Positions 1 through 58,045 of a stretch of DNA of 58,045 bases are shown one piece after another (position 1 is the stretch's first letter; the number at the start of each line of letters is the position of its first letter). The stretch lies in NCBI RefSeq assembly GCF_017471675.1, contig NZ_JAFUSK010000006.1, positions 1-58,045 on the forward strand. Direction: 5' to 3'. Under the pieces are notes generated by a model that saw only the letters and a program-made list of their open reading frames with translations, did no database searches and was not told where the DNA came from. Origin of the DNA: Pseudobutyrivibrio sp. (GTDB taxonomy: Bacteria; Bacillota; Clostridia; Lachnospirales; Lachnospiraceae). Made by a program: the position numbers and the translations under genes.

Positions 1-333
1 GTTACCAGTTAAAGAACCTAAGCCTTCCATTGCAATACCGTCACGGCCCATTTCATTCGGCAAAACTATTCTAAATAAAATATCATTGTACATACTGTAT
101 ATAGATGCATTTGCCGTTGTCCATCTAGTTGACCAAATGAAGAAAAAGAGCACTATCACAACAGCCAGTATTGCTATACCTGTCATATCTTTTCCGGTAG
201 CTTTCTCCATATGACTAAAAAAAGCTACTGCTCCAAAACCGAATAAAGTCAAAAAAATAGCTCCATATTTAAAAAAATTTGAATAGGAATCATTATCAAT
301 AAAAACCTTGTTTTTAAATAAATTTTTCTTCAT
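1..333 (-). CDS. Membrane protein downstream of the LXG-like protein (partial, 3' end outside window)
   Basis: An open frame of 111 codons runs off the left edge without a stop. It starts at an ATG behind a GAGAGG ribosome site. The N-terminus is lysine-rich (MKKNLFKNK). Two hydrophobic stretches follow, at about residues 25-37 and 52-67, the second containing ILAVVIVLFFFIW. The visible remainder is probably cytosolic or a loop. No family is recognised. It is the next gene after the putative T7SS cargo, 67 bp downstream with no terminator in between, so it is probably the distal end of the same transcript. Its position would suit an immunity protein or a secretion membrane component. Both are inference from position only. 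Confidence 0.7.
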   Translation of the reverse strand, partial: MKKNLFKNKVFIDNDSYSNFFKYGAIFLTLFGFGAVAFFSHMEKATGKDMTGIAILAVVIVLFFFIWSTRWTTANASIYSMYNDILFRIVLPNEMGRDGIAMEGLGSLTGN

Positions 334-400
334 CTTAATATCCTCTCAATTGTGTCCTTTTTTTGCCCCTCTGGTTCATTTATTAAGCTAAGATTTCTAC

Positions 401-1762
401 CTAACAAAACAGAGGTGAACGTGGTCTTGAATTTAGCTCTCTCAAGTTATTTTCGAAATTTTGTCCAAATAAACTTACTTTATAATTAAACTCACTAAAT
501 TGATAATGTATAGCGTTATTTGAATAAGAATTAGGCGGAATTTTCCCTCCCTTATCCATTGTTTTTTGTATCTTATCCTGGAACTTATATGTCTGTGATG
601 TAGATAATGCTCTACTTACAGGATTATATTGCTTAAATGCATCTCCCAAAGTTTTATGGCTCATGGCAAGTCCAACTGCAACATCAAAATCCTTCTGCAT
701 AGTTTTTAAACCTGTACCAACTGCCTTATAATATTTTGATGTTTCTTTTGTTAATCTAAAACCGCCTTTAAAACCAGCATTATATAATCCCTTAATGTCA
801 TCCACCAATCTTGTAGAATTAGGCTTTAAGCCTCTAATAGTTCCTGTAAATGATTTGTATAATCCTTCTCCACTTCCTAGTGAATTTATTTTATTAGCCA
901 TATTCGCAATAGAAATTGTATCTGTTACAAATTCTGCAGTATCTACAGCATCTGCTCCCACGTAACTAAGAGTATTTCCCAACTTAGAATCAAATCTTGT
1001 CAACCTAAGCCAATCTGATGCTTTATCGGTGTCTCCATATATTTTTGCCCAAGCTGGGTCTCCACCATTTCTTGCCTCTAATGCCTTTTTTGATGTATAT
1101 ATGTTTGCAAAAGCATTTACAACTCCTATAGCACCTGAAACAACAGCAGATATAGATACTATAGCTTCAAACAATCCTGCTGCCAACGAGAGCGGAAATG
1201 CTGCTAATAATATACATACTGATGCTGCAAATAATAAGGCGGCTCCTACAATCTGGCATAGTTCCTTTCCACCACCACACTCATAAAAATACTTCAGCGC
1301 ATCATACCCACTAGATATCTTATCGTGTACCCATACAGTTGCATCACAGAATAAATTGAATATTGGTCTTGAATTTTTAGCTTCTATACATAAGCTAATC
1401 ATCAATGCCTCTATTCCTTCTGCCGCTTTTATTTCACTATGGTTCTTCAAAAAATCTTCTTGATTGTTTTCAATTTTAGTGGCCACATCCAAATCAGCTT
1501 GAATGGCATGCGCCATTAAAACTCCAACATTTTTTGCAAATGTTGCGTATTCATTAGCCTTATCTGCTAACTGTTGTTTCTTTGCCTTTACATAATATTG
1601 AGCCGATTCCAAAACATCATTCACTCCTGCTGTAACGCCGCCGAAGGAATTTATAACATCATTCTGGAGGCTCTCATAATATGACTCCGCCTTAACCGCA
1701 AGTGTATTAGCGCTGTCTATAATACCTTGCAAATTATCATAATCAATTGTTAACTCTGCCAT
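401..1762 (-). CDS. Putative type VII secretion substrate, LXG-like architecture
   Basis: 453 aa. Residues 1-110 are mainly helical and polar, with the look of a WXG100/LXG-type targeting region. Residues 170-222 form a long hydrophobic, glycine/alanine-rich segment that could make two membrane hairpins. The remaining 230 residues are soluble and basic, and I recognise no toxin motif in them. There is no signal peptide. It follows a WXG100 gene and a small coiled-coil gene, the usual order for LXG cargo with its helper proteins in Firmicutes. RBS AGGAA precedes the ATG. Polymorphic toxins of this layout often carry the activity at the C-terminus, but that is not shown here. It could instead be a structural or adhesion protein. 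Confidence 0.65.
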   Translation of the reverse strand: MAELTIDYDNLQGIIDSANTLAVKAESYYESLQNDVINSFGGVTAGVNDVLESAQYYVKAKKQQLADKANEYATFAKNVGVLMAHAIQADLDVATKIENNQEDFLKNHSEIKAAEGIEALMISLCIEAKNSRPIFNLFCDATVWVHDKISSGYDALKYFYECGGGKELCQIVGAALLFAASVCILLAAFPLSLAAGLFEAIVSISAVVSGAIGVVNAFANIYTSKKALEARNGGDPAWAKIYGDTDKASDWLRLTRFDSKLGNTLSYVGADAVDTAEFVTDTISIANMANKINSLGSGEGLYKSFTGTIRGLKPNSTRLVDDIKGLYNAGFKGGFRLTKETSKYYKAVGTGLKTMQKDFDVAVGLAMSHKTLGDAFKQYNPVSRALSTSQTYKFQDKIQKTMDKGGKIPPNSYSNNAIHYQFSEFNYKVSLFGQNFENNLRELNSRPRSPLFC

Positions 1763-1780
1763 TTTATATTTCCTACTACT

Positions 1781-2266
1781 TTATTTTCTTGAAGCAGCAG
1801 CTGCTGCCGCTCTTTCTGCGGCCTGTCTTGCCGCTTCTTCAGCTAATCTTCTTAACTCAGCTGCAATCGCATCCTCTGTTGAGCGTATATTAGCATTGCA
1901 TGTCTGCAAGTCAGAATATAATCCATCTAGAATTCTATCAATTCTATTAATCTCGTTAGCTAGTTCATTTAAGCCGCTAGAAATAGATGAATCCGATGAA
2001 CTGGCTTTTTCCAGCTCATCATTAACCTGACTAGAGATTTTTCCAACACTGGAAGTACCTTTCATAGCACTTGCGAAATTATCAATTATTTTATTTCCCC
2101 ACTTATTAACTTCACCGTAGTTATCATCTCCAACGTTTGTTAAGTCCTTTTGGATTTTTACTACATCTGCTCTACGCTGCTTGTATTTACTTATTTCAGC
2201 TTCAATGTGTCTCTTCTGAGCTTGTAATGAAGCCAATCTTGATTGTAAGTCTGATAAGTAACTCAT
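1781..2266 (-). CDS. Small coiled-coil protein, DUF5082/YwqH-like T7SS partner
   Basis: 161 aa, almost entirely helical. Residues 1-45 and 105-160 form coiled coils, and the C-terminus is an alanine-rich charged helix (EEAARQAAERAAAAAASRK). A W-G pair sits near residue 56, between helices, like the WXG turn. It resembles the YwqH-type helper proteins found between WXG100 genes and LXG toxins in Bacillus-type T7SS loci. Such helpers are thought to form a complex with the cargo N-terminus. The start is the ATG behind AAGGAG. Family assignment is by size, composition and position, so it is moderately secure. Confidence 0.65.
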   Translation of the reverse strand: MSYLSDLQSRLASLQAQKRHIEAEISKYKQRRADVVKIQKDLTNVGDDNYGEVNKWGNKIIDNFASAMKGTSSVGKISSQVNDELEKASSSDSSISSGLNELANEINRIDRILDGLYSDLQTCNANIRSTEDAIAAELRRLAEEAARQAAERAAAAAASRK

Positions 2267-2281
2267 ACCTTTATTCTCCTT

Positions 2282-2593
2282 TTATGATTGTGTACTAGCA
2301 AGCTTTGCTATTTCTTCATCAGTCTTTATGTAGGCTGCTTGAGCGTCAACTAAAGCATCACGCAAATCATAAAGAACATCTGAGACATCTTCCAACTGCC
2401 TATAAATTTTTGTATAGTCCTTCTCAAACTGTTTTTTACCTTCACCTTGCCAATACATAAACAATGTTGATGTTGTCGTCTTAACACCATCAATGATTCT
2501 CTCATATTCTTTGATGCCACTTTCAAAATCTTTAATAACTTCACCAAATCGTTCACTATCAAGATGTTTTACCTGTTCATCATTAGCGCCCAT
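2282..2593 (-). CDS. esxA: WXG100 family secreted protein (EsxA-like)
   Basis: 103 aa helical hairpin protein with W48-Q49-G50 at the turn and a C-terminal Y88-I-K-T-D92 matching the YxxxD/E secretion signal of type VII substrates. I chose the ATG at 2593 over an in-frame ATG six codons upstream, because a perfect AAGGAGG lies 8 nt before it, inside the last codons of essC, whose stop is 1 nt away. Translational coupling to essC is therefore likely. WXG100 proteins dimerise and are exported through the EssC ATPase; by analogy this one is probably both cargo and co-export partner of the two genes downstream. Confidence 0.9.
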   Translation of the reverse strand: MGANDEQVKHLDSERFGEVIKDFESGIKEYERIIDGVKTTTSTLFMYWQGEGKKQFEKDYTKIYRQLEDVSDVLYDLRDALVDAQAAYIKTDEEIAKLASTQS

Positions 2594-2594
2594 C

Positions 2595-5500
2595 CTATTG
2601 TCCTCCTTCATAAACTACTTTTATCTTAGAAACATCCTGTCCCTTGAATAAATAAGCATCACCAAGCTCTATAGGCTTTTTATATTGTTTTGCTGCACCG
2701 TTAGGCAAATCAACATTCTTAATCGCACTAATATCTTCCATTGCAATCATTGTATTAATTTCCTTCACCTGTTTGAGCATCTCTGATGCACCAAAACCTG
2801 TGGCAGCATTTTCAACATCTGCAAATACAAAAAGTAGTTTCATATTCTTGTATGTCTTTACTATTCGCTTGTATACCTCCACTGTAGCCTTGCTAATTCC
2901 ATCAGTAGCAAATATATCCTTATTGTTTACAAGAATTGTAATTAATGGAAATGCATTAAGTGCATCAGCGCCGCCAGCCTTTACCATATCCATCCTTGTG
3001 ATAAGTTCTTGTTCTACCTCTTCTAATATGAGTTCAAAGTCATTCAAATCAACTGAATATTTTTCAACTATTCCCATTGAAGAAGCACTCTTTAATTTCT
3101 GTTCGAAGCTATCTATTACATAAACCTTAGAATCAAAATTAAAGATATTTTTCTGGAGATAATTCAATAAATACATAGCAAATGAAGACTTACCAAAGCC
3201 CTTACGACCTGTAATACCCAAAGTACAAGTATTTAATAAATCAAGCTCAACAAAATCGACTAAATTGTAATCAATACCAATTGGGACTACATAATTTTCA
3301 TTATCAAAGTAATTTGTCTTTACATAATCCAAATCAAGTACCTTTGGTACCTCTGGAATTCTTACAGCCTTTTCTGTAGGATTCTTACTATTGATAGATG
3401 CAATAAATTCTTTAATCTTTTGAACTCTGTCTATTTCCTTTTCACCCTCGAATGCAAGATATGTCTGCATTTCATATACAGTCTTATCAATTGAATATAA
3501 ACATCTACCTGGGACATTCTTTGGAGACATTCGGCATCTATCAAACAATGTGCTATATTCATCGCTCTGGTTACAATACAAGCAAATTCTATTTGCGAAA
3601 TTACTCATGTATTTATAACTGATTCCAGATGTTTGGATAGAAGTAAATATTAAACTAATACCAAGTGCTACACCTTCACGGCAAATATTTATTATGTCAT
3701 CCTCATATTCTCCATAGAGTTCTTTAAGGGCAAGGAAATTATCAACCATGATTATAATCTGTGGGATGTCTGTATTTCCTGCCTCTTTATAAGATGAAAA
3801 TGAAGTGATTCCCATATCGGCAAAACGCCCTTTTCTACGGACCATTTCCTTTCGAATCATTCTTATAAAATTCTTTAGCTTTTCATCATCTGCTGCAGAA
3901 ATAACACCACCAATATGATTCAAATCCGCAAATACATTCAGTGCCATAGAAGCAAAATCCAGAATGTACATATTAACCTCTGAAGGTCTGTAATTTGTAG
4001 CAACAGCCCTGATAATCATCTGCAATAGGTTTGTCTTACCATACTGAGATGAACCAATAATAATTGTATTACCACTTGAAATATCCAGCTTTGCCACACC
4101 CTGATACTGATTATCCGGGTCATCATAAATTCCCAAATCTATAACTACACTGATATCATCATGTGATTTATCAGAATCCGCATATACGATAATCTCTTCC
4201 AAAGGTGGAAGGCAAATTCCTGGCAATCTATTGATACCATTTTCACTACAATACTCAGCAATATAATTTGTTATTGCATCAAGCTGAGTCTCTGATTCTT
4301 CATCAGATTTTTTCTTCTTTCGTGTATATACCGGAGTATGCTTACCCGCTAAATCAAGTGAATATATAGTAAACGGTTTCTGTTGTGCACTTGCATCAAA
4401 AGTAGCTGGTGCTCCACTGTATGCAGACTGGAATAATTCAAATATCTCATTATTACCTACTTGCAAATATGCACGACCTGGCTCTTTAATCTCTGCTGCA
4501 ACTGGTGTCTTTAATACTTCATTACTGTCTTCCTTATTCTGAACCTTTAAGCAAAGCTTAAATTTAGAGTTTGACCAAATCTGTGCATCTACTACACCAC
4601 TAGGCTTCTGAGTTGCAAGAATCAAATGTACACCAAGGCTTCGACCTATTCGAGCTGCAGAAATCAACTCTTTCATAAACTCTGGCTGATCCATCTTAAG
4701 CTCCGCGAACTCATCTACAATAAGAATCAAATGTGGAAGCGGAATTTTTGCCTCTCCCTTTTTGAAGAGCTTTATATAGGCATCAATGTGGTTAACATCA
4801 TATTCTGCAAAAAGAGCCTGTCTTTTTCTAAGCTCGGCCTTAATTGATGAAAGTGACCTATTGATTTCTCGACCATCAATATTTGTAATAGCACCTATAA
4901 GATGGGGAAGATTCTTAAACTGGTTAACCATTCCACCACCCTTGAAATCGATGATTACAAAACCTACATCGTAAGGGTGAAATAATGTCGCCATCGATAA
5001 AATATATGACTGAAGTATTTCTGATTTACCTGAACCTGTTGTACCAGCCACAAGTCCATGTGGACCATGATGCTTTTCATTAAGGTCTAAGCTAACCACC
5101 TGACTTTTAGACTTTACACCAAGTGGGGCTGCCATAGATGTATATACCTGTGACTCTTCCCAATTCTTCGACAAGTTTATATCTTCAACATTGAGAATAT
5201 TCATAAGCTCAAACAATGTAATATTTTTTGTTAAAGATCCTTCTAAGCTTACTTCCTCGCAATATACAGGTGCTAATTTATTTGAAATAAAAGCTGCTTC
5301 ATTGTTATTTACAACTTCATATTCAAATCTAGAAACCAAGTTTTTATCGTCCGTATCTGTCACAATTCCCCTTGTGCCTTCAATCTGAATCACGCTATTA
5401 CATCCGCTTGGCAATAGTTCCTTGTGCTCTTCAAAGAAGATAAATGAAACTCCTACCTGATTAGCATAATCAATAAACTTTGATATTGGATGATTCTTTA

Positions 5501-7127
5501 TGCCATTATCTCTGTAAACCATGATTACATAGTTTGGATGAGTCTGCTCAGCTGTCTCTCTACTAGAAAGCTCCTTGTACAAGAAATCAAATAGAATACT
5601 TCTACTATCAGAATCACATACAATATTTCTCATATTAAGCTGCTCGTTTTTTATATGTGGTAAAAATCTGAGCCACTTAAAGTCCTCTTCATCATCTTCA
5701 TCTAAAACGTAGAACAACTTAGTATCTGTGTAATACTGTCTTACTGCCAAATCAGTTGTTAAAGTCTTAATAAATGCATATAAATCATTTCTATTACCAA
5801 TTACGCCAACAGCATTATTGTTCTTTAAATCAAGTGTAATTGGCACATTATGAACATCCCTATACTGAGCCTGAAGTTCGGTAGGAATCTTCATTAGCTC
5901 ATCTGTACAGTTAAGCTCTTCTTTCTTTTTAATGCTTAATTTCTGAACTGCATTTTTCTTTCCGTTACCAAGACGTACTACTAAATAATCTTCATCCTTT
6001 GTACTTCTATCAAAAAGATAATCTGAAAAATCCCTAACAAATGCCTTTTCCTTGCTAATAGAATAATATGTATCATTCAATAAATGTTCTTCATTGCTCC
6101 GGCATTCTTCTATAAAAGTCTTCTTGTTTGCTATATATTCTGTATAGCTTGCTATTCGCTCATCAGATTCCTTTTTATAATTCTTCCTAGCATTAATAAT
6201 ACTTGTTACTGATGTAACAATACCTATACTCATGGAAATTACGCTAATCCATATATACGCACCGCCACCATTTCCCATTATTCCTCTAAGAACAACTGTT
6301 ACAGCAAGCATAATAATAGCTGGTAATAACTGCATTACAATATTTCCTTCAGGCTTCTGTGGCTCCGCTGGAGGATCTAAAATTTCAATCTCATCATCTG
6401 GTAATACGGCTTTAAAACGTGGATTTCTGTTAAATTTAGGATATTCCAATTCATTTACAGAATCCTCTACCTTTTTACTAACAATAGAGTTGATATTCAC
6501 TATTTTGGCTGAGTTACAGTAAAGCATATTATCTTTGAGGCACATTCCAAAAGTAGCAAATGATATAAAATCATTTTCAGCAATACCAACACTTTTTTCT
6601 ATTTTAATGCCATTTACTCTAACGCCATATTTAGTATTGTTATCTGTAACAACATACCCGTTTTTCGTTCGTTCAATGGATATAAAATCGCTACCAATAT
6701 ATTCATCATTTATCTGAACATTGCAATCACTTCCACCGCCAACTAAAACTCTCGATTGATTTGTTAAGTCTAACGCTAAATCATAAGATTTTTTCTCATA
6801 GTCAAAATCAATCAATAACTCAACACTAAATAATTCTATACCAGAAGACTGATAACAAACAGAAACTGTATCTCCATGCTGTAATTCCTTGGTGATTAAC
6901 TTTCTTACATCACCTTGGCTCAAATAAAGGTTATCCGAGCAAACTACTACCCACTTTTCATTTCTAGAAAATACTATTTCAAATTCTTCAAAAAAATTGT
7001 CTTTGTTAAGTCTAATATCACTCTCAATTCCAGTACCTACTCTAAGTGTTTGAACTTCAGGTGATATTTCTATCTCCCTATATATGTTTTTTTTTGATAA
7101 TATAATTCTATATCTGTTAGTTTCCAT
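2595..7127 (-). CDS. essC: EssC-type FtsK/SpoIIIE ATPase of the type VIIb secretion system, two N-terminal FHA-like domains
   Basis: About 1510 aa, the full EssC length. Two FHA-like domains cover roughly residues 5-105 and 110-205. Two membrane helices follow at about 263-285 and 290-315, then three FtsK-like ATPase modules. Module 1 is intact (GTTGSGKS near 695, VDEFAEL near 804). Module 2 has GSSQYGKT near 1025 but VDNF in place of VDEF. Module 3 has GRKGFGKS near 1307 with a degraded Walker B (ILVNNKD). EssC is the motor that recognises and exports WXG100 cargo. I prefer the ATG at 7127; a TTG three codons upstream (7136) overlaps the preceding stop region. It lies 10 bp after the EsaB-like gene. 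Confidence 0.95.
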   Translation of the reverse strand: METNRYRIILSKKNIYREIEISPEVQTLRVGTGIESDIRLNKDNFFEEFEIVFSRNEKWVVVCSDNLYLSQGDVRKLITKELQHGDTVSVCYQSSGIELFSVELLIDFDYEKKSYDLALDLTNQSRVLVGGGSDCNVQINDEYIGSDFISIERTKNGYVVTDNNTKYGVRVNGIKIEKSVGIAENDFISFATFGMCLKDNMLYCNSAKIVNINSIVSKKVEDSVNELEYPKFNRNPRFKAVLPDDEIEILDPPAEPQKPEGNIVMQLLPAIIMLAVTVVLRGIMGNGGGAYIWISVISMSIGIVTSVTSIINARKNYKKESDERIASYTEYIANKKTFIEECRSNEEHLLNDTYYSISKEKAFVRDFSDYLFDRSTKDEDYLVVRLGNGKKNAVQKLSIKKKEELNCTDELMKIPTELQAQYRDVHNVPITLDLKNNNAVGVIGNRNDLYAFIKTLTTDLAVRQYYTDTKLFYVLDEDDEEDFKWLRFLPHIKNEQLNMRNIVCDSDSRSILFDFLYKELSSRETAEQTHPNYVIMVYRDNGIKNHPISKFIDYANQVGVSFIFFEEHKELLPSGCNSVIQIEGTRGIVTDTDDKNLVSRFEYEVVNNNEAAFISNKLAPVYCEEVSLEGSLTKNITLFELMNILNVEDINLSKNWEESQVYTSMAAPLGVKSKSQVVSLDLNEKHHGPHGLVAGTTGSGKSEILQSYILSMATLFHPYDVGFVIIDFKGGGMVNQFKNLPHLIGAITNIDGREINRSLSSIKAELRKRQALFAEYDVNHIDAYIKLFKKGEAKIPLPHLILIVDEFAELKMDQPEFMKELISAARIGRSLGVHLILATQKPSGVVDAQIWSNSKFKLCLKVQNKEDSNEVLKTPVAAEIKEPGRAYLQVGNNEIFELFQSAYSGAPATFDASAQQKPFTIYSLDLAGKHTPVYTRKKKKSDEESETQLDAITNYIAEYCSENGINRLPGICLPPLEEIIVYADSDKSHDDISVVIDLGIYDDPDNQYQGVAKLDISSGNTIIIGSSQYGKTNLLQMIIRAVATNYRPSEVNMYILDFASMALNVFADLNHIGGVISAADDEKLKNFIRMIRKEMVRRKGRFADMGITSFSSYKEAGNTDIPQIIIMVDNFLALKELYGEYEDDIINICREGVALGISLIFTSIQTSGISYKYMSNFANRICLYCNQSDEYSTLFDRCRMSPKNVPGRCLYSIDKTVYEMQTYLAFEGEKEIDRVQKIKEFIASINSKNPTEKAVRIPEVPKVLDLDYVKTNYFDNENYVVPIGIDYNLVDFVELDLLNTCTLGITGRKGFGKSSFAMYLLNYLQKNIFNFDSKVYVIDSFEQKLKSASSMGIVEKYSVDLNDFELILEEVEQELITRMDMVKAGGADALNAFPLITILVNNKDIFATDGISKATVEVYKRIVKTYKNMKLLFVFADVENAATGFGASEMLKQVKEINTMIAMEDISAIKNVDLPNGAAKQYKKPIELGDAYLFKGQDVSKIKVVYEGGQ

Positions 7128-7137
7128 AAGTTTCAAC

Positions 7138-7389
7138 CTACTCCGTGAAATTTATTACTGTTCCATTTCTTACACCAAAATCAGATAGTTTTTTACTCCC
7201 CTTTAATAATGCAAATGGATTTTCTGCTTTTAAAAAACATTTCTTCTGATCCGATGTATCTATCCCTAACTCATACGCCGTATTAAGTCCTATTACCAAA
7301 TCATTTGCAGTTATATCAAGTGGAATTTCTAAATCTATGCTTTCATTCTTTTTAATATTATTAAAAATAATTACTGCTGAATTTTCCAT
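7138..7389 (-). CDS. esaB: EsaB/YukD-like ubiquitin-fold protein
   Basis: 83 aa with the length and strand pattern of the YukD/EsaB ubiquitin-like family: an N-terminal beta hairpin, a short helix around ANDLVIGLNTAYEL and a terminal strand ending NGTVINFTE. In Bacillus and Staphylococcus this small cytosolic protein is encoded with EssC and is needed for, or modulates, secretion; in actinobacteria the fold is fused to the EccD channel. It lies 10 bp after the CpaE-like gene and immediately upstream of essC, the conserved neighbourhood of the family. RBS AGGTG precedes the ATG. Assignment rests on size, fold pattern and context. Confidence 0.8.
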   Translation of the reverse strand: MENSAVIIFNNIKKNESIDLEIPLDITANDLVIGLNTAYELGIDTSDQKKCFLKAENPFALLKGSKKLSDFGVRNGTVINFTE

Positions 7390-7398
7390 TTAAAACAC

Positions 7399-8460
7399 CT
7401 ACATTACTAAAAAAGCAACCTTTCTCATATTGTTATTTGCTTCCAAATTCTTTGGTTTTACCAAATCAACATCATTAATCATTTCTATGTATTCATTAAT
7501 GCTAAATTTCGATATTACTTCCGTTGCCAACAATGCATTAAATTTGCTTCTTTCAAACTTATTACAAATGAATATATATTTTTGAGCGGTAATACCATTA
7601 ATATTATTAACAAGATAATTAGTGCTATTAACTGCTGCAACAGATTGATCTGTTACCAAGATTACTTTATCTGCTGCATCCAGCATATTCAGTTTTTCCT
7701 CACTGAAAGTAGCCTCAGCATCAATAATTATGAAATCATAATCACTATTCTTTTTTGCTGATAAAGCAATTTTTAAGAATATCGAAAAATCAATTCCTAG
7801 AGATGGTAATGCAGCTTTAAATTCAGGAAGATAATCAAATCCATCATTTTTGATTTCAGATTTAATATCTAAAAATACATTATCAGTAGGACTGTAAAGT
7901 GCCGAATATATACTAGCTCCTGTTATTTGTTCTTTATCCTCTAAGAGATATTGAAAATTCTGCAACATTGCTGCATTTATATACAATACCTTCTGATACC
8001 CAGCCACCAAACTGGCAGCTAATCCCATGGCAATAGTTGTTTTTCCTACTCCGCCACATGCAGATGTAACAAGTACAATCTGTGTTTCCTTCTTTTCTAC
8101 TGCGCCTCCCACAAGCTCTGATGCACTCTTAGCAACTACTTCACTAAATATTTCCATAATACTGGTATATTTATATAGTTTAGTAATGCTTAGATCACCT
8201 GTAGCACCATCATCAATATTTTCAGACATAACAAATACATTTTTTATATCATGTCTTTTTATCGAATTATCATATAAATCTTCTGACACGATTAGTATCG
8301 CTGCGCTCTTCGGTTCTGAAAAATATTCGGCAAAATAATTTCTATCTGTTATTATTTCTAAATCTATATTATTCAAATACTCGTTTATAAATTTATATTG
8401 TAAAGGAGCAATATAATTAACATCTGTATCTGCAATTATTACTTTTGGATTCGCCATCAT
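7399..8460 (-). CDS. CpaE/MinD-like ATPase with N-terminal receiver-like domain
   Basis: About 353 aa. The first 110 residues look like a degenerate response-regulator receiver (KVIIADTDVNYI at the first strand). The rest is a ParA/MinD-type ATPase with the P-loop ACGGVGKTT at 134-142 and IIIDAEATFSEE as Walker B. The signature lysine of the deviant Walker A (KGGxxGKT) is Cys135 here. CpaE-like proteins position Tad pili or secretion machines at defined cell sites. No Tad gene is nearby, so localisation of the T7SS is the likely role (inference). RBS AAGG lies before two adjacent ATG codons; either may be used. Confidence 0.8.
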   Translation of the reverse strand: MMANPKVIIADTDVNYIAPLQYKFINEYLNNIDLEIITDRNYFAEYFSEPKSAAILIVSEDLYDNSIKRHDIKNVFVMSENIDDGATGDLSITKLYKYTSIMEIFSEVVAKSASELVGGAVEKKETQIVLVTSACGGVGKTTIAMGLAASLVAGYQKVLYINAAMLQNFQYLLEDKEQITGASIYSALYSPTDNVFLDIKSEIKNDGFDYLPEFKAALPSLGIDFSIFLKIALSAKKNSDYDFIIIDAEATFSEEKLNMLDAADKVILVTDQSVAAVNSTNYLVNNINGITAQKYIFICNKFERSKFNALLATEVISKFSINEYIEMINDVDLVKPKNLEANNNMRKVAFLVM

Positions 8461-8468
8461 ACACCTTC

Positions 8469-9398
8469 CTATTCAACCCTAAAATCACTATTTGCAAGCT
8501 TAAGCGTATCACCTGGATTTAATGGCATTCTTTGACCTACCTCAACACGAGCTCCGTTTACATACGTTCCGTTTGCGCTGCCTTCATCCATTACATAAAA
8601 AACTCCATTTTGTCTAATAACTCTACAGTGTCTTCTGCTTATTGCACTGTTGAAATCAATGACTTTATCCACTAATTCAGCCTTCTTACCAATCAATACA
8701 TCTTCTTCAGATATTTTTAATTCAAATGGATAAGGACTATCACACGCTATAAGCTTTAGGCAATTTAGATTTCCTGACATTCCTGCGCTTGATGGCATTG
8801 TTTGATTTATATTCGTAGTCTGCGTTTGTGCTGCTGGAACAATTTCTCTACATTTCTGATATATTAACTCCATTGGTAATCCTGCTTGTATATCCGCAAG
8901 AATAGCAGCCAATTGTTCACTTGGCATAGCACTGACACTATTAAGTAACTCACATATTAATTCTTTAAGGTTATGCTCAAAATCTTCTACATCCATGTAC
9001 AATTTCTTCTCTATAGGTATGTACATCATTTTTACTTGCATGGTGTTTCTATCTACAAATATTTTGCGCTTCTCTAAATCTATACTTTGACATGTTAGGA
9101 ATCCGTTTTCCTTAACCTTCTTGATTATGCCCAAAATATCTGCTGCAATCGAAATGGCTGTTTCAGATTTCATACTTTGCATCATTACGTCTAAAGATGT
9201 ATAGTTCTCTCCTAAATAGCAAAGTGATGTCTGACCATTTCTTGTTATTTTTACGCATTTTAAAAAACCATCATTGCTTTGATTCTGAAGTACTTTATAA
9301 TCTGTCTCTAGAAATGGCACTTGATTATTAATCACGTATTCTAAATTATTTCCATATACCAATTCTGTTATTACATTGTTCTCTATCAATCTATTCAT
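8469..9398 (-). CDS. FHA-domain protein with DUF6382-like N-terminal domain
   Basis: 309 aa, cytosolic, no membrane helix. The C-terminal ~95 residues are a complete FHA domain with SRRH at 254-257 and NGTYVNG at 276-282, the residues that grip phosphothreonine. The N-terminal ~190 residues match what is called DUF6382 in clostridial FHA proteins. Its later part (helix, then IDL..KIFVD..TMQVKMMYIPI) reads like a kinase fold stripped of catalytic residues, similar to the EssB/YukC pseudokinase. If so, it may replace EssB as the cytosolic adaptor. This is an inference. It sits between the phospho-acceptor protein and the CpaE-like gene. Confidence 0.8.
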   Translation of the reverse strand: MNRLIENNVITELVYGNNLEYVINNQVPFLETDYKVLQNQSNDGFLKCVKITRNGQTSLCYLGENYTSLDVMMQSMKSETAISIAADILGIIKKVKENGFLTCQSIDLEKRKIFVDRNTMQVKMMYIPIEKKLYMDVEDFEHNLKELICELLNSVSAMPSEQLAAILADIQAGLPMELIYQKCREIVPAAQTQTTNINQTMPSSAGMSGNLNCLKLIACDSPYPFELKISEEDVLIGKKAELVDKVIDFNSAISRRHCRVIRQNGVFYVMDEGSANGTYVNGARVEVGQRMPLNPGDTLKLANSDFRVE

Positions 9399-9407
9399 TA
9401 CTATTAC

Positions 9408-9869
9408 CTATATATTTTTGTCGGAGCCTGTGATTTTAATATCATCCTGCATCTGAAATACCACGTTTTCATTTCCTGTATTAAGCACCGTTGTCTCATC
9501 TGATGCAAGCACAGTGGTAGCATCATTATCCATAAGCACTGTAGTGGCATCTGAGTCTATAAGTACCACCGTTTCATCGTTGCTTAACACTGTGGTAGCA
9601 TCTTCATTTTCTTCTTTTTTCAGGAGCTTTGAAGTTCCCCAGCTTATCTTAGCCTTTTCCTTATCTCGTTCCTTTGATGAGTCTTTTTTTGATTTACGCC
9701 CTGCTCCAACACCTGTTAGCACTCTGAATGAATGGGGAATATCAAAAACTATAAATATTACAACCGCTGCAATTACCAGTACTATAGCGACAAGCAATAG
9801 TAATATCGACAAATTATCATAAAATTGTGTTTGTTCTGTTATCGCTTCAACATTTGAATTTATATTCAT
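9408..9869 (-). CDS. Single-pass membrane protein with five TTVL-type threonine motifs, putative kinase substrate
   Basis: 153 aa. A short N-terminal segment is followed by a hydrophobic helix at about residues 21-43, then a lysine-rich linker (55-85) and a tail with five near-identical motifs: ATTVL 91-95, TVVL 100-103, ATTVL 108-112, ATTVL 117-121 and TTVL 126-129, each after Asp or Glu and about 9 residues apart. By charge distribution the tail is cytosolic. Acidic-T-T-x-hydrophobic sites are what FHA regulators such as GarA carry for PknB-type kinases. It sits directly between the kinase gene and an FHA gene, so it is probably a phosphorylation-dependent docking platform. No family name is recognised. 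Confidence 0.8.
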   Translation of the reverse strand: MNINSNVEAITEQTQFYDNLSILLLLVAIVLVIAAVVIFIVFDIPHSFRVLTGVGAGRKSKKDSSKERDKEKAKISWGTSKLLKKEENEDATTVLSNDETVVLIDSDATTVLMDNDATTVLASDETTVLNTGNENVVFQMQDDIKITGSDKNI

Positions 9870-9877
9870 ATCATTTC

Positions 9878-11560
9878 CTACTCTAACATTGAAATAGTTT
9901 GTTTTGCTTTTTCTATATTTGTTGCTAGTTCTTCCTCAAGCTCAACAACTCTATCAGTCTTTTCTATGCCTGAACCATCAATATCTTCCTTAACATGCTT
10001 TTCTATATCCATTAGGGCAAGCTGCATGTCTGATACCGATACTCCGGCTTTTTTGAACTGTGGAGCATTAACACAAATCTGCGATGCCATCTCTTTATAG
10101 ATTGCAAGAGCTGTGTTTGCATTATCTGATTCAGTAATATTGCCATCACATAACGAAACTAAGTCATTCCAATAATCCTTGAAGGTTACTTCACTGTCTC
10201 CAGCCTTGTCCACTGAACCCAGCGTCACATAATACTCTGCAATAGCACCAAGCAACTTTGCTCGTTCCTTCTGATTTGCATTCAGATTTCCCTCAGTAGC
10301 CTTGTTAAACCAATATGCTGACTGTTGCTTATTGCCTTCACCTTCGTAGCTATAATAATATGCAAGACCTAATCTATATGCGAACAAGCTATAGCTATCA
10401 ACATCCTGCGCTAGTATTTGCTCGTATGTATTCTTACCACTTGTCCTAATTAACAGTTCTCTAAGCTCTGCTGCTTCATCTGCCGAAAAAATCTCATCAG
10501 ATAAATACACATTATCAATAAGACTATTGTATGAATCCACCTGAGAAGGATCTACAGCAATAGAATTAATCAAAGCTTCTTTTGTATCAGCTGCTGTTGC
10601 TCCTCTATTAGCATTATCCAAAAGCATTTCGTGACTGACTGTCTTTATATGGTTTCCGTAGCTATATGACGAAAACGAACCTATTCCAGCTGCCAGTGCA
10701 AGCACAGCGGTTATAGCAAAAATAGCAAGCTTTGTTCTTTCTTTCTTTCGATATGTTTCATCTAATTCATCATAATGCTCAAGAGCATATAGAAGCTCAT
10801 CATCATTCTGATATCTTTTTTCTGGATCTAGCTGTGTACATTTTGCAACAATCTGCTCTAATCCTGTGGATAAGGATTCATTCCAGTACCTTATATTTCT
10901 AATCTCATAAGGTGGCTCACTTGGGTTCTTACCGGTCACAAGATGATATATTGTTGTTCCTAAGCAATATATATCCGTCCTTGCGTCTGTCTGTCCCTGT
11001 CCACCAAACTGTTCTGGAGCTGCATAGCCTCTTGTTCCAAGACATGTAGTATCTTCTACGTTCGTATCCTTATACTGTCTAGCCGTTCCAAAGTCAATAA
11101 GGACTATTGTTCCATCAGGCTTTAGCATTATATTTCCAGGCTTTAAATCCCTGTATATAATTGGTGGATTTTGAGAATGTAAATAACCAAGCACATCGCA
11201 AAGCTGCTTTGCCCATTCTATAACTGCCTCCTGAGGTTGAGGACCATATTCATCCACTGCTTTCTTTAGGGTATTACCCTCTATATAATCCATTACAATC
11301 AAAATCGAATCGTCATAATCAATGATATCGATGATGCTTGGCAGGTTGGGATGATTAAGATTTTTCAACAGCTCTGTTTCTGTCTTTATGCTATTAAGAT
11401 TTATCTCTGAAGCAGCTGCTGCATCTTTTCTGATTTCCTTTATTGCCCATTGTTTATTAGCCCTTTCATTCATTGCCAAATAAACAACGCTCATTCCACC
11501 TTGGCCTATTTTATTTAATATTTTGTATTTATTATCTATTACTGAACCTATTTCCAACAT
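9878..11560 (-). CDS. Membrane Ser/Thr protein kinase with extracellular TPR-like domain
   Basis: 560 aa. An active-looking Hanks kinase fills residues 10-265: glycine loop IGQGGMSVVY, K41 (WAIKEI), D138 in YRDLKPGN, D156 in IDFG, GTRGYAAPEQ and DIYCLG. One membrane helix lies at about 278-300. Outside is a ~260-residue helical, TPR-like domain instead of the PASTA repeats of cell-wall PrkC kinases. The kinase-TM-helical ectodomain order mirrors EssB/YukC, whose kinase fold is dead. It ends 9 bp before the TTVL-motif gene and starts 4 bp after the phosphatase. Likely substrates are the threonine motifs in the two neighbouring membrane proteins. Confidence 0.93.
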   Translation of the reverse strand: MLEIGSVIDNKYKILNKIGQGGMSVVYLAMNERANKQWAIKEIRKDAAAASEINLNSIKTETELLKNLNHPNLPSIIDIIDYDDSILIVMDYIEGNTLKKAVDEYGPQPQEAVIEWAKQLCDVLGYLHSQNPPIIYRDLKPGNIMLKPDGTIVLIDFGTARQYKDTNVEDTTCLGTRGYAAPEQFGGQGQTDARTDIYCLGTTIYHLVTGKNPSEPPYEIRNIRYWNESLSTGLEQIVAKCTQLDPEKRYQNDDELLYALEHYDELDETYRKKERTKLAIFAITAVLALAAGIGSFSSYSYGNHIKTVSHEMLLDNANRGATAADTKEALINSIAVDPSQVDSYNSLIDNVYLSDEIFSADEAAELRELLIRTSGKNTYEQILAQDVDSYSLFAYRLGLAYYYSYEGEGNKQQSAYWFNKATEGNLNANQKERAKLLGAIAEYYVTLGSVDKAGDSEVTFKDYWNDLVSLCDGNITESDNANTALAIYKEMASQICVNAPQFKKAGVSVSDMQLALMDIEKHVKEDIDGSGIEKTDRVVELEEELATNIEKAKQTISMLE

Positions 11561-11563
11561 AAT

Positions 11564-12355
11564 TTATACCGAAATAATAAGACTTGAAATATTGTCGTTC
11601 TCCCCTCTTTGCATTGCCATAAGCGCTAGTTGTTCCAGCCCTTTTGGCCGAGAGGCTATTGATACTATCTCTTGATTACTAATCTTTCTCCAGAATCCAT
11701 CTGAGCATAAAATAAAGTGACAACCTTTACGAATTTTCCCCTCGAAAAATTCTGGAATAACTTGTTCTGAAGCCCCTACACACTGAAGTAACACACTTTT
11801 CTTATCGCTACGTTCAGCCTCTTCTACAGTCATTCTCCCTAGCTCAATCTGTTGTTGCACATAACTTTGATCGTGTGAAATCATTTCAATAGATTTTTTA
11901 TCAAATATATACCCTCTAGAATCTCCTACATTCATAGAAAGATATATGTCACCGATTATAATAATTGCCACCACTGTTGTTCCTAAACGGATATGATTAT
12001 CTTCACCATAAGCTTTAAGCTTATGGTTCATTTCAGTCACAAGTTGCTTCCAGCTTAGTTCAATTTTTTTCTTTAAAGCTTCTTTGTCATAGCTAAAAGT
12101 ATCACCGCCTAAAGAAATGGTTTTATCATTATCAATCAATAATGTGGGAAAAATATTTTTAAACCATTCATCCATTCTATCTATGAATGAGGAGCTTGCT
12201 ACTTCTCCGCATGATAGCCCGCCCATTCCATCACAAAGAACACCCAGGCAAATATTTCCAATTCCATTGACACTAGCTTGTTTTACAAGTAATGCATCTT
12301 GATTAACTTCTTTTTTTATACCCTTATCTGAATAGGCATCTACTAAAAAACCCAT
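11564..12355 (-). CDS. PP2C-family Ser/Thr phosphatase
   Basis: 263 aa from the ATG at 12355, chosen because AGGA lies 8 nt upstream; a longer frame would run into the preceding gene. It shows the metal-binding PP2C motifs in order: VNQDALL, LCDGMGGLSCGEVAS, GTTVVAII, NVGDSRGYIF, SHDQSYVQ and GENDNISSLI. Such enzymes remove phosphate from the targets of PknB-type kinases and are normally co-encoded with them, as here (4 bp before the kinase gene). It should reset the T7SS phospho-circuit. It is cytosolic with no membrane segment. Confidence 0.93.
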   Translation of the reverse strand: MGFLVDAYSDKGIKKEVNQDALLVKQASVNGIGNICLGVLCDGMGGLSCGEVASSSFIDRMDEWFKNIFPTLLIDNDKTISLGGDTFSYDKEALKKKIELSWKQLVTEMNHKLKAYGEDNHIRLGTTVVAIIIIGDIYLSMNVGDSRGYIFDKKSIEMISHDQSYVQQQIELGRMTVEEAERSDKKSVLLQCVGASEQVIPEFFEGKIRKGCHFILCSDGFWRKISNQEIVSIASRPKGLEQLALMAMQRGENDNISSLIISV

Positions 12356-12365
12356 AATTCTATTC

Positions 12366-13868
12366 CTATGCTTGATATTCAAATTCTTCATTAGACAGCT
12401 TAATAACGTCACCTGTATTTAACAGTACTGAACGTTCGCTCTCTAATTTCATACCATTTATGTATGTGCCGTTTGTTGAACTACAATCTTGTATATACAC
12501 ACCATTTCTGCCATAACTAATGATTGCATGTTTACGACTAATTGAACTATTATTCTCAATGCAATAATCTGAATGTAATGCATCTTTTCCAAGAATGAAT
12601 TGCTGTTTATTGAGCGCAATTCTCTCTGATGTTCTTTTTCTAACAAGAGTTCCCAAATTTGAAGGTGCGTTTAATTCGCCACTTAATAATGTAGTCTCAC
12701 CATCATTATTAAAAGATGTCTTACTAAGTATGGTTGTTTCATCTGATGAACCACCATTTGCTCGATTCATGCTATCTACTGGAATTGAACTTTTAGCACC
12801 TGTCATTTTTATAGAATTCTTATCAATATCCATGCTGAATACTGGTCCATTGTAGGTTGCCTTTTCCTTCTTAGGGCTTTTTTCGTCCTTCTTAACTACA
12901 GCAATAATAATTATTGCTATAACCGCAATTATTAATGCGGCAGCGCCTACACATATTCCTATAAAAAGAGTATTTGATGAGCTTTTCTTTGTATCAACAG
13001 ATTGTGCTTTTAATTCTTCTTGTTGATCAGTTGGCTCCACTTCTTCCTGCTTAGGAGTTGTATTCACCTGAGAATACTTGACACCAAGTCCATCTAAAAT
13101 CCTGACTATTTTTGTAGAATCTAATGAATATGCTGTTCCATTTTCATCAACATACATATTCAAGCCAATAACATAACCATTTTCATTAACGAGTGGTCCA
13201 CCATTATTGTTAAAATCGAATGCAGCATTACTCTCTACTACCTGAACACCATCCTGTTGCTCCATTGCCAGGATTTCACCCGATGCTACACGAATATCCT
13301 GCTCATTGTAATAAATCTTTGATGAGTCGTAACTAACAGCCGCATCAAATCCAAGCTGAAAAACAGCGTCTCCCACAGAATATGGAAGATTTTCAACATC
13401 ATAATTCTTGTTTGTTAGAATTGATAAAGGCGTTTTAGTAAATATTGGCTGTGGTAGCTGAAGTACAGCCATGTTCAACTCTTTACTTTCAGTAAGCACT
13501 GTTGCAGTTAACGCAACATCATTTTCAATGGCTACCTGTGTTTCTACTTGATAATTGCTTTTATTATCGTCTGTAATAGAAATGCCATAATATTCATAAG
13601 CTTCCTGCATAGTTTCCTGGCTTGGATTAACAATTTGTTCACTTGTAATTACATATTCCGTTCCTTCTGAATCTCCAATCAAAAATCCAGCTCCACCTAT
13701 TACAACATGATTACCAGTTTCTGCGTCAACAATCACAGTGTTAACTTGAACCATTCCTGATTTAGCTGATTCAGCTGTTGTGTTCTCCTTTGCGTACACT
13801 GGAATAACTGTCATTACAGCCATTCCTAAAGTTAATACTAATGTGCTAATCTTTCTTAATACTTTCAT
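12366..13868 (-). CDS. Trypsin-like pseudoprotease with membrane helix and cytosolic FHA domain
   Basis: 500 aa from the ATG at 13868 (GGAG 6 nt upstream; earlier in-frame ATGs lack a ribosome site). A signal peptide ends near VYA26. Residues 35-265 have the HtrA/trypsin fold, but each catalytic residue is replaced: His by Gln79 (VITSEQIV), Asp by Asn132 (LNMAVLQL) and Ser by Asn222 (NNNGGPLVN). A membrane helix follows at 300-325. The cytosolic tail carries two acceptor-like sites (DETTIL, GETTLL at 376-395) and an FHA domain at 410-500 (SRKH, STNGTYING). It is the first gene of the T7SS operon. It probably binds rather than cleaves something outside and signals inward. Confidence 0.88.
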   Translation of the reverse strand: MKVLRKISTLVLTLGMAVMTVIPVYAKENTTAESAKSGMVQVNTVIVDAETGNHVVIGGAGFLIGDSEGTEYVITSEQIVNPSQETMQEAYEYYGISITDDNKSNYQVETQVAIENDVALTATVLTESKELNMAVLQLPQPIFTKTPLSILTNKNYDVENLPYSVGDAVFQLGFDAAVSYDSSKIYYNEQDIRVASGEILAMEQQDGVQVVESNAAFDFNNNGGPLVNENGYVIGLNMYVDENGTAYSLDSTKIVRILDGLGVKYSQVNTTPKQEEVEPTDQQEELKAQSVDTKKSSSNTLFIGICVGAAALIIAVIAIIIIAVVKKDEKSPKKEKATYNGPVFSMDIDKNSIKMTGAKSSIPVDSMNRANGGSSDETTILSKTSFNNDGETTLLSGELNAPSNLGTLVRKRTSERIALNKQQFILGKDALHSDYCIENNSSISRKHAIISYGRNGVYIQDCSSTNGTYINGMKLESERSVLLNTGDVIKLSNEEFEYQA

Positions 13869-13911
13869 CTCTATCTCCATTTCATTTAATATATACTGCC
13901 TCATCTAAAAG

Positions 13912-13923
13912 CTGATATATCAG
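13912..13923. promoter_or_regulatory. Perfect 12-bp palindrome upstream of the T7SS operon
   Basis: CTGATATATCAG is a perfect inverted repeat about 44 bp before the first T7SS gene and about 15 bp past the T-rich end of the preceding terminator. It is placed where an operator or promoter element of the secretion operon would lie. No clear -35/-10 pair could be fixed here. Confidence 0.3.
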
Positions 13924-13939
13924 TTCTTAAATCAAACAG

Positions 13940-13985
13940 TATATAAAAAGAATCACGCTACGGCAGACCCAATTTGTCTGCCGTA
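13940..13985 (-). terminator. Rho-independent terminator of the Ig-repeat surface protein gene
   Basis: A 10-bp perfect stem (TACGGCAGAC at 13959-13968 with its complement at 13976-13985) and 7-nt loop lie 12 bp past the stop. A T-rich stretch (TTCTTTTTATA on the minus strand) follows. It separates the surface gene from the T7SS operon. Confidence 0.85.
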
Positions 13986-13996
13986 ACGTATATTAA

Positions 13997-16900
13997 CTAT
14001 TTAGTCTTTTTTCTATTAGTAATAACCACTACTGCACCAATCATCACGATAGCTGCAATAATACCTGCGATAGCAATTACCTTAGAAATATTGTTTATAA
14101 CACTTGTACCTACAGCTGCTTTAGCATCATTGTCGCCTGTAGTAGGTGTCAAGTTATCTGAAATCAAAAGCTCTTCGGCTTTCTCTGATACAAGAATGTT
14201 GTTATATGCAAGATTTACCTTGTTTCCAGCAATATCTGAACAGATGATTTCTACCTTCTGGTAATCATCCTTTGATGGTATTGTAAGTACTACTGTTCCA
14301 CCATTTTCTGAAAGCTCTTTAGCTGAGTACTCACCAAGCTTATCCCCATTTAATAGAACAGACATCTTCTCAACACCCATTGTATCTGCAGCATTGACTG
14401 AGAAATCATGGCTTGCTTCTTCATATACGCCTTCATCCTCAAGTCCAGAAACTACAACGCTAGGTGCTGTTGCATCCATAAGGAATTTAACTTCTGCATC
14501 CTTTGACTGGTTACTCTGTTTATTAGTAGCCTTGTCCTCAGAGAATACTGTTACAGAATACATTCCATCCTTCTTGAAGTTAGAAGCATTAACTGTGTAG
14601 CTGATTGAGTGCCATCCCTTGTTGTTTGTAAGGTCACTTACTTGATAGCCTCTACCCTCTGCCACATTCTTAACATTACCATCGTGGGCAACTGAAACTT
14701 CCTTGCTTGTAAGGGCATCAACATTAATCTCTGTGATAACAACATCCTGTGGTCTTGTTACATAGTAGTTATCAACCATTTCCTTTGTTGCATCACTAAG
14801 AACAAAGATTGAACCGAATCTGTTAAGTGAATACTTGTAAGTCTTCTCAACCTTGTTACCTGCCAAGTCTGTAAGCTTAACATTAAGTGTATATAAATCG
14901 TCGTTAACCTTTTCATGAGCTATATCAGCGATTTCATATGTGAACAAACCTGTGCCACTTGTCTTTGAAATAGATGGGCTGATTGTTCCGTTGTTTGAGC
15001 CTGTAAGTGTAATCTCTGTACATGCATCTGTAAGGTTCATATCCTTAGATTTGATAACTGGTACAACCTTACCATTGTTTGCAGACATATCTGTTACACC
15101 TGTAATCTCAAGCTCAGGGGCTGTCATATCAATTACGAAATCATCACTTACATAAGTGTTTGACATGTTACCAGCCATATCCTCACATGAAAGTGTGAAG
15201 CCATACTTACCGTCTTTATCAAATGTAATCTTTGTGATATGACTATCATCTCTATCTGTGTAAGCAGAAAATCCTGGAACTGCTAACTCTTCACCAGAGT
15301 TCTTCTTGACAGAAACCTGGTCACTTGTAAAGTTCAACTCCTTAAAATCAATTGTTGCTACGCGTGCATCCTTATAATAATTACCATTTAAGAAGCTGTT
15401 GTTATCAAACTCAACTGTGATAACAGGTGCAGTCTTATCGATTACGAATTCCTTATTGTAATCATCCTGCATGTCTGAAGATGCAACCCACTTGTTACCA
15501 GCCTTATCTGCAAATTCAATATTTCCGATTGAATATGTTCCGTCCTGGTCAAACACAATGCTTCCTGTGTAGTTTCCATTAGAACCTGTCATCTGGTTAA
15601 CAGTGTGCTTGCCGCCCTTTGCGTTAACTGTAACCTTGCTCATGTCTGCTTCTTTTGAATCAATATTTACATCTGTAAATGTAAATGTTGCTGTTCTGTT
15701 AGCCTTGAAGTACTTATCATGCTTAAATTCGTTGTTATCAAATTTGATAGTAAGCACTGGTGCTGTCTTATCTACGATGAACTCTGGCTCATCCTTAATC
15801 TCTACTGAGTTACCAGCCAAATCGTAAATTGTACCAGAAACTACATGTGCACTCTCTTCACCTACCACAATTGATGTAGTGTTAGAGCCTTCTGCAAACT
15901 TGCCTTCGCCATCAACGTTTTTATGATTAGAAACTACGATAGCTGATTTTGCTGTATCTATATGTTCTTCAACTGCATTTACCTCTACAGTAACATCCTG
16001 GTTGTAGTACTTGTCATTCATCTTTGTAGCTGCTGACTTGTACTCTACTGTAGCTGTTGGAGCTGTGTTGTCGATGTATACATTAATGTCATCTGAAAAG
16101 TTTGAATTTGTAAGGTTGTATGTTGTTACACCATCTTCAAACTTGTCACTAGAATCGATCTTGTAGCTTAGTGTATTTACGTATGTTATATAAACATTAT
16201 TCTTAAAAGCATTACCCCAACTATCATAGGTTTCTTTTACAGAAGGATTGTAAGGGATTTGCTCTACAGTTCGCTTGCTTCCCTTTGTTGCTGTTAATGC
16301 AACAGCTGCATTAGAAATAGCTTTTCCTGTCTCGGCTGTGATTGTTACTACTAAATCATTGTTGCCATTAATCTTCTTTGAATACCAGTCGCTATTTGCA
16401 TTAGCGCCCTGAGTCCATGAACCATCTTCATTTGCGACAACCATTTTTGCATTTTCCATATGCTTCTCAGGATTGCTGTTTCTGATGATTGATGAAAGCT
16501 CGATACTACCATTACCTTTAATAGTTCTTGGTAAACCAATTATACCAAGCAAACCATATGATTCCTTGAACTCATAGCTTGCCTGTACACCTGCTATTGT
16601 TAAGCTCTTGCTCTCTGGTGCATCTACGATACACTCAAATTTTGCAGTTCCATCAGTTGTTACTGAACCACTTACTAAGGACATCTGTTTAGTATCTTTA
16701 TCTGGAGTATTTACGCATAATGTTAATTGCATATTATCCTTCCAGAACTGCTCATCTTTTCCATTATTGAAATTTTGGCACTTAACAGTAACAACAAGCT
16801 TTACACTATTATCAAATACCTTATGTGCATATCCATTTTTGTCTGTTACTGTCTCTGTTGGTGCTAAAGATGAACCATCAGCATTTTGATATTCAACATT

Positions 16901-17719
16901 CTCAATCACCACTGAAGCTTCTCTTTGGTCATTAATACTGTGACAATCCTTACATCTTTCTAATCCAAAGAATAGTTTTTCAAAATTACATGGAACATTT
17001 TTGTACTGTGTCACTCCACATATAGAACATGTTCTCTCTACCTGGTGTTCATGACTCCACCAGCTAATCATTGTAGGGTTTCCCCACTCACTGAAATCGC
17101 AATCTTCTTCCTCTGTCATTGATTGACCGCAGATTTTACACTTACCTGTAATTAAATGCTTGCCATTATAGGTTTTCTTAATTGCTCGGCTATCTTCAAC
17201 CATTTCGCAATCGCTAGTTTTATAATTCTGTGTTTCTCCACAGAGCTCACAAACTTCATAGGTTGCATGCTTATTATTACCAAGCCCTTCAGTTACTGTC
17301 TTCCACTGATGCTCACATGGCTGAACGTCGTCATCATCGTCATCATCATGGTCGTCATCCTTGGCTAATTCTTCCTTAGCCTTTTTTAACTTATCATCAT
17401 CTGCTGGCTTCTGAGTTTTTGAATCCGCATTTAAATCAGAAGAATCACTATCTCCCTTATTTGTGTCTTCTCTATCATATTCAGTTGTTGTAGTGTTGCT
17501 ATTATCTATGCTGTCTCTACCAGAAACGGTATCATTTTGATTAGTGCTAGAATTTGTGTCGTTAGATGTATTACCTGTTTCAATTACTACTTCTTGTGAT
17601 GTTTTCCCATCATCCTCTGCCGTATCGGCATATACGGCGGTACTACTTAATAACAATGTGGAAAGCATTGTCAACGCCACTAGCCGTCTAACAGTGGCGA
17701 TTTTGTGTAACCTTTTCAA
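13997..17719 (-). CDS. Large surface protein with Cys-rich modules and repeated Ig-like domains
   Basis: About 1240 aa. I place the start at the TTG at 17719, which has AAAGGG upstream and gives a normal signal peptide (MKRLHKIATVRR, then a hydrophobic core ending AVYA). The ATG at 17782 falls inside a good promoter spacer and has no ribosome site. After a Ser/Thr/Asp-rich linker come four CxxC/H modules (about 130-280, e.g. CELCGE, CKICGQ, CSICGV). At least five bacterial Ig-like repeats follow, each beginning D-x-T-A-P (DNTAP, DKTAP twice, DMTAP, DATAP). The C-terminus is a membrane helix plus NRKKTK without LPXTG. It is an adhesin-like stalk anchored by its tail and is transcribed alone. 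Confidence 0.85.
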   Translation of the reverse strand: MKRLHKIATVRRLVALTMLSTLLLSSTAVYADTAEDDGKTSQEVVIETGNTSNDTNSSTNQNDTVSGRDSIDNSNTTTTEYDREDTNKGDSDSSDLNADSKTQKPADDDKLKKAKEELAKDDDHDDDDDDDVQPCEHQWKTVTEGLGNNKHATYEVCELCGETQNYKTSDCEMVEDSRAIKKTYNGKHLITGKCKICGQSMTEEEDCDFSEWGNPTMISWWSHEHQVERTCSICGVTQYKNVPCNFEKLFFGLERCKDCHSINDQREASVVIENVEYQNADGSSLAPTETVTDKNGYAHKVFDNSVKLVVTVKCQNFNNGKDEQFWKDNMQLTLCVNTPDKDTKQMSLVSGSVTTDGTAKFECIVDAPESKSLTIAGVQASYEFKESYGLLGIIGLPRTIKGNGSIELSSIIRNSNPEKHMENAKMVVANEDGSWTQGANANSDWYSKKINGNNDLVVTITAETGKAISNAAVALTATKGSKRTVEQIPYNPSVKETYDSWGNAFKNNVYITYVNTLSYKIDSSDKFEDGVTTYNLTNSNFSDDINVYIDNTAPTATVEYKSAATKMNDKYYNQDVTVEVNAVEEHIDTAKSAIVVSNHKNVDGEGKFAEGSNTTSIVVGEESAHVVSGTIYDLAGNSVEIKDEPEFIVDKTAPVLTIKFDNNEFKHDKYFKANRTATFTFTDVNIDSKEADMSKVTVNAKGGKHTVNQMTGSNGNYTGSIVFDQDGTYSIGNIEFADKAGNKWVASSDMQDDYNKEFVIDKTAPVITVEFDNNSFLNGNYYKDARVATIDFKELNFTSDQVSVKKNSGEELAVPGFSAYTDRDDSHITKITFDKDGKYGFTLSCEDMAGNMSNTYVSDDFVIDMTAPELEITGVTDMSANNGKVVPVIKSKDMNLTDACTEITLTGSNNGTISPSISKTSGTGLFTYEIADIAHEKVNDDLYTLNVKLTDLAGNKVEKTYKYSLNRFGSIFVLSDATKEMVDNYYVTRPQDVVITEINVDALTSKEVSVAHDGNVKNVAEGRGYQVSDLTNNKGWHSISYTVNASNFKKDGMYSVTVFSEDKATNKQSNQSKDAEVKFLMDATAPSVVVSGLEDEGVYEEASHDFSVNAADTMGVEKMSVLLNGDKLGEYSAKELSENGGTVVLTIPSKDDYQKVEIICSDIAGNKVNLAYNNILVSEKAEELLISDNLTPTTGDNDAKAAVGTSVINNISKVIAIAGIIAAIVMIGAVVVITNRKKTK

Positions 17720-17772
17720 TTGTAAAACTACCCTTTCTAAAATTTCGTGTTCACATTTTGAACACAAACAGT

Positions 17773-17801
17773 AATTTATCATAGAAATTGACTTGCTTCA
17801 A
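17773..17801 (-). promoter_or_regulatory. Promoter of the Ig-repeat surface protein gene
   Basis: On the minus strand, TTGAAG (17796-17801), a 17-nt spacer and TAAATT (17773-17778) match a sigma-A promoter. Transcription would begin near 17765, leaving about 46 nt of leader before the TTG start codon and excluding the ATG at 17782. Confidence 0.6.
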
Positions 17802-17810
17802 CAGATTTTC

Positions 17811-17836
17811 TTGCCAGAATTTCGACATTCGTGCCA
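17811..17836 (-). promoter_or_regulatory. Paired TGGCA direct-repeat element, copy 2
   Basis: On the minus strand two TGGCA units (TGGCACGA, then TGGCAAGA) start 20 nt apart, just upstream of the -35 box. The same paired element occurs at 28201-28228 before the pilus operon, in the opposite orientation relative to the gene. Repeat spacing of about two helical turns next to -35 suggests an activator dimer site. The cognate protein is unknown. Confidence 0.55.
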
Positions 17837-17883
17837 GCCCATAGAAGGGTAGTTTGTGGCATAAAAACTCTCAAATCTTTGTA

Positions 17884-17925
17884 TATAAAAGAAAACAACA
17901 CCTTTGCAAAATACAAAAGTGTTGT
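17884..17925 (-). terminator. Terminator of the pilus/surface operon
   Basis: A 12-bp stem with one G-U pair (17895-17906 with 17914-17925), a 7-nt loop and then TTTTCTTTTATA on the minus strand, 37 bp after the sortase B stop. It ends the transcript that starts upstream of 28100. Confidence 0.85.
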
Positions 17926-17961
17926 CATATACACATTATAAATTATATGATGAATTTAAAA

Positions 17962-18738
17962 TTATTGTACTTTTTCAACGTCTATCATCACACCATGAAC
18001 AGTAAATCTCATTTCTGATGAAGAACATGTGGAAAGGGTAACAATTTGATCAGAGGCTTTAACAGCTATATCATCTGCATCAATATATGAATTAGTCTTA
18101 AGCGTCCCAATATATTCTTCAAATTCAGGGGAATCTGAATAAGGCACTGTATAAACAAAAGATGCCGGGTCCGTATCAAAATAAGAAAAGATTTCAAATC
18201 TCATTTTCTTATTAGGTGTTATTATCTGAAAGTATTTGTGCTCGTCATAATAATTATCATTTGATTTATAATATTTTAAAGTACCAAACATTGACAGGTT
18301 ACGCATATTATGACCATAGATAATATTATGACTATCAGTAAAATCAGGAAGATTATAGCCCTCTAAGAAAATGGAGCCTGCTTTAGCATATTCTTTATTA
18401 ATGTCCCTTCTTAGATACCCCTCATCATCACCACTATACATTATTGGATAGCTTATATCTGTCCCTTCTACATAAATCCATCCAACCACATCAGGATTAA
18501 TCTTAGTCAAGCTGTCAAAATCCACATCTAACATATCCTGCCAGCTTGTGCTAGCTGTATATTCCAGATTACTTTCCGTTATATTAGCATATAATTGATT
18601 TGTTTTCTCATATCCCATGATAATATAAACAAGTCCTGCAATTGATGAAAATACAATCAACAAACCTACTGCTAAAATAATCTTGTAATTAAATATTGAT
18701 TTCTTAGTAGTCTCTTTTAGTTCCTTATCCTCGTTCAT
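17962..18738 (-). CDS. srtB: Class B sortase
   Basis: 258 aa. One N-terminal membrane helix (about 20-41) is followed by a sortase domain with catalytic H143 (IIYGHN), C238 (TLSTC) and R244 (EMRFTVHG). The long NPDVVGWIYVEGT entry and the TLSTC motif mark class B. Such enzymes cleave NPxT(G/N)-type signals and attach proteins to peptidoglycan or a pilus base. The NPVTG-bearing protein two genes upstream is the obvious substrate. It is the last gene of the operon, 6 bp after the membrane-anchored surface protein; the start has only a distant GAGAGG. Confidence 0.93.
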   Translation of the reverse strand: MNEDKELKETTKKSIFNYKIILAVGLLIVFSSIAGLVYIIMGYEKTNQLYANITESNLEYTASTSWQDMLDVDFDSLTKINPDVVGWIYVEGTDISYPIMYSGDDEGYLRRDINKEYAKAGSIFLEGYNLPDFTDSHNIIYGHNMRNLSMFGTLKYYKSNDNYYDEHKYFQIITPNKKMRFEIFSYFDTDPASFVYTVPYSDSPEFEEYIGTLKTNSYIDADDIAVKASDQIVTLSTCSSSEMRFTVHGVMIDVEKVQ

Positions 18739-18744
18739 AATTTG

Positions 18745-19779
18745 CTAGTTTGCATCTTTCCTCTCTCTTTCTGCCTTCATTGCTGCGATTACAGAAATAA
18801 TTACAAGTGTTATTCCAAGTATAGCTATTACTATGCTATATCTTCTCATCCATTCCTGCTTAGCTTTGTCATCAAATATACTTTTTGCTGTTTCTTCATC
18901 AGGTATATCTACCACATCTTCTCTTGAAGCTGGAACACTATCATCATCTATCTGCTCTACATTTTCCTCTTCTTGGGAAGCCTGGTCAACTGCATTTTGT
19001 TGATTTGTATTAGTTCTATTAGTTCTATTGTTAACTACGCCACCCTCTGGAACAGGATTAGCATTATTGTCAGATGCCTGGTAAATGTAGCTTGTCCCAC
19101 CCTGAACTGTGCTATATTCTGTCCTGCTATCGTTTATGTACTGAGTGCTTCCACTTGGTACTGTAGCCTTATCATACTTGAATTCTATAACCTGATTTTC
19201 CTTTAGAGATTCAATATGATAATTGTTTACCTTAGGAGTATAACCTTCTATATATTTGTATGGAACGTATACTTCCTCGCCTAATGCCCCATAATAAGTA
19301 ACGCTTTCTGCTAAGGTGTTGTTACCTGCATCCAGATATCTTACTTCATAAGGTACTACCGCTCCTACTCCATAGGCTATTACATAGGAATCATCCTTTG
19401 TAACTGCAAATGCTGATTTAGAGCTGGCATCATTTGAACCACTTCTTCTACAGCCCTTTACATAATATTTCGCTGCTTCTGAATCAGTTTTATCTATCTT
19501 AACCCCATCCTTTGGATTAAAAACTATCTCATCGTTATACTGAAGATTTATAACTGTAACGCAATCATCAGCTACTGTTACCTTGGCATCAGGATTACTG
19601 ATTTTAAGATATAAGTCATAGTCAGGTATAAAGCTTGCGCCTACATCTTCGGTTCCGCCTATAACAAAGCTTACCTTATAGGTGTATGCAGCCTCTGCTT
19701 TAGTGCTTATTGCTATCATCATGCATGCCATAATAAGAATCATTCCAAAAGAGGTTCCTAATCTTTTTACCTTCTTCAT
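18745..19779 (-). CDS. Secreted, C-terminally membrane-anchored surface protein
   Basis: 344 aa from the ATG at 19779, which has a perfect AAGGAGG 9 nt upstream. A signal peptide ends near AEAA. The ectodomain contains a MucBP-like beta unit (VPYEVRYLD, then TPKVNNYHIESLKENQVIEFKY) and an Asn/Gln-rich linker. A single C-terminal membrane helix (YSIVIAILGITLVIISVIAA) precedes a charged tail. There is no sorting motif, so it is held by the helix. It lies between the NPVTG protein and sortase B with 2-6 bp gaps, suggesting a role in the same surface assembly. No specific function is recognised. Confidence 0.8.
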   Translation of the reverse strand: MKKVKRLGTSFGMILIMACMMIAISTKAEAAYTYKVSFVIGGTEDVGASFIPDYDLYLKISNPDAKVTVADDCVTVINLQYNDEIVFNPKDGVKIDKTDSEAAKYYVKGCRRSGSNDASSKSAFAVTKDDSYVIAYGVGAVVPYEVRYLDAGNNTLAESVTYYGALGEEVYVPYKYIEGYTPKVNNYHIESLKENQVIEFKYDKATVPSGSTQYINDSRTEYSTVQGGTSYIYQASDNNANPVPEGGVVNNRTNRTNTNQQNAVDQASQEEENVEQIDDDSVPASREDVVDIPDEETAKSIFDDKAKQEWMRRYSIVIAILGITLVIISVIAAMKAERERKDAN

Positions 19780-19781
19780 AA

Positions 19782-20609
19782 CTAAGCCCCTCCTTTTTGT
19801 CTTTTTTCTAAAATTAAATATATAACAACAAGCATAATTCCAAATATCATTGTGCATGTGCAAATGATAACCGGTAAAAGTGAATCCCCTGTCACTGGAT
19901 TTCCTCCTGCCTGTGGAACTTTTGGCTCATCTATTGCAACAACCTCTACACCTCCTGGTGTTGTGTATACCACATGATTAACAGATGTATTTCGTACCAC
20001 ATTATTCTGTGGGGTAGGAACATTCTCAGCACCAAATTTCACATCAAGTGTGGCCAGCTTTTCCATATAACCATTGTCCTGTGAATTACCGTCAAGCTTA
20101 ACGGTGATAATAATCGTTCCACTTTGACCATTGGAAAGCCTTCCTACATTAAAATATGGTACCTTTCCATCCTCAAGATTTCCTACCGCCTGATTCAATC
20201 CGATGATTGTATCATAATCACCACCTACGGTTTCGCTATCATGAATAACTGTTTCACTGTCCCCTATCTTATATGAAAGCTTGTAGGAATATGCTCCACC
20301 ACTAGCACTGCTTTGTCCACCACCAATACTTTTTTCTTCCAACGAATTAATAACATCTGTGCTGATATAAAAATCTGATGTAGTGCCAGAAGCATTCTTA
20401 TAATTAACTTCGTAAGATATTGTATCTCCTGGCATTGCACTTGTAATGGTAGATTTGCTTATATCATAGTCAGATACAAACTTTCCACCATCGTATATCA
20501 CATTCCATCCTGTAGATTGTGTTGCTGCTAATGCTATTGATGTGTTTAACATTATTCCTACTCCCGTAATAGCCAGAGCAAGAAATAAACTTCCTATTCT
20601 ATTTTTCAT
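19782..20609 (-). CDS. Secreted protein with NPVTG sorting signal, probable sortase B substrate
   Basis: 275 aa. A signal peptide is cleaved near ALAA28. The middle is beta-rich with a repeat-like tail. The C-terminus carries G-G-N-P-V-T-G-D followed by a ~22-residue hydrophobic helix and EKRQKGGA, a complete cell-wall sorting signal. NPxTG differs from the LPxTG of the two pilins in this operon and fits the class B sortase encoded two genes downstream. It may be the base or anchor subunit of the pilus (inference). RBS GGAG precedes the ATG. Confidence 0.8.
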   Translation of the reverse strand: MKNRIGSLFLALAITGVGIMLNTSIALAATQSTGWNVIYDGGKFVSDYDISKSTITSAMPGDTISYEVNYKNASGTTSDFYISTDVINSLEEKSIGGGQSSASGGAYSYKLSYKIGDSETVIHDSETVGGDYDTIIGLNQAVGNLEDGKVPYFNVGRLSNGQSGTIIITVKLDGNSQDNGYMEKLATLDVKFGAENVPTPQNNVVRNTSVNHVVYTTPGGVEVVAIDEPKVPQAGGNPVTGDSLLPVIICTCTMIFGIMLVVIYLILEKRQKGGA

Positions 20610-20626
20610 CGCTTGCTCCTTTCTTA

Positions 20627-21355
20627 TTACTGAGTATTTACTCCATTGATACTAACAATATTTCCATCATCTACTGCGTCACATTTAACATTTACACCCC
20701 AGGCTGCATATATTGCATCCTCAGCATTATGTGTCTGCACCGCATCCCCTTGGATTTCTATCTTCAAGGATTCACCAGAATATAAATATTCGCTTTCAAT
20801 AGATGATTCAGTTTCCTTTTGGGTGACAAGTGTAGTCACCTTATTATCAACTGTTATGCCTGTTAAAAATGGGGTTGCATTTCCGCATCCCAGTGGAGAA
20901 GTCTTGTAATAAACTGACTGCTCTGCAGTTGATTCTGATTCATTTAAGAACCATCCATCTGCTATATCAAGCTTAATAAGGGAAGGATCTAAATTGGTAT
21001 TTTTGCCATCCTTGTACCAGCTTTTTCTTACGATAACTCTTACATATTCACTATAGCCTGTTTCTTCATTGGAGTTATTAACAATCCTAACATTTTCAGA
21101 ATAGTTCTTACCTATTTTGAAGGAATCATCATTTGCTATTTCTGGAAATGTAAGTCCATTTTGTTCTCCTACTGAAATAAAGCTATCATCTACCAGTTCT
21201 TCAACATCCACTGAAATCTCAGCTGTAGAGAAATTAACTCTTTCTGCTGCACTTTGGTATACCATAGCAGCCCTTGTAGCTGTAATAGAACCTGCTGATA
21301 TTACTACTAATCCCAGTATCAAAATAAGAAGAGGATTTTTATATAATTTTTTCAT
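20627..21355 (-). CDS. Secreted protein with SipW-type signal peptide (TasA/camelysin-like)
   Basis: 242 aa from the ATG at 21355; the ATG two codons earlier is only 1 nt from AGGAGG, too close, whereas this one is 7 nt away. The leader (MKKLYKNPLLILILGLVVIS then ..TRAAMVYQSAAE) is the type processed by SipW-like signal peptidases in TasA/CalY proteins. The mature part is beta-rich and lacks an anchor. TasA-type proteins form fibres or fibre adaptors. No SipW peptidase is encoded in this window, so one must be supplied elsewhere. It lies between two similarly small secreted genes. Confidence 0.75.
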   Translation of the reverse strand: MKKLYKNPLLILILGLVVISAGSITATRAAMVYQSAAERVNFSTAEISVDVEELVDDSFISVGEQNGLTFPEIANDDSFKIGKNYSENVRIVNNSNEETGYSEYVRVIVRKSWYKDGKNTNLDPSLIKLDIADGWFLNESESTAEQSVYYKTSPLGCGNATPFLTGITVDNKVTTLVTQKETESSIESEYLYSGESLKIEIQGDAVQTHNAEDAIYAAWGVNVKCDAVDDGNIVSINGVNTQ

Positions 21356-21367
21356 ATTCATCCCTCC

Positions 21368-21865
21368 TTAGTTTCCTACTGTGTAGCTGTCTTCGTTAGC
21401 TACTACAGCGTTCCAATCAGCGTAGGCCTTGCCATCCTTATCGTATAATACCTTGGTTGCTTCCTGCACTATGATTACATTGAAGTTACCTGACAAATTG
21501 TTATTGATTCCAAGAATCAACTGACTGGCTGTGGCCTCCTTTGGAGCTAATGGATTAGCATAATAGTAATATCCATCATCACCCTTGCTCCAGCCTTCCT
21601 GTTCAGTGAATGTAATAACACAGCTTTCTGGAGCTATAGCCTTGACCCTGACAAAAATGTCATAATCACCAGTGTTTGTGATGGTAACCTTCTTCGTCAT
21701 GTTTTCCACCTGCTCGTCAATCTTAGGAATACTATCACCAAGCTTTAATTCAATCATTCCTTCAGTTGCCACAGAGTCTGTGAAGTACGCCATAGCTGGC
21801 TTTATAGAACTAATGCCTATTACCATTATCGCTGCAGCAACTACTAAACACAACTTTGATTTCAT
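21368..21865 (-). CDS. Small secreted camelysin/TasA-like protein with SipW-type signal
   Basis: 165 aa. A hydrophobic leader ends in PAMAYFTDSVATEG; the A-YFTD cleavage context is the hallmark of SipW-dependent camelysin/TasA-family proteins. The mature ~135 residues form a beta sandwich pattern (KKVTITNTGDYDIFVRVKAI). There is no C-terminal anchor. It overlaps the adjoining genes closely (4-12 bp gaps) and should be produced stoichiometrically with them, perhaps as a minor fibre component. Start at ATG 21865 with GAGG upstream. Confidence 0.78.
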   Translation of the reverse strand: MKSKLCLVVAAAIMVIGISSIKPAMAYFTDSVATEGMIELKLGDSIPKIDEQVENMTKKVTITNTGDYDIFVRVKAIAPESCVITFTEQEGWSKGDDGYYYYANPLAPKEATASQLILGINNNLSGNFNVIIVQEATKVLYDKDGKAYADWNAVVANEDSYTVGN

Positions 21866-21869
21866 ATTG

Positions 21870-22919
21870 CTACCTCACTCTCACTTCCTGCTTTACCCTC
21901 TGACCGCTTTCATCTATCCAGAACTGTTCTCCGTCGTCTTCAACGAATTCATTCACTGCACTTATTCCACCTGTTATCATCTTGCCATCATAAGTATTTT
22001 CAAAGCTTGCTGTAGGTATTTCTTCATCAGGATTAATAATGATACCTGTAACATTTTTTTCTCCAACTGCCTCATAGCTTGCTCCATCATATACTTCTGT
22101 AACAGTAACCTGCGCCTGTGCTGGAATATTATCAATCTGCTTTGTCTTTGTTCCTGCCCCATCAAAATCTATGGTATATACGTTATCAAATACAACCTCA
22201 CCTTCGATGGTTCCTACAACACTATATACAAATGATGCTGTATTAAATGCTGAATTATATTGATCTAATGTCTTGCTGATTATTACACTACCAAATCTTT
22301 CTTTTGCTGTAGATTTTAGGCTAAATGTAGGATTGTAATTCCATTCATCTGAACCCTGACCAAATGCTACGTAATCACTTGTTGGAGCGAGAATCACATA
22401 AGGTGTAAATGTATATTCGTATTTATCATCCATTGTATCAAGTGGAATATATAAATACAGGCCAGCTCCTGCTTCAATCTCTATACTGTTTCCTGCCATA
22501 ACAATTGCATCAGATGTGCCGGACTTTGTTCTAGTAAGTGAGATTTCTGCATCCTTTGAAGTGTTCTGGGCTACCGCTTTAGCTTTTTCCACTATATTAG
22601 TATTTACAGCCTCTACAGTAGGTTGATTCTCAAGAATACTTAAATCAATTCCACTTTCTTTAAATTTATCTGTAAGGGTTAGCCCACCAGTAGAATCCAT
22701 TTGGGCTATTTTGTAAATCTCAATAGTTAATGTGCCCTCATACTCATTTGCAAAAACCGAACCGTCAGCTTCGTTGATTTGAGCAGTAAGCTTTACTGTT
22801 TTTGTAGTATCCACTCTTTCTGCTGCCATTAATGAATGCCCGCATACCAAGGAAACCACAAGACCAGCTGCAGCCATAATACCTATAAAACTCTTTTTTA
22901 CTAATATATTTCTTTTCAC
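21870..22919 (-). CDS. Pilin-like secreted protein without a sorting signal
   Basis: 349 aa beginning at a GTG with GGGAG upstream. A signal peptide ends near SLMAAE. Two beta domains follow; the second (VIISKTLDQY... to TASFENTYD) has the Cna-B/DUF5979 look of Gram-positive pilins. Unlike its neighbours it ends in a polar tail (QRVKQEVRVR) with no LPxTG or membrane helix. Either it is assembled non-covalently, or an anchor has been lost. The stop and next start are 4 bp apart and show no leftover coding of an anchor, so I favour a natural short form. Confidence 0.72.
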   Translation of the reverse strand: MKRNILVKKSFIGIMAAAGLVVSLVCGHSLMAAERVDTTKTVKLTAQINEADGSVFANEYEGTLTIEIYKIAQMDSTGGLTLTDKFKESGIDLSILENQPTVEAVNTNIVEKAKAVAQNTSKDAEISLTRTKSGTSDAIVMAGNSIEIEAGAGLYLYIPLDTMDDKYEYTFTPYVILAPTSDYVAFGQGSDEWNYNPTFSLKSTAKERFGSVIISKTLDQYNSAFNTASFVYSVVGTIEGEVVFDNVYTIDFDGAGTKTKQIDNIPAQAQVTVTEVYDGASYEAVGEKNVTGIIINPDEEIPTASFENTYDGKMITGGISAVNEFVEDDGEQFWIDESGQRVKQEVRVR

Positions 22920-23025
22920 TGGCGACTCCCTTCCAAGCCACTAGGCCTATTTCTTAATAATATACATTGCCTAGAACAAAGTATTATATAATGCCCTCTT
23001 CTAATCAATGTAGCAACTAGCATTT

Positions 23026-23063
23026 ATTGTCTCCTCCGCCGCCTTTTGCGGCGGAGAGACAAT
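23026..23063 (-). terminator. GC-rich hairpin after the major pilin gene (attenuator-like, no T-tract)
   Basis: A 15-bp stem with one bulged base encloses a 5-8 nt loop 8 bp beyond the major pilin stop. On the minus strand it is followed by AATAAATGC, not a T-run, so full termination is unlikely. Placed just after the pilin, it would protect the upstream mRNA from 3' decay or limit readthrough to minor subunits. Confidence 0.55.
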
Positions 23064-23070
23064 TTATCTA

Positions 23071-24423
23071 TTACTTAGCAGATTTATTCTTCTTATTTGT
23101 GAAGTACAAACCTGCTGAGATGCTCATTAGAAGCACTCCAAATCCTGTAAATGCTGCTGTACCCTTACCACCTGTGAAAGGTAATGTAGATAGCTTTGAA
23201 TCGTGCATTGTAGCCTCTGCTATCTGCTCGTTGTCAGCCTTGCCTTCCTGCCACTCTGCAGTTACATCTTCTGGATTTACCTTATAGCCTTCTGGAGCAA
23301 CTACTTCATGGAACTTATAGGTCTTATCTGGATCAAAGCCTTCTACTGTAGCTGTTCCATCAGAACCTGTGGTGATTGTTGTAGCATCATCTACTGTATC
23401 TACCCATCCTGAAAGAACTCCACCTTCAAGTGTTGCAAACTTTCCATCAGCGTTTACTACTACAAATTCTGCACCTGCCAAAGCCTCTGGTGAATTAGAG
23501 CCAGCCTCGTTCATCTTTGTAATCTTAAGCTTTCCTGTGTAAGATTTAACAACTGTTGCTGGATTATTTCCAATAGCAGCTTTGTTATCAATCTCTGTAC
23601 CAGTTACGATTGCTACATAAGTAAGTGTAACTGTCATGTTTGCATATTTGTTATCTTCTTCTGGGTCATCACTGTTAATGATAAGTGAAGCTAAATCGAT
23701 TGTAAGCTTATTTCCCTCTGGGGCAATTTCCAATGTTGGCGCATCCCCAACATCAACTGTAACTACTGCCTTGCCTGCATCATTTACCTTAAACTCGCCG
23801 CCTGTTAGTTCATCAGTAATAACAAGTGTTGTCTGGGAACCCTTTGGCGAATAAGGAATTGTTGCTGTAAGTGTGTAGGTTACTTCATCACCAACCTGTA
23901 CAAACTTATCTGTCTGCTCATTCACTGTCTTTCCTACAGTCTTAGGTGTCTTCTTTGCCTTAATTGTTGTGTCAACAAGCCCCTTCTCTTCACCTGTCTT
24001 ATCATCAAATCCAACGTAAGCAAGCATTGGGTTGTAATCATATCCTTCTTCTGTTCCATTGATAAGATATAAGCCTGCCTTGCTAACTGTCATTGGATTA
24101 GTGAACACATCACTTGTTGATACATTTGCAGCTTTAATTGCAGTTGCTCTTGCTGATTCACTTGCTGCAATATACCCTTCAATCTGTGATTGTTCGTCAT
24201 CACCAAAGCTTGCAAACAGTGCCTCGTATCCAGGAACGATTGCCCAACCAGTGGCTGTGCTGGTGTCTGCCTTTATTACCTGTGCATAGGTAAATGTAGC
24301 TCCTTCACCTGCACCAGTAACGGTAATAACAGCACTCTTTTCTGCTGCAGATGATATGATGGTCATTGAAAGCATCATCATTACCGCAAGCATAAGCGTT
24401 AATAACTTCTTTACTCTTTTCAT
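23071..24423 (-). CDS. SpaH/EbpB-type LPXTG major pilin
   Basis: 450 aa. A signal peptide ends near ISSAAE. The body shows the order of SpaH-type shaft pilins: an N-terminal domain, an isopeptide-forming middle domain (about 170-310, KTVGKTVNEQTDKFVQVGDE), and a SpaA-like C-terminal domain with GAEFVV and the E-box-like FHEVVAPEGYK. The sorting signal is LPFTGG with a hydrophobic helix and KKNKSAK. Subunits of this type are polymerised by a class C sortase, and one is encoded at 28364-29245. It has the strongest ribosome site of the operon (AAGGAGG), as expected of a major subunit. Confidence 0.92.
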   Translation of the reverse strand: MKRVKKLLTLMLAVMMMLSMTIISSAAEKSAVITVTGAGEGATFTYAQVIKADTSTATGWAIVPGYEALFASFGDDEQSQIEGYIAASESARATAIKAANVSTSDVFTNPMTVSKAGLYLINGTEEGYDYNPMLAYVGFDDKTGEEKGLVDTTIKAKKTPKTVGKTVNEQTDKFVQVGDEVTYTLTATIPYSPKGSQTTLVITDELTGGEFKVNDAGKAVVTVDVGDAPTLEIAPEGNKLTIDLASLIINSDDPEEDNKYANMTVTLTYVAIVTGTEIDNKAAIGNNPATVVKSYTGKLKITKMNEAGSNSPEALAGAEFVVVNADGKFATLEGGVLSGWVDTVDDATTITTGSDGTATVEGFDPDKTYKFHEVVAPEGYKVNPEDVTAEWQEGKADNEQIAEATMHDSKLSTLPFTGGKGTAAFTGFGVLLMSISAGLYFTNKKNKSAK

Positions 24424-24446
24424 ATTGAACCCTCCTTATTGTCCCT

Positions 24447-27400
24447 TTATGCCATTTTTTGTTTTTTCTTATTTTTATAAAACAGATAAGTTGAAAGCAT
24501 GATAAATGTAAATCCTATTGCATTGGTATTATCTGTTCCAGTACCACCAGTATTTGGCAACTCAATTGCCTGCAACAAATTCTTATAGTAGAACTTGTAG
24601 GTTATAACATTTTTGTTTCTAACCACTTCACTCTCACATTCAGCAGTTTCGCCTTGTGGAGTGTAGGCTGTAACGGTAGGCTTGTTGTCTGCATCAAGCG
24701 CTATCTCCCAATACTCACCGCTCTTTGCATATCCTGTAGGTGCGCTAACTTCTGTAAGCATGTATGTTTTTTCTACAGGAACAGCTTCATCTTCCTTAAG
24801 GTCCCATGTAATCTTACCTTCTTCATTTCCCTTGCTTTCTCCAAGGTATGCACTCTGCGGATTGTCTCCTGCTTCCTTAAGTAAGAACTGGGCTCCATCA
24901 AGTCTTACACCAGCTTTTCCATCTCCATCTGTTTTGTAGATTTCCCAAACATTTTTGTAGTAAACCTGAATAACTGGATGTGGGAAAAGCTTTTCGTAGT
25001 GATTAGATTTGTATGTGTAGTCTGCCGTTGCCTTTGTATTTGATCTAAAGCCTTCCTTGCCAGATGATGTAGGAGTCTGTGCTGTTACGTTGTCAGTTCC
25101 TTCATCACCTATTGCATTATAGCCTGATTCTAAATATGTATCATAGGCCAGGTCTGATGGAACTACCTTAAAGGTAACACCGTATGAATACCTCTTATCT
25201 AATTCATATCCATCAGGGAAGCTTATAACCATCTTGCGCTCAGCTGAATCATAAGTTGCAGTAACTATAATGGTTTCGTCTCCATCATATACTTCATAGG
25301 TAGCTGCATTTGTCATTGCACCATTTGCATCTATATGACCATCCAAGCCATCCCATTTACCTTTTCCTATATCCTGTAACTCAGCATCACCATCCATAAT
25401 ACTTAGGTAGAACTCTGAGTTAGGCTTTATATCAACATATTCACTTAGGTAATCTGTAATAACAACATTTGAAGCGTAATAGTTTACTGTGTGAATCTCG
25501 TCCTCACCAGTGGTGGTGGTAGAAATAGTACCTGCTAGGTTACTAAATTTAGCTCCAACCTCTGATGCCTTTATATTAGTTGCTTCTTTTGTTTTTGCAT
25601 TAGGAACTGCATTTGCCAGGTTTTCCAATAAGGTAATACCGTACATATTAATTCCATCAATATAACCTAATCCCATACCAACTGCATAAAAGGCGTCGCA
25701 GTTAGTAAGCGCTTTGGCTGCATTTATTGATTCGTTGTAAACTGTTCTGCTGGTTGAGCTACCGTTTCCTCCAACAGAGCCATTGTTGTTCAAATAATAT
25801 GTTGGTTGACCATCTGTAAGGAAGATAACTATTCTCTCAGCTCCAGCTCTTGCTCCTGCCATTTCGCTTTTAGCCAATGTTAAGCCAGCATCGTAATTAG
25901 TTCCTATATTACTTCCTATTTCAATGGAACTAACCTCAGGATATACATCCTCTGTGTTTATCCATCCTCCTGCGGATGCTCTGGTTCCAAACTCTAGAAT
26001 CTTCCATTTGGCATCTACATCAGGCTTTGATTCAAATACCTTTACCATTGCCTTGGTAGCATCCTTAACATATTTGATATTTTCACCTGCCATTGATGAT
26101 GAAACATCGATGACCATTATAATATCAACTACTTTGTTGGTAACAACCTGATCTTCTTCCTGACCATATATTATGGTTCGTACTGTTTCATCAGGTGGCA
26201 GATATTTTAGTGAAAGATTGTAGTCATCTGAATTACTGTTGTACTTAATAAACTTTGACAGCTGTTCGTCTGACTTAGATACAGGGTAGGTATAGGTTAA
26301 CATGTTCTTAAATACCACCTGTGGTCTAGTAGCATCTGTTACTGTTACCTCATACTCTCTTGAACCTGTATATGTAGCTGCATATTCAGCCTTTGGTACC
26401 TTATCCGTTCCTAAATATACCTTAGTAACAAAGTTTTCAAAATTGTAATCAGAGCTAATAATAGCTGATTCTATTATCTTGTATTTTCCTTCGTTAAGGG
26501 CGTCAAACTCAGCCTTTTGAGAAGCCTTTAATTTGAAAATACCATTTGCATCTGTGTGATACTTGGTACCATCTATGCTATAGCCTTCGTTAGCTACTGG
26601 TGCTCCACTTGCATCAAGCAATTTGAATTCATACTGGGTGTTTGTATCTGTAGCTGCAACCCCTGTAACCTTTTTGGTTACTGATAGGTTACTATCTTCC
26701 TTATAATATGCCTGAATGTCTACAGTCAGCTTGTTGTCTACATCCCTGGAATCCAAAGTAGCTATCTCTACATCATTTTTAAGAATCCTTACTCTATAGT
26801 ATGTAGTCCTATAGTAGTATCCTACTTCGTATGCTTCAATCTTAATTTCGTCAAAAACCTGATTGTTATATTTAGCTTCTATGAAAGTATGATTAGCTAT
26901 GTGCTCAACCAAATCATTTACTAACTGTGCCTGCTCATCTCCAAATCCGGTAAGATCCTTGGTTCCATTTCCAACTGCTAATTCATTTCCATCAATATCT
27001 CTGTTTTTAATATTAAGTATTACCTTGGCATTGTTTGTTGATACCCATGTAACTACGAAAGTAGAAAAGCTATCTGTAACTATTTCTGCCTTTGTTAATG
27101 CACTATTGTTATCTAGCTCTAAATCAGCTTTTTTCTCACCTGTTAAATTATCAATCTTGTCTGTCTGCTCGTTAAAATGTAGTACTGAAACATCTACCTT
27201 ATCTTTTCCACTAACATCTATTGGTAAAACCGCTTGCTTATACTCTAGCTTCACTGTTACATCACCATTTGGTTCTACCTCTTCAGATGTTTCCTGATTA
27301 ATAAAGCAAATGTCATAAGCTACAAATCCGTAATTAATGTTGTCGTTTAATTCTGTTTCACCATTTAATTTTTCTTTAACCTTTGTATATTCTTCTGCGG

Positions 27401-28100
27401 TGTCTTCGCTATCTGCCTTGATAGGCTTTACCTTAAGATCCGCCTTCTCTGGAATCGCTCCGCTTACTGTAACAATTACTTCATCATCCTCGTATGTAAG
27501 AATTGATTCTGGAAGTTTGTGGTAACCACATTTCTTGCAAATACCTTGCTCATCAAATTCACAGCTTTCTGTGTATTTTTCAAAGTCTTCACATTTGCTG
27601 CAGGTTACTTCATGTGTTCCATCATTGTTTGAAGTGTAACTAAGCTCATGTTCACATTCTGTTTTTTCTTCTTCCTCAAGCTCCTTATCCTCTTCAGCTT
27701 CTAATTGGTCTTCTTCTGGTTCTTCGGATTCTTCTGTTTTTGTTTTATCACCAATTATTCCATCAACAGCTTCTTTGATTTCTTCCACTATAGGAGTAAC
27801 AACCTGCTCTATAGCGCCGCCAGCTGTAGATGCCTCTTCCGAAGCCTGGGCCTGCTCATCTGTGACTGGCTCGTTAGTTGAAGCTGTTTCATTAGCCTCA
27901 GTTGATTCTACTGGGGAAGCTACAGCAGTCTCTTCTTCTACTTGCACTTCTTCTGCCTTCACTTCTTCAGTCACACTTTCATTCTGTACAGGTAATGCAT
28001 CTGTATCTAATTCTGCGTATGCACTTGCTGACATAGATGAATATAAAGCGATAATAAGAGTTAATGAGATGATTTTATTGAATAAACGATTTCTTTTCAT
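24447..28100 (-). CDS. Large VWA-domain LPXTG adhesin, probable pilus tip protein
   Basis: About 1217 aa from the ATG at 28100 (GAGGAA 7-9 nt upstream). Order: signal peptide ending AYAE; a Glu-rich low-complexity stretch (30-150); a Cys-rich CxxC module near 155-205 (CEHELSY, CSKCEDF, CKKCGYH); beta/Cna-B-like domains; a von Willebrand A domain at about 680-900 with MIDAS residues D-V-S-S-S and LTDGQPT; a SpaA-like domain; LPNTGG, helix and KNKKKQKMA. VWA proteins cap sortase pili and bind host or plant ligands. It heads the operon and precedes the shaft pilin by 23 bp. Ligand unknown. Confidence 0.9.
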   Translation of the reverse strand: MKRNRLFNKIISLTLIIALYSSMSASAYAELDTDALPVQNESVTEEVKAEEVQVEEETAVASPVESTEANETASTNEPVTDEQAQASEEASTAGGAIEQVVTPIVEEIKEAVDGIIGDKTKTEESEEPEEDQLEAEEDKELEEEEKTECEHELSYTSNNDGTHEVTCSKCEDFEKYTESCEFDEQGICKKCGYHKLPESILTYEDDEVIVTVSGAIPEKADLKVKPIKADSEDTAEEYTKVKEKLNGETELNDNINYGFVAYDICFINQETSEEVEPNGDVTVKLEYKQAVLPIDVSGKDKVDVSVLHFNEQTDKIDNLTGEKKADLELDNNSALTKAEIVTDSFSTFVVTWVSTNNAKVILNIKNRDIDGNELAVGNGTKDLTGFGDEQAQLVNDLVEHIANHTFIEAKYNNQVFDEIKIEAYEVGYYYRTTYYRVRILKNDVEIATLDSRDVDNKLTVDIQAYYKEDSNLSVTKKVTGVAATDTNTQYEFKLLDASGAPVANEGYSIDGTKYHTDANGIFKLKASQKAEFDALNEGKYKIIESAIISSDYNFENFVTKVYLGTDKVPKAEYAATYTGSREYEVTVTDATRPQVVFKNMLTYTYPVSKSDEQLSKFIKYNSNSDDYNLSLKYLPPDETVRTIIYGQEEDQVVTNKVVDIIMVIDVSSSMAGENIKYVKDATKAMVKVFESKPDVDAKWKILEFGTRASAGGWINTEDVYPEVSSIEIGSNIGTNYDAGLTLAKSEMAGARAGAERIVIFLTDGQPTYYLNNNGSVGGNGSSTSRTVYNESINAAKALTNCDAFYAVGMGLGYIDGINMYGITLLENLANAVPNAKTKEATNIKASEVGAKFSNLAGTISTTTTGEDEIHTVNYYASNVVITDYLSEYVDIKPNSEFYLSIMDGDAELQDIGKGKWDGLDGHIDANGAMTNAATYEVYDGDETIIVTATYDSAERKMVISFPDGYELDKRYSYGVTFKVVPSDLAYDTYLESGYNAIGDEGTDNVTAQTPTSSGKEGFRSNTKATADYTYKSNHYEKLFPHPVIQVYYKNVWEIYKTDGDGKAGVRLDGAQFLLKEAGDNPQSAYLGESKGNEEGKITWDLKEDEAVPVEKTYMLTEVSAPTGYAKSGEYWEIALDADNKPTVTAYTPQGETAECESEVVRNKNVITYKFYYKNLLQAIELPNTGGTGTDNTNAIGFTFIMLSTYLFYKNKKKQKMA

Positions 28101-28200
28101 ATAATTCTTCCTCACTAAACACGAACCAACTAAAACCAAAACGTTATATTGAATAACTTGTAAGGTAAGTATAACAAGAAAATTGTGAAAAATCTGTGTA

Positions 28201-28228
28201 TTGGCACGATGTGTCAGAATTTGGCAAG
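28201..28228 (+). promoter_or_regulatory. Paired TGGCA direct-repeat element, copy 1 (pilus operon control region)
   Basis: TTGGCA at 28201 and 28221 start 20 nt apart, with TGGCACGA at the left and TGGCAAGA at the right, the same blocks as at 17811-17836. It lies about 100 bp before the adhesin gene. A weak promoter (CAGATT / TATACT, 17-nt spacer on the minus strand) follows about 5 bp further on, consistent with an activator-dependent start. Confidence 0.55.
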
Positions 28229-28303
28229 ATGTTTTTCATTTCAATACACAATTTTACACTGTAACATTTACAAATGCTCTATATAACTTTTTTATTAACT
28301 CTT

Positions 28304-28355
28304 TGCATAAAAAGAACCCTCCTTACTGAACTTTTCATTGTCCAGTAAGGAGGGT
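28304..28355 (-). terminator. Terminator of the sortase C gene
   Basis: A 13-bp perfect stem (28316-28328 with 28343-28355), 14-nt loop and then TTCTTTTTATG on the minus strand, 9 bp after the srtC stop. It shows that srtC is transcribed separately from the pilus subunits and that the remaining ~200 bp before the adhesin must hold its own promoter. Confidence 0.9.
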
Positions 28356-28363
28356 ATGTCATG

Positions 28364-29245
28364 TTACGATTCTTTCCTGTTAATCAAACGCTTTATAATC
28401 ATTACTATAATAAGTACCAGAATAATTCCAATAAATGTTATTACTAGATAGTAGCTTTTTACTGTTTCTACTACCAGCTTGCCTCCCTTAGGTGGATCAT
28501 CCTCACCTAAGTACTCTACCCTGGTTCCTCTCACCAACAGTCTGTGAGTGTTAACACCATAAGGTGTGCAAGTAAATAAGGTAATATAATCCTTTCCCTC
28601 TTCTACCTGCATTGCAGTTGTCAATGTGTCTATATCATCAGCTTCAATCTTGGGATGAATCATATCTACTTCGTATGCATGGGTCTCATCTAGTACATGT
28701 ATATAGAATTTGTCTCCAACCTGTAGCTGATCGATATTGGTGAACAAATCTGCTGTTGGCAAGCCTCTATGTCCTACAATAACAGAATGAGTTCCCGCTC
28801 CACCAATAGGTAGTGCCGTACCATTCATGTGACCAACTGCTGTTTGGATTTGTTCATCAAAAGTGCCATGCATAATAGGAAGCTTCAGGTTTATCTTCGG
28901 TATAGAAAGATATGCCATGATACCATCGCCATTAAGATTTAGCACTGAATAATACTTGGATTCATAGAAATCCTCCGATGGCTTGGTCTCATCTTCGTCT
29001 GAATTAACCCCAAACACATCTGTACCAAGAGCATTTTCTTTGATATTGCTGTTGAAATCCAAGGCTGCATTCCATTCTGCTTCATACTCAGTAGTATCCA
29101 TTGTCTCTATTTTGTTTTGATAGTTTCCTATTAATTTGCTCTGAACATAATTGTTCCATTCATTAGAAAGAATTGGATAAGAAAGTAAGCCAACCCCACC
29201 TATGAAAAATAAAAACACTAATACCTTTACGATTATTTGTCTCAT
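28364..29245 (-). CDS. srtC: Class C (pilus-polymerising) sortase
   Basis: 293 aa with N- and C-terminal membrane helices (about 5-25 and 262-284), the class C topology. Catalytic residues are H159 (VIVGHRGL), C226 (TLFTCTPYG) and R235 (THRLLVRG). These enzymes link pilin subunits through LPxTG threonine and a pilin lysine. It sits upstream of the pilin operon but has its own terminator. The leader is a GGGGA ribosome site. Substrates here should be the LPFTG major pilin and the LPNTG tip protein. Confidence 0.95.
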   Translation of the reverse strand: MRQIIVKVLVFLFFIGGVGLLSYPILSNEWNNYVQSKLIGNYQNKIETMDTTEYEAEWNAALDFNSNIKENALGTDVFGVNSDEDETKPSEDFYESKYYSVLNLNGDGIMAYLSIPKINLKLPIMHGTFDEQIQTAVGHMNGTALPIGGAGTHSVIVGHRGLPTADLFTNIDQLQVGDKFYIHVLDETHAYEVDMIHPKIEADDIDTLTTAMQVEEGKDYITLFTCTPYGVNTHRLLVRGTRVEYLGEDDPPKGGKLVVETVKSYYLVITFIGIILVLIIVMIIKRLINRKES

Positions 29246-29295
29246 GGTAATCCCCCACTCCCCTATGTACTAATTTAACCTTACCATATTTTAGG

Positions 29296-29330
29296 CAAAA
29301 ATAAAAACACCACTTTTGTTTCCAAAAGTG
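29296..29330 (-). terminator. Terminator of the glycosyltransferase gene
   Basis: An 8-bp perfect stem CACTTTTG/CAAAAGTG (29311-29318 with 29323-29330) with TTTC loop. On the minus strand the run TTTTTATTTTTG follows, about 30 bp after the GT2 stop. Confidence 0.8.
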
Positions 29331-29361
29331 ATGCCATGTACGGCTTTAACTAATCTGATGA

Positions 29362-30378
29362 TTAGTTAAAGCCTACTACCTTCTGTGCAATCTTGTAGGC
29401 TGTGATGGAAATGGCTCTACCGCCATGTCCTGGAAGGTTAGTAGTGGCACACATGATACCATATCTAAGCTTGCGATAGAGATAATAATCGTGTTCCTTA
29501 ATATACTTCCACAAATCGCGACGCTTCTGTTGATGCTCCTTAGTACCACTCTTCATAAGAAGTACTGTGGAAATAACAGTAATCATCTCAAGGTAATTGA
29601 ACATATACTTCTTAACATGTTCATCCTTAATGTTCTTATAATCATAAGCTTCAAACATAAGCTTATTAACCTTAATCTGCTGGTCAATACGGCTAATCAT
29701 AACCTTTTCATTAACTGACTGATCATCTCTTCCAATATAGTAACGATAGAAATCCACATCCAAATAATAAATGTTCTTAACATAAGGCAGTGGATAAAAT
29801 ACATAAAGGTTATCTACATAGAAGGTATGCTTTGGAAGCTCTAATCCACAATCTCTAAGAAGCTTTGTACGATAGATAACTGAATGCATCAATATGTACT
29901 GGCCCTTCTTAAAATGCTTTGTCTCATCCCATGTGAAATACTTATTTACAGGAAGATTTGAATAAGACATTACCTTTTTATGGTGTGCCCCTTCCTTATC
30001 ATATACAAAATTAGAAATAAGCATATCAAGATTCTTACTATGCTCTACTGAGCTACGAAGCACCTTTAAAACCTTGTCATAAGCTTCCTCATCTACCCAG
30101 TCATCTGAATCTACAACCTTAAAGAACAATCCTGTAGCATTCTTAAGACCTGTATTAACAGCTTGACCATGGCCCCCGTTTTCCTGGTGAACAGCCTTAA
30201 TAATAGTAGGATGCTCTGCTGCTAATCTATCAGCTATTTCAGCTGTGTTATCCTTTGTACTTCCATCATCAACGATGATGATTTCCACATCCTCACCGCC
30301 ATGAAGTAAAGTCTTAACACAATGCTCCATATAATCTGCAGAATTGTAACAAGGCACTGCAAAACTTAATAACTTCAT
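29362..30378 (-). CDS. Family 2 glycosyltransferase
   Basis: 338 aa, soluble GT-A fold. FAVPCYNSADYMEHCVKTLL opens the nucleotide-binding domain, IIIVDDGSTKDNT gives the first Asp pair, and KVVDSDDWVDEEA is the DxD metal site. The C-terminal ~120 residues are basic and helical. It probably adds a sugar to a cell-surface glycan or lipid carrier. GtrA, in the same cluster, is often linked to lipid-sugar translocation, which would fit. RBS AGGAG precedes the ATG. Acceptor and sugar cannot be deduced. Confidence 0.9.
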   Translation of the reverse strand: MKLLSFAVPCYNSADYMEHCVKTLLHGGEDVEIIIVDDGSTKDNTAEIADRLAAEHPTIIKAVHQENGGHGQAVNTGLKNATGLFFKVVDSDDWVDEEAYDKVLKVLRSSVEHSKNLDMLISNFVYDKEGAHHKKVMSYSNLPVNKYFTWDETKHFKKGQYILMHSVIYRTKLLRDCGLELPKHTFYVDNLYVFYPLPYVKNIYYLDVDFYRYYIGRDDQSVNEKVMISRIDQQIKVNKLMFEAYDYKNIKDEHVKKYMFNYLEMITVISTVLLMKSGTKEHQQKRRDLWKYIKEHDYYLYRKLRYGIMCATTNLPGHGGRAISITAYKIAQKVVGFN

Positions 30379-30398
30379 AATAATATCTCCTATAAAAT

Positions 30399-30418
30399 GG
30401 GGACGGTTGCCCGTCCCC
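30399..30418. repeat. GGGGACGG palindrome before the glycosyltransferase
   Basis: GGGGACGG and its complement form a perfect 8-bp stem with a 4-nt loop, directly before the GT2 ribosome site and about 85 bp after the GH3 stop. GGGGACGG hairpins are common dispersed palindromes in Firmicutes genomes. Followed by ATTTTAT it may also weakly terminate GH3 transcripts. Confidence 0.55.
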
Positions 30419-30502
30419 TTGTTAAGTAACCTTTATGATTTTAACAAATCTAGTAAATATCATCAACTAAATCAAGTTAAATGCATCTAAAGATTTCCTA
30501 AT

Positions 30503-33424
30503 CTATTCAGCCTCAACAGTTGGTGCCATTTCTTTTCTCTTTGCAAGATATTTCTTGATTGCAAAGTATTCAAGGCAAACGATAAGTAATCCAAGGATTA
30601 CATCGATAAGGATGAGAACCTTCTCCCATGTAGGAAGACCTGCCTTGATATCGTTATCATAAGCACGGCTGTTTACTACTGTGTAAAGAATGTTCTTAGA
30701 TGCCTGTCTCATAGCAATTACTGATGTTGCAGATGTCTGGTCTGTAACCTTAGACTGATCTGTTGAGTATGTTGCAAGCATAAGGTCGCAACCATTTCTA
30801 ATCATTCTATCAGCATCCTGATATCCGTATCCACCGAAGTAATCTGTTTCAGCAAATCCACGGAATCCCCACTCACCTCTAAGAACGTCGTTAAGAAGTT
30901 CTGGGCAAGCCTCTGCAGGTACTGTACCGATGTTGTTGAAAGCTACCATTGTTGCACCTGGGTTAGAGTTCTTAAATGTAATTTCGAATGACTTTAAGTA
31001 AATCTCACGCATTGACTGTTCGTTGAGCCATGTGCAAAGAAGGTTAGTTCTGTTTGTTTCCTGATCATTTGTAGCAAAGTGCTTAACGTATGAGTATACG
31101 CCCCACTCTCTTGCACCATTTACAGCGTTTGCACACATCCAACCTGCAAGTACGCCATCCTCTGAGTAGTACTCAAAGTTACGTCCTGCAAATGCTGAAC
31201 GGTGTGTGTTTGTAGCTGGAGCATACCAACCAGATACATCCATATCATTAGCCATACGACCAATTGACTGACCAAATGCAAGTGCCATATCCTTATTCCA
31301 TGTGCAAGCAATCATAACTGCTGCTGGGAATCCGATAGAACCCTGGCCTGTAAAGTTATTGTTGATTGAAGCAGGACCATCGCAATCGTATGTCATAACC
31401 TTATCAATAGACTTAATTGCTGATGTCTCATATCCACCAAGTTCGATAAGTGTGTTCATGTCAGCTACTGACATTTCGTCAAGAAGCTCTTCCCACTTAG
31501 GATCATCATAGTCAAGACCACGAAGTTCCTTAAGCTCAATGCCATTCTTTGCTTCTGTTGTTGGCATTTCATCTGAAGAGTTGTTGTAATCCTCTTCCTT
31601 ATAATTGTTGTTATTTACATAAGCTGACTTGTACTCATCTGCAAGCTCAAATGATGTAGGAGCAGCTGTAGCCTCAGCATAGTTAGCAAATCCGTCTGCA
31701 CGTGAAAGATATGTTACATCACCCTCTGCAAAACCAAACTGGTTTGTAGCTGCTACTGCATCGCTCTCACGCTTGTTAGACTCGTCATATACGATATCTG
31801 AAGCAACATTTACTGTATCTGTAGCAATCTTGTTATGTGAATCTGAGTTAATAGAAATCTCATAATCACCAGCTTCAAGTACATAGCAGCCCTTGCCATA
31901 TGTATCATAAGAAGCCATATCCTCAAGTGCAAATGAGATAGAAACTGTCTCAGAAGCACCTGGCTCAAGTGTCTGTGTCTTTGCAAACTGAATTAAGTTT
32001 GCAGCTGCCTTCTCAATGCCGCCGTTTGTATATGGTGGGTTGTAGTAAACCTCTACAACATCCTTACCAGCAACATCACCTGTGTTTGTAACTGTTACAT
32101 CAAATGAAACTGTCTTACCATCATTTGTTACAGGACCCATTTCCTGCTTAAATGTTGTGTATGATAATCCATAACCAAATGGATATACTACTGCTGAATC
32201 ATAATCAAATTCAAATCCGTTCTCTGCTTCAGCTGCTGCTGTCTCATAGAACTTGTATCCAACATAGATACCTTCTACATAATTTACAAATGTAGGATAT
32301 GCCTTGCCGCCTTCAGCGAACATGTTATCTACACCAAACTCTTCCATGTTTGTGTAATCGAAATCCCCAAAGTTGTTAGCTGTTGGTGTAGCAAATAAAT
32401 CTGCTACAAATGTGTCAGCTGTCTTACCTGATGGGTTAACCTGACCTGCAATAATCTCGCCAAGTCCATCAAAACCAGTCTGGCCTGTACCTGGGCAGTA
32501 AAGAACTGACTTAATTTGTGAGTAATTATTAACAAAACCAAGCTCCATAGCATTTGCTGAGTTAACAACTACGATAACCTTATCAAAGTTAGCTGTTACT
32601 TCGTCAAGAAGTGCCTGCTCTCTGTTAGAAAGCTCAAGGTAAGACTTAGAAGCATCTAAATCATCCTTCTGATCAGAGTAACGAACACCTGATGCACCGA
32701 ACATTCCCTCTGTTGAGAATGTGTCTTCTCCATCATAAGATGCTGGAAGATCTGCACCTTCACCACCTGAACGTGCGATGAAGAAAATAGCTGTGTCTGA
32801 ATAGTTCTTAGCATCTGAAATAAGGTTGCCATACTCAGAAACCTTTGGCTCAGGAATTGTCCAATCCTGTCCCATCATACCTACTGTAGGTCTGGCATCT
32901 CTCCAACCCTTGTAGAAATCTACAAGATCCTGGTTGTACTCGATACCTGCGTCTGTAAGACCTGTTAAGAAGTCTACTGTTGGGTATGCATCTGAAAGTG
33001 CACCTGAACCTGTACCACCATAGATAGGGTTAGTTGAAGACCAACCAAATACATTAACCTTTGCACCCTCAGCAAGTGGAAGAGCCTTATCATCATTCTT
33101 TAAAAGAACGATACCTTCCTCTGCGATATCTGTACAAAGTTCCTTAGCCTCTGCGATGGCATCATCTGAAATCTTGCCACCACCCATAGCCATGTTAATC
33201 ATGGAGAACATAGGGCCAAGTACGATAGTGTTTGCAACTACAACCACTACTAATAAGAAAGCAATCCAAGCTTCCTTTCTGATGAAGCCCTTAAGAGGCT
33301 TCTTTGCCTTCATCGCACAAATAGTAACGATGATTGCTGCAACGAGTGCCACGCCTAAGATAATAAGCTGTGGAATCATTGTTTGTAGGACGGCAATGAC
33401 GTCCGCAATGTTGATTGATAACAT
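30503..33424 (-). CDS. Circularly permuted, membrane-tethered GH3 glycosidase
   Basis: 973 aa. Two N-terminal membrane helices (about 17-37 and 52-75) enclose a Lys-rich loop; a third helix is at 925-950. The GH3 domains come in swapped order: the C-terminal domain first (about 100-430, EEGIVLLKNDDKALPL), then the Fn3-like domain (445-520, GDVAGKDVVEVYY), then the N-terminal TIM-barrel (640-905) with GRNFEYYSED, YVKHFATNDQ and nucleophile D861 (AETDYF). Topology puts the enzyme outside the cell, held at both ends. Substrate is probably a beta-glucoside or xyloside. RBS AAGGAG precedes the ATG. A paralogue with the same permutation is at 36904-39939. Confidence 0.9.
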   Translation of the reverse strand: MLSINIADVIAVLQTMIPQLIILGVALVAAIIVTICAMKAKKPLKGFIRKEAWIAFLLVVVVVANTIVLGPMFSMINMAMGGGKISDDAIAEAKELCTDIAEEGIVLLKNDDKALPLAEGAKVNVFGWSSTNPIYGGTGSGALSDAYPTVDFLTGLTDAGIEYNQDLVDFYKGWRDARPTVGMMGQDWTIPEPKVSEYGNLISDAKNYSDTAIFFIARSGGEGADLPASYDGEDTFSTEGMFGASGVRYSDQKDDLDASKSYLELSNREQALLDEVTANFDKVIVVVNSANAMELGFVNNYSQIKSVLYCPGTGQTGFDGLGEIIAGQVNPSGKTADTFVADLFATPTANNFGDFDYTNMEEFGVDNMFAEGGKAYPTFVNYVEGIYVGYKFYETAAAEAENGFEFDYDSAVVYPFGYGLSYTTFKQEMGPVTNDGKTVSFDVTVTNTGDVAGKDVVEVYYNPPYTNGGIEKAAANLIQFAKTQTLEPGASETVSISFALEDMASYDTYGKGCYVLEAGDYEISINSDSHNKIATDTVNVASDIVYDESNKRESDAVAATNQFGFAEGDVTYLSRADGFANYAEATAAPTSFELADEYKSAYVNNNNYKEEDYNNSSDEMPTTEAKNGIELKELRGLDYDDPKWEELLDEMSVADMNTLIELGGYETSAIKSIDKVMTYDCDGPASINNNFTGQGSIGFPAAVMIACTWNKDMALAFGQSIGRMANDMDVSGWYAPATNTHRSAFAGRNFEYYSEDGVLAGWMCANAVNGAREWGVYSYVKHFATNDQETNRTNLLCTWLNEQSMREIYLKSFEITFKNSNPGATMVAFNNIGTVPAEACPELLNDVLRGEWGFRGFAETDYFGGYGYQDADRMIRNGCDLMLATYSTDQSKVTDQTSATSVIAMRQASKNILYTVVNSRAYDNDIKAGLPTWEKVLILIDVILGLLIVCLEYFAIKKYLAKRKEMAPTVEAE

Positions 33425-33476
33425 TCTCTCTTCTCCTTCCTATTAACTCTTCATTAATAGTAAATTTATCTCAAAA

Positions 33477-33610
33477 GCCTAGCTCGCTGGACTCCAAGTA
33501 CTCCGTGCTCCCGCAAGCCATCTCCCATACTGTCATTCCGGTGCGGTAGCTCCTCATTCTGTATGGGGCCCTCTTGCTCGCGCTTGCCGAGGTTGAGTGT
33601 CCAGCTAATA
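33477..33610. repeat. Structured palindromic element C (elaborated relative of A and B)
   Basis: A ~134-bp, GC-richer intergenic block between GtrA and the GH3 gene. Outer arms pair (GCTGG/CCAGC, then ACTC/GAGT with a right-arm bulge). Its ends, CCT....CGCT and AGCTA, resemble those of the elements at 34226 and 45492. The interior is longer and contains its own stem CCCATAC/GTATGGG (33524-33530 with 33561-33567). Kinship with A and B is tentative. It fills most of the 223-bp gap, and no gene was found in it. Confidence 0.45.
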
Positions 33611-33647
33611 TAAACTTTTAAGTGCATTTAATAAGTCGGCGTTTGAA

Positions 33648-34205
33648 TTACGCTTCTGTCTGCTTTGGGGTTTCTGGGAAGATGATCTTGTTTACGAAGA
33701 AGAAGACCACCATTGAAACTCCGCCGTTGAGTATGGTTGTTCCGATATTGTAAAGCCATGCTGGAACGAAGATGCCTGCTACTGCAACCCAGATACAGTT
33801 GATTGAGTTTACAATGCAAGTGATTACGATGAATGCAAGGATGTACCATGCAATCTGCTTGCCAGGCTTATCGTGATTACAGAATACAAAAAGCTTCTGA
33901 ATTGGGAAGTTAATGCACTCACCAATTACCATTGCAATCATGTAAGCTGTGAAATATGCAAGACCGCCGTGTGCCTGGTCGTAACCTAAGATGTTCCACT
34001 GGAATGTTTCACCAGCGATTGTAAGTGGAATTCCTGGCCAGCCAAAGCTTCTATCACCTAAGAAAGCAAAAGCTGCAGGTAAAAATGTAAGAAGTAAATA
34101 CTTAAACACTGTAATTAAGTTACTTACGATTACGAATAAACCACCCTCGCGAACCCACTTAGCAACTGCAGGGTGCTTTTCAACAAAATTATTCCAAAAA
34201 TTCAT
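33648..34205 (-). CDS. GtrA-family membrane protein
   Basis: 185 aa from the ATG at 34205 (AAGGAG 7 nt upstream; the earlier ATG is 1 nt from it). Four membrane helices are visible, at about 22-50, 84-105, 117-142 and 150-172. The motif INFPIQKLFVF matches the conserved helix of GtrA/DPMS proteins. Family members are thought to flip or position lipid-linked sugars for surface glycosylation. It lies between two GH3 genes and not far from a GT2 gene, a plausible glycan-modification set. Specific substrate unknown. Confidence 0.85.
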   Translation of the reverse strand: MNFWNNFVEKHPAVAKWVREGGLFVIVSNLITVFKYLLLTFLPAAFAFLGDRSFGWPGIPLTIAGETFQWNILGYDQAHGGLAYFTAYMIAMVIGECINFPIQKLFVFCNHDKPGKQIAWYILAFIVITCIVNSINCIWVAVAGIFVPAWLYNIGTTILNGGVSMVVFFFVNKIIFPETPKQTEA

Positions 34206-34225
34206 ATCCATTCTCCTTCTCTCGG

Positions 34226-34304
34226 CAGTTACGCTTACAATCCTGAAAATACTCCGCTCAACTACATGTTTCGCTTGAGTATTTTCAGAGATTGTCAGCT
34301 ACTG
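34226..34304. repeat. Structured palindromic element A (conserved ends and loop)
   Basis: A 79-bp near-complete hairpin: outer CAGT/ACTG, ACAATC/GATTGT with one bulged A in the right arm, then a 12-bp perfect stem (34243-34254 with 34277-34288) and a 22-nt loop. The ends (GTTACGCT.ACAA and TTGT.AGCTAC) and 15 of 22 loop bases match the element at 45492-45574, while the inner stem differs in sequence but keeps pairing. It lies between the cytosolic GH3 gene and GtrA. Confidence 0.7.
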
Positions 34305-34319
34305 TTTATTTATAGGTTT

Positions 34320-34432
34320 TTGATTTTCATCAGAAAATCAAGAACCGGACATAGACCAATATTTTCTGAAAGAAAATATTGCTTGGCGAAGCCAAGTTCT
34401 TGTGGGCTTTTTCCTTAAGTAGCCCACAAGAA
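34320..34432. repeat. Cluster of four consecutive perfect hairpins
   Basis: Four perfect stems follow one another: TTGATTTTC/GAAAATCAA (9 bp), CAATATTTTC/GAAAATATTG (10 bp), CTTGGC/GCCAAG (6 bp) and TTCTTGTGGGCT/AGCCCACAAGAA (12 bp, 34397-34408 with 34421-34432). The last lies just after the GH3 stop and may aid termination, but no T-run follows it. Together with element A it makes a five-hairpin intergenic region of 234 bp without a gene. Confidence 0.65.
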
Positions 34433-34445
34433 GTCATAGTTTTTG

Positions 34446-36806
34446 TTATTCCTTATGATTAAGACGAGCTTCATATTTCTTGTTGGCGCGGGCGTTTTTG
34501 AAGAAGCCACCGATTACGCCGCCAAGGCCACGGAAGAAGTGTCCGTTGGCAATCTTTACAATGCTTTCTACCATTTCACGGCTTACCATTCCGCCTGACA
34601 TCTTACAGATTGCTCTGAAAGGCATGTTGTAGATGAACATTGTGTTAAGATCAGGTACGCCCTTTTCATAAGATTTATCAAGATTGTTCTTAAGTACCTT
34701 GTAAACTAATCTGCAAATTCCGCTCTTAGCATCCTTCATCTGGCAGAGGGCATCGTTGATATCAAGTGGTCCAACCTTTTCCTCTGGAAGTGGTGCAGCG
34801 TAAAGCTTTTCGAACTCTTCGTAGTGAACGTTTCTAACCTTACCTGTCTTGTAGCTTGGTAGGCTTTCAATATCGTAAGGTAATTCAGTAATAGTGCCTG
34901 CCTTTGTGATTCTGCCTGTAAGCTCTATGTCACGAACATTTCCACCTACATATATCTCATACTCACCACCTTCAATTTCCCACTTGTTACTTACAGTTGA
35001 GAAATAGCGGAAGGTCTTATCATCAAATGGAATCTCTACATCTGCTGATTCACCAGCCTTAATCCAAACCTTCTTGAAGCCCTTAAGCTCCTTCTTAGGA
35101 CGGATAAGTCCTGATTCGGATTTACCTATGTACATCTGAGCTATCTCAGCGCCGTCGCGATTTCCTGTATTCTTAATAGTGAACTTAATTCCCTCTTCTG
35201 AAACTGAAAGAGCTGAATATTCAAATGTGGTGTAGCTAAGTCCAAATCCAAATGGGAACTGCACTGCCACATCAGCTGTATCGTAATAACGATATCCAAT
35301 GAATGGTCCCTCGCGATACTGAAGATTTCTCTTTTCTGTATCTGCGTAGTTTACAATCGAGCAATCCGTATATGCGAATGGATAAGACTCTGAAAGCTTA
35401 CCAGTTGGAATTTCCTTTCCAACAATAATATCAAGTAATGCTGATGCTCCAGCCTGTCCTGTTAAGTATCCGTGAAGTAAAGCCTGTAAGTTGCCAAGCC
35501 ATGGCATCTTTACTGATGAACCTGCACTCATAACACCAATGATGTGCTTGTTGTAAACTGTAAGCTCCTCAAGCTCCTTTATCTGATACTCAGGCACATC
35601 GATTGACATTCTGTCTGCGCCTTCGCTTTCAGCGATTTCATCTAATCCGAAGAAGAATAAAACTACATCTGCCTTCTCTGGATCATCTGTTACATTTAAA
35701 TCGTAGTTTGCAATCTGCTCTCTAATAGTCTCAACCTTTGTTGAATTAACCTGTGAACTACCAGAACCCTGGTAACGTGGCTTATCAACAAATGGTCCGC
35801 GTAAACAAACTGTTGTACCTGCCTTAAGTGGAAGGATATCTTCATCATTCTTAAGAAGCACCGCTGAGTTAACAGCTGCCTTTTTAGCAATCGCGTGGTG
35901 TGCTTCCTTATCGAATCCCTTAGTATGGTCATTCTCCTTGAAGTAGATAGCTGCTTCTATAATAGGAAGAATTGCCTTATCGATTTCCTCTTCTGTGATG
36001 CGTCCTTCGCCTTCTGTAGCTGCCTTGATAAGCTCTCTTGCTGAATCAAGACCAGGATTTGGCATCTCTACATTGGACTGACATTTAACACCAGCCACGT
36101 GGTCGTTACTAGCGCCCCAATCTGTAACAACGATACCGTCAAATCCCCACTCTTCTCTAAGGATATCTACAAGAAGATGCTTGTTCTCGTTTGCATACTG
36201 ACCGTTAACCTCGTTGTAAGCAGACATAATTGTCTTTGCCCCACCTTCCTTAACAGCGATTTCAAATGCTGTAAGGTAAATCTCACGAAGTGTACGCTCA
36301 TCAACAACAGCGTTCATAGCCATTCTGCGATACTCACGAGAGTTGACAGCGAAATGCTTAGGGCAAGAATAAACATGCTTGCTCTGAATACCTCTTACAT
36401 AAGCTGCAGCCATCTTACCTGCAAGGATTGGGTCTTCGCTAAAGTACTCAAAGTTTCTTCCACAAAGTGGAGAGCGTTTCATATTAAGACCAGGTCCAAG
36501 TAAAACATCTACATTCTGTGCCACTGCTTCCTCACCAAGGGCTGCACCGATTTCTTCACCAAGGCTAGGATCCCAGCTATTAGCAACTGTTGCTGCTGTT
36601 GGGAAGCATGTAGCTGGAAGCGATGCGTTAAGTCCTAAGTGATCACCAGCCCCCTCTTGACGACGTAACCCGTGAGGGCCATCAGAAAAGGTAATTGACT
36701 GAATCCCCAAGCGTGGAATGTCACGTGACTCCCACTCATTCTTACCGCTTAAAAGTGCGGCCTTCTCCATCAATGTAAGCTTTGAAATTATTTCTTTAGC
36801 GTCCAT
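34446..36806 (-). CDS. Canonical cytosolic GH3 beta-glycosidase
   Basis: 786 aa in the usual domain order: TIM barrel (5-290) with FSDGPHGLR, GRNFEYFSEDP, CPKHFAVN and nucleophile D229 (VVTDWGAS); C-terminal sandwich domain (315-550, SAVLLKNDEDILPL); Fn3-like domain (560-640, NTGNRDGAEIAQMYI); and an extra ~140-residue helical tail of unknown role. There is no signal peptide or membrane helix, so it acts on imported oligosaccharides, probably beta-glucosides or xylosides. RBS GGAGG precedes the ATG. It is flanked on both sides by permuted, extracellular GH3 genes, suggesting a two-compartment pathway. Confidence 0.93.
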   Translation of the reverse strand: MDAKEIISKLTLMEKAALLSGKNEWESRDIPRLGIQSITFSDGPHGLRRQEGAGDHLGLNASLPATCFPTAATVANSWDPSLGEEIGAALGEEAVAQNVDVLLGPGLNMKRSPLCGRNFEYFSEDPILAGKMAAAYVRGIQSKHVYSCPKHFAVNSREYRRMAMNAVVDERTLREIYLTAFEIAVKEGGAKTIMSAYNEVNGQYANENKHLLVDILREEWGFDGIVVTDWGASNDHVAGVKCQSNVEMPNPGLDSARELIKAATEGEGRITEEEIDKAILPIIEAAIYFKENDHTKGFDKEAHHAIAKKAAVNSAVLLKNDEDILPLKAGTTVCLRGPFVDKPRYQGSGSSQVNSTKVETIREQIANYDLNVTDDPEKADVVLFFFGLDEIAESEGADRMSIDVPEYQIKELEELTVYNKHIIGVMSAGSSVKMPWLGNLQALLHGYLTGQAGASALLDIIVGKEIPTGKLSESYPFAYTDCSIVNYADTEKRNLQYREGPFIGYRYYDTADVAVQFPFGFGLSYTTFEYSALSVSEEGIKFTIKNTGNRDGAEIAQMYIGKSESGLIRPKKELKGFKKVWIKAGESADVEIPFDDKTFRYFSTVSNKWEIEGGEYEIYVGGNVRDIELTGRITKAGTITELPYDIESLPSYKTGKVRNVHYEEFEKLYAAPLPEEKVGPLDINDALCQMKDAKSGICRLVYKVLKNNLDKSYEKGVPDLNTMFIYNMPFRAICKMSGGMVSREMVESIVKIANGHFFRGLGGVIGGFFKNARANKKYEARLNHKE

Positions 36807-36844
36807 AGTTATCCTCCATTAATCTTGATTATAATTTACCACCA

Positions 36845-36880
36845 CATTAACAAAACAAGTTGTCCCGAAGGACAACTTGT
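36845..36880 (-). terminator. Terminator with UUCG tetraloop after the 1011-aa GH3 gene
   Basis: An 11-bp perfect stem ACAAGTTGTCC (36855-36865 with 36870-36880) is capped on the minus strand by TTCG, a very stable tetraloop. TTTTGTTAATG follows. It lies about 24 bp after the stop of the upstream GH3 gene. Confidence 0.8.
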
Positions 36881-36903
36881 CAAAATTTAATGATAACTTG
36901 CAA

Positions 36904-39900
36904 TTATTCTACTACAACAGTTACATCGGTGTTCTTCCTTAATCTAAGTACAGAAAGAAGAATAAGTATTACTATAACAATTCCACATACCAAATCTATT
37001 GCATAAATAATATACTGATAAGGCTCTACAAGTGGAACATATCTACTACCTGGCATACCACCATTCATAGCGTTTGAGTTTGCAATAGTATAAAGGATGT
37101 GGTGTGCAGCAATTCTTCCATAGTGATAATCACTAGCATTGTTGATATCAAATGTATATCTTGCACCATCCGGTACATTTGTAAGCTTACCATCTGCGCC
37201 TGCCTGTATCATCTGACCTGCATCCATAAACACACCAGTATTAGCATTATCAGTTATGATAAATCCATTGAATCCCCATTCATTTCTTACAATGCCTGTA
37301 ATAAGTGGATAATCACCACCTGCCCAAGTGTAGCCAATTCTGTTAAATGAAGTCATCATACCCTGACATACTGGAAGTTCAGCTGTAGCATTTTCATATG
37401 TACCATCTTCATTTGTCTTAACATAATTAACTGTAGTATTGCCACCCTTCATACAAATCTCGAAAGGCTCTAAATAGATTTCTCTTGCAGCTTGTTCATT
37501 TAAAAATGTAGCAAGTGAGAACTGACCTACAGTATCACCTCTATGATTTTCCTGATCATTAACTGCAAAATGCTTGATAAATGCGTATACGCCTTTACTT
37601 GCAGCTGTCTTTATTTCCTCAATAGCCATTGAACCAGAAAGGAATGGATCCTCTGAATAATATTCATTATTTCTTCCTGAAAATGGAGTTCTATGAATAT
37701 TCATCGCTGGTGCATACCAGCCATTTACACCAATTTCGAATGATGTATTTCCTACCATCTGTCCAAATTCTGCTGCAAGTTCTCTATCCCAAGACTGTGC
37801 CATTACAAGAACGCCACAATAAACATATCCATAAATATGGAAGCCATCAGCATCCATTGCATAATTAATTAATCCTGTAGCTGCATCTCTATCTACTGCA
37901 GCTGGCTTGTCTACTGACTTAAGTGAATATGTACCATATCCTGATTGTGTAATAAGAATTTGGTAATCCTCTGGAGTTAATTCATCAAGAAGATCATCCC
38001 AAAGAGGATCATTATAATCAAGGCCTCTAAGTTGTATAAGTGTTATATCTTTCTTCTTTCCATACACAATTTCCTCATCAAAATCATTGGATTCTGTGCT
38101 CAATGAATCAAATGAATCAAGCTTGCCTAAATCCTCTTTAGAAATAGTCTTTTTCCATGTATAAGACTTTCCATCTGAACCATTAATTCTATTTCCCCAA
38201 GTACTAATCACATCACTTGGCTCACCATCTGTTTTAGGGAAAGTGCCTATCCAATCATTTCTTGTAAGGTAAACATCACCAGATGAAGCATGGTCAAGCT
38301 GGTTTGTTATTTTCACGCCAGTCTGAGAATCTACTGCATAAGTTGTGGTATCTACCTCTGTATTTGCTGGAGTGTATTCATTAACAAGAGCATCATTTCC
38401 TACATCTGTCATGCCATCTTCCACAGTCTTACCCTTGAATGCAAGGATGTTATTGATAGCGTTGTGAGAATCCTGCCCAGCTGTAATATAATAATCACCT
38501 GCATCAAGGATATATGTCTTCGCATTTACGTAATCGTATGACTTTAACTGTTCCTTGTTAAATGTAACAGATACCTTCTGGCTCTCTCCTGGAGCAAGCT
38601 CCCTCGTTCTGTCATAACCTACTAAAACTACTGATGATTTTTCTACCAAATTAGCTTTGTCGTAATCTGTGTATGGGCTCTGTGCGTAAATTTCTACTAC
38701 ATCGGCGCCAGCTACATCACCTGTATTTGTAACAGTTACAGTAGCTGTACATACATCTTTGTTCCAAGTTGTATTGAAATCAGACCACTCAAAATCTGTA
38801 TAAGAAAGACCATAACCAAATGGATATACTACCTCAGCAGAATAATCAAAATCTCCTGCATTTCCTTGACCTAAAACTACATCTTCATATCTTGTCTCAT
38901 AATATCTGTAGCCAACATATATACCTTCACGATAGTTTACATAGTTATACTTTGTAGCATTTCCTGCCTCATCATAGTAAACAAAATCGCCAAAGTTCTG
39001 CGCTGCAGGAGAATTTAATGCATCCGCCTCATAAGTATCAACTGTGTGTCCTGATGGATTGATTTCTCCAGCAAAAATCTTTGCTACTGACTTTAATCCC
39101 ATTGTTCCCATATTTGGAACTGACACAATTGTGTGAATACTCTCATAGTCCTTTGTCCAAGATAAATCAAGAGCAGCCCCTGAATTAATGATAAGAACCA
39201 CATCATCATATTTTTCATTTAAGTAATTAATGATTTCTAATTCAACAGAATCAGGCTCGATATATGTCTTATTCTGATCTTCCTTCTTATCTGTATGGTT
39301 AAACATTGAACGAGGCATGTCTCGTCCCTCACCAGCTACGCGACTCCATACAAAAACCGGTGTAGTACCATCGATACTATCTAACAAACCAGATTCGTCC
39401 TCAAGTTTTGAAAGAGGACACTCATTTATAGAGAAGTCTTCATCAACACCATAGCCTACAGAACCTTCTCCAAGACCATAGTCTTTACCATTTCCTTCTG
39501 AGTAGAACTTCCAAAGCTTATCATTTACTTCAAAGCCCTCACCTGTAAAGCTATCAAAGATATTGCTTCCTGTTCCACCAATAAAGCTTACCGACGAATG
39601 GCCTACAAAACTTAATTTGCTGTTCTTTTTAAGTGGCAATGTTTTATTGTCATTTTTTAGAAGAACAACACCTTCTGCTGCCATTCTCATATCAAGAGCT
39701 TCCTTATCTGCCTGGGCAGCGTCAGCATCTGGATAATCAGACTTGGTATACTCTAAATCAAGTCCATCTGTTTTAGCCTTGGAATTATCAACTTTTGCTT
39801 GCTTAATTCCTAAAGCACTCATTACAGAGTTTGAATTTGGTGGTATGTACATATTAGCTGCAACTATAACAACCACCATTGCGATACAGACAATTGCAGA

Positions 39901-39939
39901 AACAACCGTCTTTATCAAGTTAACACTTTTTTTCTTCAT
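36904..39939 (-). CDS. Circularly permuted, membrane-tethered GH3 glycosidase (second copy)
   Basis: 1011 aa. An N-terminal signal-anchor helix lies at about 8-30 after MKKKS, and a C-terminal helix at about 973-1000 precedes a basic tail. Domain order is swapped as in the gene at 30503: sandwich domain (85-420, AEGVVLLKNDNKTLPL), Fn3-like (430-515, GDVAGADVVEIYA), then TIM barrel (650-950) with GRNNEYYSEDP, FIKHFAVNDQ and nucleophile D897 (IITDNA). The catalytic body should face outward. It is the gene directly after the two-component systems, which may control it. Its ribosome site is inside a strong hairpin (39951-39999). Confidence 0.9.
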   Translation of the reverse strand: MKKKSVNLIKTVVSAIVCIAMVVVIVAANMYIPPNSNSVMSALGIKQAKVDNSKAKTDGLDLEYTKSDYPDADAAQADKEALDMRMAAEGVVLLKNDNKTLPLKKNSKLSFVGHSSVSFIGGTGSNIFDSFTGEGFEVNDKLWKFYSEGNGKDYGLGEGSVGYGVDEDFSINECPLSKLEDESGLLDSIDGTTPVFVWSRVAGEGRDMPRSMFNHTDKKEDQNKTYIEPDSVELEIINYLNEKYDDVVLIINSGAALDLSWTKDYESIHTIVSVPNMGTMGLKSVAKIFAGEINPSGHTVDTYEADALNSPAAQNFGDFVYYDEAGNATKYNYVNYREGIYVGYRYYETRYEDVVLGQGNAGDFDYSAEVVYPFGYGLSYTDFEWSDFNTTWNKDVCTATVTVTNTGDVAGADVVEIYAQSPYTDYDKANLVEKSSVVLVGYDRTRELAPGESQKVSVTFNKEQLKSYDYVNAKTYILDAGDYYITAGQDSHNAINNILAFKGKTVEDGMTDVGNDALVNEYTPANTEVDTTTYAVDSQTGVKITNQLDHASSGDVYLTRNDWIGTFPKTDGEPSDVISTWGNRINGSDGKSYTWKKTISKEDLGKLDSFDSLSTESNDFDEEIVYGKKKDITLIQLRGLDYNDPLWDDLLDELTPEDYQILITQSGYGTYSLKSVDKPAAVDRDAATGLINYAMDADGFHIYGYVYCGVLVMAQSWDRELAAEFGQMVGNTSFEIGVNGWYAPAMNIHRTPFSGRNNEYYSEDPFLSGSMAIEEIKTAASKGVYAFIKHFAVNDQENHRGDTVGQFSLATFLNEQAAREIYLEPFEICMKGGNTTVNYVKTNEDGTYENATAELPVCQGMMTSFNRIGYTWAGGDYPLITGIVRNEWGFNGFIITDNANTGVFMDAGQMIQAGADGKLTNVPDGARYTFDINNASDYHYGRIAAHHILYTIANSNAMNGGMPGSRYVPLVEPYQYIIYAIDLVCGIVIVILILLSVLRLRKNTDVTVVVE

Positions 39940-39950
39940 ATAATATGCAA

Positions 39951-39999
39951 CCTCCCTGCTTCTATTTATGATATGAATACCATAGCAGAAGCAGGGAGG
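39951..39999 (-). promoter_or_regulatory. Hairpin sequestering the GH3 ribosome-binding site
   Basis: A 13-bp perfect stem CCTCCCTGCTTCT/AGAAGCAGGGAGG with a 23-nt loop. On the minus strand the downstream arm ends in GGGAGG, the only ribosome site for the GH3 start 11 nt later, and the upstream arm is its exact anti-sequence. No T-run follows, so it looks like a translation switch or attenuator rather than a terminator. Confidence 0.6.
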
Positions 40000-40033
40000 C
40001 TAAAACTCAAATCTGCATATTTTGTATTTTTAA

Positions 40034-41284
40034 TTACATTTTCTGATTATTGGGAACTACCACTGTACACATAAATATGTTATTAGATGTATCTACAGAG
40101 AGACTTCCATCATATTTTTCTATAATATTTTGAATATATTGCAATTCATCTTTTTGATCTATTAGTGTCTCATAATAACTTTCACATTGAAAAATAGTAA
40201 GCCGTTTTTTTACAAAAGTTGTAACTGAAAGGACTCTCCTTTCACTAGTAGCTACTTTTTCCGAAAGGGATATTGCAATATCAAGTAGTCCATGTATTAT
40301 GCTATATAAATCTGTGTTCTCTAAACTTTCAAAACCTTTACCATCAGCAATACATGACCAATTAATGCGATCCCTTTCACAACGCATACTTATCTCTGTA
40401 AGTATTGTATCCAAAATTGCATTACCTGTATTTTGAGTACTGTTATATAAAGTTATCAACTCCTTAGCATTGTGAATTGAGGTTCTTACGATTTCTGGGT
40501 CATCGGTGTTTTCTGCCTTCTCCAATTGATGTTTTAAATCGTGAAGCTTAGTGTTTATCAGTTCTATACTTCCCCGTGAAAAATTGAGTTGCTTATTTTG
40601 CTGTTCCCAAAGCATAGTTTGATTATCCAGCTTTCGTTGCACACTATATCTACGTTGCATAGTAGTGTTCCAAATTAAAATAAAAAAGCAACATGCAGCC
40701 CCGTAAAAGCGCATTATTTTAAATGCCTGAGCCATTTCTAATGGAGTTTCATAATATGCTGTTATACTGCTTAGTATCAAAGTGACAGAAACAACCACCG
40801 CAAAATACAATACAGCCTCAGTCCAAGGCGCATCATATTTTCCTCCATCAGAAGCTCTTTTGGATATTAAAAAATAAAAAATAATATATATTCCCAGCTG
40901 AAGTATTATTGTGAATGTAATTTTCAATGGTTGATTCTCTTTAGCATCAATTATTTTTGATAAATCATAAATTAAATTTTGAGTGGCATAAGCATTTGCT
41001 AAAACAACAAGTGCGTCCCAAAAACTGATATTACATAATAAGATGATGTAAACAAACAGCATCACCAACACTAGAGCTATGAAAGAATATCCGTATATAC
41101 GATTTGAAACCCCATCAAAGATTTCCACTACAATATAATCTATAGCAATACTAAATATGAAATATAAAGTAGTTGCCACTATAAAACGAAGAATAAACCT
41201 ACTCCTATGTATTAGTGGAATTATAAAAATGATACCTGAAATAAGTAAATGAAAAATAAATTCTTCAATCAAATCTACAATCAT
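40034..41284 (-). CDS. AgrC-like sensor protein with degenerate ATPase domain
   Basis: 416 aa. Six or so membrane helices fill residues 8-225, followed by a coiled coil and the phospho-acceptor helix HDLKHQLE. The ATP-binding domain is damaged: the N-box reads GLLDIAIS, with I336 where Asn coordinates magnesium, and the lid plus G-box are absent. Between CESY and EKYDG there are only 18 residues, against 44 in the neighbouring sensor. It probably cannot bind ATP. It may act as a receptor subunit, a heterodimer partner of the intact sensor, or a phosphatase. It starts 4 bp after its response regulator gene. Confidence 0.85.
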   Translation of the reverse strand: MIVDLIEEFIFHLLISGIIFIIPLIHRSRFILRFIVATTLYFIFSIAIDYIVVEIFDGVSNRIYGYSFIALVLVMLFVYIILLCNISFWDALVVLANAYATQNLIYDLSKIIDAKENQPLKITFTIILQLGIYIIFYFLISKRASDGGKYDAPWTEAVLYFAVVVSVTLILSSITAYYETPLEMAQAFKIMRFYGAACCFFILIWNTTMQRRYSVQRKLDNQTMLWEQQNKQLNFSRGSIELINTKLHDLKHQLEKAENTDDPEIVRTSIHNAKELITLYNSTQNTGNAILDTILTEISMRCERDRINWSCIADGKGFESLENTDLYSIIHGLLDIAISLSEKVATSERRVLSVTTFVKKRLTIFQCESYYETLIDQKDELQYIQNIIEKYDGSLSVDTSNNIFMCTVVVPNNQKM

Positions 41285-41288
41285 CTAT

Positions 41289-41993
41289 CTATATTCCTTT
41301 CTTATAGTACTCAACCATTTTTTGCATAAAATCCTTTTTGCGAGGACGGCTGATTTTCAGTAATTCATCACTAATAACTACACAATCATCCTTAATCCCT
41401 TCAACATAACGTAAATTAACCAAATAACAGCTATTGCACTTTGCAAACTTGTCGGTTGGAAAATTACCTTCAATATTTTTTAATGATCCTTTATCTGTAA
41501 TTATCTTATCTACAAGATGATAAAATATATCATGCTTTTGAACTTCCACGTATTTTATCGTCTTTAGGCTGATTTTACTAATTTCATCATTTTTTTTAAT
41601 AATGATAAATCCATCTTCATTCATTTCATTTATCTGTCTAATTCTATCAAGCTTCATAGCAAAAGCAAAATACTCAACCGGCTTTATCACATAATCAATA
41701 GCCCTTACTTTGTAGCCTGATATTGCATATTGAGGAGCATTTGTAATAAACATCAAAGGAACATCCTCATCTACTCTTCTTAATTCACTAGCTGCTGCCA
41801 TTCCATCCAAATGAGGCATTTCAATATCCATAAGTATAGCATCATAGATAGGCTTATAATTCTCAATAAAGCTCATACCATCAGAAAATATAGTTGTATC
41901 TATCTCTACTCCTTTATCTATGGCATATTTTTTTATTTGGTTTTCAAGTTGATTTACATATTGAATTTCATCTTCTACTATTGCTATTTTCAT
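41289..41993 (-). CDS. LytTR-family response regulator 1
   Basis: 234 aa from the ATG at 41993; the ATG two codons earlier abuts AGAGG with no spacing. The receiver domain (1-120) has the acidic pair E7-D8, phospho-acceptor D56 (LMDIEMPHLDG) and K in VIKPV. The LytTR DNA-binding domain (135-234) contains KYVEVQKHDIFYH and KCNSCYLVNLRYV. It pairs with the degenerate sensor downstream. LytTR regulators bind direct repeats next to -35 boxes and often control surface, competence or peptide-signalling genes. A 25-codon peptide gene ends just upstream. Confidence 0.92.
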   Translation of the reverse strand: MKIAIVEDEIQYVNQLENQIKKYAIDKGVEIDTTIFSDGMSFIENYKPIYDAILMDIEMPHLDGMAAASELRRVDEDVPLMFITNAPQYAISGYKVRAIDYVIKPVEYFAFAMKLDRIRQINEMNEDGFIIIKKNDEISKISLKTIKYVEVQKHDIFYHLVDKIITDKGSLKNIEGNFPTDKFAKCNSCYLVNLRYVEGIKDDCVVISDELLKISRPRKKDFMQKMVEYYKKGI

Positions 41994-42002
41994 AAACATC
42001 CT

Positions 42003-42080
42003 CTAATGCCAATTATTTACATATTCTTTAAATCTAGGAAGTGGCACAGCAACTTTTCCTCTAACATTTGAAATTAACAT
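42003..42080 (-). CDS. Candidate 25-aa peptide gene between the two-component systems
   Basis: A 25-codon frame (MLISNVRGKV..., ending VNNWH) runs from an ATG at 42080 to a TAG only 9 nt before the response regulator start, so translation would be coupled. It fills most of the 123-bp gap between sensor 2 and regulator 1. The product is basic and has no double-glycine leader or Cys. AgrC/LytTR systems often have a peptide gene nearby, so a signalling peptide is possible. The ribosome site is weak, and chance cannot be excluded. Confidence 0.35.
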   Translation of the reverse strand: MLISNVRGKVAVPLPRFKEYVNNWH

Positions 42081-42116
42081 ATGATTTTTGATGATTCTAT
42101 CTCTAAGAGAAGGGAA

Positions 42117-43475
42117 TCATTTCTTGGTCGCTAGCAAAACCTTTACTTTGAACCAGCCATCTTCGTAGCTTACATTCATAGCACCATCGTATTTTTCTGC
42201 CACCTGGCCAATAGATTTTAGGCCGAAGCCGTGCTTTACATTATCTTTTTTGGTGGTGCCAGGTAGATTATCATTCTTAAAAATTCTTCGTCTTTGATTC
42301 TTTCTTAGCCTTACATTAGAGCTATCAGAGTAGTTTTCACACTCTACAATTATAAATTGATTTCGAGAGCGAACCGACATGGTGATTAGCCTCTTCTCAT
42401 GATCCTCCACCTGCTGAGTAGCTTCTATTGCATTATCCAAAAGATTTCCAAAAAGTGAACAGATATCTTTTACGTGGATACCAGAAAGCAAATCACCGTC
42501 TACCATGGCATTGAGGGTGATGTTCTTCTTTTGACACTGTAGGCTTTTGGTGGTGAGGATAACATCTAGTACCTTGTTTCCAGTGTTCATGAAGGATTCC
42601 TGAATAGCAATAGCCTGCTCCATATCCTCTAGCACCTCAGCACGTCTTACCGGGTCATCCTCTTCCTTTAATGCCATTACATAATGCTTCATATCGTGCA
42701 TTTCTTTACGAAGTGCCTCTGAATTGTCAACAGCCAGCTTGTACTGTTCATACTGCTTCTGGAATAGCTGATTAATGGCATCGCTTTCGTTTTTGGCAGC
42801 CATCTCATTACGACGTCCCATTTCTGTCATCAACATTAACATACCACCAAAATCAACAAGAGTTCTTACATATAACATGTTTTCTGAAGCAGAGAATGGT
42901 GTCTTTTGAGTTATAAAGCTAAGGTTTGACATGATAAACGCCCCGATACCTGTAACTATAACGCTTATAAGTTCATTGGTTTTTACATTAAGATTTTTAT
43001 TTGGAGGGATGTTGCCTTTTTCAAAATTATAATAAGCAATAAATGTTATCGTATATACGATAACCATTACTACAACAGATTCGGTAAAATCAGCTACATC
43101 TGAAAAATAAACGCACCATACATACAACTGAATGTATAGGGATGCTGCAAATTCTGCCAAAACAAACGCATGAGTAGTAATAACTCCACAATCTCTCGGC
43201 TTAATATCTAACACAAAATACAAAGAAGCGTACATCAGTGCAACTGCGCCCATCATGCAAGGAATCCAGAATTCTATAGGAAGTAAGCCTGCTATAAACT
43301 GATATATAATCTGTATTGCTAATGTACCTATGCATTGGAAAACATACACCTTGTCGTGGCGTCTTCTTTTATAAATATTAAAATAAACAAAAACCGCTAG
43401 CCATTCAGCAATAGCGGTAAAAAGTCGCGGTGTATCCTGTAATTTCACTGGGTCTAAAAAAGCATGTAAGTCCAT
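42117..43475 (-). CDS. AgrC-like sensor histidine kinase, intact
   Basis: 452 aa. Seven or so membrane helices occupy residues 15-225. A coiled coil leads to the acceptor helix MHDMKHYVMAL. The HATPase domain is complete, with N-box NLLDNAIEA (N348) and G-box HGFGLKSI (415-422). This is the AgrC/LytS-like HPK10 layout, typical of peptide-sensing quorum systems. RBS AGGAG lies 6 nt before the ATG, 9 bp after response regulator 2. It is probably the catalytically active sensor of the pair and may also phosphorylate regulator 1. Signal unknown. Confidence 0.92.
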   Translation of the reverse strand: MDLHAFLDPVKLQDTPRLFTAIAEWLAVFVYFNIYKRRRHDKVYVFQCIGTLAIQIIYQFIAGLLPIEFWIPCMMGAVALMYASLYFVLDIKPRDCGVITTHAFVLAEFAASLYIQLYVWCVYFSDVADFTESVVVMVIVYTITFIAYYNFEKGNIPPNKNLNVKTNELISVIVTGIGAFIMSNLSFITQKTPFSASENMLYVRTLVDFGGMLMLMTEMGRRNEMAAKNESDAINQLFQKQYEQYKLAVDNSEALRKEMHDMKHYVMALKEEDDPVRRAEVLEDMEQAIAIQESFMNTGNKVLDVILTTKSLQCQKKNITLNAMVDGDLLSGIHVKDICSLFGNLLDNAIEATQQVEDHEKRLITMSVRSRNQFIIVECENYSDSSNVRLRKNQRRRIFKNDNLPGTTKKDNVKHGFGLKSIGQVAEKYDGAMNVSYEDGWFKVKVLLATKK

Positions 43476-43484
43476 AAATATCTC

Positions 43485-44189
43485 CTATAAAATGTCCTCT
43501 GTAAGGGCTGCCATAAATTCCTTTTTTCTTGCTCTACTAATTGGAAGTGTTACGCCATCAGTAAGAATTACCTCTTCCTTTTGCACAGCCTCAACCCTAG
43601 AAAGATTAACAAGATATGCATTATGACATTTGCTAAATCCATGCTCCATAAGCATTTCATCAAATCTTTTAAGTGGGCCTATGGTAGTGTAGTCCCTTTC
43701 ATCTGTGTGAATGACCACATTGTTTCGCTGACTTTCAATATATGAAATAGTGTCACAGTCAAGCTTCATCTGCTTGTCATCCACAGAAACCTTTACATAA
43801 ATATGCTGCTTCTTAGCATTAACCCTGATGATGGCCTTATCAAAAAGCTGCTCAAACTGAGTGTAAGGAACAGGCTTAAGTACATATCCCAAGGCATCAA
43901 CAGCATATCCCTGAACAGCATACTGCACAGTGGAAGTGATAAAAATAATAATAACATCAGCATCCACCTTGCGAATCTTCTCCGCAGCTGCCATTCCATC
44001 CAAATGCTTCATCTGAATGTCCAGCAAGATAATATCAAACTGCCCCTTATAATCATCTACAAGGTCTATTCCATCACTAAGATGTGTGATGTTAAAGGGC
44101 TGCTTGGTAGCATTTCCATATTTATTTATATAATTTTGCAGAAGCTCAGCCTGAGCTAACTCGTCTTCTACGATACATACATTAATCAT
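43485..44189 (-). CDS. LytTR-family response regulator 2
   Basis: 234 aa from the ATG at 44189. The receiver domain carries E9-D8, D57 (ILLDIQMKHLDG) and LKPVPYTQF. The LytTR domain (130-234) shows SYIESQRNNVVIH and KCHNAYLVNLSRV. It is about the same length as regulator 1 and clearly a paralogue. No Shine-Dalgarno sequence precedes the ATG. A promoter placed 29 nt upstream would start transcription about at the ATG, suggesting a leaderless message. It is the first gene of the two-component cluster, behind an unusual triple repeat. Confidence 0.92.
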   Translation of the reverse strand: MINVCIVEDELAQAELLQNYINKYGNATKQPFNITHLSDGIDLVDDYKGQFDIILLDIQMKHLDGMAAAEKIRKVDADVIIIFITSTVQYAVQGYAVDALGYVLKPVPYTQFEQLFDKAIIRVNAKKQHIYVKVSVDDKQMKLDCDTISYIESQRNNVVIHTDERDYTTIGPLKRFDEMLMEHGFSKCHNAYLVNLSRVEAVQKEEVILTDGVTLPISRARKKEFMAALTEDIL

Positions 44190-44195
44190 GACTAT

Positions 44196-44224
44196 AAAAT
44201 AATACAAAAATAGATTGTGTGCAA
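44196..44224 (-). promoter_or_regulatory. Promoter of the two-component cluster, possibly leaderless
   Basis: On the minus strand, TTGCAC (44219-44224), a 17-nt spacer and TATTTT (44196-44201). The predicted start, about 7 nt beyond, coincides with the ATG at 44189 within a base or two. The absent ribosome site is consistent with a leaderless transcript. Confidence 0.45.
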
Positions 44225-44250
44225 GTGGTGATGTACTGAAGCTTTGTTGC

Positions 44251-44452
44251 TTCTGTCACAAGCTCAACGTATTTATTGCATTTGTAACTGATGCTGTGAC
44301 AGAATTTCACTGAAATTGGGATATTTCTGTCATAAGACTCTCTGCGAAGCCAATGTTTTCGTTATCTCTGTGACAGGATTACTTAAAAATGGCCTTATTT
44401 CTGTCACAAGGTCAACGATTTTACTGGGATTGAAGCATTCGCTGTGACAGAG
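44251..44452. repeat. Three tandem 74-bp units with inverted TGTCACA boxes
   Basis: TTCTGTCA[CT]A boxes begin at 44251, 44325 and 44399, and the inverted TGTGACAG boxes at 44295, 44369 and 44443. Both series have an exact 74-bp period, about seven helical turns, while the sequence between boxes has diverged. Each unit can form a 7-10 bp stem with a ~34-nt loop. The array lies between the cysK terminator and the promoter of response regulator 2. The 315-bp gap has no gene. Confidence 0.75.
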
Positions 44453-44474
44453 CTTGATTATTTCAGCAATAATT

Positions 44475-44509
44475 ATGCAAAAAACAGCCAGAGCTCTATG
44501 CCCTGGCTG
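44475..44509 (-). terminator. Terminator of the metY-cysK unit
   Basis: CAGCCAG (44485-44491) pairs with CTGGCTG (44503-44509), extended by GC pairs, and is followed by TTTTTTGCATAATT on the minus strand. It lies 13 bp after the cysK stop. Confidence 0.88.
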
Positions 44510-44522
44510 TCTGAAATCTAAA

Positions 44523-45455
44523 TTACTCTGTAAAAAGTGGTGTTGAATAGTAGCGATCTCCTGAATCTGGAAGAAGAGCTACGATTGTCTTACCCTTGTT
44601 CTCTGGGCGCTTTGCAAGCTCGATTGCACCGTGAAGAGCTGCACCAGATGAAATACCAACTGAGATACCTTCCTTCTTGGCAAGAAGCTTAGCTGCCTCA
44701 AAAGCATCTGCGCTGTCTGCCTTGTATACTTCATCGTAAATCTTTGTGTTGAGAACCTCAGGTATAAAGCCTGCGCCGATACCCTGAATCTTGTGTGCAC
44801 CTGCACGTCCCTCAGAAAGCACTGGTGAATCCTTTGGCTCAAGTGCAACTACCTGTACCTTAGGGTTCTGGCTCTTAAGATATTCACCAACACCTGTAAC
44901 TGTTCCACCTGTACCTACACCAGCGATGAAGATATCCACATTTCCATCTGTATCATTCCAAATCTCTGGACCTGTTGTAGAACGATGTGCTGCTGAATTT
45001 GCAGGGTTTACAAACTGACCTGGAATAAAGCTTCCTTCGATTTCTTTAGCAAGCTCTTCTGCCTTTGCAATAGCTCCCTTCATACCCTGAGCGCCTTCTG
45101 TAAGAACAATCTCTGCACCATAAGCCTTAAGAATGTTTCTACGCTCAACAGACATTGTCTCTGGCATTGTAAGGATTGCACGATATCCCTTAGCTGCTGC
45201 AATAGCTGCAAGACCGATACCTGTGTTTCCACTTGTTGGCTCAATGATAACTGAACCTTCCTTTAATAATCCCTTTTCCTCTGCATCCTCAATCATTGCA
45301 AGAGCAACTCTGTCCTTTACAGAGCCTGCTGGATTAAAATACTCCAGCTTAACTAACACTGTAGCCTCTAAGCCGAGCTCCTTTTCAATATTTGTAACCT
45401 CAACAAGTGGAGTGTTTCCGATTAATTCACTTGCTCCCTTATATATCTTTGACAT
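44523..45455 (-). CDS. cysK: Cysteine synthase (O-acetylserine sulfhydrylase)
   Basis: 310 aa, the standard CysK length. The PLP lysine lies in NPAGSVKDRVA, the substrate loop is PTSGNTGIGLA, and the phosphate-binding glycines are in GVGTGGTVTG. It converts O-acetylserine and sulfide to cysteine in the cytosol. It follows metY, separated by structured element B, and ends at a strong terminator. RBS AGGAGG precedes the ATG. It probably shares the operator-controlled metY promoter. Whether it accepts sulfide or a protein thiocarboxylate is not visible in the sequence. Confidence 0.95.
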   Translation of the reverse strand: MSKIYKGASELIGNTPLVEVTNIEKELGLEATVLVKLEYFNPAGSVKDRVALAMIEDAEEKGLLKEGSVIIEPTSGNTGIGLAAIAAAKGYRAILTMPETMSVERRNILKAYGAEIVLTEGAQGMKGAIAKAEELAKEIEGSFIPGQFVNPANSAAHRSTTGPEIWNDTDGNVDIFIAGVGTGGTVTGVGEYLKSQNPKVQVVALEPKDSPVLSEGRAGAHKIQGIGAGFIPEVLNTKIYDEVYKADSADAFEAAKLLAKKEGISVGISSGAALHGAIELAKRPENKGKTIVALLPDSGDRYYSTPLFTE

Positions 45456-45491
45456 ATCAATATCCTCCTGTTTTTTCTAGTAATTTACTCC

Positions 45492-45574
45492 GCCTGTTAC
45501 GCTAACAAGCATTATATTTCTACGGTCGACAGCACGTCTCCCTTAAGAAATATAATAGCTTGTTAGCTACAGGC
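45492..45574. repeat. Structured palindromic element B (conserved ends and loop)
   Basis: An 83-bp hairpin between metY and cysK: outer GCCTGT/ACAGGC, a 10-bp stem GCTAACAAGC/GCTTGTTAGC, one bulged A in the right arm, an 11-bp stem (45511-45521 with 45546-45556) and a ~24-nt loop. Ends, bulge position and most loop bases match element A at 34226-34304. The inner stem sequence is different but fully paired, which is the signature of a conserved structure. Confidence 0.72.
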
Positions 45575-45598
45575 TCACTTAAATCTCATTAAAACTTA

Positions 45599-46933
45599 TT
45601 ATACCGCATTTGCGTTTTTCTCTGCATTAAAAATCTCATCTATTTTCTCGTCGTCGATTGCTGCGAAGCCTTTTTCCAAATCCTCGATAATATCATCGAT
45701 GTGCTCAGTTCCAATTGAAAGGCGAATTGTGCTTTGTGTAATTCCCTGGTCTAAAAGCTCTTCTTCTGTAAGCTGTGAGTGAGTAGTTGTTGCTGGGTGA
45801 ATTACAAGGCTCTTTACATCAGCTACATTTGCAAGGATTGAGAAGATTTCAAGGCTATCGATAAACTTGTAAGCCTCTTCCTTGCCACCCTTTATCTCAA
45901 ATGTAAAGATGCTGCCGCCATCCTTAGGGAAATATTTCTTGTAAAGCTCATGGTCTGGATGATCCTCAAGTGATGGATGATTTACATGAGCTACCTTTGG
46001 ATGATTATTAAGAAACTCTACTACCTTCTTAGTATTCTCAGCATGTCTGTCGAGACGTAGAGGCAATGTCTCAATTCCCTGCAAAAGGAGGAATGCATTA
46101 AATGGAGAGATTGTTGCCCCTGTGTCTCTAAGTAGAATTGCTCTAATATAAGTTACAAATGCTGCTGGTCCTGCAACCTCAGCAAATGAAACACCGTGAT
46201 AGCTTGGGTTAGGATCTGCAATATTTGGATATTTGCCTGATGACTTCCAATCATATTTTCCAGCTTCTACAATAACACCGCCAAGTGTTGTTCCGTGTCC
46301 GCCAAAGAACTTTGTAGCTGAGTGAACTACGATGTCTGCACCGTGCTCAATTGGGCGAACCCAGTAAGCTGCGCCAAATGTGTTATCAACAACAAGTGGA
46401 AGATTTGCTTCGTGAGCAATACGTGCAATTGCATCAATATCCGGAATATCACTGTTTGGATTTCCAAGAGTCTCTAAGTAGATTGCTCTTGTGTTGTCCT
46501 GGATTGCATTCTTAACTTCATCTAAGTTATGAGCATCTACAAATGTTGTAGAAACGCCATACTGTGTAAGTGTATGTGCAAGTAGATTGTAGCTTCCGCC
46601 GTAGATTGTCTTCTGTGCTACGATGTGGCCACCGTTTGCTGCAAGTGCCTGGATTGTATATGTGATTGCTGCTGCACCAGATGCAACTGCAAGTGCTGCA
46701 CTACCACCTTCGAGAGCTGCTACTCTGGCTTCGAGTACGCCCTGAGTTGAATTAGTAAGTCTTCCATATATGTTACCTGCATCTGCAAGACCAAATCTAT
46801 CAGCTGCATGCTGTGAATCTCTAAACACATAAGATGTTGTCTGGTAAATAGGTACTGCTCTTGCATCAGATGCTGGGTCTGGATTTTCCTGACCAACGTG
46901 AAGTGCCAATGTTTCAAATCTATAGTTGCTCAT
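45599..46933 (-). CDS. metY: O-acetylhomoserine sulfhydrylase
   Basis: 444 aa, longer than MetB/MetC enzymes (~380) and typical of MetY. Cys/Met-metabolism PLP fold: YGRLTNSTQGVLEARVAALEGG near the N-terminus and the PLP lysine in VHSATKFFGGHGTTLGG. It makes homocysteine from O-acetylhomoserine and a sulfur donor. In Wolinella a MetY uses a thiocarboxylated carrier protein, and a similar carrier set lies at 56061-57524 here. It is transcribed from an operator-bearing promoter (47001-47034) and followed by cysK. RBS AAGGAGG. Confidence 0.93.
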   Translation of the reverse strand: MSNYRFETLALHVGQENPDPASDARAVPIYQTTSYVFRDSQHAADRFGLADAGNIYGRLTNSTQGVLEARVAALEGGSAALAVASGAAAITYTIQALAANGGHIVAQKTIYGGSYNLLAHTLTQYGVSTTFVDAHNLDEVKNAIQDNTRAIYLETLGNPNSDIPDIDAIARIAHEANLPLVVDNTFGAAYWVRPIEHGADIVVHSATKFFGGHGTTLGGVIVEAGKYDWKSSGKYPNIADPNPSYHGVSFAEVAGPAAFVTYIRAILLRDTGATISPFNAFLLLQGIETLPLRLDRHAENTKKVVEFLNNHPKVAHVNHPSLEDHPDHELYKKYFPKDGGSIFTFEIKGGKEEAYKFIDSLEIFSILANVADVKSLVIHPATTTHSQLTEEELLDQGITQSTIRLSIGTEHIDDIIEDLEKGFAAIDDEKIDEIFNAEKNANAV

Positions 46934-47000
46934 ATTCGTTTCCTCCTTTAGTTTCCTTAGTTTCTTAAGAATATTCTCGTTTGTTTTCTTGATGTGACTA

Positions 47001-47034
47001 TAATAAACGGTATTGCCTACTAGGTCAATAGGTT
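47001..47034 (-). promoter_or_regulatory. metY promoter with CymR-like operator
   Basis: On the minus strand TTGACC (47024-47029), a 17-nt spacer and TATTAT (47001-47006). The plus-strand block GCCTACTAGGTCAATAGGT (47016-47034) covers the -35 box and is repeated with one change at 50786-50804. Blocking the -35 region suggests repression, probably by the Rrf2 protein encoded at 52655. Confidence 0.75.
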
Positions 47035-47043
47035 TTATAATTG

Positions 47044-47086
47044 CTAAAAATTATAGCTGGCTATCAATACATTTTATAACCAGCTA
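47044..47086 (-). terminator. Terminator of the amino acid ABC transporter operon
   Basis: TAGCTGG (47054-47060) pairs with CCAGCTA (47080-47086), and TATAATTTTTAG follows on the minus strand. It lies about 18 bp after the ATPase stop and directly abuts the metY promoter. Confidence 0.75.
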
Positions 47087-47103
47087 TTTTTCAGTATTCT
47101 TCA

Positions 47104-47844
47104 CTATTCATAGTCAAATGTTTTCAAGAACTTCTTTGCCCTTTCCGTAGTTGGCTTTATAAAAAAGCTCTTGGCATCACTGCTTTCCTCAACTATCTCT
47201 CCCTTATCTAGGAAAATGATTCTATCAGCAATAGCTCTGGCAAATGACATCTCATGTGTAACGATTAGCATGGTGGAGCCTGACTTTGCAAGAGATAGCA
47301 TAGTCTCTAGCACCTCATGGACCATCTCAGGATCTAACGCCGCCGTTACCTCATCGAATAGTAAGATATCAGGATGCATGAGAAGCGCCCTTACAATTGC
47401 CACTCTTTGCTTTTGCCCACCGGAAAGCTGTCTTGGATAATAATCCTTCTTGTCTACAAGTCCTACCTTATCAAGAAGCTCTAGTGCTTCCTTGATTGCC
47501 TCATCTTTACTTCGCTTTTGCACCTTCATTGGAGCAAGGATAATATTCTCTAGAACTGTCTTGTGTGGAAAAAGCTCGTAGGATTGAAATACCATACCAA
47601 TCTTTTGACGAAGCTTGGTAATCTCCCTTTTACCTGCCTCTACCGGAAGACCGTCCACCACTATCACACCATCCTGGATTTCTTCGAGACCATTGAGGCA
47701 TCTAAGAAATGTGCTTTTACCGCAGCCTGATGGACCGATGATTACAACAACCTCTCCCTTCTTTACAGACAGGTTTATATCCTTAAGAACTACATTATCT
47801 CCAAATTTCTTTTGTAAATGTGTAACCTTTAATAATTCGCTCAT
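47104..47844 (-). CDS. Polar amino acid (probably cystine) ABC transporter ATPase
   Basis: 246 aa from the ATG at 47844, which overlaps the preceding stop as TAATG with GGTGG upstream. Walker A GPSGCGKST, Q-loop VFQSYELFPH, signature LSGGQ, Walker B ILLFDEVTAALD (Val replaces the usual Pro in DEPT) and switch His in VTHEMSF are all present. It belongs to the GlnQ/TcyC-type family. Operon membership with a cysteine-regulon-type promoter and metY/cysK next door favours cystine or a related sulfur compound as substrate. Confidence 0.92.
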   Translation of the reverse strand: MSELLKVTHLQKKFGDNVVLKDINLSVKKGEVVVIIGPSGCGKSTFLRCLNGLEEIQDGVIVVDGLPVEAGKREITKLRQKIGMVFQSYELFPHKTVLENIILAPMKVQKRSKDEAIKEALELLDKVGLVDKKDYYPRQLSGGQKQRVAIVRALLMHPDILLFDEVTAALDPEMVHEVLETMLSLAKSGSTMLIVTHEMSFARAIADRIIFLDKGEIVEESSDAKSFFIKPTTERAKKFLKTFDYE

Positions 47845-48518
47845 TACGCCCACCTTTTCTCTAAATATACTGCAAGCCTGCTAATAGGCCAGCAAACTAT
47901 AAAGTATAGTAAAAATACAACAGCAAACACGCCAAATGCAGCATTTGGTGAAGCCTTTCTGTTGGCCTCGATTATCTGCTGTGCCACCTTTAGAACTTCC
48001 ACAATTCCAATCATCATTACAAGGGATGTGGTCTTGATCATTCTTGTAATTAGATTGATAGAAAGTGGAATCAGTCGTCTAATTGTCTGTGGCAATATGA
48101 TATAAAAGTAAGTCTGTTTCTTATCCATTCCAAGAGCGTAGGCAGATTCAAACTGAATCTTAGGAATGCTTTTGATGGAACCTCTTACCAAATCTCCCAT
48201 TTCAGCAACGCCCCAAAAGCTAAATACAAATATAGCGGCAGCCTCTGCTGTAATATCCCAGCCAAACACTCTGGTTGTACCAAAATATACAATGAATAGC
48301 AGTACCATTTGTGGCATGATTCTTACAATCTCAAGGTAGATTTTTAGAATTGCTTTTAGCCACAGCTTATTTAATGTCATGAGAACACCAACAACAAGGC
48401 CTAGTAGGATGCTGATTGCCACCGATACAAGGCTTATTTCTACTGACACCCAAAGTCCCTGCAATAGTCTTAAGAAGTTTGTGCCCTTAAACAACACATC
48501 AATCCCCAAATTGGCCAT
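47844..48518 (-). CDS. Polar amino acid ABC transporter permease 2
   Basis: 224 aa with about five membrane helices of the HisM/GlnP family. The conserved coupling loop reads ESAYALGMDKKQTYFYIILPQTIRRLIP, the EAA motif that contacts the ATPase. Its first 20 bases overlap the end of permease 1. RBS AAGGAGG is 7 nt before the ATG. Together the two different permeases should form a heterodimer, as in two-permease amino acid importers. Confidence 0.92.
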   Translation of the reverse strand: MANLGIDVLFKGTNFLRLLQGLWVSVEISLVSVAISILLGLVVGVLMTLNKLWLKAILKIYLEIVRIMPQMVLLFIVYFGTTRVFGWDITAEAAAIFVFSFWGVAEMGDLVRGSIKSIPKIQFESAYALGMDKKQTYFYIILPQTIRRLIPLSINLITRMIKTTSLVMMIGIVEVLKVAQQIIEANRKASPNAAFGVFAVVFLLYFIVCWPISRLAVYLEKRWA

Positions 48519-49158
48519 AACGCATCCTCCTTTCTACAATACTTCCAAGAATTGAAACTGGAAGAAGCATTATCAAATAGAACACCACAAGAAGGAACAG
48601 GCACTCTATAGTCTTTGCGTACATACCAATCAAATCCTTTGCAGTGAACATCAAATCCATCAAACTGATTGTGGAGAACACCGATGTCTCCTTTAAAAGG
48701 AAAATGACATTTGCTAAAAGTCCTGGCACGCTCATGGAAATTGCCTGAGGAAGTATGACGTGGATAAATGTCTGCTCCTTTGTCATACCAAGACTTAGTG
48801 CACTTTCTGTCTGAATCACAGGGATTGATTCTAATCCACTTCTGATTGTTTCTATCATGTAGGCGCCGCCTAAAAGCCCAAGTCCCAGGACACCACATGT
48901 TTCTGCTGTAATCCTAATGCCCACCTTTGGCAATGCAAAATAAATAAAAAATAATTGCACCAAAAGTGGTGTGTTTCTAAAAATTTCAATGTATATTCCA
49001 GTTATAGCTTTAAGAACGGGAATTCTAAAATGAAGAATGGCAGCGCCAGCAAGCCCCAAAACCAAGCTTAATAAAATGCCCTGCCATCCAATCTTCATTG
49101 TAAGAAAAAGTGCGTCCTTATATAGTGGAATATAACTCTTAAGAATATCTATATCCAT
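48499..49158 (-). CDS. Polar amino acid ABC transporter permease 1
   Basis: About 220 aa with five predicted membrane helices. EAA coupling loop: ESALSLGMTKEQTFIHVILPQAI. Start taken at the ATG at 49158; a GTG one codon earlier is possible, and the ribosome site (GAAAGG) is distant, so translation may depend on the binding-protein gene 25 bp upstream. It is paralogous to permease 2 and partners it in a cystine-type importer. Confidence 0.9.
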   Translation of the reverse strand: MDIDILKSYIPLYKDALFLTMKIGWQGILLSLVLGLAGAAILHFRIPVLKAITGIYIEIFRNTPLLVQLFFIYFALPKVGIRITAETCGVLGLGLLGGAYMIETIRSGLESIPVIQTESALSLGMTKEQTFIHVILPQAISMSVPGLLANVIFLLKETSVFSTISLMDLMFTAKDLIGMYAKTIECLFLLVVFYLIMLLPVSILGSIVERRMRYGQFGD

Positions 49159-49183
49159 CACTAAATAAATAGCCTTTCAATTA

Positions 49184-50101
49184 TTACTGTACTTTTCCGC
49201 CCTCGACTACCAGTGTATCCTCATAGTCTGCTCCATAAGTATCAAGAAGTGTAGCCTCATAATCTGCATGGAAGAACTGCTCATCACCTAATGATGTAAT
49301 CTCATCATTGAGCCATGTGAGAAGTGTTTCATTGCCCTTTGTTACAGCTGGTGCGATGGTATCGTTGTCACCAAGTGATGGGATGCCTACTGTGTAGCCT
49401 TCGTTTTCAAGTGAGAATGCGATAACCTCAGTGTTATCATTTGCCCATGCTACGCCATTGCCATTTTCAAATGCTGTCTTTGCCTCTGCGTATGCATCAT
49501 ATTTCTGAAGCTTAATGTCTGGATAATTCTTTGTAAGATATGTCTCTGCTGTTGTTCCAGAAATTACAATCACCTGGTCATCAGCACCGATATCATCAAG
49601 GCTTTCAATAACTGCATCTGATGGTGATACCACTCCAAGGGCAACATTCATATATGGAAGTGCGAAATCAACCTCCTCAGCTCTCTCTTCTGTAACTGTA
49701 AAGTTTGCAAGGATAATATCTACCTTTCCAGTCTGAAGATATTCGATTCTGTTAGCAGCCTCTGTAGACACATAGTTAATTTCAACTCCAAGATCCTTGC
49801 CGATACGCTCTGCAAAATATACATCGTATCCTGCATATTCGCCGTTCTCATCTACATAACCAAATGGGCTCTTATCAGAAAATACGCCGATGTTGATAGT
49901 ACCGCTTTCTTTGATTTCATCTAGTGTTCTAAAGCCTGCTGAAGATGAAGCATCAGATGTGCTGTCCTCATTAGACTCAGCACTAGCTGTTTCTGTTGTA
50001 GCACCAGCATCTTCCTTAGAGCCGCATGCTGTAAATGAAGCTGCTACCACAGCTGTAATAAGCAATCCACTTGATAATCTTCTTAATAATTTGTTTCTCA
50101 T
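49184..50101 (-). CDS. Amino acid ABC transporter substrate-binding lipoprotein
   Basis: 305 aa. The signal peptide ends in a lipobox FTAC26-GS, followed by a Ser/Thr/Glu-rich linker. The rest is a family 3 periplasmic-binding fold (GTINIGVFSDKSPFGYVDENG, ..GYDVYFAERIGKDL.., DIILANFTVTEERAEEVDF). It captures a polar amino acid outside the membrane for the two permeases downstream. The family includes cystine binders, and the operon promoter supports that choice, but the ligand pocket cannot be read reliably. RBS GAGGA. Confidence 0.92.
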   Translation of the reverse strand: MRNKLLRRLSSGLLITAVVAASFTACGSKEDAGATTETASAESNEDSTSDASSSAGFRTLDEIKESGTINIGVFSDKSPFGYVDENGEYAGYDVYFAERIGKDLGVEINYVSTEAANRIEYLQTGKVDIILANFTVTEERAEEVDFALPYMNVALGVVSPSDAVIESLDDIGADDQVIVISGTTAETYLTKNYPDIKLQKYDAYAEAKTAFENGNGVAWANDNTEVIAFSLENEGYTVGIPSLGDNDTIAPAVTKGNETLLTWLNDEITSLGDEQFFHADYEATLLDTYGADYEDTLVVEGGKVQ

Positions 50102-50120
50102 TTCAATCTTCCTCTTTCAT

Positions 50121-50738
50121 TTATATTTTGATCAATTTTTCAATTGCCCCCGCAAGACTCTCATGGCTTCTATCATCCATGTGCTCTTGATCCAATTCTG
50201 AAGGCTTCGCCACATCAGATGCTGCCAAAAACTTACAATCATATTCCTCCGCAAGCTTTTTAAATACTGCCTTCAACTCCTTGGAGGTAACCACTGAATT
50301 TTCATTAAACTCTGGATCATACTCCTTCATCCAAACCTTTTCCCCAAGATGAATAGGGGATACCAAGATGATGTCCATATCTTTTTTATACGCTCTGATT
50401 TGTTTAAGAAGGATTTCTATTCCCCTACCTATTACGGTAGCGGAGGCATTATAAATAGTTTTGCAATCGTTAGTTCCTAGCATCAGCACCACAGTATCGA
50501 TTGGATAATGTGACTCTAAGAAAACCGGTAAGTAAAGAGAGCCGTTCCTGCCAATACGTGTGCTATCTTCAAAAACAGTTGTCCTTCCACAAAGCCCTTC
50601 CTCAACCACACGATAGTTTGAGTAGCCCAGCTTCTTGGAAAGAATCCCTGTCCATCTCACATCACTTGAATATCTGTCTCCATTATCTGGCCTAAGTCCG
50701 TATGTATTTGAATCACCAAAACATAAAATGTTTTTCAT
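50121..50738 (-). CDS. SGNH/GDSL-family hydrolase
   Basis: 205 aa, cytosolic, without signal peptide. The four SGNH blocks are visible: GDSNTYG (Ser), the oxyanion Gly in EGLCGRTT, GTND, and an Asp/His block at DDRSHESLAG near the C-terminus. The layout resembles arylesterase/acyl-CoA thioesterase-like members. It opens the operon that contains the amino acid importer, 19 bp upstream of the binding-protein gene. In a sulfur-responsive operon it might deacetylate an imported or intracellular acylated amino acid such as O-acetylserine. That is a guess from context. Confidence 0.88.
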   Translation of the reverse strand: MKNILCFGDSNTYGLRPDNGDRYSSDVRWTGILSKKLGYSNYRVVEEGLCGRTTVFEDSTRIGRNGSLYLPVFLESHYPIDTVVLMLGTNDCKTIYNASATVIGRGIEILLKQIRAYKKDMDIILVSPIHLGEKVWMKEYDPEFNENSVVTSKELKAVFKKLAEEYDCKFLAASDVAKPSELDQEHMDDRSHESLAGAIEKLIKI

Positions 50739-50770
50739 GTGCTACCTCCTTTCTCGTTTCTATGTCAGAT

Positions 50771-50804
50771 ATAATAAATCTTATTACCTACTAGGTCAAT
50801 AGGT
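50771..50804 (-). promoter_or_regulatory. Promoter/operator of the SGNH hydrolase-ABC transporter operon
   Basis: TTGACC (50794-50799), 17-nt spacer and TATTAT (50771-50776) on the minus strand. The plus-strand operator ACCTACTAGGTCAATAGGT (50786-50804) is the same as at metY except for the first base. Promoter, operator and adjacent terminator form one duplicated module. Confidence 0.75.
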
Positions 50805-50809
50805 ATTAT

Positions 50810-50859
50810 CATTATAAAAAATAATAGCCAGCTATCAATTGGATTTATAGCTGGCTATT
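50810..50859 (-). terminator. Terminator of the C_GCAxxG_C_C/ferredoxin operon
   Basis: A 13-bp perfect stem AATAGCCAGCTAT/ATAGCTGGCTATT (50823-50835 with 50847-50859) is followed on the minus strand by ATTTTTTATAATG. It lies 17 bp after the stop of the C_GCAxxG_C_C gene. Confidence 0.9.
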
Positions 50860-50876
50860 ATCCCTTTGTTTATATA

Positions 50877-51269
50877 CTAATCAACAGCAACAGTCTCGCC
50901 CAACGCAAGCACTGCATTACGTACACATTCAGGACATTCGCAAAGCACCTGGCCTGTGGTGATTCCTTTAAGATCCTTGCAGATTGTGGCGCCACATTTT
51001 TCATTGAACTTAGCCACCATTTCCTTTGAGTATCTAGGGGTGCCTTTTCCTTCTGTAATCATACCGGCTGTCATTACAGCACCGATAAGAGCGCCGCAGG
51101 TGCTTTCCATACATCCCATACCTGCTGCGAAACCAGCGGCAAGCTTTGAAAGCTCCTCTGGGGCAATATCAATCTTATCCTCAAATGCCTTAAGTACAGA
51201 CTGTGTGCAGTTGCACTGGCCTGTGGCCTTTAAATTAGCTGCTAAATCAGCTCTTTCCTCTAATGTCAT
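50877..51269 (-). CDS. C_GCAxxG_C_C family protein
   Basis: 130 aa. The family cysteines are spread through the chain: CNCTQSVLKAF near 19-29, AAGMGCMESTCGALIGA (the GCAxxG region), CGATICKDL and CECPECV. Members are small proteins thought to carry a metal or redox centre and are often next to ferredoxins or reductases, as here. It overlaps nothing and starts 3 bp after the polyferredoxin-like gene, with AGGAGG upstream. Biochemical role unknown. Confidence 0.9.
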   Translation of the reverse strand: MTLEERADLAANLKATGQCNCTQSVLKAFEDKIDIAPEELSKLAAGFAAGMGCMESTCGALIGAVMTAGMITEGKGTPRYSKEMVAKFNEKCGATICKDLKGITTGQVLCECPECVRNAVLALGETVAVD

Positions 51270-51272
51270 TTC

Positions 51273-51857
51273 CTATTTTCCTCCTTTTATCTTGCATATA
51301 CCCTGGGTCATGGTTCCCATAGGGCAGAATGTGCACCAGGTTCTTTCTTTATATAGTACCATTACTATCAGTCCAATCAAAGTGGAAGTGAGCATCAAGC
51401 TGTAGAATCCAAATCCGAATTGTGCCACCCAATCTGGGAAAGCACTGCCTGAATATGCCCACTGCCAAGGTACCTTGAATGTCCAAAACAGCTTGATAGC
51501 TTTTCTTAGTGTGCCAGCGCCAGAAAATACCAGGTAGGTCTGAAATACCATTGTACCAAACATGGTCAAGAAAAATACAAGGAATCCATATCTAAACCAC
51601 TTGGATGAAAGCCACTTAGGAGCAGGCTTTTTTCTGGAGCAACCTACATTTCTTCCAAGTACCCAAAACAGCTGACCTCTTCCGCACATGTTGTTACAGA
51701 ACCATTTATTACCGCCTACTACCGCAAATATCAAAGGCAGAATAAAATCTATCATTCCAAGCCAGGCAAACAATATATTAAAAAATCCAAGAGCAAAATA
51801 AATGATTGACCAAATCCATAGATAATTGTACCAATGCTTCTTTTTGTTATTTGCCAT
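51273..51857 (-). CDS. NapH/RnfB-like membrane 4Fe-4S protein
   Basis: 194 aa with about four membrane helices. Cysteine clusters are CNNMCGRGQLFWVLGRNVGC (about 54-73) and CTFCPMGTMTQGIC near the C-terminus. They correspond to the NapH/CcoG-type 4Fe-4S-binding membrane domain (CxxxCPxG-like). It likely passes electrons across or along the membrane with the ferredoxin encoded directly upstream (stop and start adjacent). Donor and acceptor are not identifiable. RBS GAGAGGAG. Confidence 0.85.
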   Translation of the reverse strand: MANNKKKHWYNYLWIWSIIYFALGFFNILFAWLGMIDFILPLIFAVVGGNKWFCNNMCGRGQLFWVLGRNVGCSRKKPAPKWLSSKWFRYGFLVFFLTMFGTMVFQTYLVFSGAGTLRKAIKLFWTFKVPWQWAYSGSAFPDWVAQFGFGFYSLMLTSTLIGLIVMVLYKERTWCTFCPMGTMTQGICKIKGGK

Positions 51858-52055
51858 CTATATGCTCCTCTCTTTTAAATTAATTGCGCTTGCTGGGCAA
51901 GCTTTCTCACACAATCCACAACCAACGCAGATTTCCTCATTCACTAATGCATAACAGCCCTTGTAGATAGATATTGCCTCCCTTGGGCACTGCAATCTAC
52001 AAACACCACAGGCTACACATATATCTGTGTTTACATTTGCTAATCTTTTTGCCAT
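51858..52055 (-). CDS. 2[4Fe-4S] ferredoxin
   Basis: 65 aa with two classical clusters: CVACGVCRLQCP and CVGCGLCEKACP, each CxxCxxCxxxCP. It is a small soluble electron carrier for a low-potential redox partner, probably the membrane Fe-S protein that follows without a gap. It is the first gene of a three-gene operon with its own promoter (52103-52130), divergent from an HxlR regulator that may control it. RBS GGAAG. Confidence 0.93.
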   Translation of the reverse strand: MAKRLANVNTDICVACGVCRLQCPREAISIYKGCYALVNEEICVGCGLCEKACPASAINLKERSI

Positions 52056-52102
52056 ATCAACTTCCTTTTACTTTTTGCTTGTTATTTTTAAACGATACGC
52101 TT

Positions 52103-52130
52103 ATTATATTTGGTAAGAAAAATATATCAA
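52103..52130 (-). promoter_or_regulatory. Promoter of the ferredoxin operon
   Basis: TTGATA (52125-52130), a 16-nt spacer and TATAAT (52103-52108) on the minus strand, a near-consensus sigma-A promoter. TGGTAAG repeats in the divergent region (52111 and 52151) may be part of an HxlR operator. Confidence 0.65.
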
Positions 52131-52169
52131 GTACGCAATTTTTATTAACCTGGTAAGGAAAAACTGACT

Positions 52170-52502
52170 ATGGAAAAAGAACCTTTATGTGAAGAAATCG
52201 CAGGCAAGGGCTGCGGGTTAAAGAAAGTATTAAACATCATAGGTGGCAAATGGAAAATAATGATTCTATGTGTCATCGACAATAATGAAGTTGCCAGATA
52301 TGGTGATTTAAGGCGCTCTGTATTTGGAATTACAAACACCATGCTTGCCCAATCTCTCAAGGAACTAGAAGCGGATGGATTAATTCATCGCACCCAATAT
52401 GATGAAATGCCTGTGCGTGTGGAATACACTCTCACTGATCAGGCCAAGAGCCTAATACCCATTCTATTGCAGTTAAAAAAATGGGGAGAGGATAATCTAT
52501 AG
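52170..52502 (+). CDS. HxlR-family winged-helix regulator
   Basis: 110 aa. The HxlR core is clear: CGLKKVLNIIGGKWKIMIL, the recognition region RYGDLRRSVFGITNTMLAQSLKELEADGLI and the wing VEYTLTDQAKSL. Cys7 and Cys15 near the N-terminus (PLCEEIAGKGCG) are placed like the redox-sensing cysteines of HypR/QsrR-type members. It is transcribed away from the ferredoxin operon with a 114-bp shared control region, so it probably regulates that operon in response to thiol or electrophile stress. RBS AAGGA. Confidence 0.9.
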   Translation: MEKEPLCEEIAGKGCGLKKVLNIIGGKWKIMILCVIDNNEVARYGDLRRSVFGITNTMLAQSLKELEADGLIHRTQYDEMPVRVEYTLTDQAKSLIPILLQLKKWGEDNL

Positions 52503-52516
52503 CGATTATAATATTC

Positions 52517-52546
52517 TTGCATTTACCTACTTACCTATCTTATAAT
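52517..52546 (+). promoter_or_regulatory. Promoter of the Rrf2 regulator with operator-like repeat
   Basis: TTGCAT (52517-52522), 18-nt spacer and TATAAT (52541-52546). The spacer carries ACCTACTTACCT, matching the left half (ACCTACT) of the operators at 47016 and 50786, so autoregulation is plausible. Confidence 0.6.
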
Positions 52547-52562
52547 ATGGTAATAGGATGTG

Positions 52563-52635
52563 CCCACTTTAGTGGGAAGAACCTGTTACCCACAGCGCAC
52601 CCATCGCGAAGCGATTTTAAATGTGCGCTTTCCCG
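52563..52635 (+). ncRNA. Structured 5' leader of the Rrf2 gene
   Basis: The ~100-nt leader folds into CCCAC/GTGGG (52563-52576) and a larger hairpin GCGCAC/GTGCGC (52595-52600 with 52623-52628) enclosing ATCGC-GAA-GCGAT. GGGAAG and CTTTCCC may close a multibranch around the second. I recognise no known riboswitch, and there is no T-run. It may affect translation or be an independent small RNA. Confidence 0.4.
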
Positions 52636-52654
52636 TATAATAGGAGGTCAGAAT

Positions 52655-53056
52655 ATGTTTAGTACAAAAGGAAGATACGCATTACGTGTAATGATAGATT
52701 TAGCGCAGCAGCATTCTGAGGATTATATTCCTCTTAAGGATATTGCTGAGCGTCAGGATATTTCAAAGAAGTATTTGGAGATAATAGTAAAGGAACTTGT
52801 AAAGGGAGGACTTGTTGCTGGAGTCAGCGGTAAAGGTGGCGGCTACAAGCTTACAAGAAAGCCGGAAGAGTATTCTGTTGGAGAGATTATAGAATTATTA
52901 GAGGGCAGCCTTTCACCTGTAGCATGTCTTGCTGACGATGCGAAAGACTGCCCTCGTGAGGGTGTGTGCAAAACCCTGCCAATGTGGACTGAATTCTATT
53001 TACTTGAAAGAGACTTCTTCTATGGCAAGAAGCTCAGTGATTTGGTTAATAGCTAA
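52655..53056 (+). CDS. Rrf2-family regulator (CymR/IscR-like)
   Basis: 133 aa from the ATG at 52655 with AGGAGG 8 nt upstream. The N-terminal wHTH is typical (MFSTKGRYALRVMIDLAQ, GGGYKLTRKPEEYSVGEIIELLEG). Three cysteines in CLADDAKDCPREGVC (C-x7-C-x5-C) are close to the Fe-S ligands of IscR (C-x5-C-x5-C), which CymR of Bacillus lacks. It is surrounded by cysteine and sulfur genes with a shared operator. The best guess is the cysteine-metabolism repressor, perhaps with an Fe-S input. Its stop overlaps the stop of the convergent siroheme gene by 3-4 bp. Confidence 0.9.
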   Translation: MFSTKGRYALRVMIDLAQQHSEDYIPLKDIAERQDISKKYLEIIVKELVKGGLVAGVSGKGGGYKLTRKPEEYSVGEIIELLEGSLSPVACLADDAKDCPREGVCKTLPMWTEFYLLERDFFYGKKLSDLVNS

Positions 53057-54561
53057 GCCTTAAGCAGCAATTCAACTATTCCAGGATATGATGATATCTT
53101 AGCCTCTAAGATGTTATCATATCCTTTTTTTCTGATTTCATTGCTGCAGCTTTCGCCTATTGAATAGATAGTCTCAGGTAAATGACCTTCTAATGCATCG
53201 ATACTAGCTACCGCAGTGCTTCCACTAGTAAAAATAGCTCCATCACAAGCAGCGATTCTCTCTTTAGTATCAACCTCAATTGGTGCATCAGTTGATATAT
53301 TTTCATAGCTTATAAACTTGCTAAGCTTAAATCGAGTATCCAGGCTTTCTTCAAATCCCCCTGATACCTTCTTGGCGCAGAGCCAATATACATTTGCTTT
53401 CTCAGACACCCTTTTATTGATAGCCTCAGCAAGATTTGCGCCACTTTGCTTAGTAGAAATAATGTCTGCAATGATACCAAATGATGCCAATGTATCAAAT
53501 GTCTTCTTCCCTACAACAGCAAAGTGGCAGTTAGGGATATATCTTAAATCCTTTCTTGCCCCTTCAAATAGATTATAGAAGAATGACTTCACTCCATTTG
53601 CGCTTGTAAATACTATTACATCTGATTCGCTGGCATTTTCCAAAAAGGAAACATCCACTTTCTTAGGAACAATCTGCCCTGCCACATAAGATATCACTTC
53701 TGCTCCAAGCTCTTCTAATCTAATCTCTAATTCATTTGACCTGGTAGCTTTGCTTCCCTTTAGCCCGTACTCAAAGCTTTTTATCTTAGGTAGGAAATAA
53801 GTCTTTCCAAACAAAGGTCTGCTTTCAAAAAATCCTAAGGTTTCATTTAAAGCTACAACTTCACCTACAACTATGGTTGCAGGTGATACAAGAGCTGCCT
53901 TCTCAACAAGAGCTGCTATATTATCAAGTGTTCCCACACATTTCTTTTGATGATTGGTGGTGGCATTTGATATTACTGCAACCTTGGTAGACTTGCTTCT
54001 GCCTGCACCAATTAGCCCATCTGCAATTTCTCCTACATGAGATAATCCCATCAAAAATACTAAAGTAACAGATTCATCTGTGAGCTTACTATAATCTATA
54101 TCTGAGGCCTTATCTTTTCTGCTATGGGCAGTGATTACCTGAAAGCCCTTTGATAAACCACGGTGAGTTATAGGAATTCCTGCGGCTGTAAGTGCTGCCA
54201 CTGAAGAGCTGATACCAGGAATCACATCAACCTCCACCCCGTTATCAAGCAAGAAGCAGGCCTCTTCACCGCCCCTGCCAAACACATAAGGGTCGCCCCC
54301 CTTTAGGCGTACCACCAGCTGATGTTCGCCTGCCTTTTGAAGCAACAGTTTATTAATCTCATCCTGTGGCATCACATGAAAGTGATTTTCTTTTCCTACG
54401 AAAATCTTCTCACATCCTACTTTTGTCAATTCTAAAAACTTTGCATTTAGCAGACGGTCATAGATAACGCAATCTGCCTTTTTTATAATTTCTGCTCCTT
54501 TTAAAGTGAGCAGGCCCCATTCTCCAGGACCTGCTCCAAGCAAAACAACTTTTCCACTCAT
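53053..54561 (-). CDS. cobA-hemD: Uroporphyrinogen-III methyltransferase / uroporphyrinogen-III synthase fusion
   Basis: 502 aa. Residues 1-240 are a SAM-dependent CobA/SUMT (VVLLGAGPGEWGLLTLKG, YDRLLNA, RLKGGDPYVFGRGGEEA, PGISS). Residues 255-500 are HemD (ITFTSANGVKSFF-like VFTSANGVKSFFYNL, AVVGKKTFDTL, FTSGSTAV). The fusion closes hydroxymethylbilane into uroporphyrinogen III and methylates it to precorrin-2, the siroheme/cobalamin branch. No protoporphyrin genes are present. With TusA and sulfur-carrier genes upstream the product is probably siroheme for sulfite reductase. It starts 1 bp after hemC; RBS GGAGA. Confidence 0.95.
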   Translation of the reverse strand: MSGKVVLLGAGPGEWGLLTLKGAEIIKKADCVIYDRLLNAKFLELTKVGCEKIFVGKENHFHVMPQDEINKLLLQKAGEHQLVVRLKGGDPYVFGRGGEEACFLLDNGVEVDVIPGISSSVAALTAAGIPITHRGLSKGFQVITAHSRKDKASDIDYSKLTDESVTLVFLMGLSHVGEIADGLIGAGRSKSTKVAVISNATTNHQKKCVGTLDNIAALVEKAALVSPATIVVGEVVALNETLGFFESRPLFGKTYFLPKIKSFEYGLKGSKATRSNELEIRLEELGAEVISYVAGQIVPKKVDVSFLENASESDVIVFTSANGVKSFFYNLFEGARKDLRYIPNCHFAVVGKKTFDTLASFGIIADIISTKQSGANLAEAINKRVSEKANVYWLCAKKVSGGFEESLDTRFKLSKFISYENISTDAPIEVDTKERIAACDGAIFTSGSTAVASIDALEGHLPETIYSIGESCSNEIRKKGYDNILEAKISSYPGIVELLLKA

Positions 54562-54562
54562 A

Positions 54563-55468
54563 TTATTTCTCCAACTGCTGCATTATATCTGCCACAGCTC
54601 TATCAATTAATTCCTCACTGGCATCAGGCGCCACCTGCCTAGTACATGCCAGTTTGCTGCCATCCTCTGTTCCAAACAATGCCCTAAGCTCGTAACCTTC
54701 ATCGGTAGCAGATGCATAAGCACCGATAGGCAGATGACAATCGCCACCTATCTTTTTAAGGAAACCTCTTTCTAAAAATGTGATGTCCTTAATCTTGCTA
54801 TCTGATAAGGAATTTACCATATCAAGAAGCTCATAATTATCTGATTTGAGCTCGATAGCAAGAGTACCCTGGGCAGGAGCTGGAATCATGTCATCCACAT
54901 TAAAATACTCTGATATTTCATGGGCAAGACCAATTCTTTTAAGTCCTGCTGCTGCAATCACAATGCCATCTAGCTTAGTACCATCAGCAAGACCTTCTCT
55001 AAGCTTTCTTATTCTTGTATCAATATTGCCCCTGATAGGATAGATATTAATATCAGGGCGAAGCTTTAGTAGCTGATAGGAACGTCTTTTGCTTCCTGTT
55101 GCAACATTGGCACCTTTAGGCAAATCCTTAAGTGATTTATAGTGATTGAGAATCAAAACATCTCTAGCATCCTCTCTATCCCAAGGGTCGGCAAATGTAA
55201 GCCCAGCCTTAAGAGTGTCTGGCATGTCCTTCATGGAATGAACTGCCAGCTGTATCCTGCCATTTAAAAGAGCATCCTCTATTTCATCTGTGAAGATTCC
55301 CTTTGAGCCTATAGCATCTAAAGGCCTGTGCTGATCCAAATCACCTGTTGTCTTAATTACAACTATCTCATAATCATTCTCTGGAAAGTTTTGCTTTAGC
55401 TTTTCCAATACGTAATTTGCCTGGGCCAATGCCAGCTTAGAACCGCGAGTTCCTATTTTAATATCCAT
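54563..55468 (-). CDS. hemC: Hydroxymethylbilane synthase (porphobilinogen deaminase)
   Basis: 301 aa, full length. Diagnostic stretches: IGTRGSKLALAQANYV, GSKGIFTDEIEDALL, AVHSMKDMP and the cofactor cysteine in GGDCHLPIGAYA. It polymerises four porphobilinogen units into hydroxymethylbilane on a dipyrromethane cofactor. It lies 2 bp before the CobA-HemD gene and 2 bp after bioY, so all three are one transcript. RBS AGGAG. Confidence 0.97.
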   Translation of the reverse strand: MDIKIGTRGSKLALAQANYVLEKLKQNFPENDYEIVVIKTTGDLDQHRPLDAIGSKGIFTDEIEDALLNGRIQLAVHSMKDMPDTLKAGLTFADPWDREDARDVLILNHYKSLKDLPKGANVATGSKRRSYQLLKLRPDINIYPIRGNIDTRIRKLREGLADGTKLDGIVIAAAGLKRIGLAHEISEYFNVDDMIPAPAQGTLAIELKSDNYELLDMVNSLSDSKIKDITFLERGFLKKIGGDCHLPIGAYASATDEGYELRALFGTEDGSKLACTRQVAPDASEELIDRAVADIMQQLEK

Positions 55469-55470
55469 TC

Positions 55471-56049
55471 TTACTCCTGAACATTTACTAATACTAATTT
55501 CTTAAATGCTGGAATAAGCTGTGTGGATAGGCTTGCCGCCATTACACATAAGATGAAATCTGGTAAAACAGTGATCAAGCAATATTGAACCACTACAACG
55601 GCAAAGGAAACAGCTTCCCCAACATATAGATTTTTTATCAAATAAAAATATACCGCACCTACACTATAATATGCAATAAGTCCTATTGTAGCTGGCACAA
55701 TAAGATATACTAATTTCTTTGATGGAAGCTTTTCTGTATATAAGCCAATTAAGTATGCTGCCAAAACAAATCCAAGTAAAAAGCCGAATCCTGGGCGAAG
55801 CACATATCCGATGCCGCCACCTGCTGCAAAAACTGGAACCCCTGCAAGGCCAACAATAATGTATGTAATTACGCTAAGGGCACCAAGCTTTTTGCCTAAG
55901 ATAAATCCTGCAAGTAATACAAACAACCACTGAAATGTGAAGTGCATTGTATATAATGGTAGTGGAATATCAATCTTTATAAATGCTCCAACAGCAATAA
56001 GTGCTGCAAATAATCCTGTAAAAGTAATCTCTCTTGTTGTCAACTTCAT
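55471..56049 (-). CDS. bioY: BioY, substrate-binding component of a biotin ECF transporter
   Basis: 192 aa with about six membrane helices. Family signatures are the N-terminal REITFTGLFAALIAVGAFIKI, GxxGxPVFA (GLAGVPVFAAGGG), and RPGFGFLLGFVLAAYLIG. It captures biotin for an ECF energising module that must be encoded elsewhere. Its place inside a sulfur/siroheme operon is unusual and may reflect only a shared transcription unit. RBS AAGGAG. Confidence 0.93.
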   Translation of the reverse strand: MKLTTREITFTGLFAALIAVGAFIKIDIPLPLYTMHFTFQWLFVLLAGFILGKKLGALSVITYIIVGLAGVPVFAAGGGIGYVLRPGFGFLLGFVLAAYLIGLYTEKLPSKKLVYLIVPATIGLIAYYSVGAVYFYLIKNLYVGEAVSFAVVVVQYCLITVLPDFILCVMAASLSTQLIPAFKKLVLVNVQE

Positions 56050-56060
56050 TGTTAGTCTCC

Positions 56061-56492
56061 TTAAAAATAATATTCATCTGAAAAGATTCTTAAATCTTCT
56101 TTTTCGTACTGTCCATCCTCTATATGGAAGCTGTTAAGCACTGGATTTTCCGCCATAAGTGAGAGAATCATATAGCTTGCCTTTGAATCGTATGCAAGCT
56201 TGATGTCCTCGACAGATGGTCTGGATGGAGACTCAGGATGAGAGTGCCAATTGCCAAGTGGCTTTAGCCCCTCTTTTCTCATATCCTTTATGGCCTCCAT
56301 CTGGTCCTTTGGATCCAGTGTAAAATGATCTGTAGCATGGTCCTTGTTTTCTAGATAGTATATCTTTTTTACTTCAATTTTACCATCAATTTCTGTACCT
56401 GCTACAAGCCCACAGGCTTCCTCTGGAAGATGTTCCTTTGCGTATGCCACAATACTATCGTATATACGATAATGCATTCTAATTGTTTTCAT
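56061..56492 (-). CDS. JAMM/MPN+ metallopeptidase (Mec/HcyD-like)
   Basis: 143 aa single-domain JAMM protein: catalytic Glu in PEEACGLVAG and the zinc motif HSHPESPSRPSVED (H-x-H-x10-D with the PS pair). The Mycobacterium homologue Mec cleaves cysteine from the carrier CysO, and Wolinella HcyD trims a residue from the C-terminus of HcyS. Overlapping the ThiF-like gene by 14 bp and two genes from a carrier ending GGGC, it should process or unload that carrier. RBS GAGG with 6-nt spacing. Confidence 0.92.
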   Translation of the reverse strand: MKTIRMHYRIYDSIVAYAKEHLPEEACGLVAGTEIDGKIEVKKIYYLENKDHATDHFTLDPKDQMEAIKDMRKEGLKPLGNWHSHPESPSRPSVEDIKLAYDSKASYMILSLMAENPVLNSFHIEDGQYEKEDLRIFSDEYYF

Positions 56493-57318
56493 CTCTTACC
56501 TCGAATCTGCCCGCGGTTTCCTCGCAAACCTCCTGCTCATAATCGATAAGCTCTGTGATAGTAGGATTAGCTCCACAAACAGGGCATTTGCTGGTATCAT
56601 GTGGAAGCTTTATCTTCCTAAATTCCTGATTTACAGCATCGTATGTAAGTAGCTTTCCTGTAAGCAAATCACCTACACCAACGATATATTTGATTGCCTC
56701 CATAGCCTGCAGCGAGCCAATCACTCCACCCATAGCACCAATAACACCAGCCTGCTTACAGGTAGGCACTGCATCCTTTGGAGGTGGATTTTTGAATACA
56801 CATCTATAGCAAGGGCCTTCCCCAGGCACATAAGTCATTAGCTGTCCCTTAAATCGAATGATTCCTGCATGGCTAAATGGCTTCTTTTCCATAACACATG
56901 CATCATTAATTAGAAACTTTGCCGGGAAATTATCGGTGCCATCAATAATAAAATCGTATTCACGAATCAGCTCTCTGATATTTGTAGAATCCACAAACTT
57001 ATGATATGTCTTAACCTCCACATCAGGGTTCATGGCATTCATGGTTTCCTTTGCAGATTTTACTTTTGGCTTTCCAATATCTGCTGTGCTATGGATTATC
57101 TGGCGCTGCAGATTGGACAAATCCACCTCATCTGCATCTACGATGCCAATCTTTCCTACTCCTGCTGCTGCAAGATACATAGCTGCTGGAGCGCCAAGTC
57201 CACCTGCTCCAATAATAAGTACGCTTGCGTTTAATAGCTTCTTTTGCCCCTTAGCTCCCACTTCCTTTAGGATGATATGTCTGCTATAGCGCTCAATCTG
57301 TTCATCTGTCATTGCCAT
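56479..57318 (-). CDS. ThiF/MoeB/HesA-family adenylyltransferase for the sulfur carrier
   Basis: 279 aa. Nucleotide site VLIIGAGGLGAPAAMYLA, Asp in VDADEVDLSNLQRQ, DGTDNF, a cysteine in VPTCKQAGVIG and paired zinc cysteines (CYRC and CPVC). It adenylates the C-terminal glycine of a ubiquitin-like carrier before sulfur transfer. There is no rhodanese domain, so sulfur must come from elsewhere, probably TusA in the same operon. Its ATG overlaps the carrier stop (TAATG). Confidence 0.94.
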   Translation of the reverse strand: MAMTDEQIERYSRHIILKEVGAKGQKKLLNASVLIIGAGGLGAPAAMYLAAAGVGKIGIVDADEVDLSNLQRQIIHSTADIGKPKVKSAKETMNAMNPDVEVKTYHKFVDSTNIRELIREYDFIIDGTDNFPAKFLINDACVMEKKPFSHAGIIRFKGQLMTYVPGEGPCYRCVFKNPPPKDAVPTCKQAGVIGAMGGVIGSLQAMEAIKYIVGVGDLLTGKLLTYDAVNQEFRKIKLPHDTSKCPVCGANPTITELIDYEQEVCEETAGRFEVRDENN

Positions 57319-57524
57319 TAGCAGCCACCTCCCATGAAATAAAGGAACTCAACGCTATCACCTTCATTTAACACTGTGGTATCACGATTTTCTGTAAGTA
57401 CGAACTCATCATTAATTGATACAGTGACATACTCGGGAGTCTCAACATTCTCAAGCTCAATAAGCTCTGGGAGAGTCAAACCATCCTTATATTCTTTCTT
57501 CTCACCTGCAACTGTGATTGTCAT
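57318..57524 (-). CDS. thiS: ThiS/MoaD-like sulfur carrier with C-terminal GGGC
   Basis: 68 aa ubiquitin-fold carrier (VSINDEFVLTENRDTTVLNEGDSVEFLYF). The chain ends M-G-G-G-C and then stop, whereas ThiS, MoaD and CysO normally end at GG. The extra residue must be removed before adenylation. The pattern mimics the CysO-cysteine adduct cut by Mec and the HcyS precursor cut by HcyD, and a JAMM enzyme is encoded two genes on. This favours a role in cysteine or homocysteine synthesis over thiamine, as no other thi gene is present. RBS AGGAGG. Confidence 0.9.
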   Translation of the reverse strand: MTITVAGEKKEYKDGLTLPELIELENVETPEYVTVSINDEFVLTENRDTTVLNEGDSVEFLYFMGGGC

Positions 57525-57542
57525 TTCATTATCCTCCTATAC

Positions 57543-57860
57543 TTAGATATAATCTTCTATCCAGTCCACTAAATCATCATAATCTCTAGGACCGATCTGC
57601 TTTCCTACTGCCTTACCTTCCTTGAACAAAATAAGTGTAGGATTTGCTTTGATTTCATAATCCTCTACAAGCTTGGTGTCATAGTTTGTATTCACCTTTA
57701 CCACCTTAAGCTTGCCCTCATATTCTTCCTCTATATCACACAGTGTTGGTGCAAGCTTTTTGCATGTGATACATGAATCTGAGTAGAAATCCACAATAGT
57801 GGGCACTTCACTCTCTAGCACCTTTGATGCGAAATCATCTGTGTAAACTCTTTCTGCCAT
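57543..57860 (-). CDS. Thioredoxin-like protein with CITC active site
   Basis: 105 aa thioredoxin fold. The redox site is DSC30-ITC33 in place of the usual WCGPC, and the cis-proline is in KANPTL. It lies 18 bp before the carrier gene and starts 1 bp after the TusA stop, with GGAGG upstream. The altered dipeptide should change its redox potential. It probably reduces persulfide or thiocarboxylate intermediates of this pathway rather than serving as the general thioredoxin (inference). Confidence 0.9.
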   Translation of the reverse strand: MAERVYTDDFASKVLESEVPTIVDFYSDSCITCKKLAPTLCDIEEEYEGKLKVVKVNTNYDTKLVEDYEIKANPTLILFKEGKAVGKQIGPRDYDDLVDWIEDYI

Positions 57861-57861
57861 A

Positions 57862-58045
57862 TCACTCCTCCACCTTTCTTACAAACAAAGTATATGTGCC
57901 ATCCTCATTATCATTAAGCTTCAAAATCTTATGGCCGTCCTCCTTAAAAGAACGAGGCACGTTCTGCACTGGCTCACCATCATTCATGCGAACCGCCAGA
58001 ACCTGACCATCGTCTAGCTCCTCGATTGCCACCTTTGCAGTAACA
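57862..58045 (-). CDS. TusA-family sulfurtransferase (partial, C-terminal end)
   Basis: The last 61 codons of a gene entering from the right edge. The visible part (VAIEELDDGQVLAVRMNDGEP, NVPRSFKEDGHKILKLNDNE) matches the C-terminal half of TusA/SirA-like proteins; the N-terminal Cys-Pro motif lies outside. TusA passes persulfide sulfur between proteins and would feed the carrier activation genes downstream. The TGA falls 1 bp before the thioredoxin-like start. Confidence 0.8.
   Translation of the reverse strand, partial: VTAKVAIEELDDGQVLAVRMNDGEPVQNVPRSFKEDGHKILKLNDNEDGTYTLFVRKVEE

Follow-up and report, generated by a model that had tools for sequence, protein, structure and literature searches.

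A type VII secretion locus resembling T7SSf and T7SSj, with putative phosphothreonine control, in a Pseudobutyrivibrio-like genome

At positions 1–17782 of the window (the whole 58,045-base stretch of DNA analysed), a minus-strand gene run forms a type VII secretion locus in a Pseudobutyrivibrio-like genome. Compared against the published descriptions (PMC11217815), it resembles both T7SSf and T7SSj and fits neither. On the sequence evidence laid out below, we consider the chances evenly balanced that threonine phosphorylation controls how the export ATPase is recruited or assembled at this T7SSf/T7SSj-like locus. The idea of phosphothreonine control, which formed the core of the original prediction for this DNA, is not new: Garrett, Higginson and Palmer (2024; PMC11217815) described the component sets of the T7SS subtypes, proposed such control and drew the comparison with T6SS. 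None of the literature matches listed, as far as their displayed text extends, tests it experimentally in these subtypes. The T-x-[VIL]-L site rule and the identity of the adaptor, both described here, look new.

Gene content of the locus

Gene families in the run were called with Pfam and NCBIfam, and transmembrane (TM) helices and topology throughout with a plain hydropathy scan. The EssC/EccC ATPase and WXG100 protein that together mark type VII secretion are both present (TIGR03928, 1208.9 bits against a cut-off of 778.4; PF06013, 35.8 against 27.3). The kinase, PP2C phosphatase, FHA proteins, TTVL protein, EsaB-like protein and WXG100 protein predicted to form a single minus-strand run were all found. 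The run is coherent past its predicted end point, as far as 17782, and was extended to there because the Ig-like protein at 13997–17782 has a relative in 19 of the 22 genus locus sets (the window counted in), where it is mostly the first gene of the cassette. This 1261-aa Ig-repeat protein (Big_3_3, 34.9 bits in Pfam) ends in a TM helix and is a candidate envelope-spanning part; its likeness to TsxI is drawn from the published text (PMC11217815). It is followed on the minus strand, as are all genes below, by a protein consisting of a trypsin-like pseudoprotease ectodomain, a TM helix, two T-x-[VIL]-L sites and an FHA domain (12366–13904; FHA 61.6, Trypsin_2 34.9 bits). Position 13868, the predicted end point, is an internal Met of this ORF, which starts at 13904, and is a plausible real start.

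Next come a TsxF-like PP2C/PPM phosphatase (11564–12412; PP2C_2, 37 bits) and a TsxD-like membrane Ser/Thr kinase (9878–11560; PF00069, 172 bits) with a Hanks domain, one TM helix and an ectodomain. A TsxK-like single-TM protein of 153 aa (9408–9869), assigned by topology and place, has an acidic tail with five T-x-[VIL]-L sites. The TsxJ-like DUF6382–FHA protein, hereafter J (8469–9398; DUF6382 44, FHA 59.3 bits), has no TM helix by hydropathy and is adjoined, as in the majority of EssC-clade loci, by a MinD/TadZ-like, TsfV-like ATPase (7399–8460; AAA_31, 51.8 bits, and CbiA) that was absent from the earlier gene list. The YukD/EsaB ubiquitin-like protein TsxB (7138–7389; PF08817, 37.4 bits), the export ATPase EssC/TsxC with two degenerate FHA domains (2595–7136; FHA 26.7 bits) and the WXG100 protein TsxA (2282–2611; TIGR03930 38.3, under the cut-off of 44.85) complete the machinery.

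The remaining genes are candidates for cargo and its neighbours. A 161-aa helical protein (1781–2266), with unspecific coiled-coil matches only, may be a partner of the cargo or a second hairpin protein and has homologues at the equivalent position in comparison loci L031 and L036. A 453-aa candidate cargo (401–1762), which has a helical N-terminus, two hydrophobic helices and no Pfam or NCBIfam match, has homologues over about its first 300 residues in L031, L032 and L033 and over most of its length in L036 and L034. The ORF at 1–333, a TM protein truncated by the end of the 58,045-base contig that forms the left edge of the window, shares 43% and 40% identity with the members of a tandem pair of TM proteins adjoining a homologous cargo gene in L036, a likeness that makes it a candidate cargo immunity protein.

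The VAIK-type Lys, xRDLKPxN and DFG are present in all 22 genus copies of the kinase. The phosphatase motifs NxD, DGMGG, GTT and [VI]GDSR occur in 23 of 23 genus rows, and a C-terminal DN in all 22 complete rows, one gene (L094/L129) being entered twice in these counts. The activation loop of the genus kinases reads EDT[T/I/V]CLGT (EDTTCLGT in the window) and is similar to the T-x-[VIL]-L motif. For a C-terminal TPR of the T7SSj type, the kinase ectodomain gave a Sel1 match at E 0.029, under the cut-off; against PDB sequences nothing sure was found for it, also as regards a likeness to an EssB ectodomain.

Distribution of the kinase cassette and the export ATPase

The contig scan for comparison loci yielded 10 loci, and most of the loci compared come from elsewhere. 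Duplicate loci (L060, L082 and L087, and for later counts L155) and the short loci L001–L030 were removed before counting. Near-copies were retained (e.g., L033/L034, L037/L039, L092/L093 and L096/L097), as were genes lying in two overlapping stretches (L094/L129 and L093/L121), and the row counts for FHA pockets, the protease triad, EssC FHA2 and the site and catalytic motifs include some genes twice.

Among 29 genus genomes, 19 carry both EssC and the kinase, eight carry neither, two carry the kinase only, and none carries EssC only. The original prediction was to fall if the kinase proved absent from most homologous loci; within the genus this is not the case, all 19 EssC-positive genomes having it. 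The wider family is less clear: among 17 genomes with an EssC of the clade, picked mainly for having no kinase beside EssC, 13 have a homologous kinase whose alignment extends at least as far as residue 400, and four have none. Nine of these 13 family kinases lie on a contig other than that of EssC and four on a contig also holding an EssC match. The genus kinases form one clade (support 99) in a tree that kept all 64 rows and in which long branches meet among distant rows, while the genus EssCs do not form one clade in a 47-row tree, for which rows under 1050 aa were removed and then 39 of 86 rows, five of those from the genus. Because the kinases form one genus clade and the EssCs do not, the sequences suggest that the kinase cassette stays while the export motor changes. 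A record of Agathobacter rectalis, a commensal of the human gut, also contains a related cassette.

The same distribution bears on the alternative that survives best, namely that kinase, phosphatase and tail protein constitute a general envelope-signalling cassette, acting on the cell wall or gene expression and merely neighbouring secretion genes. Such a cassette would be consistent with a kinase on another contig than EssC in 9 of the 17 family genomes, in some cases tens of kilobases away from contig ends, and with a kinase clade not paralleled by EssC, but the lack of any EssC-positive genus genome without the kinase, the absence of both in 8 of 29, and a T7SS-type gene following the tail protein in 22 of 22 genus loci argue against it. 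In addition, two further Pkinase matches in the window's own genome could cover general tasks. We regard this alternative as unlikely, and favour a role for the cassette in export.

Putative phosphorylation sites and relation to described subtypes

The tail of the 153-aa protein contains four TTVL and one TVVL, a number of T-x-[VLI]-L sites matched by none of 3000 composition-preserving shuffles of the same stretch; the same test, at p up to 0.01, also picks out the motif in folded kinase domains and in a small number of unrelated ORFs. The predicted array of TTVL repeats is thus present, but the rule is T-x-[VIL]-L and not strict TTVL. It generalises to [acid]-T-x-[VIL]-L; across aligned sites the leading Thr and the +3 Leu are near-invariant, unlike the second Thr. 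At the first-Thr position the tail sites also show Ile (15), Ser (9), Glu (6) and Asp (4) out of 199. In the trypsin-like/FHA protein (35 aligned rows), two such sites lie in the linker ahead of the FHA domain: the first keeps its leading Thr in all but one row (34 of 35), with no Ser, Asp or Glu at that position, and the second is without Thr in seven rows and without Leu in seven. The protease domain is, as had been predicted, that of a pseudoprotease: NNNGGPL replaces GNSGGPL, the His position has no His, and the catalytic triad is lost in the aligned rows. The FHA pocket of this protein is intact in 33 of 34 rows. The 153-aa tail protein is a likely kinase substrate and FHA ligand. No report of T7SS threonine-motif arrays with FHA domains was found among the literature matches listed, which consist of titles and abstract beginnings.

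Alternatively, the repeats might be docking peptides that work without phosphorylation and bind partners such as EssC, YukD or the TadZ-like ATPase, or they might form a structural tail; in either case the kinase would act elsewhere. Conservation of the +2 and +3 hydrophobics to the same degree as the Thr would agree with this, as would the replacement of Thr in a minority of tail sites; yet linker site 1 behaves as FHA specificity for phosphothreonine predicts, the sites adjoin an FHA domain within the same chain, and a similar motif forms the activation loop of the kinase. We judge docking without phosphorylation improbable and prefer to read the repeats as phosphorylation sites.

The window shares with T7SSj a WXG100 protein, a YukD-like protein, an EssC with FHA domains, a membrane kinase and a PPM phosphatase, along with the Ig-repeat TsxI, the DUF6382–FHA protein TsxJ and TsxK with its TM helix and unstructured tail; components A, B, C, D, F, I, J and K occur together, there is no H, and the run has one single-TM tail protein. 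However, TsjC is reported to have conserved FHA pockets, whereas those of the window EssC are degenerate, and the window adds the TadZ-like ATPase and the trypsin-like/FHA protein. With T7SSf it shares a TadZ-like ATPase, which lies among the T7SS genes between YukD and J, as well as a PPM phosphatase, a DUF6382–FHA protein, WXG100 and YukD-like proteins and an EssC with a weak FHA pocket. T7SSf was published without a kinase and its TsfJ has two TM helices, whereas the window encodes the kinase at 9878–11560 and a J with no TM helix by hydropathy. By analogy, an unlinked cassette, such as those on other contigs in the window's relatives, could explain the missing T7SSf kinase. As for the T7SSe features, a second WXG100 protein (TseA2) and TseH, Pfam gives no WXG100 match for the 161-aa neighbour, and the tail protein is single.

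Threonine phosphorylation in T6SS proceeds through PpkA, PppA and Fha. The window is similar in having a kinase and an FHA protein around a secretion machine, but the machines are unrelated, and the window differs further in its pseudokinase adaptor and in the dedicated tail protein that carries an array of sites. The Agrobacterium case of T6SS threonine phosphorylation is treated in the Discussion of PMC11217815, which also cites the action of the kinase IreK on T7SSb transcription in Enterococcus. No paper other than PMC11217815 was found in literature searches for DUF6382 or, from 2024 on, for T7SSe, T7SSf or TsxC.

An ordinary, already published T7SSe or T7SSj locus with nothing more to explain would account for the component set A, B, C, D, F, I, J, K, which is that of T7SSj (PMC11217815), but not for the degenerate EssC FHA domains, unlike those of published T7SSj, nor for the TadZ-like ATPase, which the available part of the same account gives for T7SSf only. 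'Trypsin' and 'TTVL' occur 0 times in the main text of PMC11217815, where 'pseudokinase' is applied to EssB alone. We find this reading slightly less credible than phosphorylation-independent docking.

FHA readers, the adaptor and a model for export control

Three FHA proteins had been predicted, and all three carry FHA domains. J (GKSRHNGT) and the trypsin-like/FHA protein keep the pocket residues S, R, H, N and G-T, with Lys at the classic-motif Arg position, but the EssC pocket columns are degenerate (FHA1, GTEEEDNL; FHA2, GGGSFYGV). S/T, H and N are kept in 21 of 71 EssC FHA2 rows, belonging to other EssC groups, and in 0 of 35 rows from J-bearing loci. Among J-negative rows 15 of 36 are likewise degenerate, which rules out J alone as the explanation of EssC pocket loss. 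For the EssCs of G490, G819 and G817:C100 the match starts no earlier than residue 228, leaving out the N-terminal FHA domains, in genomes that keep the cassette. Since its pockets are degenerate, EssC is probably not the reader. The originally predicted reading of the phosphothreonines by EssC's own FHA domains, for which the pockets kept in other EssC groups and those reported as conserved in T7SSd, e and j (PMC11217815) would speak, is rejected on the pocket residues and appears highly improbable. Of the predicted phosphothreonine-gated export, the kinase, phosphatase, putative sites and FHA readers stand as a conserved set.

Neither of the T7SSb components EssB and EsaA was found over its cut-off: EssB/YukC (PF10140) is absent from 29 of 29 genus genomes, a B. 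subtilis control being positive, and EsaA (TIGR03929) reached its cut-off in 0 of 29, with weak matches in 26 (best 53.7 bits against 122). Weak EsaA matches also occur in EssC-free genomes, e.g., G797 and G801. The proposal that the missing functions are encoded beyond the left edge is, for EssB and EsaA, not supported by these counts or by the edge ORF, a cargo neighbour; the proposal that they are replaced holds in part, for EssB, through the predicted EssB-like fold of DUF6382. This domain was predicted alone because the 50 matches listed for full-length J were all FHA-containing chains. Its model placed EssB ahead of ordinary kinases by a small margin, the 50 VIA matches listed being near-tied at 11.4 to 12.9. 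Profile comparison with EssB gave an hhalign probability of 57%, the 42-row DUF6382 profile being stronger than a 12-row alignment (10%); 20 shuffles were run, one without result. Nothing sure was found for DUF6382 against PDB sequences with phmmer (best E 0.075), and the YukC model PF10140 was not matched by window J, for which hmmscan at E up to 0.05 returned FHA, DUF6382 and Yop-YscD_cpl only. From the model, DUF6382 is predicted to be an EssB/YukC-like small pseudokinase fold and likely a stand-in for the missing EssB. In T7SSb, a pseudokinase fold (EssB/YukC) faces the degenerate FHA domains of the ATPase (EssC/YukB), as predicted in the window; EssB, however, is a membrane protein with an ectodomain, whereas the window pseudokinase is soluble and fused to a pocket-keeping FHA domain (for T7SSb, the available part of PMC9600267). 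Only five of the 22 locus sets from the genus showed J and the TadZ-like ATPase, and J is not the sole bridge, because EssC FHA2, where present, is also degenerate in J-less genus sets.

We propose a model whereby the kinase would sense a signal outside the cell and phosphorylate each site, whose sequence is similar to that of the kinase activation loop, on its first Thr. The phosphorylated tail would then serve as a multivalent landing strip for the FHA domain of J, whose pseudokinase half would hold the degenerate EssC FHA domains in the way that YukC holds YukB in B. subtilis, thereby bringing EssC to the tail. The pseudoprotease–FHA protein, both ligand and reader, may bind other copies of itself as well as the tail in a TIFA-like manner and strengthen the cluster, which the TadZ-like ATPase would help to place and PP2C would dissolve; export of WXG100 and cargo would come after cluster assembly. 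TIFA is an animal cytosolic adaptor of innate immunity. It is an FHA protein that binds its own phosphothreonine (available part of PMC10865109), and the trypsin-like/FHA protein is similar in that a single chain holds both the ligand Thr and the FHA domain that reads it, an arrangement that would allow head-to-tail assembly; no kinship with the animal protein is claimed.

A broader joint reading is offered tentatively, as one we doubt somewhat more than we believe. An EssB pseudokinase without its membrane part and with an FHA domain added would constitute a phospho-switch: T7SSb EssB would hold EssC constitutively in the membrane without phosphorylation, whereas here EssC would reach its membrane site only once a dedicated kinase has phosphorylated the multivalent T-x-x-L tail. 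The kinase–phosphatase–tail cassette would be resident, inherited vertically in the genus, with export ATPases and cargo plugged in by horizontal exchange, and the unlinked cassette would account for the T7SSf puzzle of a phosphatase without a kinase.

These results turn a general published suggestion into named residues, indicating which Thr are likely phosphorylated, which FHA domains can and cannot read them, and what may replace EssB, and they give DUF6382 a predicted fold and role. They point to a regulatory cassette that would be retained while the secretion motor is exchanged, a question that the Agathobacter rectalis cassette makes testable in an ordinary anaerobe.

Composition and class of the secretion locus

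All genes of the type VII secretion system (T7SS) locus lie on the minus strand, in a run from 17782 to base 1 of the window, which is the whole contig of 58,045 bases. The run begins with an Ig-repeat protein, a trypsin-like/FHA protein, a PP2C phosphatase, a kinase and the tail protein K, continues with J (DUF6382 and FHA domains), a MinD/TadZ-like ATPase, a YukD-like protein, the export ATPase EssC and a WXG100 protein, and ends with a 161-aa helical protein, a 453-aa cargo candidate and a cut transmembrane (TM) protein. Gene calls and family searches of the window confirmed the original prediction of a T7SS operon with a kinase, a phosphatase and an FHA set; the genes it named were correct, and it omitted the Ig-repeat protein and the TadZ-like ATPase. 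The genome is of Pseudobutyrivibrio type: the closest named relatives of this EssC are in Pseudobutyrivibrio records (85% and 80% identity). The cargo candidate (401-1762) has a conserved N-terminal part and is followed by a TM protein (1-333) that is duplicated in comparison locus L036; the two resemble a polymorphic toxin with its immunity protein. Upstream, also on the minus strand, translations judged by eye revealed a surface-protein cluster (17962-29245) with sortase-like genes at 17962-18738 and 28364-29245. It also encodes several large secreted proteins, of which one has a von Willebrand-like region and two end in LPxTG-like signals, and likely makes a sortase pilus.

Subtypes T7SSc to T7SSj were defined by Garrett, Higginson and Palmer 2024 (PMC11217815). 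In the available portion of that text, T7SSj comprises WXG100, YukD-like, EssC with FHA, a kinase, a PPM phosphatase, the Ig-repeat protein I, the DUF6382-FHA protein J and the TM-tail protein K, T7SSf combines a TadZ-like ATPase with J and lacks a kinase, and phosphothreonine control is proposed with T6SS as comparison. Set against these descriptions, the window locus unites the T7SSf and T7SSj component sets; its EssC, in contrast to that published for T7SSj, has degenerate FHA pockets, and its trypsin-like/FHA protein is unnamed in the same portion, where 'trypsin' has 0 occurrences. Because the locus departs from T7SSj in one tested feature and from T7SSf in two, it was assigned to neither and is filed as a variant between them.

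Threonine sites and FHA domains

Tail proteins elsewhere frequently lack TTVL and carry ETELL, ATMVL, ETQLL and similar T-x-[VIL]-L sites instead. A shuffle test on 1601 ORFs of the loci ranked tail proteins top, and also flagged a few others, among them an EssC TM region, kinase domains, an Ig-repeat protein and some unrelated ORFs; the site pattern by itself is therefore no proof. Two counts were made without presupposing threonine. Among [VLI]L dipeptides in 35 distinct tails, Thr stands two positions ahead in 136 of 199 and immediately ahead in 71. Across 35 aligned trypsin-like/FHA rows, site 1 has Thr in 34, Leu at +3 in 34 and Thr at the second position in 20, while site 2 has Thr in 28 and Leu in 28. 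The activation loop of the 22 genus kinases reads EDTTCLGT in 20, with Ile or Val in place of the second Thr once each. Some FHA domains favour Ile or Leu at +3. Phosphothreonine binding by FHA domains is described as selective at +3 in the available part of PMC4037201. Given the Thr/Leu +3 conservation, the activation-loop likeness and this selectivity, the first Thr of the site is likely the phosphosite.

The number of rows with all pocket columns intact (Lys for Arg) is 33 of 34 for trypsin-like/FHA proteins, 24 of 35 for J domains (strict rule), 5 of 20 for other FHA domains and 2 of 96 for EssC FHA domains. In EssC FHA2, 21 of 71 rows retain S/T, H and N, every one from loci without J; these residues are lost in 15 rows from such loci and kept in 0 of 35 from loci with J, a correlation only, drawn from few clades.

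Genus trypsin-like/FHA proteins have lost the GNSGGP serine. Since this serine and the matching His and Asp persist as an intact-looking triad in L137:2146-4002, L146:4050-5858 and L071:13790-15418, the ancestor of the pseudoprotease may have been a protease sensor. At two loci of other EssC types (L068:12505-14067 and L077:9884-11599) the FHA protein has a von Willebrand-like ectodomain, judged by eye, replacing the trypsin-like one, and that of L068 has a TVIL site between TM and FHA; the ectodomain seems exchangeable.

Distribution of the cassette and of EssC

EssC relatives were drawn from two sets of family genomes (150 and 396) and one of 393 class genomes, which partly overlap, and kinase relatives from 29 genus genomes; neighbourhoods were read with profiles made from window proteins. 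The commonest core in the window's EssC clade is J, TadZ-like ATPase, YukD-like, EssC and WXG100 (exceptions include L045, L047, L109, L110 and L112), which the kinase adjoins in only part of the loci. Among 17 family genomes picked mainly for no visible kinase beside EssC, a homologous kinase aligned to at least residue 400 in 13, lying on a different contig from EssC in 9 and on a contig also bearing an EssC match in 4 (G711, G793, G105, G065); the alignment fell short of residue 400 in G552, G107 (to 356), G188 and G821 (Anaerocolumna). Around such kinases, fourteen loci (L141-L154) were retrieved. Nine of them (L141-L149) have PP2C, kinase and a TM protein bearing one or more sites, one site alone in three; L150 has PP2C without a site-bearing TM protein directly after it, and the trio was not found in L151-L154.

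Within the genus, at E up to 1e-60 for each, EssC occurs in 19 of 29 genomes and the kinase in 21, with EssC lacking the kinase in none, neither in 8, and the kinase alone in 2, at 82-83% completeness (hypergeometric probability ~1e-5, by hand, kinship uncorrected). The window kinase shares 63-87% identity with the other 21 genus locus sets, its EssC 28% (a fragment) and 39% up to 85%, one set having no EssC; of the 22 sets, window counted, 5 have J and the TadZ-like ATPase. The 22 genus kinases form a single clade (support 99). In a tree keeping 16 of 21 genus EssC rows, starred branches require no fewer than 5 changes, and placing the genus EssCs in a single clade lowers the log-likelihood by 669 and is rejected (p-AU 4e-65); a quick tree of 86 EssC rows agreed. 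Because genus kinases are one clade and genus EssCs are not, the cassette seems resident and EssC modules exchanged, although the same trees would also be expected from repeated cassette moves between EssC types, confined to the genus. EssCs of ~1300 aa missing the N-terminal FHA domains were seen in L113, L125 and L126, whose genomes retain the phospho-cassette.

A second DUF6382-FHA protein in the window's own genome (L156:2090-3220, contig C18), with EKTVLLSE ahead of its FHA, neighbours a prepilin peptidase, a TadE-like and a T2SSF protein of a Tad pilus cluster. Of the 29 genus genomes, 26 have strong DUF6382 matches of this type, whether or not EssC is present, and J and the TadZ-like ATPase may derive from Tad pilus clusters. 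Contig C18 also encodes a 429-aa protein (L157:4146-5435) that starts with a kinase domain; its C-terminal part looks P-loop/MinD-like by eye.

A proposed model for phosphothreonine control

From the genes, motifs, conservation, co-occurrence and predicted fold, with topology taken from hydropathy only, we infer phosphorylations, contacts, an order of events and a link to export. The kinase would phosphorylate the tail and linker sites, J (which would carry EssC) and the trypsin-like/FHA protein would bind them, and PP2C would reverse the phosphorylation. Against this model, for most of the genus no J was observed next to EssC, three genomes have EssC lacking FHA, and some relatives have no kinase. 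The original prediction of phosphothreonine gating is partly supported, except that the window EssC, with degenerate pockets, drops out as a reader. This interpretation is largely anticipated in the available text of PMC11217815; new here are the site rule, the predicted EssB-like adaptor, the exclusion of the window EssC and the resident-cassette pattern.

The Agathobacter rectalis strain DFI.5.28 record NZ_CP143948.1 holds an Ig-repeat protein, PP2C, a kinase at 46.7% identity, a TM protein of 139 aa that contains DETTVL...PTEVL...DETTVL, and an FHA protein whose FHA is preceded by GTTVL; EssC lies ~24 kb off on the same circular record, across the record start. Because this record, titled plasmid, has an RNA polymerase beta gene, rplL, rplJ, nusG and secE on board, it looks like a chromosome piece or misassembly. 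Agathobacter rectalis DFI.5.28 provides a named strain in which the system is testable.
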